NCBI GenBank assembly: GCA_023055425.1
Contig: JALGPY010000014.1
Span: 14,220,501 to 14,284,500 of the forward strand
Length of the DNA stretch: 64,000 bases
Source: Linanthus parryae
Taxonomy: Eukaryota > Streptophyta > Magnoliopsida > Ericales > Polemoniaceae
Direction of reading: 5' to 3'
Position 1 is the stretch's first letter; every line of letters begins with the position of its first letter. Below the pieces are notes generated by a model. The model had not been told where the DNA came from and ran no database searches. It saw only the letters and a list, made by a program, of their open reading frames with translations. The position numbers and the translations under genes were made by a program. Positions 1-64,000 of this stretch are shown here, one piece after another.

Positions 1-34
1 ACTCTTTTATGGAAACAACAAGGAGTTGTTGGAG

Positions 35-42
35 TATATAAA
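35..42 (+). promoter_or_regulatory. TATA box of Copia-1 5' LTR
   Basis: TATATAAA in the LTR, followed by GGAGGCTC. The copy in the 3' LTR is at 7010-7017. The position, about 430 bp before the LTR end, fits the U3/R boundary, with the RNA start expected about 25-30 bp downstream. The promoter role is inferred. Confidence 0.7.
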
Positions 43-130
43 GGAGGCTCTAGCTTCCTTCCCACAACATGAGTTATTAGTCATAACACACAAAGAGTGG
101 GAGAGAGCAAAAGAGAGAGCAAGACAAGTA

Positions 131-150
131 GCTAGGGCCGAAACCCTAGC
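131..150 (+). other. Perfect 7-bp-stem hairpin in Copia-1 LTR, repeated in the leader
   Basis: GCTAGGG and CCCTAGC flank a six-base loop CCGAAA. The same hairpin is at 7106-7125 in the 3' LTR. A version with a 6-bp stem and the same loop occurs at about 803-822 in the untranslated leader. Genomic RNA would carry it near its 5' end and in the leader, so an RNA packaging or dimer role is possible but only inferred. Confidence 0.5.
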
Positions 151-471
151 CACCCGTCCGCCCCCCTACCCGACGGCAAAGAGAGGCCGCCCCTCTCTTG
201 TGCTTTTGGTGATTCGTTGCTTTGATCTTCATCCCTCTTCCTCCAAGGTTCAAGCTAGCACTTGATTGAAGGAAGAATCTAGATCTCACCTCTAGACGTG
301 GATCAACCGTAGAGACGAGGACATCATTCTTCGTGTGATCTCACAAATCAAAAGGTACACATCTTCTATGTCCTTAATCATGTTATGATGTCTCTTCCTG
401 TGATCCTTGGTGGGCTTTGAGTAGTATTAATTTTGTTATTCCGCTGCGTTACCTACGTCAAAACCCAACAG

Positions 472-484
472 TGGTATCAGAGCC
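472..484 (+). other. Copia-1 primer binding site (initiator tRNA-Met type)
   Basis: TGGTATCAGAGCC begins two bases after the LTR end. This is the usual plant Copia primer site, complementary to the 3' end of initiator tRNA-Met. Confidence 0.9.
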
Positions 485-2078
485 ACAGGTCGTAGAGCAT
501 AACATGATATTATGTGTTTACGATTTCAGTTCGTTCACCGTATTATTGTTTATTACGCGAAAACTGAAAAATTGGCATAGTAGATGCAATATTGAATTTT
601 ATTCAATCAAACAAGACCCAATTTAACATTGGATGTTAGAATTGGTGAGTTTAATCACATAGGATGTGAATAATTGGGTTCTTGAAAAATTAGGGTTCAT
701 GGGCACATGATTGAAAAGGGGTTTTCAATTATGGAAACAAAATTATGGAATTAAATCCATATGGAAACAACCTTGCTTGGGCAACAAGGAAGGAGGAAGG
801 GGACTAGGGCCGAAACCCTAGCCGCCCGCCCCTCCCTTGGGCGCCAAGCAAGGCCGCGGCCTCCTAGGCGTGCGGCAGTCCTAGGGTTCGGGCCACTTGT
901 TGGCTTGGACCCTTTGGACCGTTGTGAAACCCTAGTTACCCAATTTCATTAAAATTAAACAAGCGCGTTAAAAAAAATTGGTTTTAACTGTATTATGTGC
1001 TTTATTGCATGGTGGATGGATATGGCCTAGGATTGTGGATGTTTATTGTTTTGTGGTTTGGTTTACGGCCTGCGAGCTGATCAAATTAATGTAATAATTA
1101 ATTAAGTTTTACGGCCTGCGAGTCGTTCTTTTTCTCCTCGACATGTGAGGCTTTTATTATTTATTTATTCTAGATGTTAGGCTAGAATTAGAAATATTTA
1201 GATGATAGCCAAGAACATGGAGAAGAAGACTGGAGAACCAAAGGAGCCAAAAGACATCCCTAGGAGCGCAGCTATGGTGGAGCACATGGAGATGAGCTCG
1301 GCACTTTAGGGCAATTAGATATTATCATTGGCTTGATAATATCATTAGACTAGAGGCCATATCCATGCCACGTTTTTTATTTTTGTGGATGTTTATTATT
1401 CATGCCTTGTTATTTATTTTGTGTGTATGGCGCTACAAGCAAAACGATAACAAGATAATAATAAACAAGGTTGGTCTTTTATTGTGGATAGCCCAATCCA
1501 AATAAGTAGACCATGTTGATAAAGATCAACCAAACAAGTTAAAAGAAATCCCTCAATTAAATATTGCGTTTTGCCTTCTCTTGCCAAAACACCCTTCATG
1601 ATCATGGCCTATTAAAATTCGGGCTTGCCAAAGCAAGGCGATTTTAATTTTTCATGATGTGTTGCGGACGACGCAAGCTAGTAATGCGTGTATGTTGAAA
1701 GCAAGAGGTTGGACGCAACTAGGCAAGAATCAATTGGATTGATGAGCTTAGAGGCATGACAATTAGGAGTTATCCAATTGGATAGAGAATAAAAGGAATT
1801 TATTCACCTAATTGGACCAAGAGTTGCATGGGACGCAATTGGAATGGTTCCTACCTAAATAACCAATTCTTGGGTGACTTGCCAAAGCAAGCTCAAGGAG
1901 AAGTGAAATAAGGATCTTGGACCCACTAGAAAATATAAAGATATTTTCCGCTTTAATAGTGAGGGCTATTAAACCGAGAAAAATAGTGGGAGCTATATTT
2001 AATGATCTAGCCATTATTAAATGTAGTTAAATTGTTCAAAATACTAAATTGCATATTTCTCGTTTTGTAGAATTCCAA
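485..2078 (+). other. Long untranslated leader of Copia-1
   Basis: About 1.6 kb between primer site and gag with no credible reading frame. It holds a GC-rich patch (800-900), two copies of the phrase TACGGCCTGCGAG (about 1060 and 1110), and a stretch ending CTAGAGGCCATATCC (about 1350). Related phrases occur in the Copia-3 leader on the other strand at about 7920 and 7645, so the two elements share leader sequence. Confidence 0.75.
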
Positions 2079-5000
2079 ATGGCAAACAACAACGCATCGA
2101 GTTCATCCCTACGATCTGTCCTTGAGAAGGATAAATTGTCTGGAACAAATTTCCTTGACTGGTACAGAAACTTGAGGATTGTCCTCAAGCAAGAAAAGAA
2201 GCTGTACGTCTTGGACACTCCAATCCCAGACCCACCACAAGATGAGTCTCTACTAGCAGCAGTAAGGGCACGTCAGAAACATGTTGATGATTCTAATGAC
2301 GTGACTTGCCTCATGCTTTGTACCATGACTAGTGAGCTTCAGAAGCAACACGAAAACATGGAAGCCTATGATATGATCAGACACTTGAAACAATTGTTTC
2401 AGGAACAGGCAAGGCATGAGCGCTATGAGGTGTCTAAAGCATTGTTCAAAAGTAGTCTTGCAGAGGGGAATCCAGTAGGCCCTCATGTACTCCGAATGAT
2501 CGGGTACATAGAGAACCTTGAGAGACTGGGGTTCCCACTCGGCCAGGACTTGGCGACTGATCTCGTCTTGCAATCGTTGCCTGACAGTTATAATCAGTTC
2601 ATTATGAACTATAATATGAACGAGATCAACAAGTCTTTGCCAGACTTATTGAACATGCTAAAGACAGCTGAGCAAAGCATCAATAAAGGCAAGGGCAAGG
2701 CCATAATGATGGTACACAAGAAGAAGGGCAAGTCAGTTGCATCTACTTCAAAAGGAAAACGCAAGAAAGTTGCGAAATCCAAGGAAGCCCTAAAACCTAG
2801 TGGAGGTGTGGCTAAAGGTGAATGTCACTACTGCAGCCAGCCGGGTCACTGGAGGAGGAATTGCCCAAAATATCTGGAGGATAAGAAGCTTGGAATAGTG
2901 ATTCCACCACCACCAGGTATTTATGTTATAGACGTCAATCTTTCTATTTCATCATCCTGGGTATTAGATACCGGATGTGGTTCTCACATTTGTCGTAATG
3001 TGCAGGATTTGAAAAGAAGTAGAAGATTGCGAAAAGGGGAGATAGACTTGCGCGTCGGGAATGGAGCAAAGGTTGCTGCATTAGCTGTAGGCGTTTATGA
3101 GCTATCTTTGCCTTCTGGACTTATTTTAGAATTAGACAATTGCTTTTATGTGCCTGCTATGAGCAGAAACATTATTTCCGTTTCTTGTTTGGACGAGAAA
3201 GGTTTTTCTATTTCAATAAAGGACAAGTGTTGCTCCATTTATTTTGATAGTATGCACTATTGTAGTGCGCATTTGTCTAATGGATTGTATATCCTTGATC
3301 TAAATAATCCAATCTATAACATAAATACTAAAAGGATTAAAACTAATGATTTAAATCCTACATATCTATGGCACTGTCGTTTAGGCCATATAAATGAGAA
3401 ACGCATATCTAGACTCCATAAGGATGGACTTCTAGACTCATTTGATTTGGAATCATATGAGACATGTGAATCTTGTTTATTGGGAAAAATGACAAAGTCC
3501 CCTTTCAATAAGAAAGGCGAACGGACTAGTGAGTTATTGGCACTCATACATACTGATGTATGCGGACCATTACCCACGCCTGCCATAGGTGGTTATACCT
3601 ACTTCATCACATTTACTGATGATTTCAGTAGATATGGATTTGTATACCTTATGAAGGCCAAATCCGAATCCAAGAGTGAAGTAGAGAAGCAACTTGGCAA
3701 GAGTATTAAAGCCCTACGATCGGATCGTGGAGGAGAATACTTAAGCCAAGAGTTTGATGAGTATCTTAGAGAGTGTGGGATAGTATCCCAGCTCACTCCA
3801 CCCGGAACACCACAATGGAATGGTGTATCTGAGAGGAGGAATCGCACTCTATTAGATATGGTGCGATCTATGATGTCTCAAACAGATCTTCCGATATCCT
3901 TTTGGGGACATGCTCTAATGACGGCAGCTTTTACCATTAACCATGTTCCATCCAAATCAGTCATGAAGACGCCATATGAGATATGGACTGGGAGGCGTCC
4001 CATAGTGTCGTTTATGAAGATTTGGGGCTGCGACGTCTATGTAAAACGTTTACAAACAGACAAGCTCGGGCCTAAAGCGGATAAGTGTAAGTTTGTGGGA
4101 TATCCTAAGGAAACTAAAGGATATTACTTCTATAACCCTACCGAAAACAAAGTGTTTGTTGCTCGGACCGGCGTGTTTCTAGAAAGAGAACTAGTCTCTA
4201 AAGAAGCAAGTGGGAGGGTTGTAGAACTTGAAGAAATTCATGAACCACAAACCACTGAACCAATAATGGAACATGAACAGGGACCACAAGAGGTTGTGGA
4301 AGAACCTGTTCAAGTAACACAGGAACTCCGTAGATCAGGAAGAGTGCGTCATGAGCCAGAGAGGTATGGACTTCTCGTGACTGAGCCCGATGACGTACCA
4401 CTCATGGATGATGAGCCTGCAAACTATGGAGAAGCCATGAGTGGCCCAGACTCTAAGAAGTGGCTAGAAGCCATGAGATCCGAAATGGATTCCATGTACA
4501 CCAACAAAGTATGGACTGTGGTGGAACCACCCGAAGGGGCTCGACCCATAGGGTGCAAGTGGGTCTTCAAGAAGAAGACCGACATGGATGGCAAGGTAGT
4601 TGCCTACAAAGGGCGATTGGTGGCCAAAGGTTATAGACAGATTCATGGTATTGACTATGATGAGACCTTTTCACCAGTCGCCATGACCAAATCCATTCGA
4701 ATCTTACTTGCTATTGCAGCATACTACGACTATGAGATTTGGCAAATGGATGTCAAAACAGCGTTCCTTTATGGGAACCTCCTTGAGGATGTGTATATGA
4801 CACAACCAGAGGGTTTTGAGGATCCAGAGAATGCCAATAAAGTCTGTAAGCTGCAAAGATCCATTTATGGATTAAAGCAAGCTTCTAGGAGCTGGAATCG
4901 ACGTTTTGATGACGCGGTCAAAGAGTTTGGCTTCATCAAGAACGAAGATGAGCCTTGTGTTTACAAGAAGGTTAGTGGGAGCTCTATAGTATTTCTGGTC

Positions 5001-5993
5001 TTGTATGTGGATGACATACTAATCATTGGCAATGATATTCCTACTCTGCAATCTGTTAAAGATTGGGTAGGAAAGTGCTTTGCAATGAAAGACTTAGGAG
5101 ACGCAGCCTATATACTGGGTATAAAGATCTATAGAGATAGATCTAAAAGGTTGCTTGGCCTAAGTCAGAGTACATATATTGACAAGGTGTTGAAGAGGTT
5201 CAACATGCAAGATTCCAAGAAGGGATTCTTGCCCATGTCACATGGAGTCACTCTTTCAAAGAATGACTGTCCCTCCAACGAGATGGAGAAGGACCGCATG
5301 AGCAGGATACCCTATGCTTCGGCCATAGGATCCATCATGTACGCCATGCTATGTACTAGACCAGACGTATCATACGCGTTGAGTATGGTGAGCAGATATC
5401 AGTCCAATCCGGGTGAGAGTCACTGGATTGCTGTCAAGAACATCCTAAAGTACTTGAGAAGAACTAAGGATGTATTCTTGATATTTGGAGGAATGGAAGA
5501 GCTAAGTGTAAAGGGTTACACTGACGCAAGCTTCCAAACCGACAAGGATGATTACAGATCGCAGTCTGGATACGTGTTTTGCCTGAATGGAGGAGCTGTG
5601 AGCTGGAAGAGTTCCAAGCAAGGCACAGTTGCTGATTCTACAACAGAAGCTGAGTACATTGCTGCTGCGGAAGCGGCTAAAGAGGCAGTATGGATAAAGA
5701 AGTTTATCACTGAGCTCGGTGTGGTCCCTAGCATAGTGGATCCCGTAGAGTTGTACTGTGACAATTCTGGGGCAATCGCACAGGCAAATGAACCAAGATC
5801 GCACCAAAAGTCAAAGCATGTACTTAGGAGATTCCATCTTATTCGTGATATGATCGATCGAGGAGATGTGAAGATATGCAAGATTCCGACGGATGACAAC
5901 GTGTCAGATCCGCTCACGAAACCTCTTGCGCAGCGAAAGCATGAAGGGCACGCCAGATCTATAGGCATACGAGATGCGCCAGATTGGCTCTAG
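2079..5993 (+). CDS. Copia-1 gag-pol polyprotein, intact frame
   Basis: One frame of 1304 residues that makes capsid protein and all enzymes for reverse transcription and integration. I chose the ATG at 2079; the upstream in-frame TTG at 2049 is not a likely start. Domains in order: gag of the UBN2 type (residues about 10-220), CCHC zinc knuckle CHYCSQPGHWRRNC, protease motif DTGCGSH, pre-integrase HCRLGH with CESC, integrase D-D-E residues in HTDVCG, RSDRGGEY and NGVSERRN, RT with QMDVKTAFL and YVDDI, and RNase H with YTDASF, TEAEY and the DPLTK tail. All these sites are present and there is no stop. The integrase seems slightly shortened around KSESKSEVEKQLG compared with the family as I remember it. 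This is the only intact retroelement pol in the window. Confidence 0.95.
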   Translation: MANNNASSSSLRSVLEKDKLSGTNFLDWYRNLRIVLKQEKKLYVLDTPIPDPPQDESLLAAVRARQKHVDDSNDVTCLMLCTMTSELQKQHENMEAYDMIRHLKQLFQEQARHERYEVSKALFKSSLAEGNPVGPHVLRMIGYIENLERLGFPLGQDLATDLVLQSLPDSYNQFIMNYNMNEINKSLPDLLNMLKTAEQSINKGKGKAIMMVHKKKGKSVASTSKGKRKKVAKSKEALKPSGGVAKGECHYCSQPGHWRRNCPKYLEDKKLGIVIPPPPGIYVIDVNLSISSSWVLDTGCGSHICRNVQDLKRSRRLRKGEIDLRVGNGAKVAALAVGVYELSLPSGLILELDNCFYVPAMSRNIISVSCLDEKGFSISIKDKCCSIYFDSMHYCSAHLSNGLYILDLNNPIYNINTKRIKTNDLNPTYLWHCRLGHINEKRISRLHKDGLLDSFDLESYETCESCLLGKMTKSPFNKKGERTSELLALIHTDVCGPLPTPAIGGYTYFITFTDDFSRYGFVYLMKAKSESKSEVEKQLGKSIKALRSDRGGEYLSQEFDEYLRECGIVSQLTPPGTPQWNGVSERRNRTLLDMVRSMMSQTDLPISFWGHALMTAAFTINHVPSKSVMKTPYEIWTGRRPIVSFMKIWGCDVYVKRLQTDKLGPKADKCKFVGYPKETKGYYFYNPTENKVFVARTGVFLERELVSKEASGRVVELEEIHEPQTTEPIMEHEQGPQEVVEEPVQVTQELRRSGRVRHEPERYGLLVTEPDDVPLMDDEPANYGEAMSGPDSKKWLEAMRSEMDSMYTNKVWTVVEPPEGARPIGCKWVFKKKTDMDGKVVAYKGRLVAKGYRQIHGIDYDETFSPVAMTKSIRILLAIAAYYDYEIWQMDVKTAFLYGNLLEDVYMTQPEGFEDPENANKVCKLQRSIYGLKQASRSWNRRFDDAVKEFGFIKNEDEPCVYKKVSGSSIVFLVLYVDDILIIGNDIPTLQSVKDWVGKCFAMKDLGDAAYILGIKIYRDRSKRLLGLSQSTYIDKVLKRFNMQDSKKGFLPMSHGVTLSKNDCPSNEMEKDRMSRIPYASAIGSIMYAMLCTRPDVSYALSMVSRYQSNPGESHWIAVKNILKYLRRTKDVFLIFGGMEELSVKGYTDASFQTDKDDYRSQSGYVFCLNGGAVSWKSSKQGTVADSTTEAEYIAAAEAAKEAVWIKKFITELGVVPSIVDPVELYCDNSGAIAQANEPRSHQKSKHVLRRFHLIRDMIDRGDVKICKIPTDDNVSDPLTKPLAQRKHEGHARSIGIRDAPDWL

Positions 5994-5996
5994 TGC

Positions 5997-6007
5997 AAGT
6001 GGGAGAC
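5997..6007 (+). other. Copia-1 polypurine tract
   Basis: CAAGTGGGAGAC lies directly before the 3' LTR start TGTTGG and a few bases after the gag-pol stop. It is the expected plus-strand primer. Confidence 0.75.
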
Positions 6008-7445
6008 TGTTGGAATAGATGCCCTAGAGGCAATCGTAGATTTAGTATGAACAATGTTTTGGCTAGAATATTCATTTATTATTTATGGCGATATTTAATA
6101 TAATGAAGTCCTTAGATAAATTGTGTTATTTATCTTAAATGTCCCTAGTCCATTATATTGATTAATAGGGCAATCAAATATAGACTAGTATGTGGGTAGA
6201 TTGATATGGAGATATCAAGTCTAACACATGGGTATGCATTAGGAGTAATGGCATACTGGATGACCCACGACGAAAAGGATACATTAGATTATGTGAAGTC
6301 ACAATCGCTTTTCGTAGTGCTAATATTATTGCAATCCTTGGACTTGAAGTCACTAGATACTCTAGTTGTGAAATATTGCGCTTTGATGTTATCAAACGTT
6401 ACACCGTAACTGGGTAATCATAAAGGTGGCTATCGGGCGTGATAGGAAGCAAGCTTAGAGATCGTAGTGATGTAGATAGGATTTGTCCCTCCCACATAAT
6501 GGGGGTAAATATCCACGGCCACTCGAGGGATGAGGCTTATTGAATGTCTGGCCAGACTCAGATAAATTAATATAGAGATATTAATGTTATCTGCAAGCAT
6601 AAGCATAATCCCATGATCGAGGAACTATGGATTGGATATACGAGTGTGACTATTTATGTCTCGTGTCCAATCCGGATATGGAGACAAAGGGATAATGCAA
6701 TATGACATATTGGGCACAATGGTTTGTCGGGATCACTGACTATTTCTATTGGTTGGGTGGCATGGATGTGTTGCTAGACACCGCTCCATGTTAGTAATAG
6801 TTACTACCAACTATATAGAAACCTATGGGGTCACACGTCAAATAGAGTAGAGCTAGATTTGGGATTAATTAATATGGATTAATTAATAGAAGGATCATTG
6901 TGCAACACCTTGCAAACTTAGTAGGACTAATTTGCAAGGAAGGGAATAGTTCTAGTCCTACTAGAACAAGAAAAAACTCTTTTATGGAAACAACAAGGAG
7001 TTGTTGGAGTATATAAAGGAGGCTCTAGCTTCCTTCCCACAACATGAGTTATTAGTCATAACACACAAAGAGTGGGAGAGAGCAAAAGAGAGAGCAAGAC
7101 AAGTAGCTAGGGCCGAAACCCTAGCCACCCGTCCGCCCCCCTACCCGACGGCAAAGAGAGGCCGCCCCTCTCTTGTGCTTTTGGTGATTCGTTGCTTTGA
7201 TCTTCATCCCTCTTCCTCCAAGGTTCAAGCTAGCACTTGATTGAAGGAAGAATCTAGATCTCACCTCTAGACGTGGATCAACCGTAGAGACGAGGACATC
7301 ATTCTTCGTGTGATCTCACAAATCAAAAGGTACACATCTTCTATGTCCTTAATCATGTTATGATGTCTCTTCCTGTGATCCTTGGTGGGATTTGAGTAGG
7401 ATTAATTTTGTTGTTCCGCTGCGTTACCTACGTCAAAACCCAACA
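6008..7445 (+). repeat. Copia-1 3' LTR (1438 bp)
   Basis: TGTTGG...CCAACA. This full-length copy is the reference for two relatives: the solo LTR at 17311-18718 (minus) and the partial LTR at 63859-64000 (plus), which share the start phrase around GCCCTAGAGGCAATC. Confidence 0.95.
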
Positions 7446-8454
7446 AAGGACTCCACCAAAACCTAGTAGCAATTCTAGGAATCAAATATCGTCACTTATG
7501 ATTCCCTATTAGTTTCAATCATGTATAATGTGAGCTCTTTTGTTTTAGTTCTTTAGCATGCAAGGTTATACAGTTATATCCAATCACACGCAGTTATAAC
7601 ATAAAACAAGCACAAGCATAAATAAATATGCAATGGATGTGGCCTCTAAGGTGCAATCCCACTATTGAGAGTACGTCTTGAGCAAGCCTTGAACTTCATG
7701 CTTCAGCCATCTCGCCTATCTCGAGTGTACTTCTTGAAGCTTCCTCGTTCGTCTCTTTTTCTCCATGCACCTTGCGCCATAGCTTTTGGTTTGGCCACCT
7801 CTTGAAGCTTCTAGTCTTCAATCTTCACTAACTATCTTATATTTAATAAGAAGTAACCTCTAATAGGCGATTTAGGTGAGAAGAGAAGACACTAGAGTAT
7901 GTAGAGAGCACGACACGCAGGCCGTATTTTAATTGATTACATATTCAAAACCAAAACCAAATATAAAAAATCTAAGCCACATCCATGCATCAAAAACATC
8001 CATTCAACCCACAACAGCATGTATAATAATAAAATAAACATACTGAAATTTTCTGGAAATTTCCAGAATTAAAGAATAATTACTGGAAATTATTAAGCAA
8101 TAAATCAATCAACTAATAAGATCGAAAAATGCTCCCAACTACCTAGGATCTCACCTCCTATCTCATAAGTTAGGGAAAAATGATCTAAGTTCCAGAAAAA
8201 ATTTGGACTCAAAACAGTGTGTTTAAGGACGTCTAACTGCCTCGGGAAGTGTGCTAAACACTAATTAATTAATTAATCCGGAAATTAATAAAATTTTATG
8301 TTTTTCCAAAAATTATGAAAAAAATCCCAGAAAATAGTAATTTTAATTCTGAGTCTGTAGAAAAAAATGGGCGAAAAATGGTGGCCGGAGGAGGGCGCAC
8401 GCGCACCTGCGCGTGGCGCGTCCGCCTCCGTCACGCGCCGTCGTCGTCCGAGTG

Positions 8455-8645
8455 CCACGTCAGCATGCCACATGGCATGCCACGTCAGCCCTATGCTGAC
8501 GTCAGATGCCATGTCACCCTCCACGTCAGATGACACGTCGACTGCCACATGGACTGACACGTCATCACCACGTCAGTCCTAGTGCTGACGTGGCACCGAC
8601 GTGGCACCGCCACGTCGCCTGCCACATTATTCCTAGCCACGTAAG
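8455..8645 (-). promoter_or_regulatory. Dense ACGT-core cluster in Copia-3 leader
   Basis: Eleven ACGT cores at 8457, 8482, 8499, 8523, 8535, 8559, 8570, 8588, 8599, 8612 and 8639, most as CCACGTCA or its reverse TGACGTGG. Plant bZIP factors bind such hybrid G-box/C-box sites. The cluster lies in a GC-rich patch 430-620 bp inside the element from its 5' LTR. Binding and regulation are inferred. Frames through this patch are products of the repeat and not genes. Confidence 0.5.
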
Positions 8646-9056
8646 CAGTCCGCCGCCGCCCTTTGGCGCGTGCAGCGCGTGGGCGCGCGTGGAGGCGGCG
8701 TCAGTGGCGCGTGAAGCCCACGCGCCGCCTTCTCGGCCTCCGTTTCCGGCGATCCTTATACCGCTGGACTCGTCTCTTCACCCTGATTCCGATTATGTGT
8801 TCAAAACTCAATTTCACCTTTTGAAAAATACTTCTACAGCTCGGATCTAATATTCCAGATTTATACTGTTCCGAATCTTAAAATATTCATAACTAATTCT
8901 ATGTTCGTCCAAAAATTACAAAATTTATATTTTTGGAATCCTCATGAAAAATCCTATCTAACCATATAAGTTTCACCTACAGATTATGAATTTTCAGAAA
9001 CACAATTTTCTAAGAAGATTCGGGTACGCATAACGAGGCACGAAAAACAAGCCTAA

Positions 9057-9070
9057 GGCTCTGATACCAA
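9057..9070 (-). other. Copia-3 primer binding site
   Basis: On the minus strand TTGGTATCAGAGCC directly follows the LTR end. It is the same initiator tRNA-Met-type site as in Copia-1 and Copia-2, and it fixes the element's orientation. Confidence 0.85.
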
Positions 9071-9519
9071 TGAAGGACGAAACTGATCTATCACATACAG
9101 ATCTACAACATGAATTATAGCGGAAGATTCATGTGTTTACCTTGTCTTCCTTAGCTCCTAAGCACAACGGATGATCGTAGGATGCTTGCTTTCACGTGCC
9201 CACCTTGCTCCCACAGTCTGGCTCGAATCACTAGGACGAAAGCTCTAATCCACACCAAGTTCCACCAATGGAGGCTAGTTAGAGAGAGAGTCTAGGGTTT
9301 ACTGTATTATGATCAGCACATGATCCCTACAATAGTAGTGTATAAAATAATGAGGAGGGTGTCTCCTTATATAGACAGACTTATACCCAATTGCAACATT
9401 ACCCCCTAGGGTTTATGTCCTTGCTACTAACCCCATAAGGTTTGAGCTTGTCTCACCTAACCCCATACGATTAGGATAGTTGCATTGTGCACCCCACATG
9501 GGTGCACCAAATGCTAACA
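9071..9519 (-). repeat. Copia-3 5' LTR (449 bp)
   Basis: On the minus strand it begins TGTTAGCATTTGG and ends CCTTCA just before the primer site. A TATA-like CTATATAAGG is on the minus strand near 9365-9375. The outer boundary rests on the TG end only, since the partner LTR is not in the window. Confidence 0.7.
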
Positions 9520-9546
9520 TTTTTTGTTTTCTCATCACTGGTTTTG

Positions 9547-9804
9547 TGTTGAATACAAGATATGAGAAGAAGGGTTGTTTTTGTTTTTAGTAGAATTTTA
9601 GGGTGTTTACTGTAATAATTAAGACTTTAGTCTCTTAGCTTATATGAAATGGTTGTAACAAATTACAGTTAGTAATTCATTAATGAAGATTCGTTTTCTC
9701 TCTCTTCTCTCTCTCTCTCTCTCCTACCTGTTCTTCCCCTTTTCTGTTCTTGAGCATTTCTGAAACCCCAGATCATCTTCTTGGTGAATCTAGGTTTGTT
9801 ATCA
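9547..9804 (+). repeat. Copia-2 5' LTR (258 bp)
   Basis: Starts TGTTGAATAC, ends GTTATCA. It contains a pure CT microsatellite at about 9697-9722 that is shorter in the 3' LTR. Confidence 0.93.
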
Positions 9805-9817
9805 TGGTATCAGAGCC
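9805..9817 (+). other. Copia-2 primer binding site
   Basis: TGGTATCAGAGCC follows the LTR with no spacer; initiator tRNA-Met type. Confidence 0.9.
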
Positions 9818-9951
9818 TCTAATGGCGTAACTGCTGCAATTGTCGATCTCTTCCTCTGCTTCTTCTATCTGTTCGACTATTTATCATGACTGAATCGGTC
9901 CCTTCTTTGCTTCCGGCTAGTTTGTGATTCTTCATCTCGAATCTTAATTCT

Positions 9952-11454
9952 ATGGTTCAAGTCAAGCTTGACGTCTCCAATTATCCTATCTGGAAGGCTC
10001 AGATGATAACGATTCTTCAGGAAAATGGATTGTTCTCCTACTTGACTGGATCTGTGGACAAACCGCCTCAATTTCTTTCTCCGTCGCCGGAAAACTCGTC
10101 GGATTCCGGTAATAGTTCTTCGGTACTTCCTAATCCTTCTTACACCGAATGGTATATGATTGATCATCATCTCAAGAGTGCTCTTATTGCATCAATTTCT
10201 GTATTTGTCTTGCCTCTTATTTTGCATCTACCTCATTCGGCTGATATTTGGCATGCCTTAGAACCGCGATTTACTTCTTTATCTCGCTCACATATTCATC
10301 AGTTGAAGCTTCAGTTGTATAATGTCAGTCAAGGATCCAAAACTATCATTCAGTATCTTGATCATGTGAAATATATTTCTGATCTATTGGCACAAGTAAA
10401 TGAACCAGTGAATGAAGAAGATCTTATTATTCACATTCTTAAAGGTCTTCCTCGTGAGTTTGACAACTTCAAAGGTACCATTCGGATAAGATCAACTCCA
10501 CTCTCAGTTGCTGAACTTACTACATTACTAGTCTCTGAGTCTCTGCATCTCCAACCAGAGTCCAAAACTCCAAAAATGGATTCTCCAACTGAAGTCATGA
10601 CTTCATTTCAAGCTTAGAGATATCCTTCCAACAAGAACTACAACAAATACAGACCTGCTTCTGGTTATTCTGGATCTTCTACATATGGTTATGGCTATTC
10701 TGCACTACCACTTCTTCCTACTCCACCTTTTGCTCCATTGTCTTCTCCACACAACTATGGAGGAGGAAGTTCAGCCAAGAATGGTTCTCATATGGTTATG
10801 TGTCAGATATGTGGCAAGACCAAACACACTGCTAGGGATTGTTGGCACAGAAATAATATGTCTATGTATGGGCCACTCAAGTCCTCCTCAACAATGTCTC
10901 CTAGAGGTTATGCTCCAAGGTATTCTGGTTCTAAACAAGCACATATGGTGTCCAATTTTTAGCCACAGTCTCAGCATTTCACTCCACCCTCTGCATTTTA
11001 TTGTGGTCCATCATCACCACCACCTACCTGGTTACTTTATTCAGGTGAAAATCATCATGTTACTGGTACTCCTAATCTCTTACACACTGCAACACCATAT
11101 CAAGGAGCTAATTCTATTATGGTTGGCAATGGCACCTATGCTCCTATTTCACACATTGGTAATGGTATGATTCCTAACTCTTGCGTTCATTTCAAACTAT
11201 CCAATATTCTTTATTCTCCTTCTATAGCAGCCAATCTTATTTATGTCCATAAATTCACTGTAGACAACAATTGTACTCTTATCTTTGATTCTACTGGATT
11301 TCTTGTTCAGGACAATGTTACCAAAGCCATTATTCACCAGGGCCCATGTGAACAAGGCTTGTATCACCTTCCCTTTGCCTCTACACATTACTCTACACCA
11401 ATCATGGAATTACTCATCACTCTGAGTTTCATCCTCAAGTTCATTCAGCTCTAG
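9952..11454 (+). pseudogene. Copia-2 gag and protease, broken
   Basis: A single frame runs from the ATG at 9952 through gag, interrupted by TAG at 10615-10617 and again at 10960-10962. Visible parts: gag beginning MVQVKLDVSNYPIWKAQ, a basic tyrosine-rich linker, the CCHC knuckle CQICGKTKHTARDC (about 10802-10843), and the protease region. The protease catalytic aspartate appears lost: the usual DSG reads YSG near 11038. The frame is then lost just before the integrase part. No active product is expected. Confidence 0.85.
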
Positions 11455-11459
11455 CAAGT

Positions 11460-12332
11460 GTGTCATCCCAAGACTGGCATTGTAGACTTGGGCATCCATC
11501 ACACTCTGTCATGAAGACAATGAGCTCTCTTACACACTATGTTTCTAGTTCTTCTTCCTTGTGTAATTCTTGTCAACTTGCAAAGAGTCATAGACTCCCC
11601 TTCACTGTTTCAGAATCTCATGCATCTACACCTTTTTCTCCTGTTCATTCTGATGTGTGGGGTCCATCTCCATGTAGTTCTTTCCAATCATTTCAATACT
11701 ATATTGTGTTTTTAGATGATTGTACTAAATATACTTGGTTTTATCCTCTCAAACACAAAAGTGATGCATATAATGCATATCTCCATTTCACTGCCCTTAT
11801 AAAAAGTCAGTTTAATGCTATTATTCAGGTGTTTAGGTCTTACAATGGTACTGAATTTGTAAACCACAACTTTGCTCTTTATCTTCAAACTCAAGGGACA
11901 ATTCATCAATCTTCTTGTCCCTATACCCCTGAACAAAATGGCAGGGTTGAAAGAAAGCATAGGCATCTCACTGAGACAGCCATTGCTCTTCTCCAACATG
12001 CTTCTTTGCCTGAAACTTTTTGGCTTGAAGCTTTCATTACAACTAACTATTTGATAAACAGATTACCAAAACCATCTCTTCAAAATTGGTCACCTTTTAA
12101 ATGTCTATACAAAAAGACACCTGACTATTCCATCCTCAGAACTTTTGGATGTCTTTGTTATCCATGGCTTAGACCATATTCTTCCTCTAAACTACAAGCT
12201 AGATCCCTTGCTTGTGTCTTTCAGGGTTACTATCCCAACACAAAAGGGTACAGATGCCTCGATATGCACAGAAATACAGTTTATGTGTCCAGACATGTAG
12301 TCTTTGATGAGCATGTATTTCCTTTTGCCACT
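11460..12332 (+). pseudogene. Copia-2 integrase, 5' part
   Basis: Pre-integrase zinc region (HCRLGHPSH, CNSCQLAK) and the integrase core. Acidic residues are visible in HSDVWGP and NGRVERKH; the middle one, normally in SDNGTEF, reads SYNGTEF, so a catalytic aspartate is lost. The frame ends where the solo LTR enters after codon ACT at 12330-12332. The continuation lies at 13761. Confidence 0.85.
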
Positions 12333-13755
12333 TGACACAATCCAACCGCAAATGTACGGCTGTCGCGTGTAGTAATATCCGGTAATCCGGGTTGTCGAAC
12401 CCATGAGACTTCGACGTAAATTAGCTATTAATTTGTTCTTTGTGTGGGCAAGGCGCAATTGTTTTGTTCTACTGATCCTACTAAAATAAAAGACAAAGAT
12501 CTCAATTAATCAGGTGAAAGGCTTCACGATTAACGAAGAATGATTTTTTAGTTACTTAACAAGTGGAAAAGTTCATGATATCTCTACGGGTTCACTATGG
12601 AATTCACACCACTTTGGATTTACGTTCATACAACACAGAAGTTTTCTACTTAGCCAAACGAGCAATTTCACTTTGAAGATTCCTCAACCAAAGTCTATAT
12701 TTAAACTCTTGTACCTAATTCCTCTAGCCTACTTAAGTTTAAATACACATTATGATCTTGATATCAACTCTTAGTTCTAGTTAACTAGCAAGATTCCTCA
12801 ACCCTATATTCGACTAGTGCAAGATTCAAGTTCAAGCAATAACTATTGATTCCTCTAATAATTATCACCTAGATCAATTTTATTGTGACGTCAAACAATA
12901 TGAAAGATAGAATTACGCGTATGAATCAAGCATAACTAAGCATAAACATCCAATTAAGCTAATAAGCATGAAGCATAATCCATAAATCACTAAAATATGG
13001 TGTTCAAAACCCTGGTTCCCTATGAGATATCCCGAATAGAGGGTTTAGCTACTAAAACACATGATCAAAGTACAAAGTTTCAATGATCATAAATAAAAAC
13101 TAAAGAGGTGAAGAAGATAGAGAATCAAACGACGGTCTCCAAGCTCCCAAGAATGCTCCTTGCTCTCCAATGGCATCCAAAGATGAATAATCCATGCCCT
13201 AGGTCGTTCCTTCTAGTTAAAACACGTTACTTCTTTTAAGTTTTTAAAAATAATACTTTCACCCCTCTTCTAATCACGTCAGATCCAATAATGTGATCTT
13301 GTGATCAAATTTTGTGATCCTAGGATCACCTTTTGTAGTTGTGGAGTCACGTTGATCTTCTATGTGGTCTTGCACTTGATCTTGTGATCATAGGATCACC
13401 TTTTTTAATTGTAGGATCACATTGATCTTCCATGTGAGTTGCTTCTTTTCACTCATCTTCTATTCTCTCATGCATTCCTTGAGTTTCTTTCTTTCCAAAG
13501 TTCGCTTCCGCTCCAAAATCCGCACTCCAAGCTTCCGGTTCCTGAAATCCACAACACAAACAAATACCGGAAGATCAAATGCGACAAATAAAGCATAAAA
13601 AATGCATAAAACGCCCGGATTACACCATGAAGTCCAAATACTCAAGTATGCTCAAAACTATCAAAACTCGGCCTAAAACACACATAAATGCATCGGAAAG
13701 TACACGAAACGACAAGTAATCACAATAGAATATAACTCCAATCATGGAGTTATCA
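12333..13755 (-). repeat. Solo LTR, Athila-like, inside Copia-2
   Basis: 1423 bp flanked by a perfect CCACT duplication (12328-12332 and 13756-13760). On the minus strand it starts TGATAACTCCATGATTGG and ends TTGGATTGTGTCA. The start resembles the Athila-type LTR start at 31783 (TGATAACGCC), including the self-complementary block around the first AAC. No primer site, polypurine tract or coding sequence accompanies it, so it is a solo LTR left by LTR-LTR recombination. The family call rests on end similarity only. Confidence 0.75.
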
Positions 13756-13760
13756 CCACT

Positions 13761-15639
13761 GCTACTTCTTCATCACCCTCTTTAAAAAAACCAATTATAC
13801 CTCTCAATGGGCCTTTCTCACTCCCATTTTTATGTCTTCCACCCCTGATCCTTCTCCTCCTTTTTTACCACATAATGCCAATCATATTCTACCTTCTCTT
13901 CCTTTAACTACTCTCTCTAATGATGAGTCAGTCTCTGAGGTTTCTGGTTATGACTCAGTTCCTCCCTTACCTGACTCACCCCCTCCAATTATATCTTCTT
14001 CTTATCATTCCATGACTACAAGAGCCAAAGCTGGCATCACCAAACCAAATCCCAAATATGCAGCACATTATACAGTTACAGAAACTGATGATGGTTTTCA
14101 GAACCCCAAACTTATGCTCAAGCTGCTTCTTCTCCTAAGTGGCAGCAAGCAATGAATGAGGAGTTCCATGCTCTCTTAGCTCAAGGCATCAAGGAATCGG
14201 TACCTCTTCCTTCACATAGAAAACCCATTGGTTGAAAATAGGTCTACAAACTTAAGAAAAAAGCAGATGGCACCATTGCTAGATATAAGGCAAGGTTGGT
14301 TGCCAAAGGGTTCTTACAACAATATGGGGTGGATTACACTGAAACCTTCAGTCCTGTGGGAAAACATGAAACAGTAAGACTAGTGTTGGCTTTAGCTCTT
14401 ACTTGTGATTGGCCTATCAAGAAGATGGATGTGTCAAATGCAGTTCTTCATGGAGATTTACATGAAGAGGTCTACATGGTGCAACCTCAGGGGTACGAAC
14501 ATGCACACTTTCCTCATAATGTGTGCAAGCTCAAGAAGTCTTTGTATGGCTTAAAACAGGCACCTAGGGCCTGGTATACCAAGCTGAGCAATTTTTTTGG
14601 TAAGAAGTGGATTTCAACCCAGTGTTTCTGATCATTCTCTTTTTGTGTACAAACACAATGGAGTACAAATTATCTTCCTTGTGTATGTTGATGATATGAT
14701 TGTTACTGGATCAAGACTTGATCAAGTTGATGCATTTGTAGCTAAATGAAGTCTGAATTTGTTATGAAGGACTTGGGTGATCTTTCCTATTTTCTGGGGT
14801 TGCAAGTTCAGAGAGACAAAGGTGGGAAGTGTGTTGTGTCACAAGAAAAATATGCCAAAGAGTTATTAGCTAAAGCTAGGTTACTTGACAGCAAACCCAC
14901 ATATACACCAATTCTACCAAAGAGGTCTTCTCACCAAATTATGCAGTCTCCTCCCTTTTGTGATCCTGCATTTTTCAGAAGCTTGGTGGGTAGACTTCAA
15001 TATCTAACAATCACCAGACCTGACTTGCAGTTTGCAGTCAATAGTATTTGCCAAAAGATGCATACACCAACGGAGAATGATTTTATAGCTCTCAAAAGAA
15101 TTCTCAGGTATGTGAAAGGGACACTTCATTTGGGTCTTCATTTTACTGCTTCTAATTTTCTGCTTCATGGCTATTCTGATGCTGACTGGGCTGGATGTGA
15201 AGTTGATAGAATATCCACCTCAGGTTACTGTATATTTCTTGGAGAGAATTTGATCTCATGGAGTTCAAAGAAGCAAAACACTGTCTCAAGGTCCTCCACA
15301 GAGGCTGAGTATAGGTCAATGGCTAAGACCTCTGCAGAAATTAAGTGGTTGTGCTATCTCCTTAGAGATTTGGGAATTAACCTTGTTAGTTCTCCTATTC
15401 TCTTCTGTGATAATCTCATTGCTCTAGCTCTAGCTGGAAATCCAGTATTCCATGCTACAAATAAGCACATTGAAATTGATTATCACTTTATAGGAGAACA
15501 AGTATGTTTTGGGAGATTAAAAATTGCTCACATTTCTTCTCAAGACCAAGTTGCAGATCTGTTTACTAAAGCTCTGCATTTCAGCCAATTTAATGTTCTG
15601 AGAAACAAGCTTCAGCTTATGTCTACAACTTCAGCTTGA
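13761..15639 (+). pseudogene. Copia-2 integrase tail, RT and RNase H, broken
   Basis: Resumes after the solo LTR. A frame at 13832-14155 holds the linker MTTRAKAGITKPNPKYA. RT starts near 14150, with two stops in the PIG-K-VYKLKK stretch at 14233-14242 where Cys and Trp codons are expected, consistent with G-to-A changes. Then come [19 protein letters not shown] and [12 protein letters not shown] frameshift lies in the T run near 14590. YVDDM is readable at about 14683. RNase H (14746-15639) is open, with YSDADWAG, TEAEY and DLFTKAL. Non-functional overall. Confidence 0.88.
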
Positions 15640-15646
15640 GGGGGCA
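15636..15646 (+). other. Copia-2 polypurine tract
   Basis: TTGAGGGGGCA lies directly before the 3' LTR; the pol stop TGA is inside it. Confidence 0.8.
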
Positions 15647-15896
15647 TGTTGAATACAAGATATGAGAAGAAGGGTTGTTTCTGTCTTTAATAGAAGTTTG
15701 GGGTGTTTACTGTAATAATTAAGACTTTAGTCTCTTAGCTTATATGAAATGGTTGTAACAAATTACAGTTAGTAATTCATTAATGAAGATTTGTTTTCTC
15801 TCTCTTCTCTATCTCCAACCTGCTCTTCCCCTTTTCTGTTCTTGAGCATTTCTGAAACCCTAGATCATCTTCTTGGTGAATCTAGGTTTGTTATCA
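15647..15896 (+). repeat. Copia-2 3' LTR (250 bp)
   Basis: TGTTGAATAC...GTTATCA, followed by the target duplication TTTTG. Confidence 0.93.
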
Positions 15897-15901
15897 TTTT
15901 G

Positions 15902-16346
15902 ACACAATTTCGAAGGAGAAGAGTCTGACCATTACAATCCCACTGTTCTGACACAATCCCACTGTTTTTTTTAGGGAAATTACAATCCCACTGTTATATA
16001 CATATGTCTCACAGTCATTGGTTATTTGGTTCAATAGAAAATTTTAGTTGATTCGGGACAGTAATGTTCTTGGTAGGCAAGTCCTCGATTTCGATATGCA
16101 TATGATTCATTTGGTTATTTGCATTGACTTTAGTGTTTTAGGCCTTCAAAGGAATCATCAATTTGTTTGATTGAGTGGATGGAAAATACCATATGGATCT
16201 CAACTTGTCAGTAATAGAAGGATGATGACAATCTATGCCTCAAAATCAACAATAAAAGAAATAATTCTCAAACAAGGTAAATTTTCCGTAAAATTTAGAT
16301 TTCAATTCTTTACAATAGTCGATATATATACATTCTTATATTTTCA
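15902..16346. other. Short unannotated stretch with a triplicated phrase
   Basis: Old flanking DNA between Copia-2 and the LINE tail. ACAATCCCACTGTT occurs three times between about 15935 and 15993. Nothing else is recognisable, and the 86-codon frame at 16171 has no protein-like features. Confidence 0.5.
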
Positions 16347-16542
16347 TTTTTTTTTTGAGAAACATCAATGTATTCCAAGCAAACAAACTGAACTCAAGGT
16401 GGCATTACATCCTTATCAACTAATTCTGTAACCAATTTGGAGGGTCTTCTATCCATTCATAATCCGAATCCGAGTTCTTATGGAACTGAGCTAGTGAGTG
16501 AGCTACAGAGTTGCCTTCCCGCCGAATGAAGCTAACCATTCT

Positions 16543-17310
16543 TCAAATCCTTCCAGCAGCCCAACAATTTATTCTATGCCTTCTTGAGCTTTTGTGATAT
16601 CCACCGGTTCCTGGCCATATCTCCTTCTTTGAATTTCTTGCATCTCCCTCCAGATCAGTTTTGGTGACTCCTATCTTCGCCGCCAATCTGAGGCCAGCCA
16701 CTGCAGCTCTAATTTTTGCCAATTTTGCCGACCAGTAGACTGAGAATTGGTGAGTCGCTGCCAAGTTCGCTCCTTTATCATCTCTGAGAATTGCACCAAC
16801 CCATGTTTTACCACTTTCACTCTCCCAGGCGCCGTCGAAATTTATCTTTACCCACTTTGTATTCGGCTTTCCCCACTTGTGTTTCATTTTAGATTTTTCT
16901 TTGCCTTCCACCATCAATTCGTCCAACTCCTTCAACCTGTTTAACACCATATGAGAGATGGTGTCAGGGGTCGTGTTCAAATGATTAAATCGTCTACTTT
17001 TGCGTGCCAACCATAAGCCATGAATGGTTAGAAAAATAACACGAAGATCATTCAAACTTTTCGAACTGATTTGGAAACGAAGCCAATCTTGAAAATCTCC
17101 TTTCATCAACCTTTCACTCTCGTCATTTAAGATTCGTTTCCAAACTGCCTTCGCCTGATTACAGTACATGAAAACATGGTATAGATTTTCGGGACCCATA
17201 CCGCAGCCTTCACAAGCCAAATAAACATTCATGCCTCTTCTTCTAAGATTGCTCGCGCAAGCCACTGCATTATTCATACATCTCCAGATCAAATGATTGA
17301 CCTTTCTTGG
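16543..17310 (-). pseudogene. LINE zf-RVT and RNase H domains
   Basis: Read from 17310 down. The zf-RVT region shows PRKVNHLIWRCMNNAVACASNL, CEGCG and ENLYHVFMYC, the usual Cys/His pattern after plant LINE RTs. The RNase H domain follows with KINFDGAWESESG and GAILRDDKG. The end is degraded by frameshift after VTKTDLEGDA. The product would have been part of ORF2, which nicks DNA and reverse transcribes the LINE RNA. Confidence 0.8.
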
Positions 17311-18718
17311 TGTATGGTTTTGAACATGGAATCGCAGCGTAAGAATATAATTATTCTGTTGAAATCCCTCCAAGGATCACAAGTCAAGTACACATAACGA
17401 TCGTAAGGGATTGAATTGTGTTTACCTCTGGGTTCTCCTTTGATGACTTCAAACGCGAATAATGTCACGTTCTCTACGGTTGATTCACACCTAGGATAGA
17501 GAATTGGACCTTCCCAACCTTCTTTTGCTAGCTAGAACAGAGGATGGAGACAAAGAAATCACGCAACAAAGCCACAAGGAGGGATTCGGCCCCCTTTTTG
17601 TGGCCGACGGGTTTGGGGCGGCGGATAAGGGGCTTCGGCCTCTTACTTGCTTGCTCTCAACTCTTTTCTCTCCTCTCAATATGTGTTATGAATAACATGT
17701 CTTGAGAGGGAAGGAAGGAGTTCCTTTATATAGTCCAACTACTCCTAGCTGTTTCCATAAAGGGCCCAATACTAATCATATCCATATATGGACTAGTATT
17801 ATTTGATAATTAGTCCTACTTAGTTAGCAACTTGTTGCAATATGATCCTTTTAATTAATATCTAATAATTCTGTCTCTTGTCCAATTATATCCATATGGT
17901 GTGTGACCCCATAGGTTTCTACTTAATTGGTAGTAACTATTTACAAACATGGAGCGGTGTCTAGCAACACATCCATGCCACCCAATTAATAGTAAATAGT
18001 CATCTTGACAAAACCTTGTGATCTTATTATCGCATCCCTTTGTCTCATTATCCGGATTGGACACGAGACATACAAGTCACACTCGTATATCCAATCCATG
18101 TTCCTCGATCCCGAGAATAGCTCTATCCATGCATATGACATCAATATCCCCATATTGTTTCATATGAGTCTGGCCAGACATTCCATAGGAGCCATCCCTC
18201 GAGTGGCCTTGGCTAACTACTCCCGTTATGTGGGAGGGACAAATCCTGTCTACATCACTCACCATCTCTAAGCTTGCTTCCTATTGTGCCCAACATGTGC
18301 TTTTATAACTACCCAGTTACGGAGTAGCGTTTGACGCTGTCAAAGCACAATATTCCACAACTGGAGGATCTAGTGACTTCAAGTCTAAGGATGATAATAT
18401 CCTATTACCGCGAGAAGCGCTTGTGACTTTACATATCTTGTATGTAGCCTTCTCGGATTTGGGTCAATCGAGTATGTCATTACTCCTAATACATACCCAT
18501 GTGTTGGATCGTGATATCTCCATATCAATCCAACCCCATACTAGTCTATAGATTATCGTCCTATTAATCATTATATTTTACTAGGGATATTTAAGATAAA
18601 CAACACGATTTGTAAATCGAAGGACTTCATTATATTAAATATCTCCATAAATAATACAATGATTATTCTAGCCAATTCATACTAAAATTAGATTGCCTCC
18701 AGGGCATCTATTCCAACA
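17311..18718 (-). repeat. Solo LTR of the Copia-1 family inside the LINE
   Basis: On the minus strand it starts TGTTGGAATAGATGCCC, like the Copia-1 LTR, and its end aligns through GTGATCCTTGG and TTCAAAACC to the Copia-1 LTR end. Length 1408 bp against 1438 bp. Flanking bases CTTGG (17306-17310) and CTTGT (18719-18723) form a target duplication with one mismatch. Removing the LTR and one duplication joins the two LINE halves in frame, which supports the boundaries. No internal region is present. Confidence 0.85.
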
Positions 18719-19677
18719 CTTGTCACTTTCACCTCCCATAAATTCGCAAAGGTCCTTGAGTTAGTAACTGGTTCTTCAATGTCGTTAGCTTCCTGATTGC
18801 GGACTTGAACAGCTACATGATACCCAGTACGGACATAATAGCCACCGTGATGTGTGTCGTCCCAAATTAGGCGATCCGGCCTCTTAGTAATTGGCAAGTT
18901 AATCTTTCTGATGACATGCTTATCCACCTCCCATATGTGAGCATTCAACTTCTACACGTCCTAGAAATTGACATCATCGTACAATAAATCAGTAACCAAC
19001 AAAGTTGAATTAGGTGGGAAAATAGTGATTAATTTACCGGAATGTGAATTTGGAATCCACTTGTCATGAATCTTAATGCTTCTTCCATCCCCGATTTTCC
19101 ATCTCAGCCCCTTCTTAAGTACTTTTTTACCCTCTATAATACCACGCCATGCGAAGGACGGACCATTGCCAAGCTCCGCATCCATGAAACCCGCTGTAGG
19201 AAAGTACTTTGCCTTTAAAACTCTGCTGCATAAAGAGTCTCTTTGCTGCAATAAACGCCATCCTTGCTTTGATAACATCGCCAGGTTGAAAGCCTTAGGT
19301 CCTTGAATTGGAGACCCCCCTTATCCTTCGATTACTGTATTTTATTCCACGCCACCCAGCTGATTCCGCGACCTTTTTTGGAACCACTCCACCAAAATTG
19401 GCGAATCATCATCTCCATCTTGTTTCACACTCCGTCTGGCAAATTGAAACATGACATTGCATAAGTAGGGAGAGCTTGCTCAACTGCTTTTATCATCACT
19501 TCTTTTCCTACCACTGAGAGATTTTTCCCTTCCATCCCTTCAATTTATTACTTAGACCTTCCGTTAGATTATTGAATGTTATCGTCTTGTTTCTCCCCAT
19601 AGTTGTAGGGAGTCCTAAATACTGATCATGCTTTGGCACCTCCGGGATTCCCACTTCGGAAAGAATACTGTGCTTGT
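18719..19677 (-). pseudogene. LINE RT C-terminal region
   Basis: Read from 19677 down: YLGLPTTMGRNKTITF and [15 protein letters not shown], typical of the end of plant LINE RT palm/thumb (about 19510-19670), then SKQGWRLLQQ, VLKAKYFP, SFAWRGI and WKIGDGRSIKIHDKWIP (18961-19278), then RLIWDDTHHGGYYVRTGYH (18719-18948). Several frameshifts and a stop near 18958. The catalytic FADD region is not in the window. Confidence 0.8.
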
Positions 19678-20278
19678 TGTGTACAAGGAAATCCTCAAGA
19701 GAGATCCAAGTGTACACCTCAAGTAGGAGATTAGAGCACAAGAGAGAGTAGGGTGTGAGTAGGGAGAGAGTAAGCAATGGTAACTGCTCTAGAGAGTGAG
19801 ACAGTAGGCTTAGAAACAAATCTGAGAGATTAGGTATCAGAGCGGTGTTAACGATCCTATATATAGTGCGGAAGTGACCGTTGTGGAGGGGTTAATGCAC
19901 CATAAATGGTGGCTTAATGATAGCCCCTGTAACGGCACGTTCGACCGTATATATAGGAACCGTTACGCACATGCCCGCATAAATCGGAGACCGTTATGAG
20001 ATCGTCCGCATTTATGGGATACGTGAGCCTTAAAGCTCTCAGTCAGTTACCAGAGGTCGCGCACGAGCTTTTTTGTCGCTCTCGTGCAACGGGACTTACT
20101 CTAGCCTCCAAACCACTAAGTCCCCACAGGTCCCGTGTGATTGATACGCGAGGGCCCTGTCTCAAAGCCCCCGTGTGGATACACATGGGTAGTTATCCGG
20201 TGTGTATGGAGCACAACCAAGTTTTCTGGATGGCCGCCACGTGGCGATGATCTGTATGTCTGGAAAACACCATCTACG
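19678..20278 (-). repeat. GypA 3' LTR (about 601 bp)
   Basis: Matches the 5' LTR from 63404, through shared phrases such as AAATCCTCAAGAGAG and the closing TACACA/TGTGTA. The outer start reads CGTAGATG on the minus strand where GypB has TGTAGATA, so the TG end is mutated. The region 20101-20278 also resembles the GypB LTR, showing the families are related. Confidence 0.88.
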
Positions 20279-20296
20279 TTAGCCCTCTTTTGCGCG
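20279..20296 (-). other. GypA polypurine tract
   Basis: Minus strand CGCGCAAAAGAGGGCTAA lies just before the 3' LTR, matching CGCGCAGAAAGGGGGCTAA of GypB. Confidence 0.75.
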
Positions 20297-20896
20297 AATG
20301 TCACGTGCGCGCTTGCATTGCAGTCGCGTCAAACCAGTCGTGTGTGGTACCCACGCGGATCCTCGTACTAATTTGAATAAAATTCAAATCCCTAGACCCC
20401 GGGCGTAGCCATGATTGCCTAGGGTTTAGAGACGCCGTTTAGCCTTTGATGAAGCGTGGCCACTGCAGTTAAACAGATGCCACCCACAGATTTTCGCCAA
20501 TTTTCCAGGCAAGAATCCCTCAGAGTGATTTGATAGGTCGCCAATTTCGCCGAATATCGAAGTGTTGCTGACTCATCAATCGTCAGCAATCGGGACTCTT
20601 CAGTCTTTGGGGGCTATTTAAACCCTTTGCTTCTTCAATTGGAACTTTTCCACCGTCTTTTGAACTCAAATTTTATGAGCCAGAGAGAAGATCCTCAGGA
20701 AGAAACCTTTGATCAAGTTCTTGACAAAGTCTCCCATGTGCTTCAGACTCTCAGATCTCGTCAACAAGGTTAAGGATTCTCGTTCTTTTGATTGCAACTT
20801 GAAATTTTTCTGGCGGATACTCTTCCCCTTTTTCTTTCTTTTGTATGCGGTCCGATCTGGGTCTAATGTTATTGTCTTTACCTTGTCTTTATAGAA
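20297..20896 (+). promoter_or_regulatory. Upstream region of the GypA antisense gene
   Basis: About 600 bp with no open frame of note. A TATA-like TATTTAAA is at 20615-20622 on the + strand, 275 bp before the antisense start. Just before the ATG, TTTATAG reads as a splice acceptor, and CAACAAG followed by GTTAAG near 20763-20774 is a possible donor, so a 5' untranslated intron is likely. GypB has the same acceptor-then-ATG layout. Confidence 0.5.
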
Positions 20897-23800
20897 ATGG
20901 CTCCCAAAAAGTTTAACAAAGAGGCTGTTGAGTTGCCGGAACTCCCCAGGGATCTTTGGTGCAAAGCCCCACATCTGGGCGGTGATGACTTTTTCTTGGC
21001 TACTATCTATGGTACCGCCCTTGAAGAGACCTCTTCTGAAAACGCTTTACAACTGATTCCCGAACCTAACAGGGATGATTGGGATTTAGCAGGCACCCAA
21101 GATGTTCAGAGGCTCGGCCTCGAAGCCGGCCTATATCCATTCACTGACCTCTTCTTCCAGGCCTTCTCAGAGAGACTCCACTGGATGGAGGAATGAAGTG
21201 AGTATGTTCTGGATCACTATGAGGATACACTAACGAAATTTGGTGTCTATCATGCCATTCGCGCGACTAAAGGTCTCAACGTAAAAGTTGACCAAGACAT
21301 GTTAAGAGTCTTATCTTCTCAGTACTCCAAGAAGACCCATTCATTTCATTTCTCTTCTTTTGAAGCTGCACCTACCCTCGAAGATGTGAAGGTTCTATTA
21401 ATACTTCCCAGTATGGTAGGCTTCAATCCATTGGATGAGTTGGCAGGCGATGAGGAACTCACCCTCTTCTCGCAAATGCAAGCATGTATCACGGATATGA
21501 AGAAAGCTTCCACAAGATGGGCGCCTGATGCGACCAAACCATGGGATAATTTTATGTCCGTCTCCTCTGGTGCGAAAAACATATGGTCGAAGTGGATCAT
21601 GTACTTATTCCGGGATTACACTAAGCCCGCGCTTATCCAGCAGTTGGAGAAAGTCGAGAACGCGATAATTGGCACCGAGGGGGGAGGTGCTGAATGGACT
21701 TTGTGCGTCTTCTTGTGCGTTTGATTATCAAGGTATCTAATAGACGGGTGTCCGCGGGATGGGGTTTATTTCCATGTGCTCCCTCTTGCAGTGAAGCTCG
21801 CGCTTGGTAAGAATATTGCCTCAGGGTCGTTTGTCTTAGGCTCTTTATATTACCGACTGGACCTGGCCGTGACCCATGTTGAGCATTCACAAGGCAGAGT
21901 CGACGTTGTCTCTTTTGTCAATCTGTCTATGTGGGTTTTTGAACGGTGGCCCTCATACGCTCCGATCCCTTCTGAGGTGGAGATATGGAACACGCCCAAC
22001 TCCCAACAGCAACACAAGTGTTCCCGGTCATGGCGCTGGTTTAAGACTAGGGGAACTCGCCGCGTCTTTTCTTTGTTATGCGACGACCCTCGTTTTTTCA
22101 TAACCAGGCCTTACACCATCCCATTGGGTGATATTTTTTTCTTGGAAAACATGTACCCCGAAGAGGAGACCCCATTCTCGTCTAAACACATTACTCAAGG
22201 ATCTCGGTGCTATGGGAGGTATGTGAACTAGTGCCGCAGAGGATATTTACCTTCCTTGGTTGAGTATGCGCCCGGCTCCGAGTCTTGCAACTACAAGAGC
22301 ATAGCAGTTCACTATGATTCGCTCCGCGTGAGTCCCCAGTTATGCTTCGATGCCATCGCGCCACCCTTATGGCCCGACTCTATTGTTAAAGGCTGTTATA
22401 ATTGGGTGCTCTATGGGAAGAGCAATGACCTGCTTACTGCTGCACTCCCACTTACTCAACCCTCTAGAGAACGACAAGGACAGCTTACACCAAGTTGGGT
22501 GTCCTTCCAGAATACCCAAGCTCGCCACCTGGTGAGGTGTCAAGCCCAGCTTCAGGCCAGTAAAGCTCCCACGCTCTTAGTAAAGGATTAGCCCTTCAAG
22601 TCAACCCGTACCCGAGGTGCGACTCAGTATGGCTACTATTCCTTGTTGGATAGAGGTCACCATATGCGTGCGCAAATGATCCTTGATGAGAAGACTGCCA
22701 TTGTCAAGCAGAACTCTCTCGACGCGAGGACCCAATACGCAATGAGCTTTAAACGAGTATGTACAAATTCATTAACTCTCCTTTCTTATTTATCAGCTTC
22801 TTGGGATTCTTACTCCTTTCCTTTTTCTATAACAGTGCTGCTTGAGACGTTTCGCATCAGGGGATCACAGCGAGAGCTTACTTGATGACTGCCGTGCGAA
22901 GAAGGCAAAGCCCGATAACATCATTACTCCAGAGATGCCCATGGACGACAAGATCCATAAGCCTATCTCGGATAAACGCGAGGCCTTCCTCGTGCCGCAC
23001 GTTAAAGGGATGAAAAAGAGAAATACAAGAACTTCCGCGACCGATGATCTGGTGTCTCAACAAACCAAACGCCCGCGAAGTGAGCCTGTGCCTGAAGAGG
23101 CTGCTCAAACAGAGATAGCCCCCTCTCCAAAGGAAGCCTCTCCTGCAAAGAAGGTCACCAGAACGAATTCATTCAAAATGAGAGAAGGTAGCAAAACCGT
23201 TCTCTTGTTAGGCTTGCTTATGGTTTCCTTTATTCTCAACGATTGTTCTGTTTATAGGGAGTGATAGTCCCACCCAAGAGACAGCTGTTTTGACGAAGAC
23301 GCTATCGAAGAATCGAGGATTGTGGCTGAAGAGAAAGAGAGGAAATACAAGGAAGAAGATGATCGTCAGATCCAGGATGCCCTGGAGAAAAGTGTTGTAG
23401 AACAAGCTTCATCCAAAAGGCTTTCTTCTCACCGACCCAGAGTCCAACCAGTGCAAACTCGCTCCACTATCTCCCAGCTGCAACAAGCACAAATAGATCT
23501 CCATGAGCTCACCGGCGATGAAGATGAAGAAGGTACGATTTTTAAGTTTGCACTGTCACATCATGAACTTATCTTGAATGCAATGCATCATGGAGTCTCT
23601 AGTCATGATATTCGCAGATGGTTAAGGGATCAGTGTGGGGAAATCTCTAAAACATCCACCTCCTTAGCACCATCATGCTTCATGTTTGTCTTCATATCAC
23701 AGTAGAGACTTACTTCATACTTCAGGTCATTCAAAATCCAAAGGAGTTGACGATAATCTCTGCACGGATACTTCATATGAGCCTGGAAAAAGTGTGTTTT

Positions 23801-25335
23801 GTTATCATAGTCCTCTTAACCCTTCTGCTGGCCCTCGTTTATGAATAACTACGAATGCTTATTTTGTATGTAGATGCAGAGCCATTGATCCAGCGGTCTC
23901 GCAAGCTTCGAAGTGCCGTCGTTCGTGTGCCTCATTCCGTCATCGAGGCAAATCAAAGGGATGAAGTGACTGCAGTACCAGTAAAGCCAAGTACTGAGGT
24001 GATCGATCTTGAGAGCGAGCGCCTTGACTTCATCATGGAACAAGAGAAAGAGGAAGCAAATCTTCAGCAAGGGAAGAGATCCGTTGCTGGGGAAAAGAGT
24101 GCCCTTGAGCAAAACATGCCCCCCTCTTCTGAGGTTCCCTTGATCAAGACCTCTGTTGAGGCGACCCAACAAGTTCAGACTTCTGTAGAAGTAGTGGTTT
24201 CAACTTCCCCAACTTTTGGAACTTCTACAACTGATCAGGCGATGACTGATGTTCAACCACCCCTTCTTGGTACCAACGTTGCTGCAACTCTTGGGATGCA
24301 ACATAATGTCGCGCACAACAGTGTGCCAGGAGCGCCAGAGTCTGAGCCATGCACAAATGAAGCAAGGGAAAGGGACGAAGATGCGGTTATATCTGACCCA
24401 CCTTAAGATGTGGCTTCAAATACCAGTACTTTTGTTGCCACAACTGTGATGCCAATAAGTACCTCCCCTGCCGTACAACATACTTCTAGGGTTGTTGCGT
24501 TCCCAAAGGGCCCAAGTGAAAACTTTCCACCTCCCAGCATGAATATCAACGCTCCAAGCTTTGACTTTGATACACTTTTTATTGAAAATCCCTGGGAAGT
24601 GTGGGGCTCACAAATTACGGAACCAACTGCTGTTGAGGAACCTTTGCAATCCCTGAGGTGTACTTCGCGCGTGAAGCTCTAGCAGATCAAAGGCTGGCTG
24701 AGGCAGCTGCTTCTAGCTCGCAAACAGCGACGCCTATTGCTTCACTTCAGCAGATCGTTGAAGGGAATGGTAAGCCCATTCCTTTCTTTGTTCATTAATG
24801 CATGATCTCATATTTTTTTACTAAGTGCTTTGCCTTCATCTTCGCTTGTGTAGACATCGATCATGCTTGCCTCGAATGGCTTATGAAGGATCGCATATCA
24901 TACCCAGCCACGTAAACAAGGGTGTTGCAGCTGGTGCCATAGGATAGAGGGGATTTCTTTAAATAGATGACTGCTCTTTTGGAAAGAGTGCAGAAGATAA
25001 CTCCCGCAAGCACCTCCGCTGCCAGCGCCGAAAGCCTCCTTGTGAGCGTGAAGAAGCTTCAACAACTCGCGGCAAGGAAGTTGGACTTGAGTTTCCTTGT
25101 GGAAAGGTTGACCAGGGTCAACAATTCTGCTCGAATCAGGTCCGAGTATTCCAACTTTGCCAAGGAGAAGGCCATTCTCAAGGCGCGCAAGGCGGAACTG
25201 GAGAAATCCATCATAGAATTTCAAGAAGCTGCGTAGTGCCATGAGAACAACAAGGCTCGGCTGGAGCAGCTGGCTGCTAACTGCATCAAGCTGTCAGCTG
25301 GAGATTCTCTCCTCATAGATCTGTTCGCAGATTAA
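20897..25335 (+). pseudogene. GypA antisense gene (plant-mobile-domain-like), five-exon pseudogene
   Basis: Homologue of the intact GypB antisense gene at 45221-49512. Inferred exons: 20897-22756, 22836-23187, 23258-23791, 23874-24769 and 24854-25335, with GT-AG introns of 70-84 bp at the same places and phases (0,1,1,1). Exon 1 keeps one frame for 620 codons but has stops at 21194, 21722, 22229 and 22589; the first three replace Trp codons kept in GypB. Shared blocks include HSFHFSSFEAAPTLEDVK, LPLAVKLALG, MWVFERWPSYAP, RRFASGD, GVSSHDIRRWL and NPWEVWGSQ. Exons 3 to 5 have frameshifts or stops, and exon 5 keeps a coiled-coil-like stretch. The domain call is by resemblance only. Confidence 0.82.
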
Positions 25336-25974
25336 TTCAAAAGCTCTCTTCTGAACTCTCTTTTTGATGTAATATTTTGCGCCTGTTATGGCTGCGAGGT
25401 TTTGTACCCTTTTGAACTGCTTTGCCAATTCCTGCGCGTATTTCTTCGCGCATGCCGAACATTTCTTTTGATATTTTCAACGTGCTTTTAATTGCTATTC
25501 TATCAGCCTATGAACTGTTTATGATTTGGTATTGTTCAGGAATGTGCTTGATTAACGTACTGCTATCTGGACAGAGGCTTACGCTCGCGTATTGTCGCTA
25601 TCTAGACATATAGGCTTACACTTGCGAATGATTTTTCTTATATAGGCAAATAAGCTTTTGTCTCGCCGCTATCTTAGGTAGATAGGCTTATGCGTGCATA
25701 TTGTGGCTAAAGTCACGTGGAATCATGTATGTGCCTGTTTGTGCTCAACCAAGCTCCTTCGCGAGACTTTTGGTGAACTGTGAATAATTTAATGCTTGAA
25801 AGACCCTCGTCCCCATAAGATGCCATTATTGCTTGGGTCATTGTACCGTCGTAGGCTTAAATAGGGTGTGCCCGTTACACGATAAGCCAAACCGTCATCA
25901 TTGCCTAGAGTTGCTGTGGCGTCATATGCTTTAATAGGGTCCTTGATTCTTGCCTATTTTCAAGGCATTGCTCA
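25336..25974. other. 3' flank of the antisense pseudogene with three worn array repeats
   Basis: After the antisense stop comes a CT-rich and TTTTTGATGTAATATT stretch that may be its 3' untranslated end. Between 25560 and 25700 three degraded copies of the GCTATCT...ATAGGCTT repeat are visible, the same motif as the main array at 26629. No gene. Confidence 0.5.
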
Positions 25975-26560
25975 CTCAGCCAGGAACTGAAGAGTCACCT
26001 CCTCCTGCGTGCTATATAAACGACTTCATTGCATCTGTGCCATTGACATGTAATATTTTGCCTTCTTTCTTCCCCAAATTCAAAACCAGGATCCAACAAC
26101 CATGCAACCTATTCTGAATTCTTGGCCTCCTTGGCGTTCCCTTCACTCGCTCTGGATCTCTAATTCTGTATGCGTCCTTTGTGCTATAGAAATGGCTCCC
26201 AAGAAATCCATGAGAGAAACCTTTGATTCACCCAAGCTTTTCAAGGTCGAGTGGTGTTCGTTCTCGTATCAGAGTTGGAACATATTTTCTTTAATCATGT
26301 TTGAGGAGGCCATCCTTGGTGGACCATCGTCGGGCGACACTTCGTCACTAGTGCTTGATCCTGAGAGTAATGAGCGAGGTGCACAATCAACTTTCTGCCC
26401 CATGAGCTGTTCTCCCATTTCTTCTTCACATTAGTAGCTCAGTATGTCAGAGGTATCGACAAGAGCTCTGTTTTGATCGAGGACGTCAATAATAGCTGCT
26501 AGTTAGTCGTAGCTAATTCTGTATTCTAGAGTCTTGTGTAGGAGTCTGCAACATTTTTTT
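25975..26560 (+). pseudogene. Second, shortened copy of the antisense promoter and gene start in GypA
   Basis: A TATA box TATATAAA (26013-26020) is preceded by GAAGAGTC and followed after about 170 bp by the acceptor-like GTGCTATAG and then ATGGCTCCCAAGAAATCC at 26192. The main antisense gene has TTTATAG then ATGGCTCCCAAAAAG. The frame runs 81 codons to 26434 and does not match the mobile-domain part. The tail near 26555 (GAACTCTTTTTGATGTA) resembles the 3' flank of the main gene near 25355. It looks like an internally deleted duplicate of the antisense gene. Whether it ever made a product is unknown. Confidence 0.55.
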
Positions 26561-26628
26561 GAGAACTCTTTTTGATGTATGGATTCTGTTTTCAAATTTT
26601 TCTTTCTTGTAAGCATCGCGTTTAGCGG

Positions 26629-27203
26629 CTATCTATATATATAGGCTTAAGCTCACATTTGGCTTTTATGTAAACATATTTTAATTCGCATTTGCCGCTA
26701 TCTAAATATATAGGCTTTATTTCGCATTTGCTACCTTCTAAATAGATAGGCTTTTATTCGCGTTTGCTGCTATCTAAACAGATATGCTTTAACTTTGTAT
26801 TCGCTGCTATCTGAACAGATAGGGTTTTATTCGCGTTTGCTGCTATCTAAACAGATAGGCTTTAACTTTGTATTCGCTGCTATCTAAACATATAGGCTTT
26901 TATTTCGTATTTGCTGCTATCTAAATAGATAGGATTTTATTCGCATTTGCTGCTATCTAAACAGATAGGCTTGAACTTTGTATTCGCTGCTATCTAAACA
27001 GATACGCTTTTATTTTGCGTGTGCTGCTATCTAAACAGACAGGCTTTAGCTTTGTATTTGCTGCTATCTAAACAGATAGGCTTTAATTTCGCATGTGCTG
27101 CTATCTAAACATATATGCTTTAGCTTTGTATTTGCTGCTATCTAAACAGATAGGCTTTTAATCCGCGTATGCTGCTATATAAACAGATAGGCTTTAGCTT
27201 TGT
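26629..27203. repeat. GypA tandem array, about 15 units of 36-42 bp
   Basis: Unit like TGCTATCTAAACAGATAGGC plus TTTAACTTTGTATTCGC. Each unit contains the inverted repeat GCTATCT...AGATAGGC able to form a hairpin. The left units are more worn. The array lies between the pol 3' end (27399, minus) and the antisense unit (plus), so both transcription units point into it. Tat elements are known to carry tandem repeats in this 3' region. Confidence 0.85.
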
Positions 27204-27398
27204 AGTTTCAGTGCGAAAAATTGTCATTTTATAAGTAAGAAGCAATAATGGAATGAAGCTTTGCAACGGATAAAGGAGATCTCATATGGGAGAGTTATTA
27301 TCATTGATTAGGTCCTCATATGGGAGGATGTAGGAACATATATAATGTGAATGCGAAGCTAAAACATAAAGAGAAGGCAAATAGTACCTTTTGAGCCA

Positions 27399-29066
27399 TC
27401 ACATGTTGATTGGTGTGGGCGTAGTGGTTGTCCCGTGGTATCGCAGGATGTTGCAATAGCCACTATCAAACACTTCCTTGACCTCCAAAGGTCCTTCCCA
27501 ATTGGCAGCGAATTCGGGATTAGTTGCTTCGCGCATGCAATGGTCGGAAGCTCGTAGGACCAAGTCCCCTACTGCAAAGTCCCGATGCTGGACAATTTTG
27601 TTGTAGGCTCGCGAGATCCTTTCTTTGTACTTGGTGTTCGTTTTCTTAACTAAATAACGCCTTTCTTCGAGCAGAATGAGGTCATGTTCGCGCTCGTTTT
27701 CGTACAAGGCACTGAAGGCTAGCCTTGCAGAGTTTATCTTCACCTCAGCGGGAACCACTGCTTCAGCTCCATAACAAAGCAGAAATGGAGAAGTCCCAAT
27801 AGGAGTTCTTGGTGACGTTCGATATGCCCAAAGTGCTGTTCCCAGAGAATCGACCCACTTTTTATGGTCACCTACGACCATCTTACTCAGTATTCTGAGC
27901 AGCGTCTTGTTCGTGGCCTCTGCTTATCCATTCACTTTTGGATAATAAGGTGTCGAGCATACCTGCCTTACATTGTACTCCATTAGCTTCGAAGCCACTT
28001 GCCGATTAATGAAAGGAGTTCCATTGTCTGACAGGATAGTGTTGGGAATCCCAAAGCGATTGATAATGTTCTCCAGTATGAACTTGACCACATCTGCTGC
28101 GTTTGCTGTCTTGAGAGGGACTGCCTCAACCCATTTGGTGTATTGCTCCACTCCGGTAAGTATGAACTGGTTCTCGCGCGAAGACGGTCGGATAGGTCCA
28201 ATGAAATCCAAGCACCAAGTGTTGAATGGCCAGGGAGTTCCTAACGCGTGCAAGTCAACTGATGGGGCATGGACCAGGTTACCATGGAATTGGCATTGCT
28301 GGCATCTCCTGACCTTCGCGCGACAATCAGCCTCCATGGTTAGCCAAAAGTAACCGACAGTTAGGAGCTGCCTACACAACTTCGCGCCTCCTTTGTGCTC
28401 CACTTGATGGGACATCTCCATGACTTCCTGGATTTCTCGCCCATTTAGGCGTTTGAGTAGGTTCCCATTGTGCCCTTTTCGCCAGAGCAGATTCTCTTGC
28501 AATACGTACCGAGCCGCTTTTCTCTTAAGTTTGTCAGCTTCCCTTCTGTCATTCGGTAAGATCCCGTCCTGCAGATAGTCGATTATGGGTTTTCGCCAAT
28601 CCTGCTCCTCAATTGCAGCAACTTCTAGGGAATCCTTTATCAGCGCGCATTTTCCACAGTTGCTTTGTATGATGGCGGCGAAATATGCCATTTGAGGCCA
28701 GTGGATCTCATATCTCTGCGCCTTTCTGTAGATGAAGATCTCATTTTCTCTGCACGAGTACTGATGGATCTTTTCCGAGGTTTCCAGTCCTTCCTCTTCT
28801 GTTATGCAACACATCAGAATTCCCCCAAGGCCTTTGTAGTACTGCAGATTGTCATGTATGCAAAACCCTTTTGTGGAAACCCAACTTTCCTTGCTCGTGC
28901 CCTCGGCTATTGCGCGCATAATGGGCTTTCTCCAGTCTGTCTCGTCTGCAGATTCTTCTTCGCATAGCTCTTTTACCAAAGATGGAGTTGCCTTGACCTC
29001 GATTGAGATTTTTGCCGAGCACTTATCGAAGCTGATTATGGATCCCAAAGTAGCCAGTGCATCCAC
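27399..29066 (-). pseudogene. GypA integrase and end of second RNase H region
   Basis: Same frame as the upstream RNase H and RT parts. Zinc region HQVEHKGGAKLCRQLL and CQQCQFHG; integrase core LDFIGPI, LSDNGTPF and a later acidic site after a TAA near 27928 that replaces the Gln codon present in GypB. The C-terminal part includes AVGDLVLRASDHCMREAT and NWEGPLEVKEVF. The first two catalytic aspartates look intact, unlike GypB, where the second is Asn. The family integrates element DNA into the chromosome. Confidence 0.88.
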
Positions 29067-29069
29067 GTG

Positions 29070-29796
29070 TCAGTTATCAGATCGTGGAGTGTGCTCGTAC
29101 GTGACAGAGTCGAACATATGTACCAGCTTCTGCACTATTGACCTATATTTCAGCGAGTTAATCTCTTTCAACGCGTACTCCCCCGAGGCTTGCTTTACTA
29201 TGAGCTTGGAATCCCCCATTATGATGAGATTCTGGACCTCCAAAGTTTTTTCAGCAAGTATTCCTGCTATCAGAGCCTCATACTCAGCTTCATTATTGGT
29301 CACCGCGAAGTCTAGTTTGGTCGACATCTGGATGACCTCCTGATCACGCTTGATCAACACCACTCCAATTCTGCCTCCAGAACTTGTGGATGAACCGTCA
29401 AATTGCAGCCTCCAATAGAGGTTGTTGATCTCGTATATTTCCGGCCCTTCGAATTCCTCCTCTGCTAGAGGCTTGCAACTTTCATCCGGGAACTGGGCCA
29501 ACAAGTCCACCAGTGCCTGCGATTTAATGGATTTTGGTCGCGCATAAACTATGTCATACTTGGAAATGGTCATGTACCACTTGGCCAATCTCCCAGAAGG
29601 AGGAGAGTGTCCCAACATATAACGAATAGGATCGTTCTTTCTAATGATAACCACTTTATGGGAAGCGAAATAGTGCTTTAAATTTTCAATGGCAAAAAAT
29701 AAAGCAAGGTAGTGGCGTTCGATATCTGTATACCTGGATTCTGCAGACTGAATCATACGCGAGATGTAGTACACTGGCATTTCCTGTCCCTCGAAT
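29070..29796 (-). pseudogene. GypA RNase H and second (archaeal-type) RNase H
   Basis: Starts after a TAG near 29797 in the frame of RT. First part: PVYYISRMIQSAESRYTDIE, the end of the gypsy RNase H and connection. Second part: LQFDGSSTSSGGRIGVVL, NNEAEYEALIAG and MGDSKLIVKQASGEY, an RNase H fold with its acidic residues, as in Tat elements. A TGA at 29070-29072 replaces an Arg codon kept in GypB, consistent with CGA to TGA. Confidence 0.88.
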
Positions 29797-29798
29797 TC

Positions 29799-31107
29799 CT
29801 AAGCTAGCAACGCCCCAATGGATTTCTTTGTTGAGGTTAGGTACAACAGCAGAGGCGAATCCAGTTGAGGTGCGATCATAACCCTTGGAGATGTCAATAA
29901 CTTATTCAATTTCTCAAACGCTGCTTGATGTTCCTCTATCCATACGAACGTCGCATTCTTTTTAAGCAGACTGCCAAAGCAGAAGGTCATCTCCGCAATG
30001 GCTGGTATGAATCTTCTTAGGTAGGACAATTTCCCCTGAAATGTCTTCAAATTACTCTGAGATTCTGGCGTAGGCAGGTTGGTGATGGCTGAAATTTTCG
30101 CGGGGTCGGGCTCAATCCCATGCCAGTGGATTACGCATCCTAAGAATTTTCCCGAGATTACCCCGAATGCGCACTTCATGGGGTTTATCTTCTGCTGGTA
30201 AGCTCGGCATCTGTCAAAGACTTTTCTTAAGTCCTTCCAATGGTCATTCTTCTTCCTGGATTTGACCACCAAATTATCCACATAGAACTCGACCTCCTGA
30301 TGCATCATGTCATGGAACAACGCCATCATTGCACGTTGATAAGTGGCGCCCCCGTTCTTGAGACCAAACGACATAACCGTGTAATTGAAGACTCCCACAA
30401 GCGTGATGAAAGCTATCTTTTTTGCGTCTTCTGGGTCCATTTTGATCTGGTTGTAACCGCTAAATCCGTCCATGAAGCTGAATATTTCATGTCCTGCAGT
30501 AGGGTCGATCAGAAGGTCTATGTTGGGCAGCGGGAAATCATCCTTTGGGCAGAACTTGTTCAGATCCCTGAAATCAACACAAACACGGAGACTGTTATTT
30601 TTTCTTCAAGAGAGGCACTATATTGGCGAGCCAGGTGGGATGGTGATTGGGCTCGATGAACTTGGCATTAAGCAACTTTACTATCTCATCCTTTATCTTG
30701 AGGTTGATCTCCGGGCGGAAATTCCTCGCACTTTGCTTTACGGGTTTCGAGCCTGGGATGACATCCAATCTATGCATGGTGATGGCTTGGTCTAGACCTG
30801 GCATTTTGTCGTAATCCCATGCGAAAACATCTTTGTATTCCTTCAGCAGGTTGAGAAATTCTTGTTCCTCCTCGTTATAAAGGTCCGCACTCAAGAAGAC
30901 CGGCCTTTTATTTTATGCCGTCGGGCATAGGAATACCTCCTTTAGATCTTGCCTCTGAGGTTTTGGGCGATCCTCCATGCATTCAGGGGCCTCCTGCAGT
31001 TCTTCCATCAGTACCCCCTCTTTATCTTTGCCGGACGCTTCTGCCAGCTCACAAATTTGCTCAGGGACATCTTCGATGGAACGGGTCAAAGATGACCCCC
31101 CGAGCCT
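29799..31107 (-). pseudogene. GypA reverse transcriptase
   Basis: N-terminal part 30595-31107 lies in the same frame as the protease but is separated by the UGA at 31108-31110 and has a second stop (TAA) near 30915. It shows FAWDYDKMPGLD, PGSKPVKQSARNFRPE and EPNHHPTWLANIV. A one-base change in an A run near 30600 shifts the frame; RT continues at 30473 with DGFSGYNQIKMDPEDA, FGLKNGGATYQRAM and YVDN. The catalytic YVDD is therefore YVDN, which should abolish polymerisation. Then GKLSYLRRFIPAIAE. Confidence 0.88.
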
Positions 31108-31110
31108 TCA
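31108..31110 (-). other. In-frame UGA between GypA protease and RT
   Basis: The UGA follows KKCYCI and is followed by AGG. The frame continues with recognisable homology to the GypB linker (for example EAPECMEDRPKPQ) into RT. GypB has the same stop at 38731-38733. Confidence 0.75.
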
Positions 31111-31782
31111 GATGCAGTAGCACTTCTTCCCGTTAGAGTAAAAGCTGCTCACCTGTTTGCCCTTGTTGTTGTGTTCTACAACCCTCTCCAGGGTGTATAC
31201 GTTCTTCTTGCTATAAGTTACTTTGGGAGCTTCTTCCCGCACGGGCTGCTTTCCCTTTGGCTCCTCACGCATTACCATCACCCCAGCTGGTGATTGGTCC
31301 TTGATGTCCTCCCATATGGGCAACATAGTTGATTTAAACGGAGCTGGAGTGGCCTCATCCGCCATCTCCGTAAACCACACTGCTTCAGACAAGTGTGCCT
31401 CTTCCAAGTTGAAAGGATTCACCGAAGCAGGTATTGCGACCACTCTGTCTTTCCAAATGGCCTTCATCATCTGATGTGCGGTAGAAGGAACATCATCAAA
31501 ACGGTGTATCCATGCTCGCCCGATGATCATGTGATAGGTGGTATTGGCGTCGATGACATGAAACTTAGCAGCACACCTAATCTGAGCAATCTAGATCCCT
31601 AGTCGAATCCAGCCAACAGTCGTTCTGAGTCGCTTCCGAAGCCCATCAATGGTGATGGCTTCTTAACGATTTTGTTGTGAGGGATTCCTGCCAGTTCCAA
31701 GGTACTGAGTGGAATCACGTTCACTGCGGCTCCGCCGTCAACAAAAGCCCTCTTGAATTCAACCTCGTTGACTACTGCCGTC
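31108..31782 (-). pseudogene. GypA protease, 3' part
   Basis: Read from 31782 down, directly beside the Athila insertion. The protease motif FVDGGAAVNV (near 31720-31745) has the D-G-G form also seen in GypB, followed by LAGIPHNKIVKKPSPLMGFGSDS, a TAG near 31590, and the open part 31530-31108 with GRAWIHRFDDVPSTAHQMMKA and SFYSNGKKCYCI. It ends in UGA, then AGG, exactly as GypB does. Confidence 0.85.
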
Positions 31783-34303
31783 TGATAACGCCCAAGTATG
31801 GGTTATCTTTTAGCCTGATTTGACGTGCCATTGTGTCGAAAAATGTTTTATAGCCAGAATTCACCCTCGGACAGCCTCGGTTTTAGGACCGAGATGTTTG
31901 TTTGCTCTTCGTAAATTTCTGCTTATTTCACGCATTTCGAGATATGATCACGAGTTCTTGTTCGTTTTGTCTATGCATGAGCAGAACTTGTGCAGGAGCC
32001 GAGAATGAAGCAGGATTGCAGGAGCGAGAACCGAGGAAGCTGAAAACGCCAAAACAAGAATGACCAGGACGCACTCGGTTGGCAATATCTTGGGCACGAC
32101 TTGGAATTTGGAAGTGAAAGCAGGGGCATAAGAACGAAGACGTCAAGGGATTTCCGAAAACAGGTTATAATCAGACAGGCTACGCTCACGTAAGGAGTCT
32201 CGGTTCATGGTGTCCGGATTCGGGAGCAACTATTGCATGATCGTGACGATTTATGGGTCAGTTTGGATCCAGGGGTATTTTGGTCATTTGGCACTGGGCC
32301 CAGGTTTTCGGAAGTCGAGTTTGGATTTTGGCGCCCAGATTCAGTCACCAGTCTGCTAGGACCAGAAGCAGAGATGCAGGAGGAGGACTCGAGGATGCCG
32401 AGGACGCACAACAGGGCAGTCAAAGTCCCTGTCTGCGTGGCTAATATTAGCGACGCAGCCAGGGTATTAGCAACACAGCCAGGGTATTAGCGATGCAGCC
32501 AGGGTATTAGCGACTCAACCAAAATATTAGCGACGCATCCAGGGGAGTTAGAGAATGATTTTGGTACTGAACAGAGTCCTGTTTGCATGGCTAATTATTA
32601 GCGACGCAGCCAACATATTAGACACGCTGACATCACGTTTTCGAGGCGATTTTGGCCAGTGGTAGTTTCGTAATTTCGGGCAGTTTTCCGGAAGCTTCTC
32701 AAGAAGTATATAAAGACTTTTCCAGGGCTCATTTTAGAACACCACACTACACCCAGAATTCAGAGTATCCCAGAGAGCACAGAAGCGCGAACCCATATTT
32801 CAAGACACTCGTTTGCTCTTCTTCTCTCTCTTATTCAAACAATTTGTTGTTTACGTTATGAATTTCAGTAGCTAAACTTTTACCTAGGTTCTCAGTGAAC
32901 CTAGGGTTTCGTACTCAGAGATTAGCTCCACGTTTTGGTTATGAATTCATGATTATAGTATCTTAATATCAGTAGCTTTATTCGGTATTCTGTCTTTGAA
33001 TTTTACTGTTCATGCATACTCGGCTTGATCACCCAGAATTGCTACAGACCCGACCCGGTAGGTGAAAACGTCTGGTTAGGGTTAGGAAGAGAAGATAAAA
33101 TTTAGCACCTTACCCTGATGGATCGACCAGAGAAGGGGATATAGGACTAGCCCAAAACGTTTGACCAACTGTTACGATTTTTTACCGAGGCCATTAGGAG
33201 AGGTTAGAAACCCTAACAGACTTAGAACGGTTCTGCAGATTTTGGCAGCTTAACAGGAATCCGAAAGTGTGCAGGATCGTGATAGCATGCAGGAAAAAAA
33301 AAGATACTGCGCAACTAGTACGTGGCACAGATAAACAACTGTTGTGTGTTTTCGTACCAAACAAAGAACATAAATCTGTAGAAACCCTAGGGGATCCTGG
33401 GACCTAGTATATGAAACCCTAGATTTTACAACCTTCGAAATTTCATCAGAAAAACGACACAAAAAATATTTACCGTTTTAGTTGTTAATTTTCAGTACGC
33501 AGTTAGTAATCACACTCAAGGTTTTCAAACCCGTGGGTCAGCATAAACCCGTAAAGGGTGGGTAGACTCGACTCGTGACCCGTGACCCGAGACTCGCCCG
33601 GGTTACGTTTTACTAGAATTAAGCCCAAATTATTTACTTGTTTATTTATTTATTCTTTTATATTTCCACCTTGCATCAAGCCGCTTATTTGAAGGGAAAT
33701 TTTACTAAGCGAAATTCTATATACGATCTCTTAAATAAGTCTCTCAAAAAATGAAAAAGAAACTCACATATAATCTTAATATGTGTGGTCCGTTTTGATA
33801 TTTACACAATCATCGGTGTGGTTGATTGGATATCAGTTGTTATAGTTTATCTCATAATTTTGTGATAATTCCAATGGTTCACCAACATTTTGAAGGTGGT
33901 GACTATATACCCCATTTTTCCGTGCACTAAAAGACCAAAAACATAATAAAGCTACAATATTTTCACAATGACTTGACTCGGTAAACCCGCGGGTCAACTC
34001 GCGGGTCTACGGGATTGACGGGTTTGCACGGGTTTGCTGTGGGTTTGTCAGCCGCCGGGTTTTTGAGCGGGTCAACCCGATTGCCCATGTAGACTCGTAA
34101 ACTCGTTAAACCCGCGGGTCAACCCGCGGGTTTGACAACCTTGATCACACTCTCAAATCACTCCTCCTTTTATACTCTGCAAGTTAAGCCCGACCGCTAG
34201 AAAAGACCTGAAATCGTCTTCGTGGGAACGATCACCCGAGTTGAAATACACCCAGTATTACTCGATTCGTATACTTGCGAATAGCACATTAGTTTGCGCA
34301 TCA
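31783..34303 (+). repeat. Athila array LTR1
   Basis: 2521 bp. Without the 627-bp hAT-type insert and its 8-bp duplication it is 1886 bp; a further block of about 52 bp present in LTR2 and LTR3 after GGTTATAAT is missing here, which explains the difference from 1938 bp. TATATAAA is at 32707-32714. A short tandem repeat of about 21 bp (ATTAGCGACGCAGCCAGGGT) lies at 32445-32620. Confidence 0.9.
33517..34143. mobile_element. hAT-type non-autonomous DNA element (MITE-like) in LTR1
   Basis: 627 bp, ends CAAGGTTTTCAAACCCG and CGGGTTTGACAACCTTG: inverted repeats of 17 bp with one mismatch. The eight-base duplication ATCACACT is perfect (33509-33516 and 34144-34151). LTR2 and LTR3 have the empty site. 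Internal sequence is rich in CCCGCGGGT and related palindromic phrases and has no transposase. Eight-base duplications and a CAAGG terminus fit hAT. Confidence 0.85.
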
Positions 34304-34308
34304 ATTTT

Positions 34309-34326
34309 TGGCGTCGTTGCCGGGGA
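34309..34326 (+). other. Athila primer binding site, copy 1
   Basis: TGGCGTCGTTGCCGGGGA a few bases after the LTR, the well-known Athila-type site (close to the tRNA-Asp 3' end complement). Confidence 0.85.
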
Positions 34327-34428
34327 CTTTTAGGGTTTATTTAGTAGTCCGAATTAATTTTCATTGTTTTATTTTTTATTTTTATTTTTATGTTATCTCA
34401 CTGCTCTTGAGATCTCTATTTTTTCAGG

Positions 34429-35053
34429 ATGGGCGACAATACCAAGAGAACGCCAGAACTTCCCGAGACATGTACTCCAGCCGAGATGGCTCGGTACATC
34501 GAGGATCTGATCGCAGCAGGCTTTGTTGCCCGGAACAACCAGAGGACATACAACAGGTCTGGAAAGGCTTTGGTGGAGAATTTCGAAGTCCCCTTGGGAG
34601 GACATGAGCCAACCATCGTAGTGCCTCCAATCACTGCAGTTGGCGGACAAATCCGTGAAGCAGGCTTACAGAGTTATTGAAGACATTCTGGTGAAAGTCG
34701 GAGAAATGATTTTTCCGGAAGATTTCGTAATTCTGGAAATGGAGGCAGGGGAGGTACCCCTCATTCTGGGCAGATCGTTTCTGGCTACCAGAGAAGCCAT
34801 GATAAACTGCAAAAGCGTAGAACTGACCATGCAGATTAATGAAGACAAGGTGAAGTTCAATGTTTTCAAAAATCTACAACTGCCAAACTACTACGAGCAT
34901 GAAGACATCCTCACTGTGGAGCTAGTCGAAGGAGGCTGGGAAAACGAGGAGATGGACGAGCTATGGGCACATATTGAAAGATTGGACAGAGATAACGAGG
35001 AGAGATTCCAGGAGGAGCAGGCCATGCAAGCTGAAAATCGGACCAGTTTATAG
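34429..35053 (+). pseudogene. Athila remnant: gag start fused to protease region, copy 1
   Basis: An ATG at 34429 opens an 83-codon frame (ETCTPAEMARYIEDLIAAGF ... NRSGKALVENFEVP), then a different frame from about 34640 holds the Athila protease region with VIEDILVKVGEMIFPEDF and GEVPLILGRSFLATREAM. A large part of gag and the protease start are missing between them. The acidic tail ENEEMDELWAHIERLD follows. The same fusion occurs in copy 2, so the deletion is older than the array. A functional protein is doubtful. Confidence 0.75.
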
Positions 35054-35393
35054 CTGGACGAAAAGGTTGACAGAAATTGGCCCCATCCCGTCACTCAAAG
35101 ACCCACCAACCCTAGAGCTAAAACCGCTCCCGAGCTATCAAACTTTGGCACAGCCAAAGCAGTTTCAACTAGCGCAGATGGTACTTCTCTGCGATTCTCG
35201 GAAGCAGTTTTTCCCGGGAAAATTGAGATCTCGGTGGTCACGACCGTTTATCATCAAAGAGGTACTTTCATGGGATGCGGTTGAATTGGAGAATCTGCAT
35301 GACAGTTCAACTTTCAGGGTGAGCGGAAACTGGGTCAAGCCATATTTGGGCCCGATAGCAGTCGTCAAGGTAGATTGTTTTGACGTCCCTTGA
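35054..35393 (+). pseudogene. Athila remnant: integrase C-terminal tail, copy 1
   Basis: After LELKPLPSYQ, which resembles the Athila protease-RT junction, the frame passes directly to the integrase tail: QMVLLCDSRKQFFPGKLRSR, RPFIIKEVLSWDAVEL, FRVSGNWVKPYLG. RT, RNase H and the integrase core are absent. The element could only move with enzymes from a relative. Confidence 0.78.
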
Positions 35394-35453
35394 CCAAGCA
35401 TGAGGTAACTGGGTCAGGCCGTCGACCTTAAATTATAAGCGCTGGTTGGGAGG

Positions 35454-36079
35454 TGTAGATACTGCTTTCTGAGCTGACAGATCTTGGCCACGTGGCAGCC
35501 ATCCAGCACACCATATTGTGCTCCATACACACCGGATCACCAGCCGAGCTGATGCATGTGGGGGCTGCGAGACAGAGCCCTCGCATACCACTGCACGGGA
35601 CTTGTAGGGACTTTGTGGTTTGGAGGCTAGAGTAAGCCCTGTCGCGTGCGAGCCAAGCCCGCACGCGACCTTTAGTAACTGTTTTGAGAGATTTATGGCA
35701 CGAGATCCATAAACCCGGTCAATCCGGTCAAACCCGGTCAACCTCATAACGGTTCCGGTATTCGCGCACCACGTGCTCTAACGGTCCCTATATACTCGGA
35801 CGAACGTGCCGTTATGGTTAAGCTAATTAAGCCGCCATTAATGGGCGCATTAACCACACTACAACGGTCACGTTCTCCAGTATATATAGATCGTCAACCT
35901 TTCCATACAAAGGAGAACACACTGCCATACGCGGAAGCTCTGCCAAACCTCTGTCTCTCTCTCAGACATTGCTACTGCCTTACTCTCTCCCTACACACAA
36001 CCCCACTCTTCCTGTGCGATCCTTGATCCACTACATACGGTGTACACGGAGGTCTCCCCGCCGGAATCTCTTGTACACA
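35454..36079 (+). repeat. GypB 5' LTR (626 bp)
   Basis: Starts TGTAGATACTG, ends CTTGTACACA. TATATATA at 35881-35888 is the likely promoter. Confidence 0.96.
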
Positions 36080-36082
36080 TTT

Positions 36083-36101
36083 TGGTGAACCCGACGTGAA
36101 C
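36083..36101 (+). other. GypB primer binding site
   Basis: TGGTGAACCCGACGTGAAC, three bases after the LTR. GypA has TGGTTAACCCGACGTGAAT at the same place. I cannot name the tRNA with confidence. Confidence 0.7.
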
Positions 36102-36119
36102 TTACCAACAAAAGCAACC

Positions 36120-37775
36120 ATGTCTCAGGAGGATGATGTCAGCAACCGATCGCCCTCCACCGAAACTCCCTCGGGAGACGAGACCCGCCGTACTCCAACG
36201 ACTCCCGGCGAGACACCGACGTTAGAGTCTTTGGACGCCACTGTCCAAAGTCAGGCGAAAGCTCTCAAAGCTCAATCTGCGCAATTAGAACAAATCTTGG
36301 CCGTTCTGGGTACCCTTGCGCCAAACCCTTCATCAGCCGCCGCTATCTCTCAGGGAGGAGGAACCCCTACCGCTCCAGGATTGGGAGTGTCAACCGCACC
36401 TCCCAACCCTCATCTGCAGACTCCACCGTCGGCTACGCAGCTGCCTTCGGTTCAGGGATCAACGGCACAGATGCTGCCTCCTGCCGCTCACGCTCCTCAG
36501 CCCTCGACTTTGGCGTCCAACCCAACTCTGCAGTACCCTTTGCCTCCCCCAACGATGATCTGGGGAAATGCGGGTAGTCAGTATGCTCCCAACCCTCCGG
36601 CGGCGTACGTGTCGCCACCGCCTACGGCAACCCCTCCGACAGCTACCGAGGGGAGCATTCCAGAATGCATGACGTCTTTGCAGAAGCGCGTGGACACTAT
36701 TCTGGCTCATCAGTCATTCGCGGATACCATTATCCCGAAGTTAGACAACGATCCACCCATTCCACGAGAAATCTATCTCATGCCTAACCCGGCGGGGTAC
36801 AAGGCTCCTAAATGGGATAAGTTCGAGGATGTCAATGGAAACGCTCATGAGCATGTCATGCGTTTCATTGATGTCATGGGTCCGTACGGAGCTGATCCCA
36901 AACTGCTGATGCGAGAGTTCCCAAAGTCTCTTGGGAACGTAGCATACAAATGGTACCGGACATTGGAGGCCGGATCCGTGAAGACTTGGGACGACATGGT
37001 CCAGAAGTTCTATACCAAGTTATTCCAAATGGAAGAAAAGATGACAATGATTCATCTCTCGCGGATGTACCAGAAGCGCGAGGAGGATGGGATCACCTTC
37101 ATCATGAAATTCCGGGCGAAATCCTTGGAGTGCAAAGATCCAATGCCTGAAAGCCGGCTGGTGGAGATATGCCTGCAGTGCATGCGAGATGAATACAAAG
37201 GTATGCTCATCAATTTGCAAACACCTACATTTTCAAAGCTAATCGAATGCACGAAGAATATCGAGCCTATAGTCGAGAGACAGAAAAAGAAGAGCGCTCC
37301 AGAGCGACCTGCGAGCGGCACTACTTACAAGATCGGGAGGTTTAGCTACAAGCGGGGACGCGAAGCTGAGGTCAATACAGTTTCGCCCCAGAAACAAGCG
37401 AAGGTTGCGAACTTCGATGTACCGCCTCTGCCATGCTCGGTAGAGGAAGCAAGTGACCTCTGCAGACAGTGGCGCAAGGATGGCGTCCTGCCACCGCTCG
37501 AGAAAACACCCTCCAAGGAGATGGTGAGGGACCCTAAGTGGTGCGAGTACCACGGCAAGGTCATGCATCCCACGGCCGAGTGCAAGAAGCTCAGGTTCGC
37601 GTTCGATCAGAAGATGAAGAACGGCGAGCTCATCGTCAGCGATCACCGGAAAGGATGTGCGCAACAACCCGCTTCCCGCGCATGCGGAACAGGGCTCGAA
37701 GGGCAAAGAGGTCGCCATGATCTCGATCGTCGACTTGGAAGAAGTCGCAGAAGATGGTCTGCCCATCTTCGCTGA
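36120..37775 (+). CDS. GypB gag
   Basis: ATG at 36120 (the upstream in-frame GTG is not a likely start). The N-terminus is acidic, with a heptad-like AQSAQLEQILAVL stretch (residues about 45-65) and a long Pro/Ala/Thr-rich linker. The retrotransposon gag domain (residues about 215-385) shows YLMPNPAGYKAPKWDKF, VAYKWYRTLEAGSVKTWDD and LVEICLQCMRDEYKGML. A CEYHG...HPTAECKKLR stretch replaces a classic CCHC knuckle. Gag packages the RNA in particles. Compared with GypA there is one extra G at 37653-37654, after which the frame is wrong; the natural continuation is the protease frame at 37654. Confidence 0.88.
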   Translation: MSQEDDVSNRSPSTETPSGDETRRTPTTPGETPTLESLDATVQSQAKALKAQSAQLEQILAVLGTLAPNPSSAAAISQGGGTPTAPGLGVSTAPPNPHLQTPPSATQLPSVQGSTAQMLPPAAHAPQPSTLASNPTLQYPLPPPTMIWGNAGSQYAPNPPAAYVSPPPTATPPTATEGSIPECMTSLQKRVDTILAHQSFADTIIPKLDNDPPIPREIYLMPNPAGYKAPKWDKFEDVNGNAHEHVMRFIDVMGPYGADPKLLMREFPKSLGNVAYKWYRTLEAGSVKTWDDMVQKFYTKLFQMEEKMTMIHLSRMYQKREEDGITFIMKFRAKSLECKDPMPESRLVEICLQCMRDEYKGMLINLQTPTFSKLIECTKNIEPIVERQKKKSAPERPASGTTYKIGRFSYKRGREAEVNTVSPQKQAKVANFDVPPLPCSVEEASDLCRQWRKDGVLPPLEKTPSKEMVRDPKWCEYHGKVMHPTAECKKLRFAFDQKMKNGELIVSDHRKGCAQQPASRACGTGLEGQRGRHDLDRRLGRSRRRWSAHLR

Positions 37776-38733
37776 GGTCCACGAAGACGAGGACTACATC
37801 ATGGACACAGAAGATGAACGTGCCGACCGTATGAAAGGGTCACACGGCTTCAACAAATTCTTCGACGAGATGAATTTCTCCGAGAAGTGCCGGACTGATA
37901 TGACGAAAGCGATTTTGAGAATAGCAGAGGACTACGAGGAGGACCTTGTAGTCTCCAACGGGAAAGTCATCAGGGCATCCCGCTCTACAGGAAAGATTAT
38001 GACCTTTTCTGCCAGCGACAAGAAGACGGATGCGAGTCACCAGAGACCTCTGTACGTGACCGCCATCATCAATGGCGTCGAGTTCAAACGAGCGTTCGTC
38101 GATGGAGGAGCAGCGGTCAACGTCGTTTCGCTCCACACACTGAAGCTAGCAGGGATTCTCGAACACAAGATCGTCAGACGTCCATCTCCGCTCATGGGAT
38201 TCGGAAGCGACTCTAGAATGACGATCGGGTGGATCCGCCTGGGCGTTCAGATTGGCAAAATCAAGTGCTCAGCAAAGTTCTATGTCATAGACGCGAACAC
38301 CACATACCACATGATTATAGGTCGAGCCTGGATTCATCGCTTCGACGCAGTCCCTTCGACGGCTCACCAGGTTATGAAAGCTATCTGGAACGACAGAATA
38401 GTCGAGATACTGGCTTCGACAAACCCGTTCAACTTGGACGAAGCACATCTCAGCGAGGCGTTGTGGTTCACTGAGATGGCAGATGAACAAACACCCGGAC
38501 CATTCAACCCTACTCCTTTGCCTCTCAGGGAGGACATCAAGGACCAGTCGCCTGCAGGGGTAATGGTGACAAGGGAAGATGCCAAGGAAAAGCCGCCTAC
38601 ACGCGAAGAGGCGCCGCGTATCGTATATCATCGAAAGAACGTGTACACTCTGAAGAGGATCGCAAAGCATGACCCCGAGGGCAAGGAGATAGAGAGCTTC
38701 TACGCCAATGGGAAGAAATGCTACCGCATATGA
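37654..38733 (+). CDS. GypB gag tail and aspartic protease
   Basis: Continuation of gag in the shifted frame: NNPLPAHAEQGSKGKEVAMI (also in GypA), then the protease. Catalytic motif FVDGGAAVNVVS (about 38095-38130) with D-G-G in place of the usual D-S/T-G, flap region LMGFGSDSRMTIGWIRLGV and GRAWIHRFDAVPSTAHQ. It ends at TGA (38731-38733). The same stop in GypA, with homologous sequence in frame after it, suggests readthrough or splicing rather than a chance mutation. No start codon at the frame entry. Confidence 0.85.
   Translation, partial: DVRNNPLPAHAEQGSKGKEVAMISIVDLEEVAEDGLPIFAEVHEDEDYIMDTEDERADRMKGSHGFNKFFDEMNFSEKCRTDMTKAILRIAEDYEEDLVVSNGKVIRASRSTGKIMTFSASDKKTDASHQRPLYVTAIINGVEFKRAFVDGGAAVNVVSLHTLKLAGILEHKIVRRPSPLMGFGSDSRMTIGWIRLGVQIGKIKCSAKFYVIDANTTYHMIIGRAWIHRFDAVPSTAHQVMKAIWNDRIVEILASTNPFNLDEAHLSEALWFTEMADEQTPGPFNPTPLPLREDIKDQSPAGVMVTREDAKEKPPTREEAPRIVYHRKNVYTLKRIAKHDPEGKEIESFYANGKKCYRI
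38731..38733 (+). other. In-frame UGA between GypB protease and RT
   Basis: UGA followed by AGG. The same reading frame is open before (from 37654) and after (to 40330). GypA has UGA AGG at the homologous codon. The stop context is not one of the best-known plant readthrough contexts. Confidence 0.75.
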
Positions 38734-40359
38734 AGGTGCGCGGGGATGTCCTCACACGGGCATGAGGATATCCCTGGGCAAATCAATCAAATCGAGCAAA
38801 TTGCGCTGACGGAAGAGCCAACACAGGGCACTCCAGACGAGAAACTCAAAGAAGCGCCTGAATGCATGGAAGACAGGCCAAGACCGCAAAAGCAAGAGCT
38901 AAAGGAAGTGCTCCTCAGCCCGAACGAGGAAAAGAAAAGGCCAGTCTTCCTGAGCGCGGACCTCACAAGCGAAGAAGAACAAGGGCTGCTACAGCTCCTA
39001 ACTGAATACAAGGATGTGTTCGCATGGGAGTATGATGAGATGCCAGGTCTAGATACAAGCATCACCATGCACCGTTTAGACATCATCCCCGGGTCTAAAC
39101 CGGTCAAGCAGAGCACAAGAAGCTTCAGGCCAGAGCTTAACGTGAAGATCAAGCAGGAGATTGTCAAACTCCTAGATGCCAAGTTCATAGAGCCGAATCA
39201 TCATCCCACATGGCTGGCCAACATCGTGCCAGTGGTGAAGAAGAACGGACAGCTCCGCATCTGCGTGGACTTCCGAGATCTCAATCGCTTCTGTCCTAAG
39301 GACGATTTCCCACTGCCCAACATCGATTTTCTTATCGATTCAACAGTGGGTCATCGCATGTTCAGTTTCATGGACGGCTTCAGCGGATACAACCAAATCA
39401 AGATGGATCCCGAAGATGCGCGGAAAACAGCATTCATCACTCCTGTAGGGGTATTCAACTACACGGTGATGCCGTTCGGTCTTAAGAACGCGGGCGCGAC
39501 CTATCAGCGGGCCATGATGGCTCTATTCCACGACATGATGCACAAAGAGGTGGAATTCTATGTGGATGACCTGGTGGTTAAATCCAAGCACGAAGCAGAC
39601 CACCTCGCAGATCTGCGAAAGGTGTTCAATAGATGCAGGCGCTTTCAACTGAAGATGAATCCCATGAAATGCGCGTTCGGGGTGACATCAGGGAAATTCT
39701 TGGGATGCGTGGTTCATCGCCAAGGGATTGAGCCCGACCCCGCGAAAGTATCAGCTATTACTGGCATGACGCCGCCCCATAATCAGAGTGCATTAAAGAC
39801 ATTTTTAGGAAAGCTATCCTATCTGCGGAGATTCATCCCAGCAATTGCCGAAATCACATGCTGTTTTAGCACTCTTCTCAAGAAGGACGCCGCGTACAAC
39901 TGGGCTCCGGAGCACGAAGCCGCATTCGGAAAGCTGAAGGATTTACTCACGTCCTCAAAGATAATGATCGCGCCTCAACTGGGATCACCGCTTCTGCTAT
40001 ATCTGACATCAACAAGGAGATCTATAGGAGCGCTCTTGGCTCAGGGGTATGAAGGCCAAGAGAGGCCTATCTACTACATCTCTCGCATCGTGCAGCCTGC
40101 TGAATCGAGGTACACAGACATCGAACGTCATTGCCTTGCCTTATTCTTTGTGATAGAGAAGTTGAAACACTATTTTGCATCACACAAAGTAGTAGTGGTC
40201 ACCAAGAGCGACCCCATAAGATACTTGCTAACTCACACTACTCCGGGAGGGAGACTGGCGAAATGGTACATGACCATTTCCCAATACGATATCACATGCG
40301 TGCGACCACGAGCGATCAAGTCGCAGGCGGGTAGCAGATCTGTTGGCACAGTTCCCTGA
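38734..40359 (+). CDS. GypB reverse transcriptase and RNase H
   Basis: In frame with the protease after the UGA. Linker with EAPECMEDRPRPQ, then FAWEYDEMPGLDTSI, PGSKPVKQSTRSFRPEL, RT motifs CVDFRDLN, FMDGFSGYNQI, FGLKNAGATYQRA and the catalytic YVDDLV (39559-39576), thumb LGKLSYLRRFIPAIAE, then RNase H with LLYLTSTRRSIGALLAQ and RYTDIERHCLALFF. The RT active site is intact. An extra G in the run at 40329-40331 shifts the frame after AIKSQA; the natural frame continues in the next entry. Confidence 0.9.
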   Translation, partial: RCAGMSSHGHEDIPGQINQIEQIALTEEPTQGTPDEKLKEAPECMEDRPRPQKQELKEVLLSPNEEKKRPVFLSADLTSEEEQGLLQLLTEYKDVFAWEYDEMPGLDTSITMHRLDIIPGSKPVKQSTRSFRPELNVKIKQEIVKLLDAKFIEPNHHPTWLANIVPVVKKNGQLRICVDFRDLNRFCPKDDFPLPNIDFLIDSTVGHRMFSFMDGFSGYNQIKMDPEDARKTAFITPVGVFNYTVMPFGLKNAGATYQRAMMALFHDMMHKEVEFYVDDLVVKSKHEADHLADLRKVFNRCRRFQLKMNPMKCAFGVTSGKFLGCVVHRQGIEPDPAKVSAITGMTPPHNQSALKTFLGKLSYLRRFIPAIAEITCCFSTLLKKDAAYNWAPEHEAAFGKLKDLLTSSKIMIAPQLGSPLLLYLTSTRRSIGALLAQGYEGQERPIYYISRIVQPAESRYTDIERHCLALFFVIEKLKHYFASHKVVVVTKSDPIRYLLTHTTPGGRLAKWYMTISQYDITCVRPRAIKSQAGSRSVGTVP

Positions 40360-41533
40360 TAACAGCCACGAGCCCGTGATCGAAGAAGAGCTCGAAGGCC
40401 CTGAAATCTACGCAATCGACGTGCCCTATTGGACTCTCCACTTCGACGGTTCGTCAACCCGGAAAGGCGGAGGCATTGGGATAGTCTTGACGAAGCCAGA
40501 TGGGGAAGTCATACAGATGTCCGCAAAGCTCAACTTCGCAGTCACGAGCAACGAAGCGGAATATGAGGCTCTCATCGCGGGGCTCCGTGCGGCGAAAGCT
40601 CTGGAAGTGAATAACTTAACGGTCATGGGAGATTCCAAGCTGATTGTTAAGCAAGCCTCGGGCGAATATGGTTTGAAGGAGATCAACCTCCTGTCTTATC
40701 GCACCCTAGTACAAAAGCTGATGCAGCAATTCTGCGATGTGAAGTACGAGCACAAGCCCCGAGCAGACAACAGGCACGCAGACGCCTTAGCAACCTTGGG
40801 GTCTAAGGTCAGCATAGACAAATGCCCCGCAAGGATTTACATCGAAGTGCGAACATCGTCGGCATTGACAGAAGATGCGTGCGACGACGAACACATGGAT
40901 GACGCAGACTGGCGGAAACCAATCCTGCAAGCTATTGCGAAGGGCACCAGCAGCGAAAGCTGGACACTCACAAAAGGATACTGCATCCACGACAACACCC
41001 TTTACTACAAGGGTCCTGGGGGAATACTCATGCGATGCGTCTCCGAGCAAGAGGGACAGCAGCTGTTAGAAAAGATTCACCAACACGCCTGCGGGGAAAG
41101 CGAGGTGTCAATCTACAGAAAGGCTCAGAGATATGGTATTCATTGGCCAGACATGTCAACAGCCGCAGCCCTGATACAAGGGAAGTGCGAAAGTTGCGCA
41201 CTAATCAAAGATTCTCTACTCATCGCCCTAACCGATGACGACACGGACTGGAGGAAGCCACTATTTGATTTCCTCACCCAGGGCATCGTGCCTGAGTCAA
41301 GAAAAGAAGCCGAAAAATTGAAAAGGAAAGCGTCTCGATACGTGGTACAGGAAAACCTGCTTTGGCGAAGAGGTCACGAGGGCAACTTGCTGCGATGTCT
41401 AGACGGCAGAGAAGCACAAGAAGTCATGGACCTTTATCATCAGGTGGAACACCAAGGAGGTGCGAAATTATGCAGGCAGCTCCTCTCAATCGGGTATTTC
41501 TGGCCCACGAGGGCAACTTGCTGCGATGTCTAG
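40331..41533 (+). CDS. GypB second RNase H and integrase N-terminus, truncated
   Basis: VADLLAQFP continues the connection, then an RNase H fold of the archaeal type: LHFDGSSTRKGGGIGIVL, SNEAEYEALIAGLRAAK, MGDSKLIVKQASGEYG and DNRHADALA, the mark of Tat elements. It then enters the integrase zinc region (NLLWRRGHEGN, HQVEHQGGAKLCRQLL). A 131-bp tandem duplication (41375-41505 and 41506-41636) makes the frame end at 41533 after GYFWPTRATC. Confidence 0.88.
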   Translation, partial: VADLLAQFPDNSHEPVIEEELEGPEIYAIDVPYWTLHFDGSSTRKGGGIGIVLTKPDGEVIQMSAKLNFAVTSNEAEYEALIAGLRAAKALEVNNLTVMGDSKLIVKQASGEYGLKEINLLSYRTLVQKLMQQFCDVKYEHKPRADNRHADALATLGSKVSIDKCPARIYIEVRTSSALTEDACDDEHMDDADWRKPILQAIAKGTSSESWTLTKGYCIHDNTLYYKGPGGILMRCVSEQEGQQLLEKIHQHACGESEVSIYRKAQRYGIHWPDMSTAAALIQGKCESCALIKDSLLIALTDDDTDWRKPLFDFLTQGIVPESRKEAEKLKRKASRYVVQENLLWRRGHEGNLLRCLDGREAQEVMDLYHQVEHQGGAKLCRQLLSIGYFWPTRATCCDV

Positions 41534-41636
41534 ACGGCAGAGAAGCACAAGAAGTCATGTACCTTTCTCATCAGGTGGAACACCAAGGAGGTGCGAAATT
41601 ATGCAGGCAGCTCCTCTCAATCGGGTATTTCTGGCC
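41375..41636 (+). repeat. 131-bp tandem duplication in GypB integrase
   Basis: Copies 41375-41505 and 41506-41636 differ at about two bases (in the codons after GTCATG and CTT). 131 is not a multiple of three, so the frame shifts by two. A CCACGA/TCACGA similarity sits at the junctions, suggesting slippage or template switching. Confidence 0.92.
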
Positions 41637-42603
41637 CACGATGGAGGTCGATTGCCGCACCAAAGTACGACGCTGCCAGGAATGCCAATTCAAAGGGAAC
41701 CTAGTGCACGCTCCCGCCGTGGATCTACATGCACTAGGGACACCATGGCCATTTCACACATGGGCTCTGGACTTCATCGGTCCCATCCGACCGACGTCGC
41801 ACGGGAATCATTTCATTCTCACCGCAACTGAGCTGTTCACCAAGTGGGTGGAAGCAATACCGCTAAAGACGGCAAATGCGCTGGCTGTGGTCAATTTCAT
41901 CCAGGAAAGCATCATATGCAGGTTCGGAATCCCAAACACCGTTCTTTCAAATAACGGTACTCCTTTTGTTAATCGCCAGGTAGCTGCGAAATTAGCGAAG
42001 TACAATATCAGACAGATATGTTCTACCCCTTATTACCCAAAGGGAAACGGACAAGCTGAAGCGACTAACAAAACGCTTTTGAGAATTTTGAGCAAGATGG
42101 TCGCAGATGACCACAAGAAGTGGGCCGACTCTCTAAGCATAGCTCTGTGGGCTTACCGAACTTCTCCAAGGACACCCACAGGGGCCTCGCCATTTCTACT
42201 ATGTTATGGAGCCGAAGCTGTAGTACCTGCGGAGGTTAGAGTCAATTCGGCAAGGCTGGCCTTCCATGCACTCTATGAAAATCAACGCGATCACGACTTA
42301 GTCTTGCTGGAGGAAAAGCGAGAACAAGCCAAGAGAACCAACAAGCGATACCAGGAAAGAATCGCTCGCGCCTACAATAAGACGGTCCAGCGAAGAGATT
42401 TCGCGGTCGGAGACTTGGTCTTGCGCGCATCTGATCACTGCATGCGAGAAGCGACTCACCCGAAGTTCGCAGCCAACTGGGAAGGACCCTTCGAAGTCAC
42501 AGAAGTCTTTGACAGTGGCTACTGCAGCATACGAAGGTTGCACGGCACAACCTCTACTCCGAGTTCAGTCAACATGCGCTGGATTAAGAAGTACTATCCC
42601 TGA
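41506..42603 (+). CDS. GypB integrase, frame-shifted C-terminal part
   Basis: Second copy of the zinc region (HQVEHQGGAKLC ... CRTKVRRCQECQF), core with ALDFIGPIRPTSHGN, NTVLSNNGTPFVNRQ and PYYPKGNGQAEATNK, then AYRTSPRTPTGASPF, DLVLRASDHCMREATHP and MRWIKKYYP. The second catalytic residue, Asp in GypA (LSDNGTPF), is Asn here, a G-to-A change, so strand transfer should fail even with the frame restored. There is no chromodomain. Confidence 0.9.
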   Translation, partial: HEGNLLRCLDGREAQEVMYLSHQVEHQGGAKLCRQLLSIGYFWPTMEVDCRTKVRRCQECQFKGNLVHAPAVDLHALGTPWPFHTWALDFIGPIRPTSHGNHFILTATELFTKWVEAIPLKTANALAVVNFIQESIICRFGIPNTVLSNNGTPFVNRQVAAKLAKYNIRQICSTPYYPKGNGQAEATNKTLLRILSKMVADDHKKWADSLSIALWAYRTSPRTPTGASPFLLCYGAEAVVPAEVRVNSARLAFHALYENQRDHDLVLLEEKREQAKRTNKRYQERIARAYNKTVQRRDFAVGDLVLRASDHCMREATHPKFAANWEGPFEVTEVFDSGYCSIRRLHGTTSTPSSVNMRWIKKYYP

Positions 42604-42862
42604 CTTCTCTCATTTCATGCGTTTTATTATAACGTTGCTTGATATCTTGTATGGCTACGATTTACACAATCTCCTCCCCCATATGAGAGGATTGTAATCC
42701 CATCTCTCCCATATGAGAGCGTTATAATAAAAGAATTCTCCCAAATGAGAAGTTCACATTTCTAGCTGTTTATGTTGCTCTATTCAGTTTGTTATTACTG
42801 TTAATCATTGTTTATTCGCCGCAATAGCAATCTGTACAACTGCGATCTTAATTGATCAACTA

Positions 42863-43855
42863 AGCCTATCTCTTACGATAGCAGCCTATGCAAATGCGAT
42901 CTTAAGTGATCAACTAAGCCTATCTCTCGCGATAGCAGCCTATGCAAATGCGATCTTAAGTGATCATCTAAGCCTATCTCTTACGATAGCAGCCTATGCA
43001 AATGCGATCTTAAGTGAACATCTAAGCCTATCTCTCGCGATAGCAGCCTGTGCGATCTTAAGTGATCATCTAAGCCTATCTCTTACGATAGCAGCTATGC
43101 GATCTTAATTGATCATTTAAAGCCTATCTCTTGCGATAGCAATCTATGCAAATGCGATCTTAATTGATCATTTAAAGCCTATCTCTTGCGATAGCAATCT
43201 ATGCAAATGCAATCTTAATTGATCATTTAAAGCCTATCTCTTACGATAGCAGCCTGTGCAAATGCGATCTTAATTGATCATTTAAAGCCTATCTCTTGCG
43301 ATAGCAATCTATGCAAATGCGATCTTAATTGATCATTTAAAGCCTATCTCTTACGATAGCAGCCTGTGCAAATGCGACCTTAATTGATCATTTAGAGCCT
43401 ATCTCTTACGATAGCAACTTGTGCAAATGCGATCTTAATTGATCATATAAGCCTATCTCTTACGATAGCAGCCTGTCTAAATGCGATCCTGATTAATCTT
43501 CTAAAGTCTATCAGCCACGATAGCAACACATACAAATGCGATCTTAATTGATCTTTAAAGCCTATCTGTTACGATAGCAATTCATATGCGCGTGATCTTA
43601 TTTGATCCTCTAAAAGCCTATCTATTGCAATAGTAGCTCATGCGAATGCTAAAGATGATCCCGATCGATCTTCTAGTAAAGCCTATCTGCAACGATAGCA
43701 ACTTGCACAATTTAACGATCTTGATTGATCTACTAAAGACTATCTGCCATGATAGCAACTTGCAACATTGTGAAAATGATCTTAAATGATCCACAATGGC
43801 CAACCACAAGCCCATCTGCCAGGATGGCACAGCTGCGAAAATATGATCTCGAACG
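42863..43855. repeat. GypB tandem array, about 18 units of 47-66 bp
   Basis: Unit like AGCCTATCTCTTACGATAGC plus AGCCTATGCAAATGCGATCTTAAGTGATCATCTA. Two dyad elements per unit: GCCTATC...GATAGC and GATCTTAATTGATC. Units are near-identical at 42863-43450 and increasingly worn to the right. It lies between pol (plus) and the antisense unit (minus), which converge on it. The hairpin matches the GypA array motif read on the opposite strand. Confidence 0.88.
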
Positions 43856-44900
43856 ATCTAGCGAAGCATCAGCGAATTAATATATCGCAAATGCGAAACC
43901 ATTACATAGCATTATGCAAGGCGAAATATGCCGAAACGCATGCGAAATTGTATTTTGTTGTAAAGAGACAGCAGATAATACAAAAGGCCATTTATCATTA
44001 CGAGTCAAATGACTTACAATTTATCTGTCTAGATAGCAGCTTACAAGCGAAAAGCTCGAATCTAACTACGCAGCCAACATGGCTTACAATACATTCGAAA
44101 AGTGGCTGACAAGCCAGAAACACACTACGGGAATTCCGACTAGAAAAGGATGAACCCACCGGTTTCAACACCGGCTACGCAACACGCAGATCTGCGGGTG
44201 AACATCTGTAGCAGGGGGGATCTTGCTCTAAAAGAGCCACATGAAGCCATACGCTCAAGATCCCAGTATTCGACAAGACCGTTGTCAGATCTGCACCCCA
44301 TAACATTTGCCCAAGGAACCACCGGTTCCGGCGATCCACAGACAAGCAGAAGCTCCAAAGGGCAAGGGCTCCTTGTAGACGGGGATGAACGCGACAGTTC
44401 GCCACCCCGAGCTCACAAACGTGAAGTCGATGGATTCTCCTCCAGGGATGCTGGAGGAGAATTCCGCCGTTCATTACGAGACGGTAGCAGGGTCACTTCG
44501 GCGCTGCACCTCACCACGAGGCGGCCGGAAACATGACCTGCACACATAATACACGAAGAAATTTCTTCGAACGCACATGAGATATTATCTGCATCTCCTT
44601 TATGATGGTTATAAAGGGCAATAAGCCTCATAAAGTGGATCTTGGAAACTATTTCTACAGCACAAAGCGCAAACTCAGGATTCACAACTTGGAGTTGCCA
44701 TGAATCAACGAAAAATAAGCGTTGAAGCCAGCAGTCGTAAGGACTCACGGCAAAGCACATTTTTGGGATGAAGAACCCAAATAGCAAAGACAGGGTTTAT
44801 ATAGACCCTGTACAGACTCTTCGGTTGCCAAAGATGAGTCAGCAGAATTCAAAAAGAGGGTAAGTTCAATCACTTACGCCTTGAAAAGCGGTAACAATCA
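43856..44900 (-). pseudogene. Second, shortened antisense promoter and start in GypB
   Basis: On the minus strand GAAGAGTC is followed by CTATATAAAC (TATA at 44796-44803), and about 145 bp later by GTGCTGTAG then AAATAGTTTCCAAGATCC (44655-44635). GypA has GAAGAGTC, CTATATAAAC, GTGCTATAG and AAATGGCTCCCAAGAAATCC in the same order and place. Here the start codon reads ATA. Downstream frames (such as 44413-44787) resemble nothing I know. Region 43856-44100 shows nothing clear. Confidence 0.45.
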
Positions 44901-45220
44901 ATTACCCTACTAAAGGCTACGACGATTCAGTTGCGTATCCTAATAAATGACGGATAGTCATGATTCGGATGGACTTCCCAACGAAAGCGTGCTTATCTGC
45001 CGAGAAATTAGCGCGAAAATCAAGCAGAGTATCAATTGCTGATGTCATAATTGGATATGCACAGAAATATCCAATCAAATCCCGGAAAAGGGCAAAACGG
45101 GAAAATTCATTGTTGTTGTTGAAAAAAAGGGGGAGAAACCCTAGCAACATTACATTAATGTTTCAAACATTACATTAATGTTCCAGCTATTTTTTTGCTA
45201 TTTTTTTCAAAATTCGAAAA

Positions 45221-48200
45221 TCAAAGCAAATTCTTGATCAAGGAGTCTTGGGGCTCGAACTGCTCGCTCAGCTTCTCTACCTGTTCCACTTCTTGCTTCA
45301 ATTGCTCGCACTTGGCATTCATCTCATGATAGAGCTTCAGAGCTTCATCGACTTTTAGCTTTTGCTGCTCCACCTTCTGCTTCTCAGCTGCGAGATTCTG
45401 GTGGCCGAGTTTCAAAGTTACGGCTGCGCGAATCAGCGTGACTCTGTTCATAAGAAACTTGAAGCCCAGTCTGCCTTGGACTTTGGTCACGAGATTTTGG
45501 CACATGCCGCATAGCAACTCAGCACTCTGGACCGAAATGGTCGCAGGCGTAGCCGCAGACAGCTGCTCCAAAATCCAGATGGCTTCAGTAAGAAACAGCC
45601 TCCTGTCGAAGGGTCCTATCTCCAGAGATCTCACAAACGACTGCGGGTAGGTGAGACGCATTCGAACCACCCAGTCTACATCGGTTTGCTTCAAACCTGA
45701 GGAGACGTCAAAAATAAGTTATGATGTCAAAACTCGCAAGCGAATAATGCGACGTGCGAACAGCAAAGTTCTACTTACCAGTTCCTTCCAGAATCTCATG
45801 AAGAGAAGGAATGCGGGCTGCCGGGTTGTTCGAAGATTGCCCTCGCTCCATAGCTCTCCTATCAGCTGCGAGCTCCAATCTCTCGTAGTCAAGAGGAAGA
45901 GTGTAGGCCGCACCAGCTGCGACTGCATTCCCAACCTGCGAGCCCCAAATGCTCCACGCAGGAATAGGTGCCTCTGGCTCAGTCGTCGCCGGAGGCGAAG
46001 GGACAGCCGAAGTCGCTTGGCGAAGGACGCTCTCAGATGCGAGAACATTAGCAGCACTTGTCCTTACTTCCTCAGCACTAGCATGGACATCTTCATTCAT
46101 CAGCACAGTATCAGCTCCAGCATCGTCGGAAAGTTCGATGATGTCCTCGAGAGGCTCACCCGCGTGTTCAGCAGCTGCGACGGGCTTCTCGGTATGGGAG
46201 CTCAGAATTGGAACATAGGACGCAGAAGGCTGACTTCTCTGCTCCAGCTCAGGTTCCTCAACATGACCTGCGGTATTAAATGCGATAATATGAGGTAACT
46301 TGTGTTATAAGTTATTTCGCTATCTTTACTAAAGCTAAGAGTAAGCACCTCCACGCGAAGGTGGGATTGAGGTATCCTCATCATACACTAAGGACGTGGA
46401 ACCATGCCCTATCAGTGTGTCCTCACTAAGCAAGTCTTTAAGAGAAGCGTGACCTGGGATGCGAATAAACCAGTCATGATTCTGCCTTAAGTTGCTAAAG
46501 CCTAGTACGTGCGTATCACTCAAATAGTTACCTGAGGGTTCTCCGCATTTGCCTACTAACCAACGGCGAATGTCATCCTTTGACACACCATGCTTTAACG
46601 CACCCACAATAACATCTCTATAAGTTACTGCGAGATTGAAGATCTCACCTTTATCGCCACCTGCGATCTCTTCGAAGTCTGCTTGGACTTGCTCCAAGGC
46701 CGCTGCATCCTCTCCGGGAACCTCATCTTCCTCCTCCGCATGAGGAGCCACTTCTTCGGGAAGCTCGTCTTCCTCGCCAACTGGACGCATTGAGTCGTCA
46801 ACATGCTGCTCTTCGAGGCTCCGCTGTTTCACACGCTCGAGCTCCTCTTCCTCTCGCCGCCTTCTTCTTTCAGCAGCCTCCGCGACTGTCTTTCGGGACT
46901 CAACAAGAACGTCCTCGCTTATGGGCTCATCTGGAATGCCAGAATGGGCACCTATCTTTTGTCTCTTGGCCACAAGGCCACCAATGGTTTCATCATCATC
47001 ATCTGCGAATACACGATTGGTTTAAAGAAAAGAAGTGCAAAGAAGTTACGATAACGAGAAAGGGAATGCGACGGAGGTACCTCCTGATTCTTCCTCATGC
47101 AACACAACTGTTACTTCTTCTTCTTCATCACTTGCATGGGGCTCCTGCCTCTCTTCCTCTTCCTCTTGTTTGAATGGAACGAAAGTCTCAACTGCGAGAT
47201 CTTTCCGCACTTTGCTGGGCATGCGACCTTTGCCTTTGTCCTTGATAGAAAGGGACCTCACTGGAGGAGAAGCTGGGGCATTCCTAGGGGAAGAAATCGT
47301 AATTCCCTTTTGGCTAGGTCTTTTTACTCTTGGCGCCGCAGTCGCTGGAGGAGACGGGTCATCTCCAGAAGGAGACGGAGCCAGAGGATTGTCTATCAGC
47401 GAGTCAGCAAAAGCATTCATGACTGCGCGAATCTTTGTTTCGAGCTCAGGTTCCATCCTCCACGCTAGCCGGAACGACTGCCTTTGTCTTCTGGTGGCAA
47501 CAATGGCGTTAACCAATGACTTGGAGCGATCACCAGATGCGAATCGCCGCACATGACACTACAACCGTACAGAATAAAGACGTCAGCATAAGGAAATCAA
47601 GAAGCTTAATGCACGCGGAGAAATCGCTTACCTCAGCAAATGCCTTGCTATATCTGACGACATGCGTATCGCCCTTCTTAATTGCGGCAACTTGCTCCTT
47701 CAGAATGACATCAGGGCACAAATGGTTCTCACGATCCCACAGTGAGTAGCAACCATACTCAGACTCGCTCAGACTGCAAGTGGGGCGAAACGGAAAAGAG
47801 TTCCTTTTGATCAAGGGAGATCTACCTGGCTGCGCGGCCGACTCCATCTCAATCCTCGTTTGCTGGGCAACCCAGTATGCGAGCCAGTTCTGGGAACAAC
47901 CACCCTCGCGGGTTCCCGCAGGCTGCTCAAAAGGAAGATTGTTCATGAAAACCGTCTTGCACTCCTTTGTTAGCAAGCGCTCGTAGCATCCTCTGACAAT
48001 GGACTGGGGCCAGATTGATGGGGCCACCGCATCAAAACCAAACTGAGGAGAAACTCGAGTAAGGTCAACGTCCACGGTAAGCTTTTCGTACCTCGGCGCG
48101 AGCTCACGAATATGCTCTGCAAGGGCAGGAAGGGAACCTCGCAGACACCAGCAAAAGAACTCGCGGTAGCGCTCATGGAAATGAGGTCCCCCTTCAAAGA

Positions 48201-49512
48201 GAAGCTCTTCTGAAAAGACCATGCCTTTAGAGGGGTACAGCTTTGGAAACCATCGCACATTCTCAATGCGCGTGGCATAGGGCCTGGCAGTAAAATCCTT
48301 CCGTTTGTCGCATATCCAACTCCAAACGCACTTGGTGTTGCCTGTTCCGAACCATCTCGCAGCTCTTCCGCTGTTGCGCGCTTCTGTCTCGCCTGGGGGA
48401 CACCACTTGTCAAGTTGGAGAGCAGTTGGAGCATAAGACGGCCAGCGCTCGAAAACCCACATTGTTAAAAAGGAAATATTGACAAAAGTCAGTACATCGA
48501 GGCGGCCACGCGACTCCCTCATAGCCAGAACCAGCTGATCAAGCCTATAGTACAGCGTGCCCAAGACCAAGGGTCCGAGTGCGACTCTCTGGCCAAGAGC
48601 GAGCCTCACAGCAAGTGGCAACACATGGTAGAAGACTCCGTCATGGGAGTGACCATCAATCAAGTACCTCGACAGCCAGGCACAGAGAAAAGCACAAAGG
48701 GTCAAGTGATAACCCTTGCCCTCTACGTAATTCTCGGCCTCCGGATCTTCACTCAGAAGTTTCTTAGTAATGCTGCTGTTCGCATAGTCTCGAAAGAAGT
48801 ACTGCAACCATTTGTTCCAGGTATTCTTCGCGGATGTATCAACCAGCTGCCAGTTCGGAAGAGGCTTCGTAGTGGTCCACCGAGTGGAGATTTTCTTCAC
48901 CTCTGCTAGGCATTCCTCCATCTGCGTGTATAAGGCAATCTCCGCAGATGTCCTCAAAGGACTCAGAGGATCCACCTCGCCCATGGGGGAAAGCTCGTAC
49001 AGCATTTGAACGTCCTCGAGTGTGGGGGCAGCCTCGAATTCAGCAAAATGGAACGTGTGAGTCGCAGGCGAATAACGGGACAGAAGGTCTAGAAGCATGG
49101 ATTGATCCAGCTTCACGGCAGCACCCTTCATAGCACGGATAGCAAAGTATACGCCGGCTTCATCAAGAGTCGCGGCGTGATGATCCAACACGTGGTCGAT
49201 CCACTCATCCATATAGTCCAATTTCTGGACGAACGCCTGGGTAGAAATCGCAGTATATGGGAAGTGCCCGTTCTCGATTCCCAATCGAACCACATCCTCG
49301 GAACCAACCAACTCGAGCAAGGCTGAGTTAACTGGGCGAGTTAGCGTCAGCAATCGCTCAACTGGGACAGGATCAGGCATCCTCTTCGCCTTTACCCTCG
49401 CATGATAGAAATCTTTGCCGCCTAAAACGGGGGCTTTTCGCCACAAGGCCTGCGGAAGGTCGGGTATCTCTTCATCTTCCTTGACGGGTCTGGTTACTCT
49501 TGTCTTGGCCAT
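45221..49512 (-). CDS. GypB antisense gene: plant-mobile-domain-like protein, five exons, intact
   Basis: Exons on the minus strand: 49512-47632, 47558-47081, 47002-46349, 46267-45779, 45696-45221. Donors GAG/GTAAGC, GAG/GTACCT, GAG/GTGCTT, CTG/GTAAGT; acceptors TTGTAG, TTCGCAG, CCGCAG, CCTCAG; introns of 73, 78, 81 and 82 bp; phases 0,1,1,1. The spliced frame is 3978 nt, 1325 residues, no stop. N-terminal half: THTFHFAEFEAAPTLEDVQM (residues about 151-170), LPLAVRLALGQ, MWVFERWPSYAP, resembling the plant mobile domain of MAIN/MAIL proteins and of some transposons. Exon 2 has RRFASGDRSKSL and basic KGKGRMPSKVRK; exon 3 has RRRRR and GVSKDDIRRWLVGKC; exon 5 has a Glu/Lys/Gln heptad coiled coil. 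Nuclear location is inferred. Its role in the element is unknown. Introns survive because the genomic RNA is the opposite strand. Confidence 0.85.
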
Positions 49513-50180
49513 TCCTGCGGAAGAGCAAGAAAAAGGGGGGAGAAATACCACATTTCAGTTTGAATTTTGAAATTCAAGATCTATGCAAAGGAAGACGAAC
49601 AGTTCCGGTATCGATTTCAGAAATTGGGGAGTTGCAGGATCTCGTATTGTTGAAAGATTAAAACAAAGCGGGTTCAAAGATCAAAGCCTCTTCACAAATT
49701 TCATGGGTTTACAGATTCAACGCAGTTCAAGGCAAACACTGGTATCTTAAATCAAAAGTAAACGAGGCCAACCTTGTTTTCTTGAAGCCTGCTTGGATAT
49801 GCACAATTGAAGAATACGATTTGCAGTTCTGAACTGGTGATTGATTATCTGGATCTGCTCTCGAAGATCTCCGGGTACCATTCACTTTAAGAGAAAGAAG
49901 TGATGCTTTGCAATAATGGGGGATACAAGGTATTTATCCAAAACAATGAAGGGTTGCGTCCTTTCGGTAGTCGAATCGCAACCGTCACCGTCGAATCGCG
50001 CAATCACAGGACAAGCTGACGTCACGCCTAAAACCCTAAAGGTCAGACGGCACGACTCTAGGGGTTTTAGGTCATAATGACACGCACGGGGGCTGAACTT
50101 ACCCGTATTTGAATTGGTGCGTGGCGGCGACGCGTATGTTGGTTTCCGCGCATGGAAGTCTATACGGCTATGAGTCTTCA
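49513..50180 (-). promoter_or_regulatory. Upstream region of the GypB antisense gene
   Basis: No open frame. CTTCCGCAG directly before GAATGG of the start reads as an acceptor of a 5' untranslated intron, as in GypA. A TATA-like GGATAAATACC is on the minus strand at 49930-49940. The region lies between the gene and the 3' LTR, so the antisense transcript would start inside the element or in the LTR. Confidence 0.4.
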
Positions 50181-50199
50181 CGCGCAGAAAGGGGGCTAA
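50181..50199 (+). other. GypB polypurine tract
   Basis: CGCGCAGAAAGGGGGCTAA directly before the 3' LTR start TGTAGATACTG. Confidence 0.85.
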
Positions 50200-50825
50200 T
50201 GTAGATACTGCTTTCTGAGCTGACAGATCTTGGCCACGTGGCAGCCATCCAGCACACCATATTGTGCTCCATACACACCGGATCACCAGCCGAGCTGATC
50301 CATGTGGGGGCTGCGAGACAGAGCCCTCGCATACCACTGCACGGTACTTGTAGGGACTTTGTGGTTTGGAGGCTAGAGTAAGCCCTGTCGCGTGCGAGCC
50401 AAGCCCGCACGCGACCTTTAGTAACTGTTTTGAGAGATTTATGGCACGAGCTCCATAAACCCGGTCAATCCGGTCAAACCCGGTCAACCTCATAACGGTT
50501 CCGGTATTCGCGCACCACGTGCTCTAACGGTCCCTATATACTCGGACGAACGTGCCGTTATGGTTAAGCTAATTAAGCCGCCATTAATGGGCGCATTAAC
50601 CACACTACAACGGTCACGTTCTCCAGTATATATAGATCGTCAACCTTTCCATACAAAGGAGAACACACTGCCATACGCGGAAGCTCTGCCAAACCTCTGT
50701 CTCTCTCTCAGACATTGCTACTGCCTTACTCTCTCCCTACACACAACCCAACTCTTCCTGTGCGATCCTTGATCCACTACATACGGTGTACACAGAGGTC
50801 TCCCCGCCGGAATCTCTTGTACACA
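50200..50825 (+). repeat. GypB 3' LTR (626 bp)
   Basis: Same length as the 5' LTR with about five substitutions by eye. TATATATA at 50627-50634. Followed by the GGAGG duplication. Confidence 0.96.
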
Positions 50826-50830
50826 GGAGG

Positions 50831-52667
50831 CAACCCAAATTAGGAGTAGTGTAATTTAATTTAGTTATTTATGTTAAAATTTAGAGAGGTGAGATGAGTG
50901 TGATATGATGTATAAGCAAGAATGTGCATGAAACAGCAGAGAAAAAAAATATGGAGCAGAAAAGTTATTGTCAATGTTGCTACGCAGGTAGCAATACGTA
51001 CAGTGCGCAGAACATGCAGCTTTCCAGAATCTTGAAGAATCGACCCCGGTGGGCTCTGGCACACTCGACCATCACAGGGACTCATACGAGTTGGGGATTC
51101 TTCAGGAATAGTTTTCAAGCAGACCAGATCAATCAACCCTGGTGTACGACAATACACTCGACCGTATGGGAGCACATTGTCATACGCAATTGTGCTTGGG
51201 GATTGCACATTTCAAGAGCACGCACACAACCCGGAAAGTTCAAAAAATTGCAACGAGCAAGTGTGGGGGTGGAGCGTTACACCTTGATCGGTTATGGATT
51301 TTCCCGATGACTTTTCCGGCAATAATTTCCGGCGACCGTCGGGGTCCATCTTGCCGGAAACTGCAAACTGCACCCGTAGACTTGCTTCGGGTGCTCAGGT
51401 CCACATTCCCTTGCTACTCCTTATTTTGCGTTTTAGGCACGAGCCCGTACCTGGGTCGATATTTGTGTGTTTTTCTCGGTTTCCGTGCCGAATGTGGAAG
51501 AACCCCTGGTAGTTGTAGGAGGTTAGTTGCTGAGAGGCACGCATCACGGGCACGTAATTTCTGCACATTTTTCTTCTTTATTTTTCTTCCTCATGGTGAC
51601 TTGACCAGTTCCACCAGTAGTCTGACCGGTTCTTCCGAGACTAGATGAGACCCGAATTTTGTGCAAGATCAGTTTGGGCCATGAGGGCATGCCACCTCTT
51701 AGTGTGGTGGTGGGGATCGTGTCTGCATTTACCAGGTCTTCACGTTTTTTAAACTTTATTTCTTGAGTCTGCACGTTTTCTTTATTTGTGTCAACCCACC
51801 ACAAATTTCTGACCATGCATTGTGAAAAAAAATTGAAAAATAAGAAAATTTTGAGGAAGGGCAATTGAATTAACAAGAGGCTTGACAGAAACTGATGATG
51901 GTCTTCGAACAGGAAGGAAAAACCACACCGAGGTGTAGTAGAGTGAGTGAGAACCAGTTCGCTTAGGAATCAGCAAGTACTGGTGGATTGGGCTAAAAAT
52001 CCGACTAGTTGCCACACCGCCGTCACTTAGGTAGTCGACAACCCGCCTACGGGCGCCATCACGGTCACTGCATCTTTCGGTGGAGTGATTGGCTCATAAC
52101 AGACCTCACGTTCTGTTTCTTAACCCTTGGTCCACTTAGTAACCCCGTTTGAATCCGTTTACCCTTTTTATTCATAGCCCGTGTAGCCTAGGAAGCCTTC
52201 TTTGTGACCTACATCACTCGTGTAGTTGGTTGTTCCTGCGCGTTATGACAGAGGGAGTGAGTTAGGGAGGGTTTCTGACAGGGAGAGCTTCATGACATAT
52301 TTTTGTGGGCAGTTTTGACATTTGCATGTTTTTTGAGGGTTGGACAGGGTGAGTTAGAGGCGACTGCATTGATTTGCGGAGGTGATTCAGTGCACTACAT
52401 AGTAATCATAGGTGGAGGAGTCGCGTGCGAGGCATCTTTCTGCACCGGGTACCGGGGGTTGTTGGGTTAGTTGGTGGTCATGCCGTTTTTCTACATCTTT
52501 GGTGATGAGGAGGTTCGGTAGGACTGCACGTACTTTGACAACGACTACATGATCGACGCTTCATGACTAGTGCGGGGGGACCGCAAAACGAGGACATTTT
52601 TCGTACGCCGCAAAATTGTATTATTTCTGCACCACTCAGCTTATATCTGTTTGTTTACTTACGTTAC

Positions 52668-52699
<32 letters not shown>

Positions 52700-52752
52700 C
52701 GGCGCAGACAGAAAATTAGCCACGCAACCCGTGCATTAGGAACACAAAAAAA

Positions 52753-52827
<75 letters not shown>

Positions 52828-53481
52828 AATGTTTTGTACAGTTATTTAATTAGATAGTTTCAAAGTTGAGTTAGTGGCACGGTTTTTTGGATTTTTCACC
52901 GCTTAACAATCGTGGCCGCGAGAACGGCGGAGACACACCAAGAACAGGGGAATTGAGTGAGAAGTAACTTAGGTGTTTCGGTCAGTTTCTCGGGACTCAG
53001 TGAGGGGTGTGTGTTGGGAAACTGTGAGATGTCGTAACAAGTGAGAACATGCCATACCTTGATATACACTTTTACATCCCGTCTGTTAGACTTAGGATCC
53101 CGGATTCGGAAACAGCTCGAATGGTAGGTATACTAAGGATTTGCCCAATTTGGTCACGGAAGTAACAGTACTATGTGCCAGTGCTATATATCCACTCGTA
53201 TAATCTGTTAGACTCACCGATCCTGTGTGGATATGTACTTCCTAGTTAGAAGGTGAGGTTTGGTTGATGTACCGTTTTGCGTTAAGGAGATTGCCCGATC
53301 TCACCTAGAAAAATATTTGTTTTGTGACTAATTGAGTCTGTATTTGTTGAGTCTGTACATTCTTTTCTGAGTCGGTTTTCTATTGAGTCGTCTGGTTTTA
53401 AGTTCGGGTCAGAAAAGTATGCAATCGGGACAGTATGCAAGAGGTTTGCTCGGGTCGAGCAAATTATAGTGTGGGGGTATT
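50831..53481 (+). other. Athila internal 1, 3' noncoding part
   Basis: Continues the Athila sequence after GypB (CAACCCAAATTAGGAG). No conserved protein recognised; the frame at 51142-51648 has a partner at 57108-57662 but no known domain. AGCAAGTGTGGGGGTGGAG near 51257 is an internal purine tract. A run of 28 A (52672-52699) and an AAAT microsatellite (about 52747-52828) are far longer than in internal 2. The end, GTGTGGGGGTATT, serves as polypurine tract before LTR2. Confidence 0.75.
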
Positions 53482-55419
53482 TGATAACGCCAAGTAGGGG
53501 TTATCTTTTAGCCTGATCTGACGTGCCATTGTGCCGAAAAACTGTTTTCTAGCCAGAATTCACCCTCGGACAGCCTCGGTTTTAGGAACGAGATGTTTAT
53601 TTGCTCTTTGTAAATTTCTGCTTATTTCACGCACTTCGAGATATGATCACGGGTTCTTGTTCGTTTGTCTATGCAGGAGCAGGGCTTGTGCAGGAGCCGG
53701 AAATAAAGCATGATTGCAAGAGTGAGAACCGAGGAAGCTGAAAACGCCAAAACCGAGAATGAACAGGATGCACTCGGTTGGCAATACCTTGGGCACAACT
53801 TGGAATTTGGAAGTGAAATCGGGGGCAGAAGAACGATGACGTCAAGGGCTTTCCGAAAATAGGTTATAATGATGAAACGGAGTCGGGCCGAAAAACAGAC
53901 TCCCGTCAAGTGGGGGTCTCAGACAGGCTACGCTCAAGTAAGGAGTCTCGGTTCACGGTGTCCGGAGTCGGGACAAACTATTGCATGATCGTGATGATTT
54001 ACGAGACAGTTATGATCTAGGGGTATTTTGGTCATTTGGCACCGGCCCCGGGTTTTCGGAAGTTGAGTTTGGATTTTGGCGCCCAGAATCATTCACCAGT
54101 TTGCTAGGACCAGAAGAAGAGATGCAGGAGGAGGACCCAAGGAGGCTGAGGAAGCTAAACAGGGCAGTCGAAGTCCCTGTCTGTGTGGCTAAATATTAGC
54201 GACGCAGCCAGGGTATTAGCGACGCAGCCAGGGTATTAGCGATGCAGCCAGGGTATTAGCGACGCAACCAAAATATTAGCGACGTAGCCAGGGGAGTTAG
54301 AGAGAGATTTTGGTACTGAACAGAGTCCCTGTCTGCGTCGCTAAATATTAGTGACGCAGCCAACATATTAGCCACGCATACAACACGTTTTCCGAGGCAG
54401 TTTCGGCCTGTGGCAGTTTTGTAGTTTCGGGCAGTTTTCTGGAAGCTTCTCAAGAAGTATATAAAGACTTGTCCAGGGCTCATTTTAGAACACCACACTA
54501 CACCCAGAATTCAGAGTATCCCGGAGAGCACGGAAGCGCGAACCCATATTTCAAGACACTCGTTTGCTCTTCTTCTCTCTCTTATTCAAAAAATTTGTTT
54601 TTTACGTTATGAATTTCGGTAGCTAAACTTTTACCTAGGTTCTCAGTGAACCTAGGGTTTCGTTCTCAGAAATTAGCTCCACGTATTGGTTATGAATTCA
54701 TGATTATAGTATCTTAATATCAGTAGCTTTATTCGTTATTTTGTCTTTGAATTTTACTGTTCATGCATGCTCGGCTTAATCACCCAGAATTGCTACAGAC
54801 CCGACCCGGTAGGTGAAAACGTCTGGTTAGGGTTAGGAAGAGAAGATAGAATTTAGCACCTTACCCCGATGGACCGACCAGAGAAGGGGATATAGGACTA
54901 GCCCAAAACGTTAGACCAACTGTTACGATCTTTTACCGAGGCCATTACGAGAGGTTAGAAACCCTAACAGACTTAGAACGGGACTGCAGATTTTGGCAGC
55001 TTAACAGGAATCCGAAAGTGTGCAGGATCGTGATAGCATGCAGGAAAAGAAAAGATACTGCGCAACTAGTACGTGGCACAGATAAATAACTGTTGTGTGT
55101 TTTCGTACCAAACAAAGAACATAAATCTGTAGAAACCCTAGGGGATCCTGGGACCTAGTATATGAAACCCTAGATTTTACAACCTTCGAAATTTCTTCAG
55201 AAAAACGACACAAAAAATATTTACCGTTTTAGCTGTTAATTTTCAGTACGCAGTTAGTAATCATACTCTCAAATCACTCCTCCTTTTATACTATGCAAGT
55301 TAAGCCCGACTGCTAGAAAAGACCTGAAATCGTCTTCGTGGGAACGATCACCCGAGTTGAAATACACCCAGTATTACTCGATTCGTATACTTGCGAATAG
55401 CACGTTAGTTTGCGCATCA
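53482..55419 (+). repeat. Athila array LTR2 (1938 bp)
   Basis: TGATAACGCC...GCGCATCA, TATATAAA at 54458-54465, the 21-bp repeat cluster at 54185-54300, and the empty hAT site near 55258. Shared by both internal regions. Confidence 0.93.
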
Positions 55420-55424
55420 ATTTT

Positions 55425-55442
55425 TGGCGTCGTTGCCGGGGA
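55425..55442 (+). other. Athila primer binding site, copy 2
   Basis: TGGCGTCGTTGCCGGGGA, identical to copy 1. Confidence 0.85.
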
Positions 55443-55547
55443 CTTTTTAGGGTTTATTTAGTAGTCCGAATTAATTTTCAGAGTTTTATTTTTTATTTTA
55501 TTTTTTCTGTTATCTCACTGCTCTTGAGATCTCTATTTTTTCAAAAC

Positions 55548-56257
55548 GGGCGACAATACCGAGAGAACGCCAGAACTTCCCGAGACACGTACTCCATCCG
55601 AGATGGCTCGATACATCGAGGATCTGATCGCAGCAGGGTTTGCTGCCCGGAACAACCAGAGGACATACAACAGGTCTGGAAAGGCTTTGGTGGAGAATTT
55701 TGAAGTCCCCTCGGGAGGACATGAGCCAACCATCATAGTGCCTCCAATCACTGCAGATGGTGGACAGATCCGTGAAGCAGGCATACGGAGTTATTGAAGA
55801 CATTCTGGTGAAAGTCGGAGAATTGATTTTTCCAGCAGATTTCGTAATACTGGACATGGAGGCAGGCGAGGTACCCCTCATTCTGGGCAGAGCGTTTCTG
55901 GCTACCGGAGAAGCCATGATAAACTGCAAAAGCGGAGAACTGACCATGCAGATTAATGAAGACAAGGTGAAGTTCAACGTTTTAAAAAATCTGCGACTGC
56001 CAAACTACTACGAGCATGAATACATCTCCACTGTGGAGGTAGTCGAAGAAGGCTGGGAAAACGAGGAGATGGACGAGCTATGGGAAGATATTGAAAGAGA
56101 GGACAGAGAGGAGGATAGATTCCAGGAGGAGCAGGCCATGCAAGCTGAAAACCGGACCAGTTTGCCGCTGGACCAAAAAGGTGGACCGAAATTGGCCCAG
56201 ATCTCGTCACTCAAAGACCCACCAATCCTAGAGCTAAAATCGCTCCCGAGCTATTAA
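55548..56257 (+). pseudogene. Athila remnant: gag start fused to protease region, copy 2
   Basis: Same fusion as 34429-35053. The gag start reads ACGGGCGACAAT where copy 1 has ATGGGCGACAAT, so the start codon is lost. Protease frame 55757-56257: VIEDILVKVGELIFPADF and GEVPLILGRAFLATGEAM, then an acidic tail with EEDRFQEEQAMQAE. The frame stays open further than in copy 1. Confidence 0.75.
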
Positions 56258-56509
56258 ACTTCGGCACTGCCAAAGCAGTTTCAAGTAGGGCAGATGGTAC
56301 TTCTCTGCGATTCTCGGAAGCAGTTTTTTCCGGGAAAATTGAGATCTCAATGGTCACGATCGTTTATCATCAAAGAGGTACTTTCATGGGATGCAGTTTT
56401 ATTGGAGAATCTTCATAACAGTACAACTTTCAGGGTGAGCGGAAACTGGGTCAAGCCATATTTGGGCCCGGTAGCAGTCGTCAAGGTAGATTGTTTTGGC
56501 GTCCCTTGA
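56258..56509 (+). pseudogene. Athila remnant: integrase C-terminal tail, copy 2
   Basis: QMVLLCDSRKQFFPGKLRS, FIIKEVLSWDAVLLENL and FRVSGNWVKPYLG, as in copy 1 and with the same upstream deletion joint. Confidence 0.78.
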
Positions 56510-59493
56510 CCAAGCACGAGGTAACTGGGTCAGGACGTTGACCTTAAATTACAAGCGCTGGTTGGGAGGCAACCCAACTTATGAGTAGTGTAATTTAATT
56601 TAGTTATTTATGTTAAAATTTAGAGAGGTGAGATGAGTGTAATCTGATGTCTAAGCAAGAATGTGCAGACAACAACAGAGAAAATTGGAGAAAATTAGTG
56701 ACTCCCAAAAAGTTGTTGTCTGCGTGGCTGGCTGTCAGCCAAGCAGTAGCCACACATACAGAGGGTAATTTTTTTTACAGAAGTGCAGAAATGCAGACCG
56801 GCGAGTGCAGAAACGCAGTCCTAGCGTGCAGAAATGCAGCCAGGGAGTTAGCCACGCAGGCAGAACCTTAGCCATGCAGGTTGAACTCTATCCACGCAGG
56901 CCGAGAGGTTAGCCATGCAGAAATCGAGAGATTTTTGGCAAATTTTTACGGTGTGTGTGGCTATTTGTGTAACAACGCAGACAGGAGAAGGTTGAAGTGA
57001 AAAAAAAATAAGGATCAGAAAAGTTATTGTCAATGTTGCTACGCAGGTAGCAATACGTACAGTGCGCAGAACATGCAGCTTTCCAGAATCTTGAAGAATC
57101 GACCCCGGTGGGCTCTGGCACACTCGACCATCACAGGGACTCATACGAGTTGGGGATTCTTCAGGAACAGTTTTCAAGCAGACCAGAGCAATCAACCCCG
57201 GTGTACGACAATACACTCGACCGTATGAGAGCACATTGTCATACGCAATTGTGCTTGGGGATTGCACATTTCAAGAGCATGCACACAACCCGGAAAGTTC
57301 AAAAATTTGCAACGAGCAAGTGTGGGGGTGGAGCGTTACACCTTGATCGGTTCTGGATTTTCCCGATGACTTTTTCGGCAATATTTTCCGGCGACCTTCG
57401 GGGTCCATCTTGCCGGAAACTGCAATCTGCACCCATAAACTTGCTTCGGGTGCTCAGGTCCACATTCCCTTGCTTCTCCTTATTTTGCGTTTTAGGCACG
57501 AGCCCGTACCTGGGTCGATATTTATGTGTTTTTCTCGGTTTCCGTGTCGAATGTGGAAGAACCCCTGGTAGTTGTAGGAGGTTAGTTGCTGAGAGGCACG
57601 CATCACGGGCACGTAATTTCTGCACATTTTTCTTCTTTATTTTTCTTCTCATGGTCACTTGACCAGTTCCACCAGTAGTCTGACCGGTTCTTCCGAGACT
57701 AGATCAGACCCGACTTTTGTGCCAGATCAGTTTGTGCCATGAGGGCATGCCACCTCTTAGTGTGGTGGTGGGGATCGTGTCTGCATTTACCAGGTCTTCA
57801 CGTTTTTTCAACTATATTTACGTTTTTATTTTTATTTCTTGAGTCTGCACGTTTTCTTTATTTGTGTCAACCCACCACAAATTTCTGACCATGCATTGTG
57901 AACAAAAAAATTGAAAAATAAGAAAATTTTGAGGAAGGGCAATTGAATTAACAAGAGGCTGGACAGAAACTGATGATGGTCTTCGAACAGGAAGGAAAAA
58001 CCACACCGAGGTGTAGTAGATTGAGTGAGAACCTGTGCGCCTAGGAATCAGCAAGTACTGATCGCTTGGACAAAAAATCCGACTAGTTGCCACACCGCCG
58101 TCACTTAGGTAGTCGACAACCTGGCTATGGGCGCCATAACGGTCACCACATCTTTCGGTGGAGTGATTGGATCATAACAGACCTCACGTCCTGCTTCTTA
58201 ACCCTAGGTCCACTTAGTAACCCCGTTTGAAGCCGTTTACCCCTTTTATTCATAGCCCCTGTAGCCTAGGAAGCCTTCTTTGTGACCTACATCACTCGTG
58301 TAGTTGACTGTTCCTGCGCGTTACGACAGAGGGAGTGAGTTAGGGAGGGTTTCTAACAGGGAGAGCTTAATGAAAGATTTTTGTGGGCAGTTTTGACATT
58401 TGCATGTTTTTGGAGGGTTGGACAGGGTGAGTTAGAGGCGACTGCATTGATTTGCGGAGGTGATTCAGTGCAGTACATAGTGATCACAGGTAGAGGAGTC
58501 GCGTGCGAGGCATCTTTCCATACCGGGTATCGAGGGTTGTTGGGTTAGTTGGTGGTCGTGCCATTTTTCTACATCTTTGGTGATGAGGAGGTTCAGTAGG
58601 ACTGCACTTACTCTGACTACGACTACAGGATCGACGCTTCATGACTAGTGCGGGGGTACCGCAAAACGAGGACATTTTTCGTACCCCGCAACATTGGGTT
58701 ATTTCTGCACCACTCAGCTTATATCTGTTTGTTTACTTACGTTACTGTAACAAAAAAAATAGCGACTCAAACAGAAAATTAGCCACGCAACCCGTGTGTT
58801 AGGAACGAAAAAAAAATAAAAATAAATAAATAAATAAATAAAATGTTTTTTACAGTTATTAAATTAGATAGTTTCAAAGCTGAGTTAGTGGCACGATTTT
58901 TTGGATTTTTCACCGCTTAACATTCGTGGCCGCGAGAACGGCGGAGACACACCAGGAACAGGGGAATTGAGTGAAAAGTAACTTAGGTGTTTCAGTCAGT
59001 TTCCCGGGACTCGGTGAGGGGTATGTGTTGGGAACTGTGAGATGTCGTAACAAGTGAGAACATGCCATACCTTGATATACACTTTTACATCCCGCCTGTT
59101 AGAATTAGGATATCGGATTCGGAAACAGCTCGAATGGTAGGTATACTAAGGATTTGCCCAAGTTGGGCACGGAAGTAACAGTACTATGTGCCAGCGTTAT
59201 ATATCCACTCGTATAATCCGTTAGACTCACCGATCCTGTGTGGATATGTACTTCCTAGTGAGAAGGTGAGGTTTGGTTGATGTACCGTTTTGCGTTAAGG
59301 AGATTACCCGATCTCACCCAGAAAAATATTTGTTTTGTGACTAATTGAGTCTGTGTTTGTTGAGTCGGTACATTCTTTTCTGAGTCGGTTTTCTACTGAG
59401 TCGTCTGGTTTAAGTTCGGGTCAGAAAAGTATGCAATCGGGACAGTATGAAAGAGGTTTGCTCGGGACGAGCAAAGGATAGTGTTCGGGTATT
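56510..59493 (+). other. Athila internal 2, 3' noncoding part
   Basis: Contains the intact GypB target site (GGTTGGGAGGCAACCC, about 56560). About 330 bp (56670-57000) with GCAG/CACGCAG phrases has no counterpart in internal 1. The rest aligns well with 50950-53481. The microsatellite here is short (58805-58842). Ends GTGTTCGGGTATT before LTR3. No gene recognised. Confidence 0.75.
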
Positions 59494-61431
59494 TGATAAC
59501 GCCCAAGTAGGGGTTATCTTTTAGCCTGATTTGGCGTGCCATTGTGTCGAAAAACTGTTTTCTAGCAAGAATTCACCCTCGGACAGCCTCGGTTTTAGGA
59601 ACGAGATGTTTATTTGCTCTTCATAAATTTCTGCTTATTTCTTGCATTTCGAGATATGATCACGGGTACTTGTTCGTTTTGTCTATGAAGGAGCAGGACT
59701 TGTGCAGGAGTCGGGAATGAAGCAGGATTGCGGGAGCGAGAACCGAGGAAGCTAAAACCGCCAAAGCCAAGAATGACCGGGTTGTGCTCGGTTGGCAATA
59801 TCTTAGGCCTGACTTGGAATTTGGAAGTGAAACCAGGTGCAGAAGAACGAAGACGTCAAGGGCTTTCCGAAAACAGGTTATAATGCTGAAACGGAGTCGG
59901 GCCGAAAAACTGACTCCCGTCAAGTGGGGGTCTCAGACAGGCTACACACAAGTAAGGAGTCTCGGTTCACGGTGTCTGGAGTGGCGAGCAGCTATTGCAT
60001 GATCGTGATGATTTACGGGACATTTCTGATCCATGGGTATTTTGGTCATTTGGCACCGGGCCCGGGTTTTCGGAAGTCGAGTTTGGATTTTGGCCCCCAG
60101 ATTCATTCACTAGTTTGCTAGGACCAGAAGCAGAGATGCAGGAGGAGGACTCAAGGAGGCTGTGGAAGCAGAACAGGGCAGTCGAAGTCCCTGTCTGCGT
60201 GTCTAAATATTAGCGACGCAACCAGGGTATTAGCGATGCAGCCAGGGTATTAGCGATGGAGCCAGGATATTAGCGACACAGCCAAAATTTTAGCGACGCA
60301 TCCAGGGGAGTTAGAGAGAGATTTTGATACTGAACAGAGTCCCTGTCTGCGTGGCTAAATATTAGCGACGCAGCCAACATATTAGCCACACCGACAACAC
60401 GTTTTCCGAGGCGGTTTAATCCAGTGGCAGTTTCGTAATTTCTGGTTTTTTTTCGGAAGCTTCTCAAGAAGTATATAAAGACTTGTCCAGGGCTCATTTT
60501 AGAACCACACTACACCCAGAATTTAGAGTATCCCCAGAGAGCACGGAAGCGCGAACCCATATTTCAAGACACTCATTTGCTCTTCTTCTCTCTCTTATTC
60601 AAAAAATTTGTTGTTTACGTTATGAATTTCACTAGCTAAACTTTTACCTAGGTTCTCAGTGAACCTAGGGTTTCGTACTCAGAAATTAGCTCCACGTTTT
60701 GGTTATGAATTCATGATTATAGTATCTTAATATCAGTAGCTTTATTCGTTATTCTGTCTTTGAATTTTACTGTTCATGCATGCTCGGCTTGATCACCCAG
60801 AATTGCTACTTACCCGACCCGGTAGGTGAAAACGTCTGGTTAGGGTTAGGAAGAGAAGATAGAATTTAGCACCTTACCCCGATGGACCGACCAAAGAAGG
60901 GGAGATAGGACTAGCCCAAAAATGTTAGACCAACTGTTAAGGTTTTTTACCGAGGCCATTAGGACATGTTAGAAACCCTAACAGACTTAGAACGGGACTG
61001 CAGATTTTGGCAGCTTAACAGGAATCCGAAAGTGTGTAGGATCCTGATAGCGTGCCTGAAAAGAAAAAATACTGCGCAACTCGTACGTGGCACAGATAAA
61101 TAACTGCTGTGTGTTTTCATACCAAACAAAGAACATAAATCTGTAGAAACACTAGGGGATCCTGGGACCTAGTATTTGAAACCCAAGATTTTACAACCTT
61201 CGAGATTTCTTCAGAAAACGACACAAAAAATATTTACGTTTCAGTTTTTTATTTTCAGTACGTAGTTAGTAATCACACTCTCAAATCACTCCTCCTTTTA
61301 TACTCTGCATGTTAAGCCCGACTGCTAGAAAAGACCTGAAATCGTCCTCATGGGAACGACCACCCGAGTTGAAATACACCCGCTATTACACGATTCGTAT
61401 ACTTGCGAATAACACGTTAGTTTGCGCATCA
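59494..61431 (+). repeat. Athila array LTR3 (1938 bp)
   Basis: TGATAACGCCC...GCGCATCA, TATATAAA at 60472-60479. It is followed at once by GypA protease-region sequence (TCGTCACATAAAAC), not by a primer site, so it is the outer 3' LTR. Confidence 0.93.
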
Positions 61432-62121
61432 TCGTCACATAAAACAGCCTTTGGTGACTCGCATCAGTCTTCTCGTCAGACTCGTCAAATGTCATGACTA
61501 GGCCATTTGATCGCGCGGCCCTGACGACTCTGCCATTTTAGGTAACCAGTTCCTCACCATAATCCTATGCCACCCTTAAGATGGCCTTAACCATGTCATG
61601 CCTGCAACTGTTTGAGAAACTCATGTCATCAAATAATTTCTCAAACTTATTGGAGCTCTTCAGGCGTTCAGCGCGTGAATCCTCGGTGTCCACGCTATAA
61701 TCTTCTTCCTCGCAGATTTTGGCAACCACTAGGATTTCCGCATCCGCGACTTCTTCAAGATCCATGATCGAAATCATGGCTATCTCCTTTCCCTTAGGCT
61801 CCTTCTGTGCATGAGACGGCAAGGGGTTGTCGCGTACGTCTTTGATCGTCTCATTAGTGACTAGTTGTCCCTCCTTGATTTGCCTATCCATCAACCACCT
61901 GAGCTTCTTGCATTCTCTTGTGGGTGCATGACCTGTCCGTGGCACTGGCACCACCTGGGGTCTCGGAGTTGCTCCCCGGTGGGCTTATGCTCTAGTGCGG
62001 GCAAAATTCCGTCCTTCTGCCACCTCTTGTAGAGAGTTATTGCGTCATCAATTGAGCGCAAGGCTGGTGCCTCCCGGGGTGCCGGTCGCTGTTGCTTGCG
62101 GGGAGACGACACTGTATGCAC
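61432..62121 (-). pseudogene. GypA gag tail and protease start
   Basis: Read from 62121 down: PALRSIDDAITLYKRWQKDGILPALE, then the frame with DNPLPSHAQKEPKGKEIAMI, DYSVDTEDSRAERLKSS and RHDMVKAILRVA, all with counterparts in GypB at 37400-37930. Several frame changes. The sequence stops being coding about 130 bp before the Athila insertion point at 61431. Confidence 0.82.
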
Positions 62122-63340
62122 GCCAACATCTCGCCCTCGCTTGTAGTTAAACTTTCCAATCTTGAAACCAGACCCGGCAGGTGCGCGATGTTCGTGGTAC
62201 AGCCAATCAGTTTTGAAACCGTAGGCATGTTCAGATTGATTAACATACCTTTGTATTCATTACGCATGCCCTGAAGACATATCTCCACTAGACGGCCTTC
62301 TGAGACCTCGTCGATACACTCTAGAGACCTGGCTCTGAACTTCTTGATGAAGGCGACCCCTTCTTCATCCTGCCTCTGATACATGCGCGAGAGGTGGATG
62401 GTGGTGAACCTCTCTTCTACTTGGAAGAATTTGGCGTAGAATTTCTTCACCATGTCCTCCCATGTCTTGACAGACCCGGTCTCGAGGGTCCTGTACCATT
62501 TGTACGCAATAGTCCCCAAAGATTTGGCGACTTCGCGCATGAGCAGTCTGGTGTCAACTCCATGTGGTCCCATTAGGTCCACGAACCTCATCATGTGTTG
62601 GTGCGCGTTTCCGCTGACCTCATCAAACTTCTCCCATTTGGGCGCCTTGTACCCGGAAGGATTGGGCATCAGGTATATATCCCGCGGGATGGGGGTGCAC
62701 TGTCAACTTTTGGGATGACGGTTTCTGCGAATCTTCGATTCTTGATGATGTTGTCTATTCGGTGTTCAAGGGCTGCAACGCTGACGGGTGTACTTCCTCC
62801 CAAGGTCAGTGACGGTGTTGCAGCGAAACTTGGGATGTAGGGCATGCTCGGATCATAGGGAGGCGGAGGTGAGAGTGCATAATTCCACGGTACTCCATTT
62901 TCGTGCGAAGGCAACGCAAAATATAGAGGAGGATTTCCGGTGGACACCAAGGGCAAGCTTGACTGAGGCCTCGGTGCCTGGGGTGCAGGAACATTAGAGA
63001 GAGAGGCTGGCGGGTTTGGTGGAACGGGTGTGTGCACTCTAGAGGTGGCAATCACTCCTGGTGGAGGAAACTGAGCTGCCGGTGATGGGACTGAGGCCCC
63101 CTGAGTGGTGTTCTGAACAACTTCCCCCAGGATTTTCACGATTTGGGCAATCTGAGCAGACTGAGCCTGCATGGACTTGGCTTGGCTCTGAATTGTGGCC
63201 TGCAAGGCCTCCAAGGAGGGCCCACTTCCGGAAGCCGCTTGAGTTTTGGTGTTGGTGTTGGTGTTGGGGGTCTCTTCCCCCGGGGTTTCGTCTCTCAAAG
63301 GAGATCGGTCACCCTCGCGACGGTTGGCTTCAAGAGACAT
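62037..63340 (-). pseudogene. GypA gag
   Basis: ATG at 63340-63338 (MSLEANRREGDRSPLRDE). The N-terminus has the same TIQSQAKSMQAQSAQIAQI coil and Pro-rich linker as GypB. A frameshift near 62670-62690 separates it from the gag domain: YLMPNPSGYKAPKWEKFDE, IAYKWYRTLETGSVKTWED and LVEICLQGMRNEYKGMLINL. The tail after TTNIAHLPG is out of frame. Confidence 0.87.
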
Positions 63341-63380
63341 GTTAGCTAGGTTGATTGGCAGAAAACGTTGAAGGTGGATG

Positions 63381-63400
63381 GATTCACGTCGGGTTAACCA
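63381..63400 (-). other. GypA primer binding site
   Basis: Minus strand TGGTTAACCCGACGTGAATC, three bases inside the 5' LTR end; same site type as GypB. Confidence 0.7.
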
Positions 63401-63403
63401 AAT

Positions 63404-63858
63404 TGTGTACATGGAAATCCTCAAGAGAGATCCAAGTGTACACCTCAAGTAGGAGATTAGAGCACAAGGAAGAGTAGGGTGTGAGTAGGGAGAGAGTAAG
63501 AAATGGCAACTGCTCTAAAGAGAGAGAGACAGTAGGCTTAGCAACAAATCTAAAAGATTATGTATCAGACCGGTGTAATGAAGGGCTAACGATCCTATAT
63601 ATAGTGGGGAAGTGACCGTTGTGGAGGGGTTAATGCATCATAAATGGTGGCTTAATGATAGCCCCTGTAACGGCACGTTCGACCGTATATATAGGAACCC
63701 TTACGCACGTGCCCGCATATATCGGAGACCGTTATAAGATCGTCAGCATTTATGGTATACGTGAGCCTTAAACCTCTCAGTCAGTTACCATAGGTCGCGC
63801 GCGAGCTTTGTTGTCGCTCTCGCGCATTGGGCCTTACTCTAGCCTCCAAACCACTAAG
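63404..63858 (-). repeat. GypA 5' LTR, 3' portion
   Basis: Aligns with the 3' LTR from 19678 up to about 20120 (shared AGCCTCCAAACCACTAAG) and is then cut by the Copia-1-family LTR at 63859. The remaining part would lie beyond it. Many differences from the 3' LTR show an old insertion. Confidence 0.88.
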
Positions 63859-64000
63859 TGTTGGAATTGTGCCCTAGAGGCAATCAATTTATCGTGACAA
63901 ATGTATATGACTTACGATTCATTATGTTATCAATATGGAGATATTTTAACATGAATGAAGTCCTTAGAATATAAATGTTATATTCTTAAAATGTTCCTAG
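63859..64000 (+). repeat. Copia-1-family LTR, start only
   Basis: TGTTGGAATTGTGCCCTAGAGGCAATC aligns with the Copia-1 LTR start, and AATGAAGTCCTTAGA follows as in 6098-6115. It enters the GypA LTR. The window ends before showing whether it is a full element or solo LTR. Confidence 0.8.

Follow-up and report, generated by a model that had tools for sequence, protein, structure and literature searches.

A predicted spliced plant mobile domain gene antisense to pol in a Tat-type retrotransposon of Linanthus parryae, a candidate nuclear regulator of its lineage

A Tat-type LTR retrotransposon in the genome of Linanthus parryae carries, on the strand opposite its pol, a multi-exon gene for a protein with a plant mobile domain (PMD). 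The element, here called element A, lies with a relative, element B, in the window, the whole stretch of 64,000 nucleotides that we analysed. The codons of the gene are under purifying selection, the block upstream of it is conserved, and an array of a short motif lies in cis. We think it probable that this gene is spliced, is transcribed from its own promoter and encodes a nuclear accessory regulator for its lineage, with the array as a candidate target. The regulator might possibly resemble VANC proteins, working through that array as an anti-silencer. Tat elements with antisense ORFs and Gypsy elements with PMDs have been described before; the new features are an additional 5' coding exon, a likely promoter and a 24-bp motif array. 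For years the antisense accessory genes of plant LTR elements have lacked a known function; a 2020 review called for the study of antisense and spliced transcripts (PMC7264820). With junctions predicted to the base, a predicted promoter, evidence for a protein at codon level and a candidate target, transcription, splicing, localisation and binding can each now be tested.

To judge from its sequence, element A (35454-50825) is a young Tat-type Ty3/Gypsy LTR element. Between its plus-strand LTRs (35454-36079 and 50200-50825) there are 5 mismatches over 626 bases (99.2% identity); both have TG...CA termini, with GGAGG, the target duplication, on both flanks; the same base of A (50825) is the element terminus in most sibling copies. 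The sense region (36027-42603, plus strand; ORFs 36027-37775, 37618-38733, 38734-40359, 40274-41533 and 41296-42603) has Pfam matches to PF03732, PF00078, PF17919/PF17917, PF13456 and PF00665, and to PF09668 below the cut-off. The order RVT_1, RT_RNaseH, RVT_3 (PF13456), rve is that of the Tat lineage of Ogre/Retand type, which has an additional RNase H (aRH) between RH and INT (PMC6317226). The frames of gag, protease, RT-RH, aRH and INT are broken. An earlier note on this DNA had described such damage, and the broken frames, a 131-bp tandem duplication (41375-41636) and an Asp-to-Asn change at the second catalytic residue of integrase were all seen; an in-frame stop that separates two adjacent pol ORFs was absent from its list.

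The antisense coding region stands between pol and the 3' LTR, as in Retand. On the minus strand, five exons (49512-47632, 47558-47081, 47002-46349, 46267-45779 and 45696-45221) join into 1326 codons including the stop, and their GT...AG introns are 73 bp (47559-47631, phase 0), 78 bp (47003-47080, phase 1), 81 bp (46268-46348, phase 1) and 82 bp (45697-45778, phase 1). Twelve open GT/AG pair combinations exist in the four search windows; the one with the longest product, which we adopted, is the very model of the earlier note. That model was sound for its five exons and incomplete at the 5' end, where it missed a further coding exon and the likely promoter. This exon 0 (49881-49773, 109 nt from its ATG) joins in frame through a 258-bp phase-1 intron (49515-49772), whose GT and AG are retained in 21 of 21 rows, to exon 1, which then extends to 49514; with the next 2 nt it encodes a leader peptide of 37 residues. 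The gene thus has six exons and 1362 residues. We rejected the ATG at 49512 as the sole start, since exon 0 is in frame in five families. Taken alone, exon 0, which is open in 19 of 21 rows, is weak evidence of selection, with private variants at 6 N:3 S and shared ones at 1 N:0 S.

The predicted product consists of the short leader, the PMD, acidic and basic low-complexity stretches and an end rich in Q, K and E. The acidic exon 3 contains a DIRRWL motif in common with element B; exon 4 is the least constrained part (shared omega 0.63), and exon 5, strongly constrained (shared 8 N:30 S), encodes the Q/K/E-rich end, for which we infer a coiled coil. The earlier note had proposed a profile search against the PMD (PF10536), and this found the domain in exon 1 at residues 127-436, numbered from the ATG at 49512, with E=4e-27 and 95.7 bits against a gathering cut-off of 34.9. 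An AlphaFold2 model of exon 1 (17 rows) has a mean pLDDT of 52.9 and a pTM of 0.54, with the PMD core at roughly 70-85 in many blocks and the remainder low. Among 8000 candidates scored in a protein search with exon 1, none reached E<=0.001; a PDB sequence search gave no match, and Transposase_28 (PF04195) had no match at E<=1 when the five exon pieces were scanned singly.

The antisense gene appears, from its upstream sequence, to have a promoter of its own. A block at 49900-50124 (minus strand) contains TGACGTCAGC at 50024-50015 and a TATA-like GATAAATA at 49938-49931. Across element A and its siblings it has 28 private and no shared variant columns in 225, and it can be aligned with other families; compared with the LTR plus introns, the absence of shared variants has p=2e-7, for block limits that were set after viewing the bins. 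A TATA-like box stands 57-62 nt upstream of the ATG of the leader exon, with the leader in frame, in A, B, L041, L042 and L043.

The last three of these are among four divergent loci (L041-L044), chosen for long open frames rather than at random, which have a homologous antisense gene, as does element B. The gene of element B (20675-25326, plus strand) is decayed; tblastn gives 41% identity over 627 aligned positions, with exon 0 at 20675-20768, intron 0 at 20769-20894, exon 1 from 20895, intron 1 at 22757-22835 and a C-terminal match that reaches 25326. Exon 0 has counterparts in B, L041, L042 and L043 and is unreadable in L044. The position and phase of intron 1 are identical in B, L042 and L043 (it is unreadable in L041), and the donor place and phase of intron 4 are matched in B, L041 and L044. 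L044 has no AG ahead of exon 2, and in L042 a stop interrupts the beginning of exon 2. INT lies on the strand opposite the antisense gene in A, B, L041 and L044; none was found within 9 kb in L042 and L043.

Several steps can be suggested for how such a gene might work. On the strand opposite pol, before the 3' LTR, this Tat-type lineage has a complete gene, made up of a likely TATA promoter and six coding exons separated by five short introns. It would be transcribed and spliced as a separate pol II gene, independent of the LTR. Its introns would survive because reverse transcription is confined to the sense RNA, as the earlier note had argued; the persistence of introns in divergent elements is what is expected of a gene copied solely within sense RNA. 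The product would be a nuclear accessory protein that works in trans for the lineage, in all likelihood through a change in the chromatin or silencing state of its own element copies. The best candidate for its target would be the array, as with VANC proteins on VANDAL elements.

In element A the array (42837-43760, plus strand) has a period of about 55 bp and the motif AAGCCTATC(N6)GATAGCAGC; TRF reports 42837-43579, and 16 exact CTATC-N6-GATAG sites run from 42866 to 43740. Element B has an array of period 37 bp (26690-27204, minus strand). The 24-bp motif lies between pol and the antisense gene, with arrays of differing period in A, B and three of the four loci; there are 19 units in A, 16 in B, 9 in L041, 14 in L042, 2 in L043 and 10 in L044, with shuffles near zero. 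We rejected the array as an RNA hairpin: three stretches of units showed no folding advantage over shuffled sequences (z -1.15, 0.34 and 0.00), arm changes are mostly uncompensated in 88 units from A, B, L041-L044 and the sibling L020, and the sixth arm pair is missing in most motif units of the A family.

VANC proteins are anti-silencing proteins of VANDAL DNA transposons, and their targets are reported to diverge fast (PMC10398659). The likeness is that of an element-encoded protein together with tandem repeats of a short motif in noncoding DNA of the element. The differences are that VANC belongs to the DNA transposon class and element A is an LTR retrotransposon, and that the families compared here have the motif core in common, in contrast to the rapidly diverging targets described for VANC. 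A specific suggestion can be made, which we hold to be rather doubtful: the antisense PMD protein, host-like and made from a spliced gene with a promoter of its own, might bind the AAGCCTATC-N6-GATAGCAGC array beside pol and protect its own family from silencing, perhaps by displacing the host MAIN/MAIL1 pathway. If correct, this would be a retrotransposon counterpart of VANC made from a different protein, and, with the array as target, sequence-specific anti-silencing by proteins, seen in DNA transposons, would then also occur in LTR retrotransposons. Protein and array are linked by co-occurrence only. The array could be bound instead by a host protein (an insulator, enhancer or silencing factor) unconnected to the antisense protein. 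In favour of such a host factor, the core motif hardly differs among families whose antisense proteins share only about 41% identity; against it, the motif adjoins the gene in the element families examined. We regard binding by a host factor as a realistic possibility, short of probable.

Selection was examined in element A and 20 sibling copies, the siblings being the best-scoring matches to exon 1 of A and not a random sample. With 28 columns of more than two bases excluded, shared exon variants number 59 N:94 S and private ones 240 N:151 S (p=2e-6), so that shared variants are depleted of amino-acid changes. Stops are created by 0 of 153 shared and 11 of 391 private variants. Shared variants occupy 181 of 3978 exon columns and 31 of 314 intron columns (p=2e-4, exons lower), while exon and intron rates of private variants are equal (p=0.56). 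For shared variants omega is 0.25 in the predicted frame and 1.5-2.8 in four of the five other frames; one mirrored sense frame is also low (0.31), but there 6 shared variants alter stops. With transversions only, omega is 0.38 for shared and 0.96 for private variants, and with CG/CHG sites removed 0.30 and 0.57. Private omega is 0.63, not 1, meaning that some private changes are older than the insertion or that mutation is biased. Between families, dN/dS is 0.12-0.14 in 8 of 10 pairs among B and L041-L044, the other 2 being saturated. The earlier suggestion that the antisense protein is kept by selection is thus borne out. The gene is beyond chance, since the selection is specific to its frame and the same structure occurs in other families.

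Every one of the 20 readable copies retains the start codon and all eight splice dinucleotides. Of 20 readable copies, 10, A included, have an intact five-exon frame and 9 an intact six-exon frame. The integrase of the same copies (shared 3 N:32 S) is under stronger constraint than the antisense gene. Its Asp-to-Asn change is private to A, and 17 of 17 readable siblings retain the Asp. The contrast drawn in the earlier note, of an intact antisense gene beside a broken pol, therefore counts for little, and we rejected element A as a specially preserved copy. With half of the copies broken and integrase more constrained, selection acts on transposing lineages and not on insertion A.

Selection of this kind would also suit a structural or enzymatic helper of retrotransposition, acting in nuclear import, particle assembly or integration targeting rather than in silencing. 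The protein has basic clusters, and nuclear import of the pre-integration complex has been raised before (PMC7264820). An apparent promoter of its own and several introns are unlike genes translated from genomic RNA, and the related host domain is described as working in silencing (PMC5418596), though neither point is decisive; we consider a helper unlikely, while taking it seriously. Could the antisense transcript itself matter, by pairing with genomic RNA, feeding siRNA or tuning the element, with the frame incidental? This has been proposed for antisense ORFs of plant LTR elements (PMC7264820), and the conserved promoter block would fit it. However, the omega values by frame, the greater conservation of exons than introns and the low dN/dS between families point to the protein; as a sole function the transcript appears largely refuted by the codon-level signal, and we give it little credence. 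That a captured host gene is hitchhiking, still open by chance, is hardly credible: LTRs so similar leave little time for decay and host-type PMD genes are plentiful in the Linanthus parryae genome, but the shared-variant test contradicts it, the same gene is present in divergent families, and the antisense PMDs form one clade (100/100), separate from seven other PMD rows in the tree, L034 aside.

We know other examples to compare with our preferred reading, an accessory regulator encoded by the element. Antisense ORFs occur in the Tat elements Grande of maize (gene23), RIRE2 of rice and Retand of Silene; the Retand proteins have been argued to be regulatory, and that of Grande is reported as nuclear and expressed from its own promoter (PMC11963269, PMC7264820). 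Like element A, these are Tat-lineage LTR elements in which pol and the 3' LTR enclose an antisense coding region and also tandem repeats. The interval from pol to the 3' LTR spans 42603 to 50200 in element A, about 7.6 kb, against the 2.9-6.6 kb given for Retand-type elements. Transposase_28 (PF04195) is reported in the antisense ORF of 97% of Retand clusters (PMC11963269), whereas the gene of element A has a PMD instead. It also has six exons and five introns, whereas the Retand surveys, as described, counted unspliced ORFs (PMC11963269, PMC7264820). Surveys that count unspliced ORFs over a length cut-off would catch only fragments of such a gene.

The extra ORF of Ogre is usually in sense orientation, 5' of gag. 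PMD-A proteins of Gypsy elements and PMD extra ORFs of Ogre are, like the gene described here, PMDs encoded within Ty3/Gypsy elements (PMC5418596, PMC6317226, PMC9289625); the available portions of these descriptions mention neither antisense orientation nor introns, and the gene of element A has both. The host PMD-C proteins MAIN and MAIL1 are reported to work together with PP7L in silencing and in gene expression (PMC5418596, PMC7156037). They share the PMD but are encoded by single-locus host genes without LTRs, whereas the gene of element A is multicopy and inside elements; its place within an LTR element sets it apart from host PMD-B/C genes.

Element A has a possible second antisense start, with a TATA-like box near 44804 and an ORF from 44760, in which shared variants number 5 N:5 S and private ones 26 N:9 S.

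Element A, the young Tat-type LTR element whose minus strand carries the gene under study, spans 35454-50825, with LTRs ending in TG...CA and GGAGG flanking it on both sides. There are 5 mismatches between its two LTRs over 626 bases, which at about 1.3e-8 substitutions per site per year corresponds to some 0.3 million years since insertion. The sense strand contains gag, protease, RT-RH, aRH and INT, all with broken frames, as well as the 131-bp duplication and the altered integrase residue that the earlier note describes. By the criterion of PMC6317226, an aRH placed between RH and INT distinguishes Tat-lineage elements of the Ogre/Retand type; because aRH has this position in A, the order of its domains marks it as a probable member of that type. 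A interrupts an array of a tandem unit of about 6.0 kb (about 92-94% identity; 50942-61431 and 31783-35453), whose ORFs look Athila-like by eye.

The five antisense exons proposed in the earlier note join as described, and the plant mobile domain (PMD, PF10536) in their product scores well over the Pfam cut-off in a profile search. An acceptor upstream of the ATG at 49512 leaves exactly two bases ahead of that ATG, and a further ATG at 49881 starts a 109-nt open stretch that a phase-1 intron connects in frame to the rest, giving a sixth exon (exon 0). The same 5' layout is seen in element B, an older Tat element in the window, and in L041, L042 and L043, three of four divergent loci with a related antisense gene: a TATA-like box located 57-62 nt upstream, a leader 31-36 codons long, CAAG/GT, and AG followed by two bases and then ATG. 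In L041-L043 the search for exon 0 imposed a constraint that left one candidate exon per locus; the sequence upstream in L044 consists of N.

For a comparison among copies we aligned A (44900-50825) with 20 siblings, the best-scoring against A exon 1 rather than a random sample, taken from 39 listed matches; the sibling search counted 6907 first-look candidates. Our premise is that a variant in one copy (private) mostly arose after insertion, and that one in several copies (shared) mostly comes from a transposing ancestor. Selection on the antisense protein, which the earlier note had suspected, is borne out by the shared variants, which are poor in amino-acid changes (N) relative to synonymous ones (S), contain no stops and have an omega of 0.25 overall. 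With 28 columns of more than two bases excluded, exon variants number 59 N:94 S when shared versus 240 N:151 S when private (p=2e-6), and stops are made by 0 of 153 versus 11 of 391. Shared variants are rarer in exons (181 of 3978 columns) than in introns (31 of 314; p=2e-4); private ones fall on both alike (p=0.56). By part, shared omega is 0.07 upstream of the PMD, 0.16 within it, 0.63 in exon 4 and 0.11 in exon 5. Four of the five other frames give 1.5-2.8; the fifth, a sense-strand frame with third positions that mirror those of the predicted frame, has 0.31, but stops are altered by 6 of the shared variants in it. With transversions only, omega is 0.38 for shared and 0.96 for private variants. 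The start codon and every splice dinucleotide are retained in 20 of 20 readable copies, the truncated sibling L009 being left out of this count, and 19 of the 21 rows (A plus siblings) have an uninterrupted leader.

Upstream of the leader, the block 49900-50124, containing TGACGTCAGC and GATAAATA, has 0 shared and 28 private variant columns of 225 (p=2e-7, an optimistic value, the limits having been set after the bins were inspected). This block is likely to be the promoter of the antisense gene. A candidate second antisense start lies in A (44413-44820, minus strand), where TATATAAACCC is found near 44804-44794 and the ATG at 44760 begins an ORF that is open in most siblings, L014 and L020 excepted; its shared variants are 5 N:5 S.

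The idea that the antisense gene was kept while pol was lost is not supported for A. All 17 readable siblings have the second catalytic Asp of integrase, and hence the Asn in A is private. In the same copies the integrase stretch has 3 N:32 S shared and 42 N:50 S private variants (p=6e-5), and it is open in 13 of 14 fully covered rows (6 partly covered rows aside). Of 20 rows, 10 have an uninterrupted five-exon antisense frame, and 9 still do with exon 0 included. Judging from these N:S and open-frame counts, both strands have thus been under selection in the lineage, more tightly so for integrase, and both decay once inserted.

B is older than A; its LTR pieces (19677-20121 and 63403-63859) are about 91.5% identical, and A sits between them. 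B (19677-63859, minus strand) appears to be divided by nested insertions, A among them. Its decayed antisense gene is 41% identical to that of A over 627 aligned positions. A, B, L042 and L043 agree in the position of intron 1 and in its phase, 0; in L044 its donor is present without AG, and in L041 it is unreadable. The first codon of exon 2 in L042 is a stop. For the intron 4 donor, position and phase (1) agree among A, B, L041 and L044, and no such site turned up in a motif scan of L042 and L043. INT lies on the strand opposite the antisense gene in A, B, L041 and L044; in L042 and L043 none was found across 9 kb. Among B and L041-L044, dN/dS is 0.12-0.14 in 8 of 10 pairs (2 are saturated), in a sample biased to intact copies, as all but B were chosen for long open frames from 150 scored matches (58-74% identity). 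Between A and B, with synonymous sites saturated, pN/pS is 0.48 for exon 1, 0.15 for INT and 0.21 for RT-RH, so the antisense protein evolves faster than pol.

Between pol and the antisense gene lies a tandem array, with a 55-bp period in A and a 37-bp one in B. CTATC-N6-GATAG occurs in both, and the two arrays contain 22 of its 23 sites in the window, versus 0.07 expected from base composition. The result that counts is the recurrence of the motif in families whose synonymous sites are saturated. Units of the 24-bp motif (at most 5 mismatches in 20 scored positions; none in shuffles of these six) number 19 in A, 16 in B, 9 in L041, 14 in L042, 2 in L043 and 10 in L044, spaced at about 55, 37, 37, 32-36, 43 and 37 bp respectively; the motif was derived from these arrays, and the counts are descriptive, not a test. 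Exact sites number 11-18 in each of 19 of the 20 siblings, one site in L021 lying outside the array; truncated L009 has none. A hairpin role for the array was unsupported by RNA folding.

Gene structure, protein-level selection, the conserved promoter block and the conserved array are shown by the comparisons above. As to the most likely mechanism, the antisense gene would be transcribed and spliced as a separate pol II gene, and its introns would persist because the replicating RNA is not the antisense mRNA. The product, with basic clusters at residues 440, 687, 836 and 869, would be a nuclear protein. By analogy with host MAIN/MAIL1 and with VANC, it would probably act on the element's own chromatin. 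MAIN and MAIL1 are related host proteins (PMC5418596), and the targets of VANC are motif repeats arranged in tandem within noncoding sequence of VANDAL elements (PMC10398659). Alternatively, the antisense protein could be a direct helper in the replication cycle.

Antisense ORFs are known in Retand and Grande (PMC11963269, PMC7264820) and PMDs in Gypsy elements (PMC5418596, PMC6317226, PMC9289625). Among titles and abstract openings, with subscription journals mostly outside, we found no LTR element described as having an antisense gene with several introns, nor a motif array paired with such a gene; an antisense PMD ORF may already have been published.

A tree of 14 PMD rows places the six antisense proteins together in a single group (100/100), which L034 adjoins. 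L034 is located within L045 (G000 C57:122933500-122941000), a PMD gene with a layout like that of the antisense gene and no INT match found in its 7.5 kb; L045 may be a relative belonging to the host, a domesticated copy or a different element. A second, MAPKK...-like PMD gene start lies downstream of the first in B (window 26054-26434, plus strand), L041 and L044, which suggests that the start was duplicated there; in L041 and L044 it lies between the gene and INT, with motif arrays on its flanks. PMD genes, a good many of them with long open frames, are grouped in large local clusters at G000 C57:126.3-127.7 Mb, C46:154.9-155.9 Mb and C2:29.2-29.9 Mb, an expanded PMD gene family in the Linanthus parryae genome.
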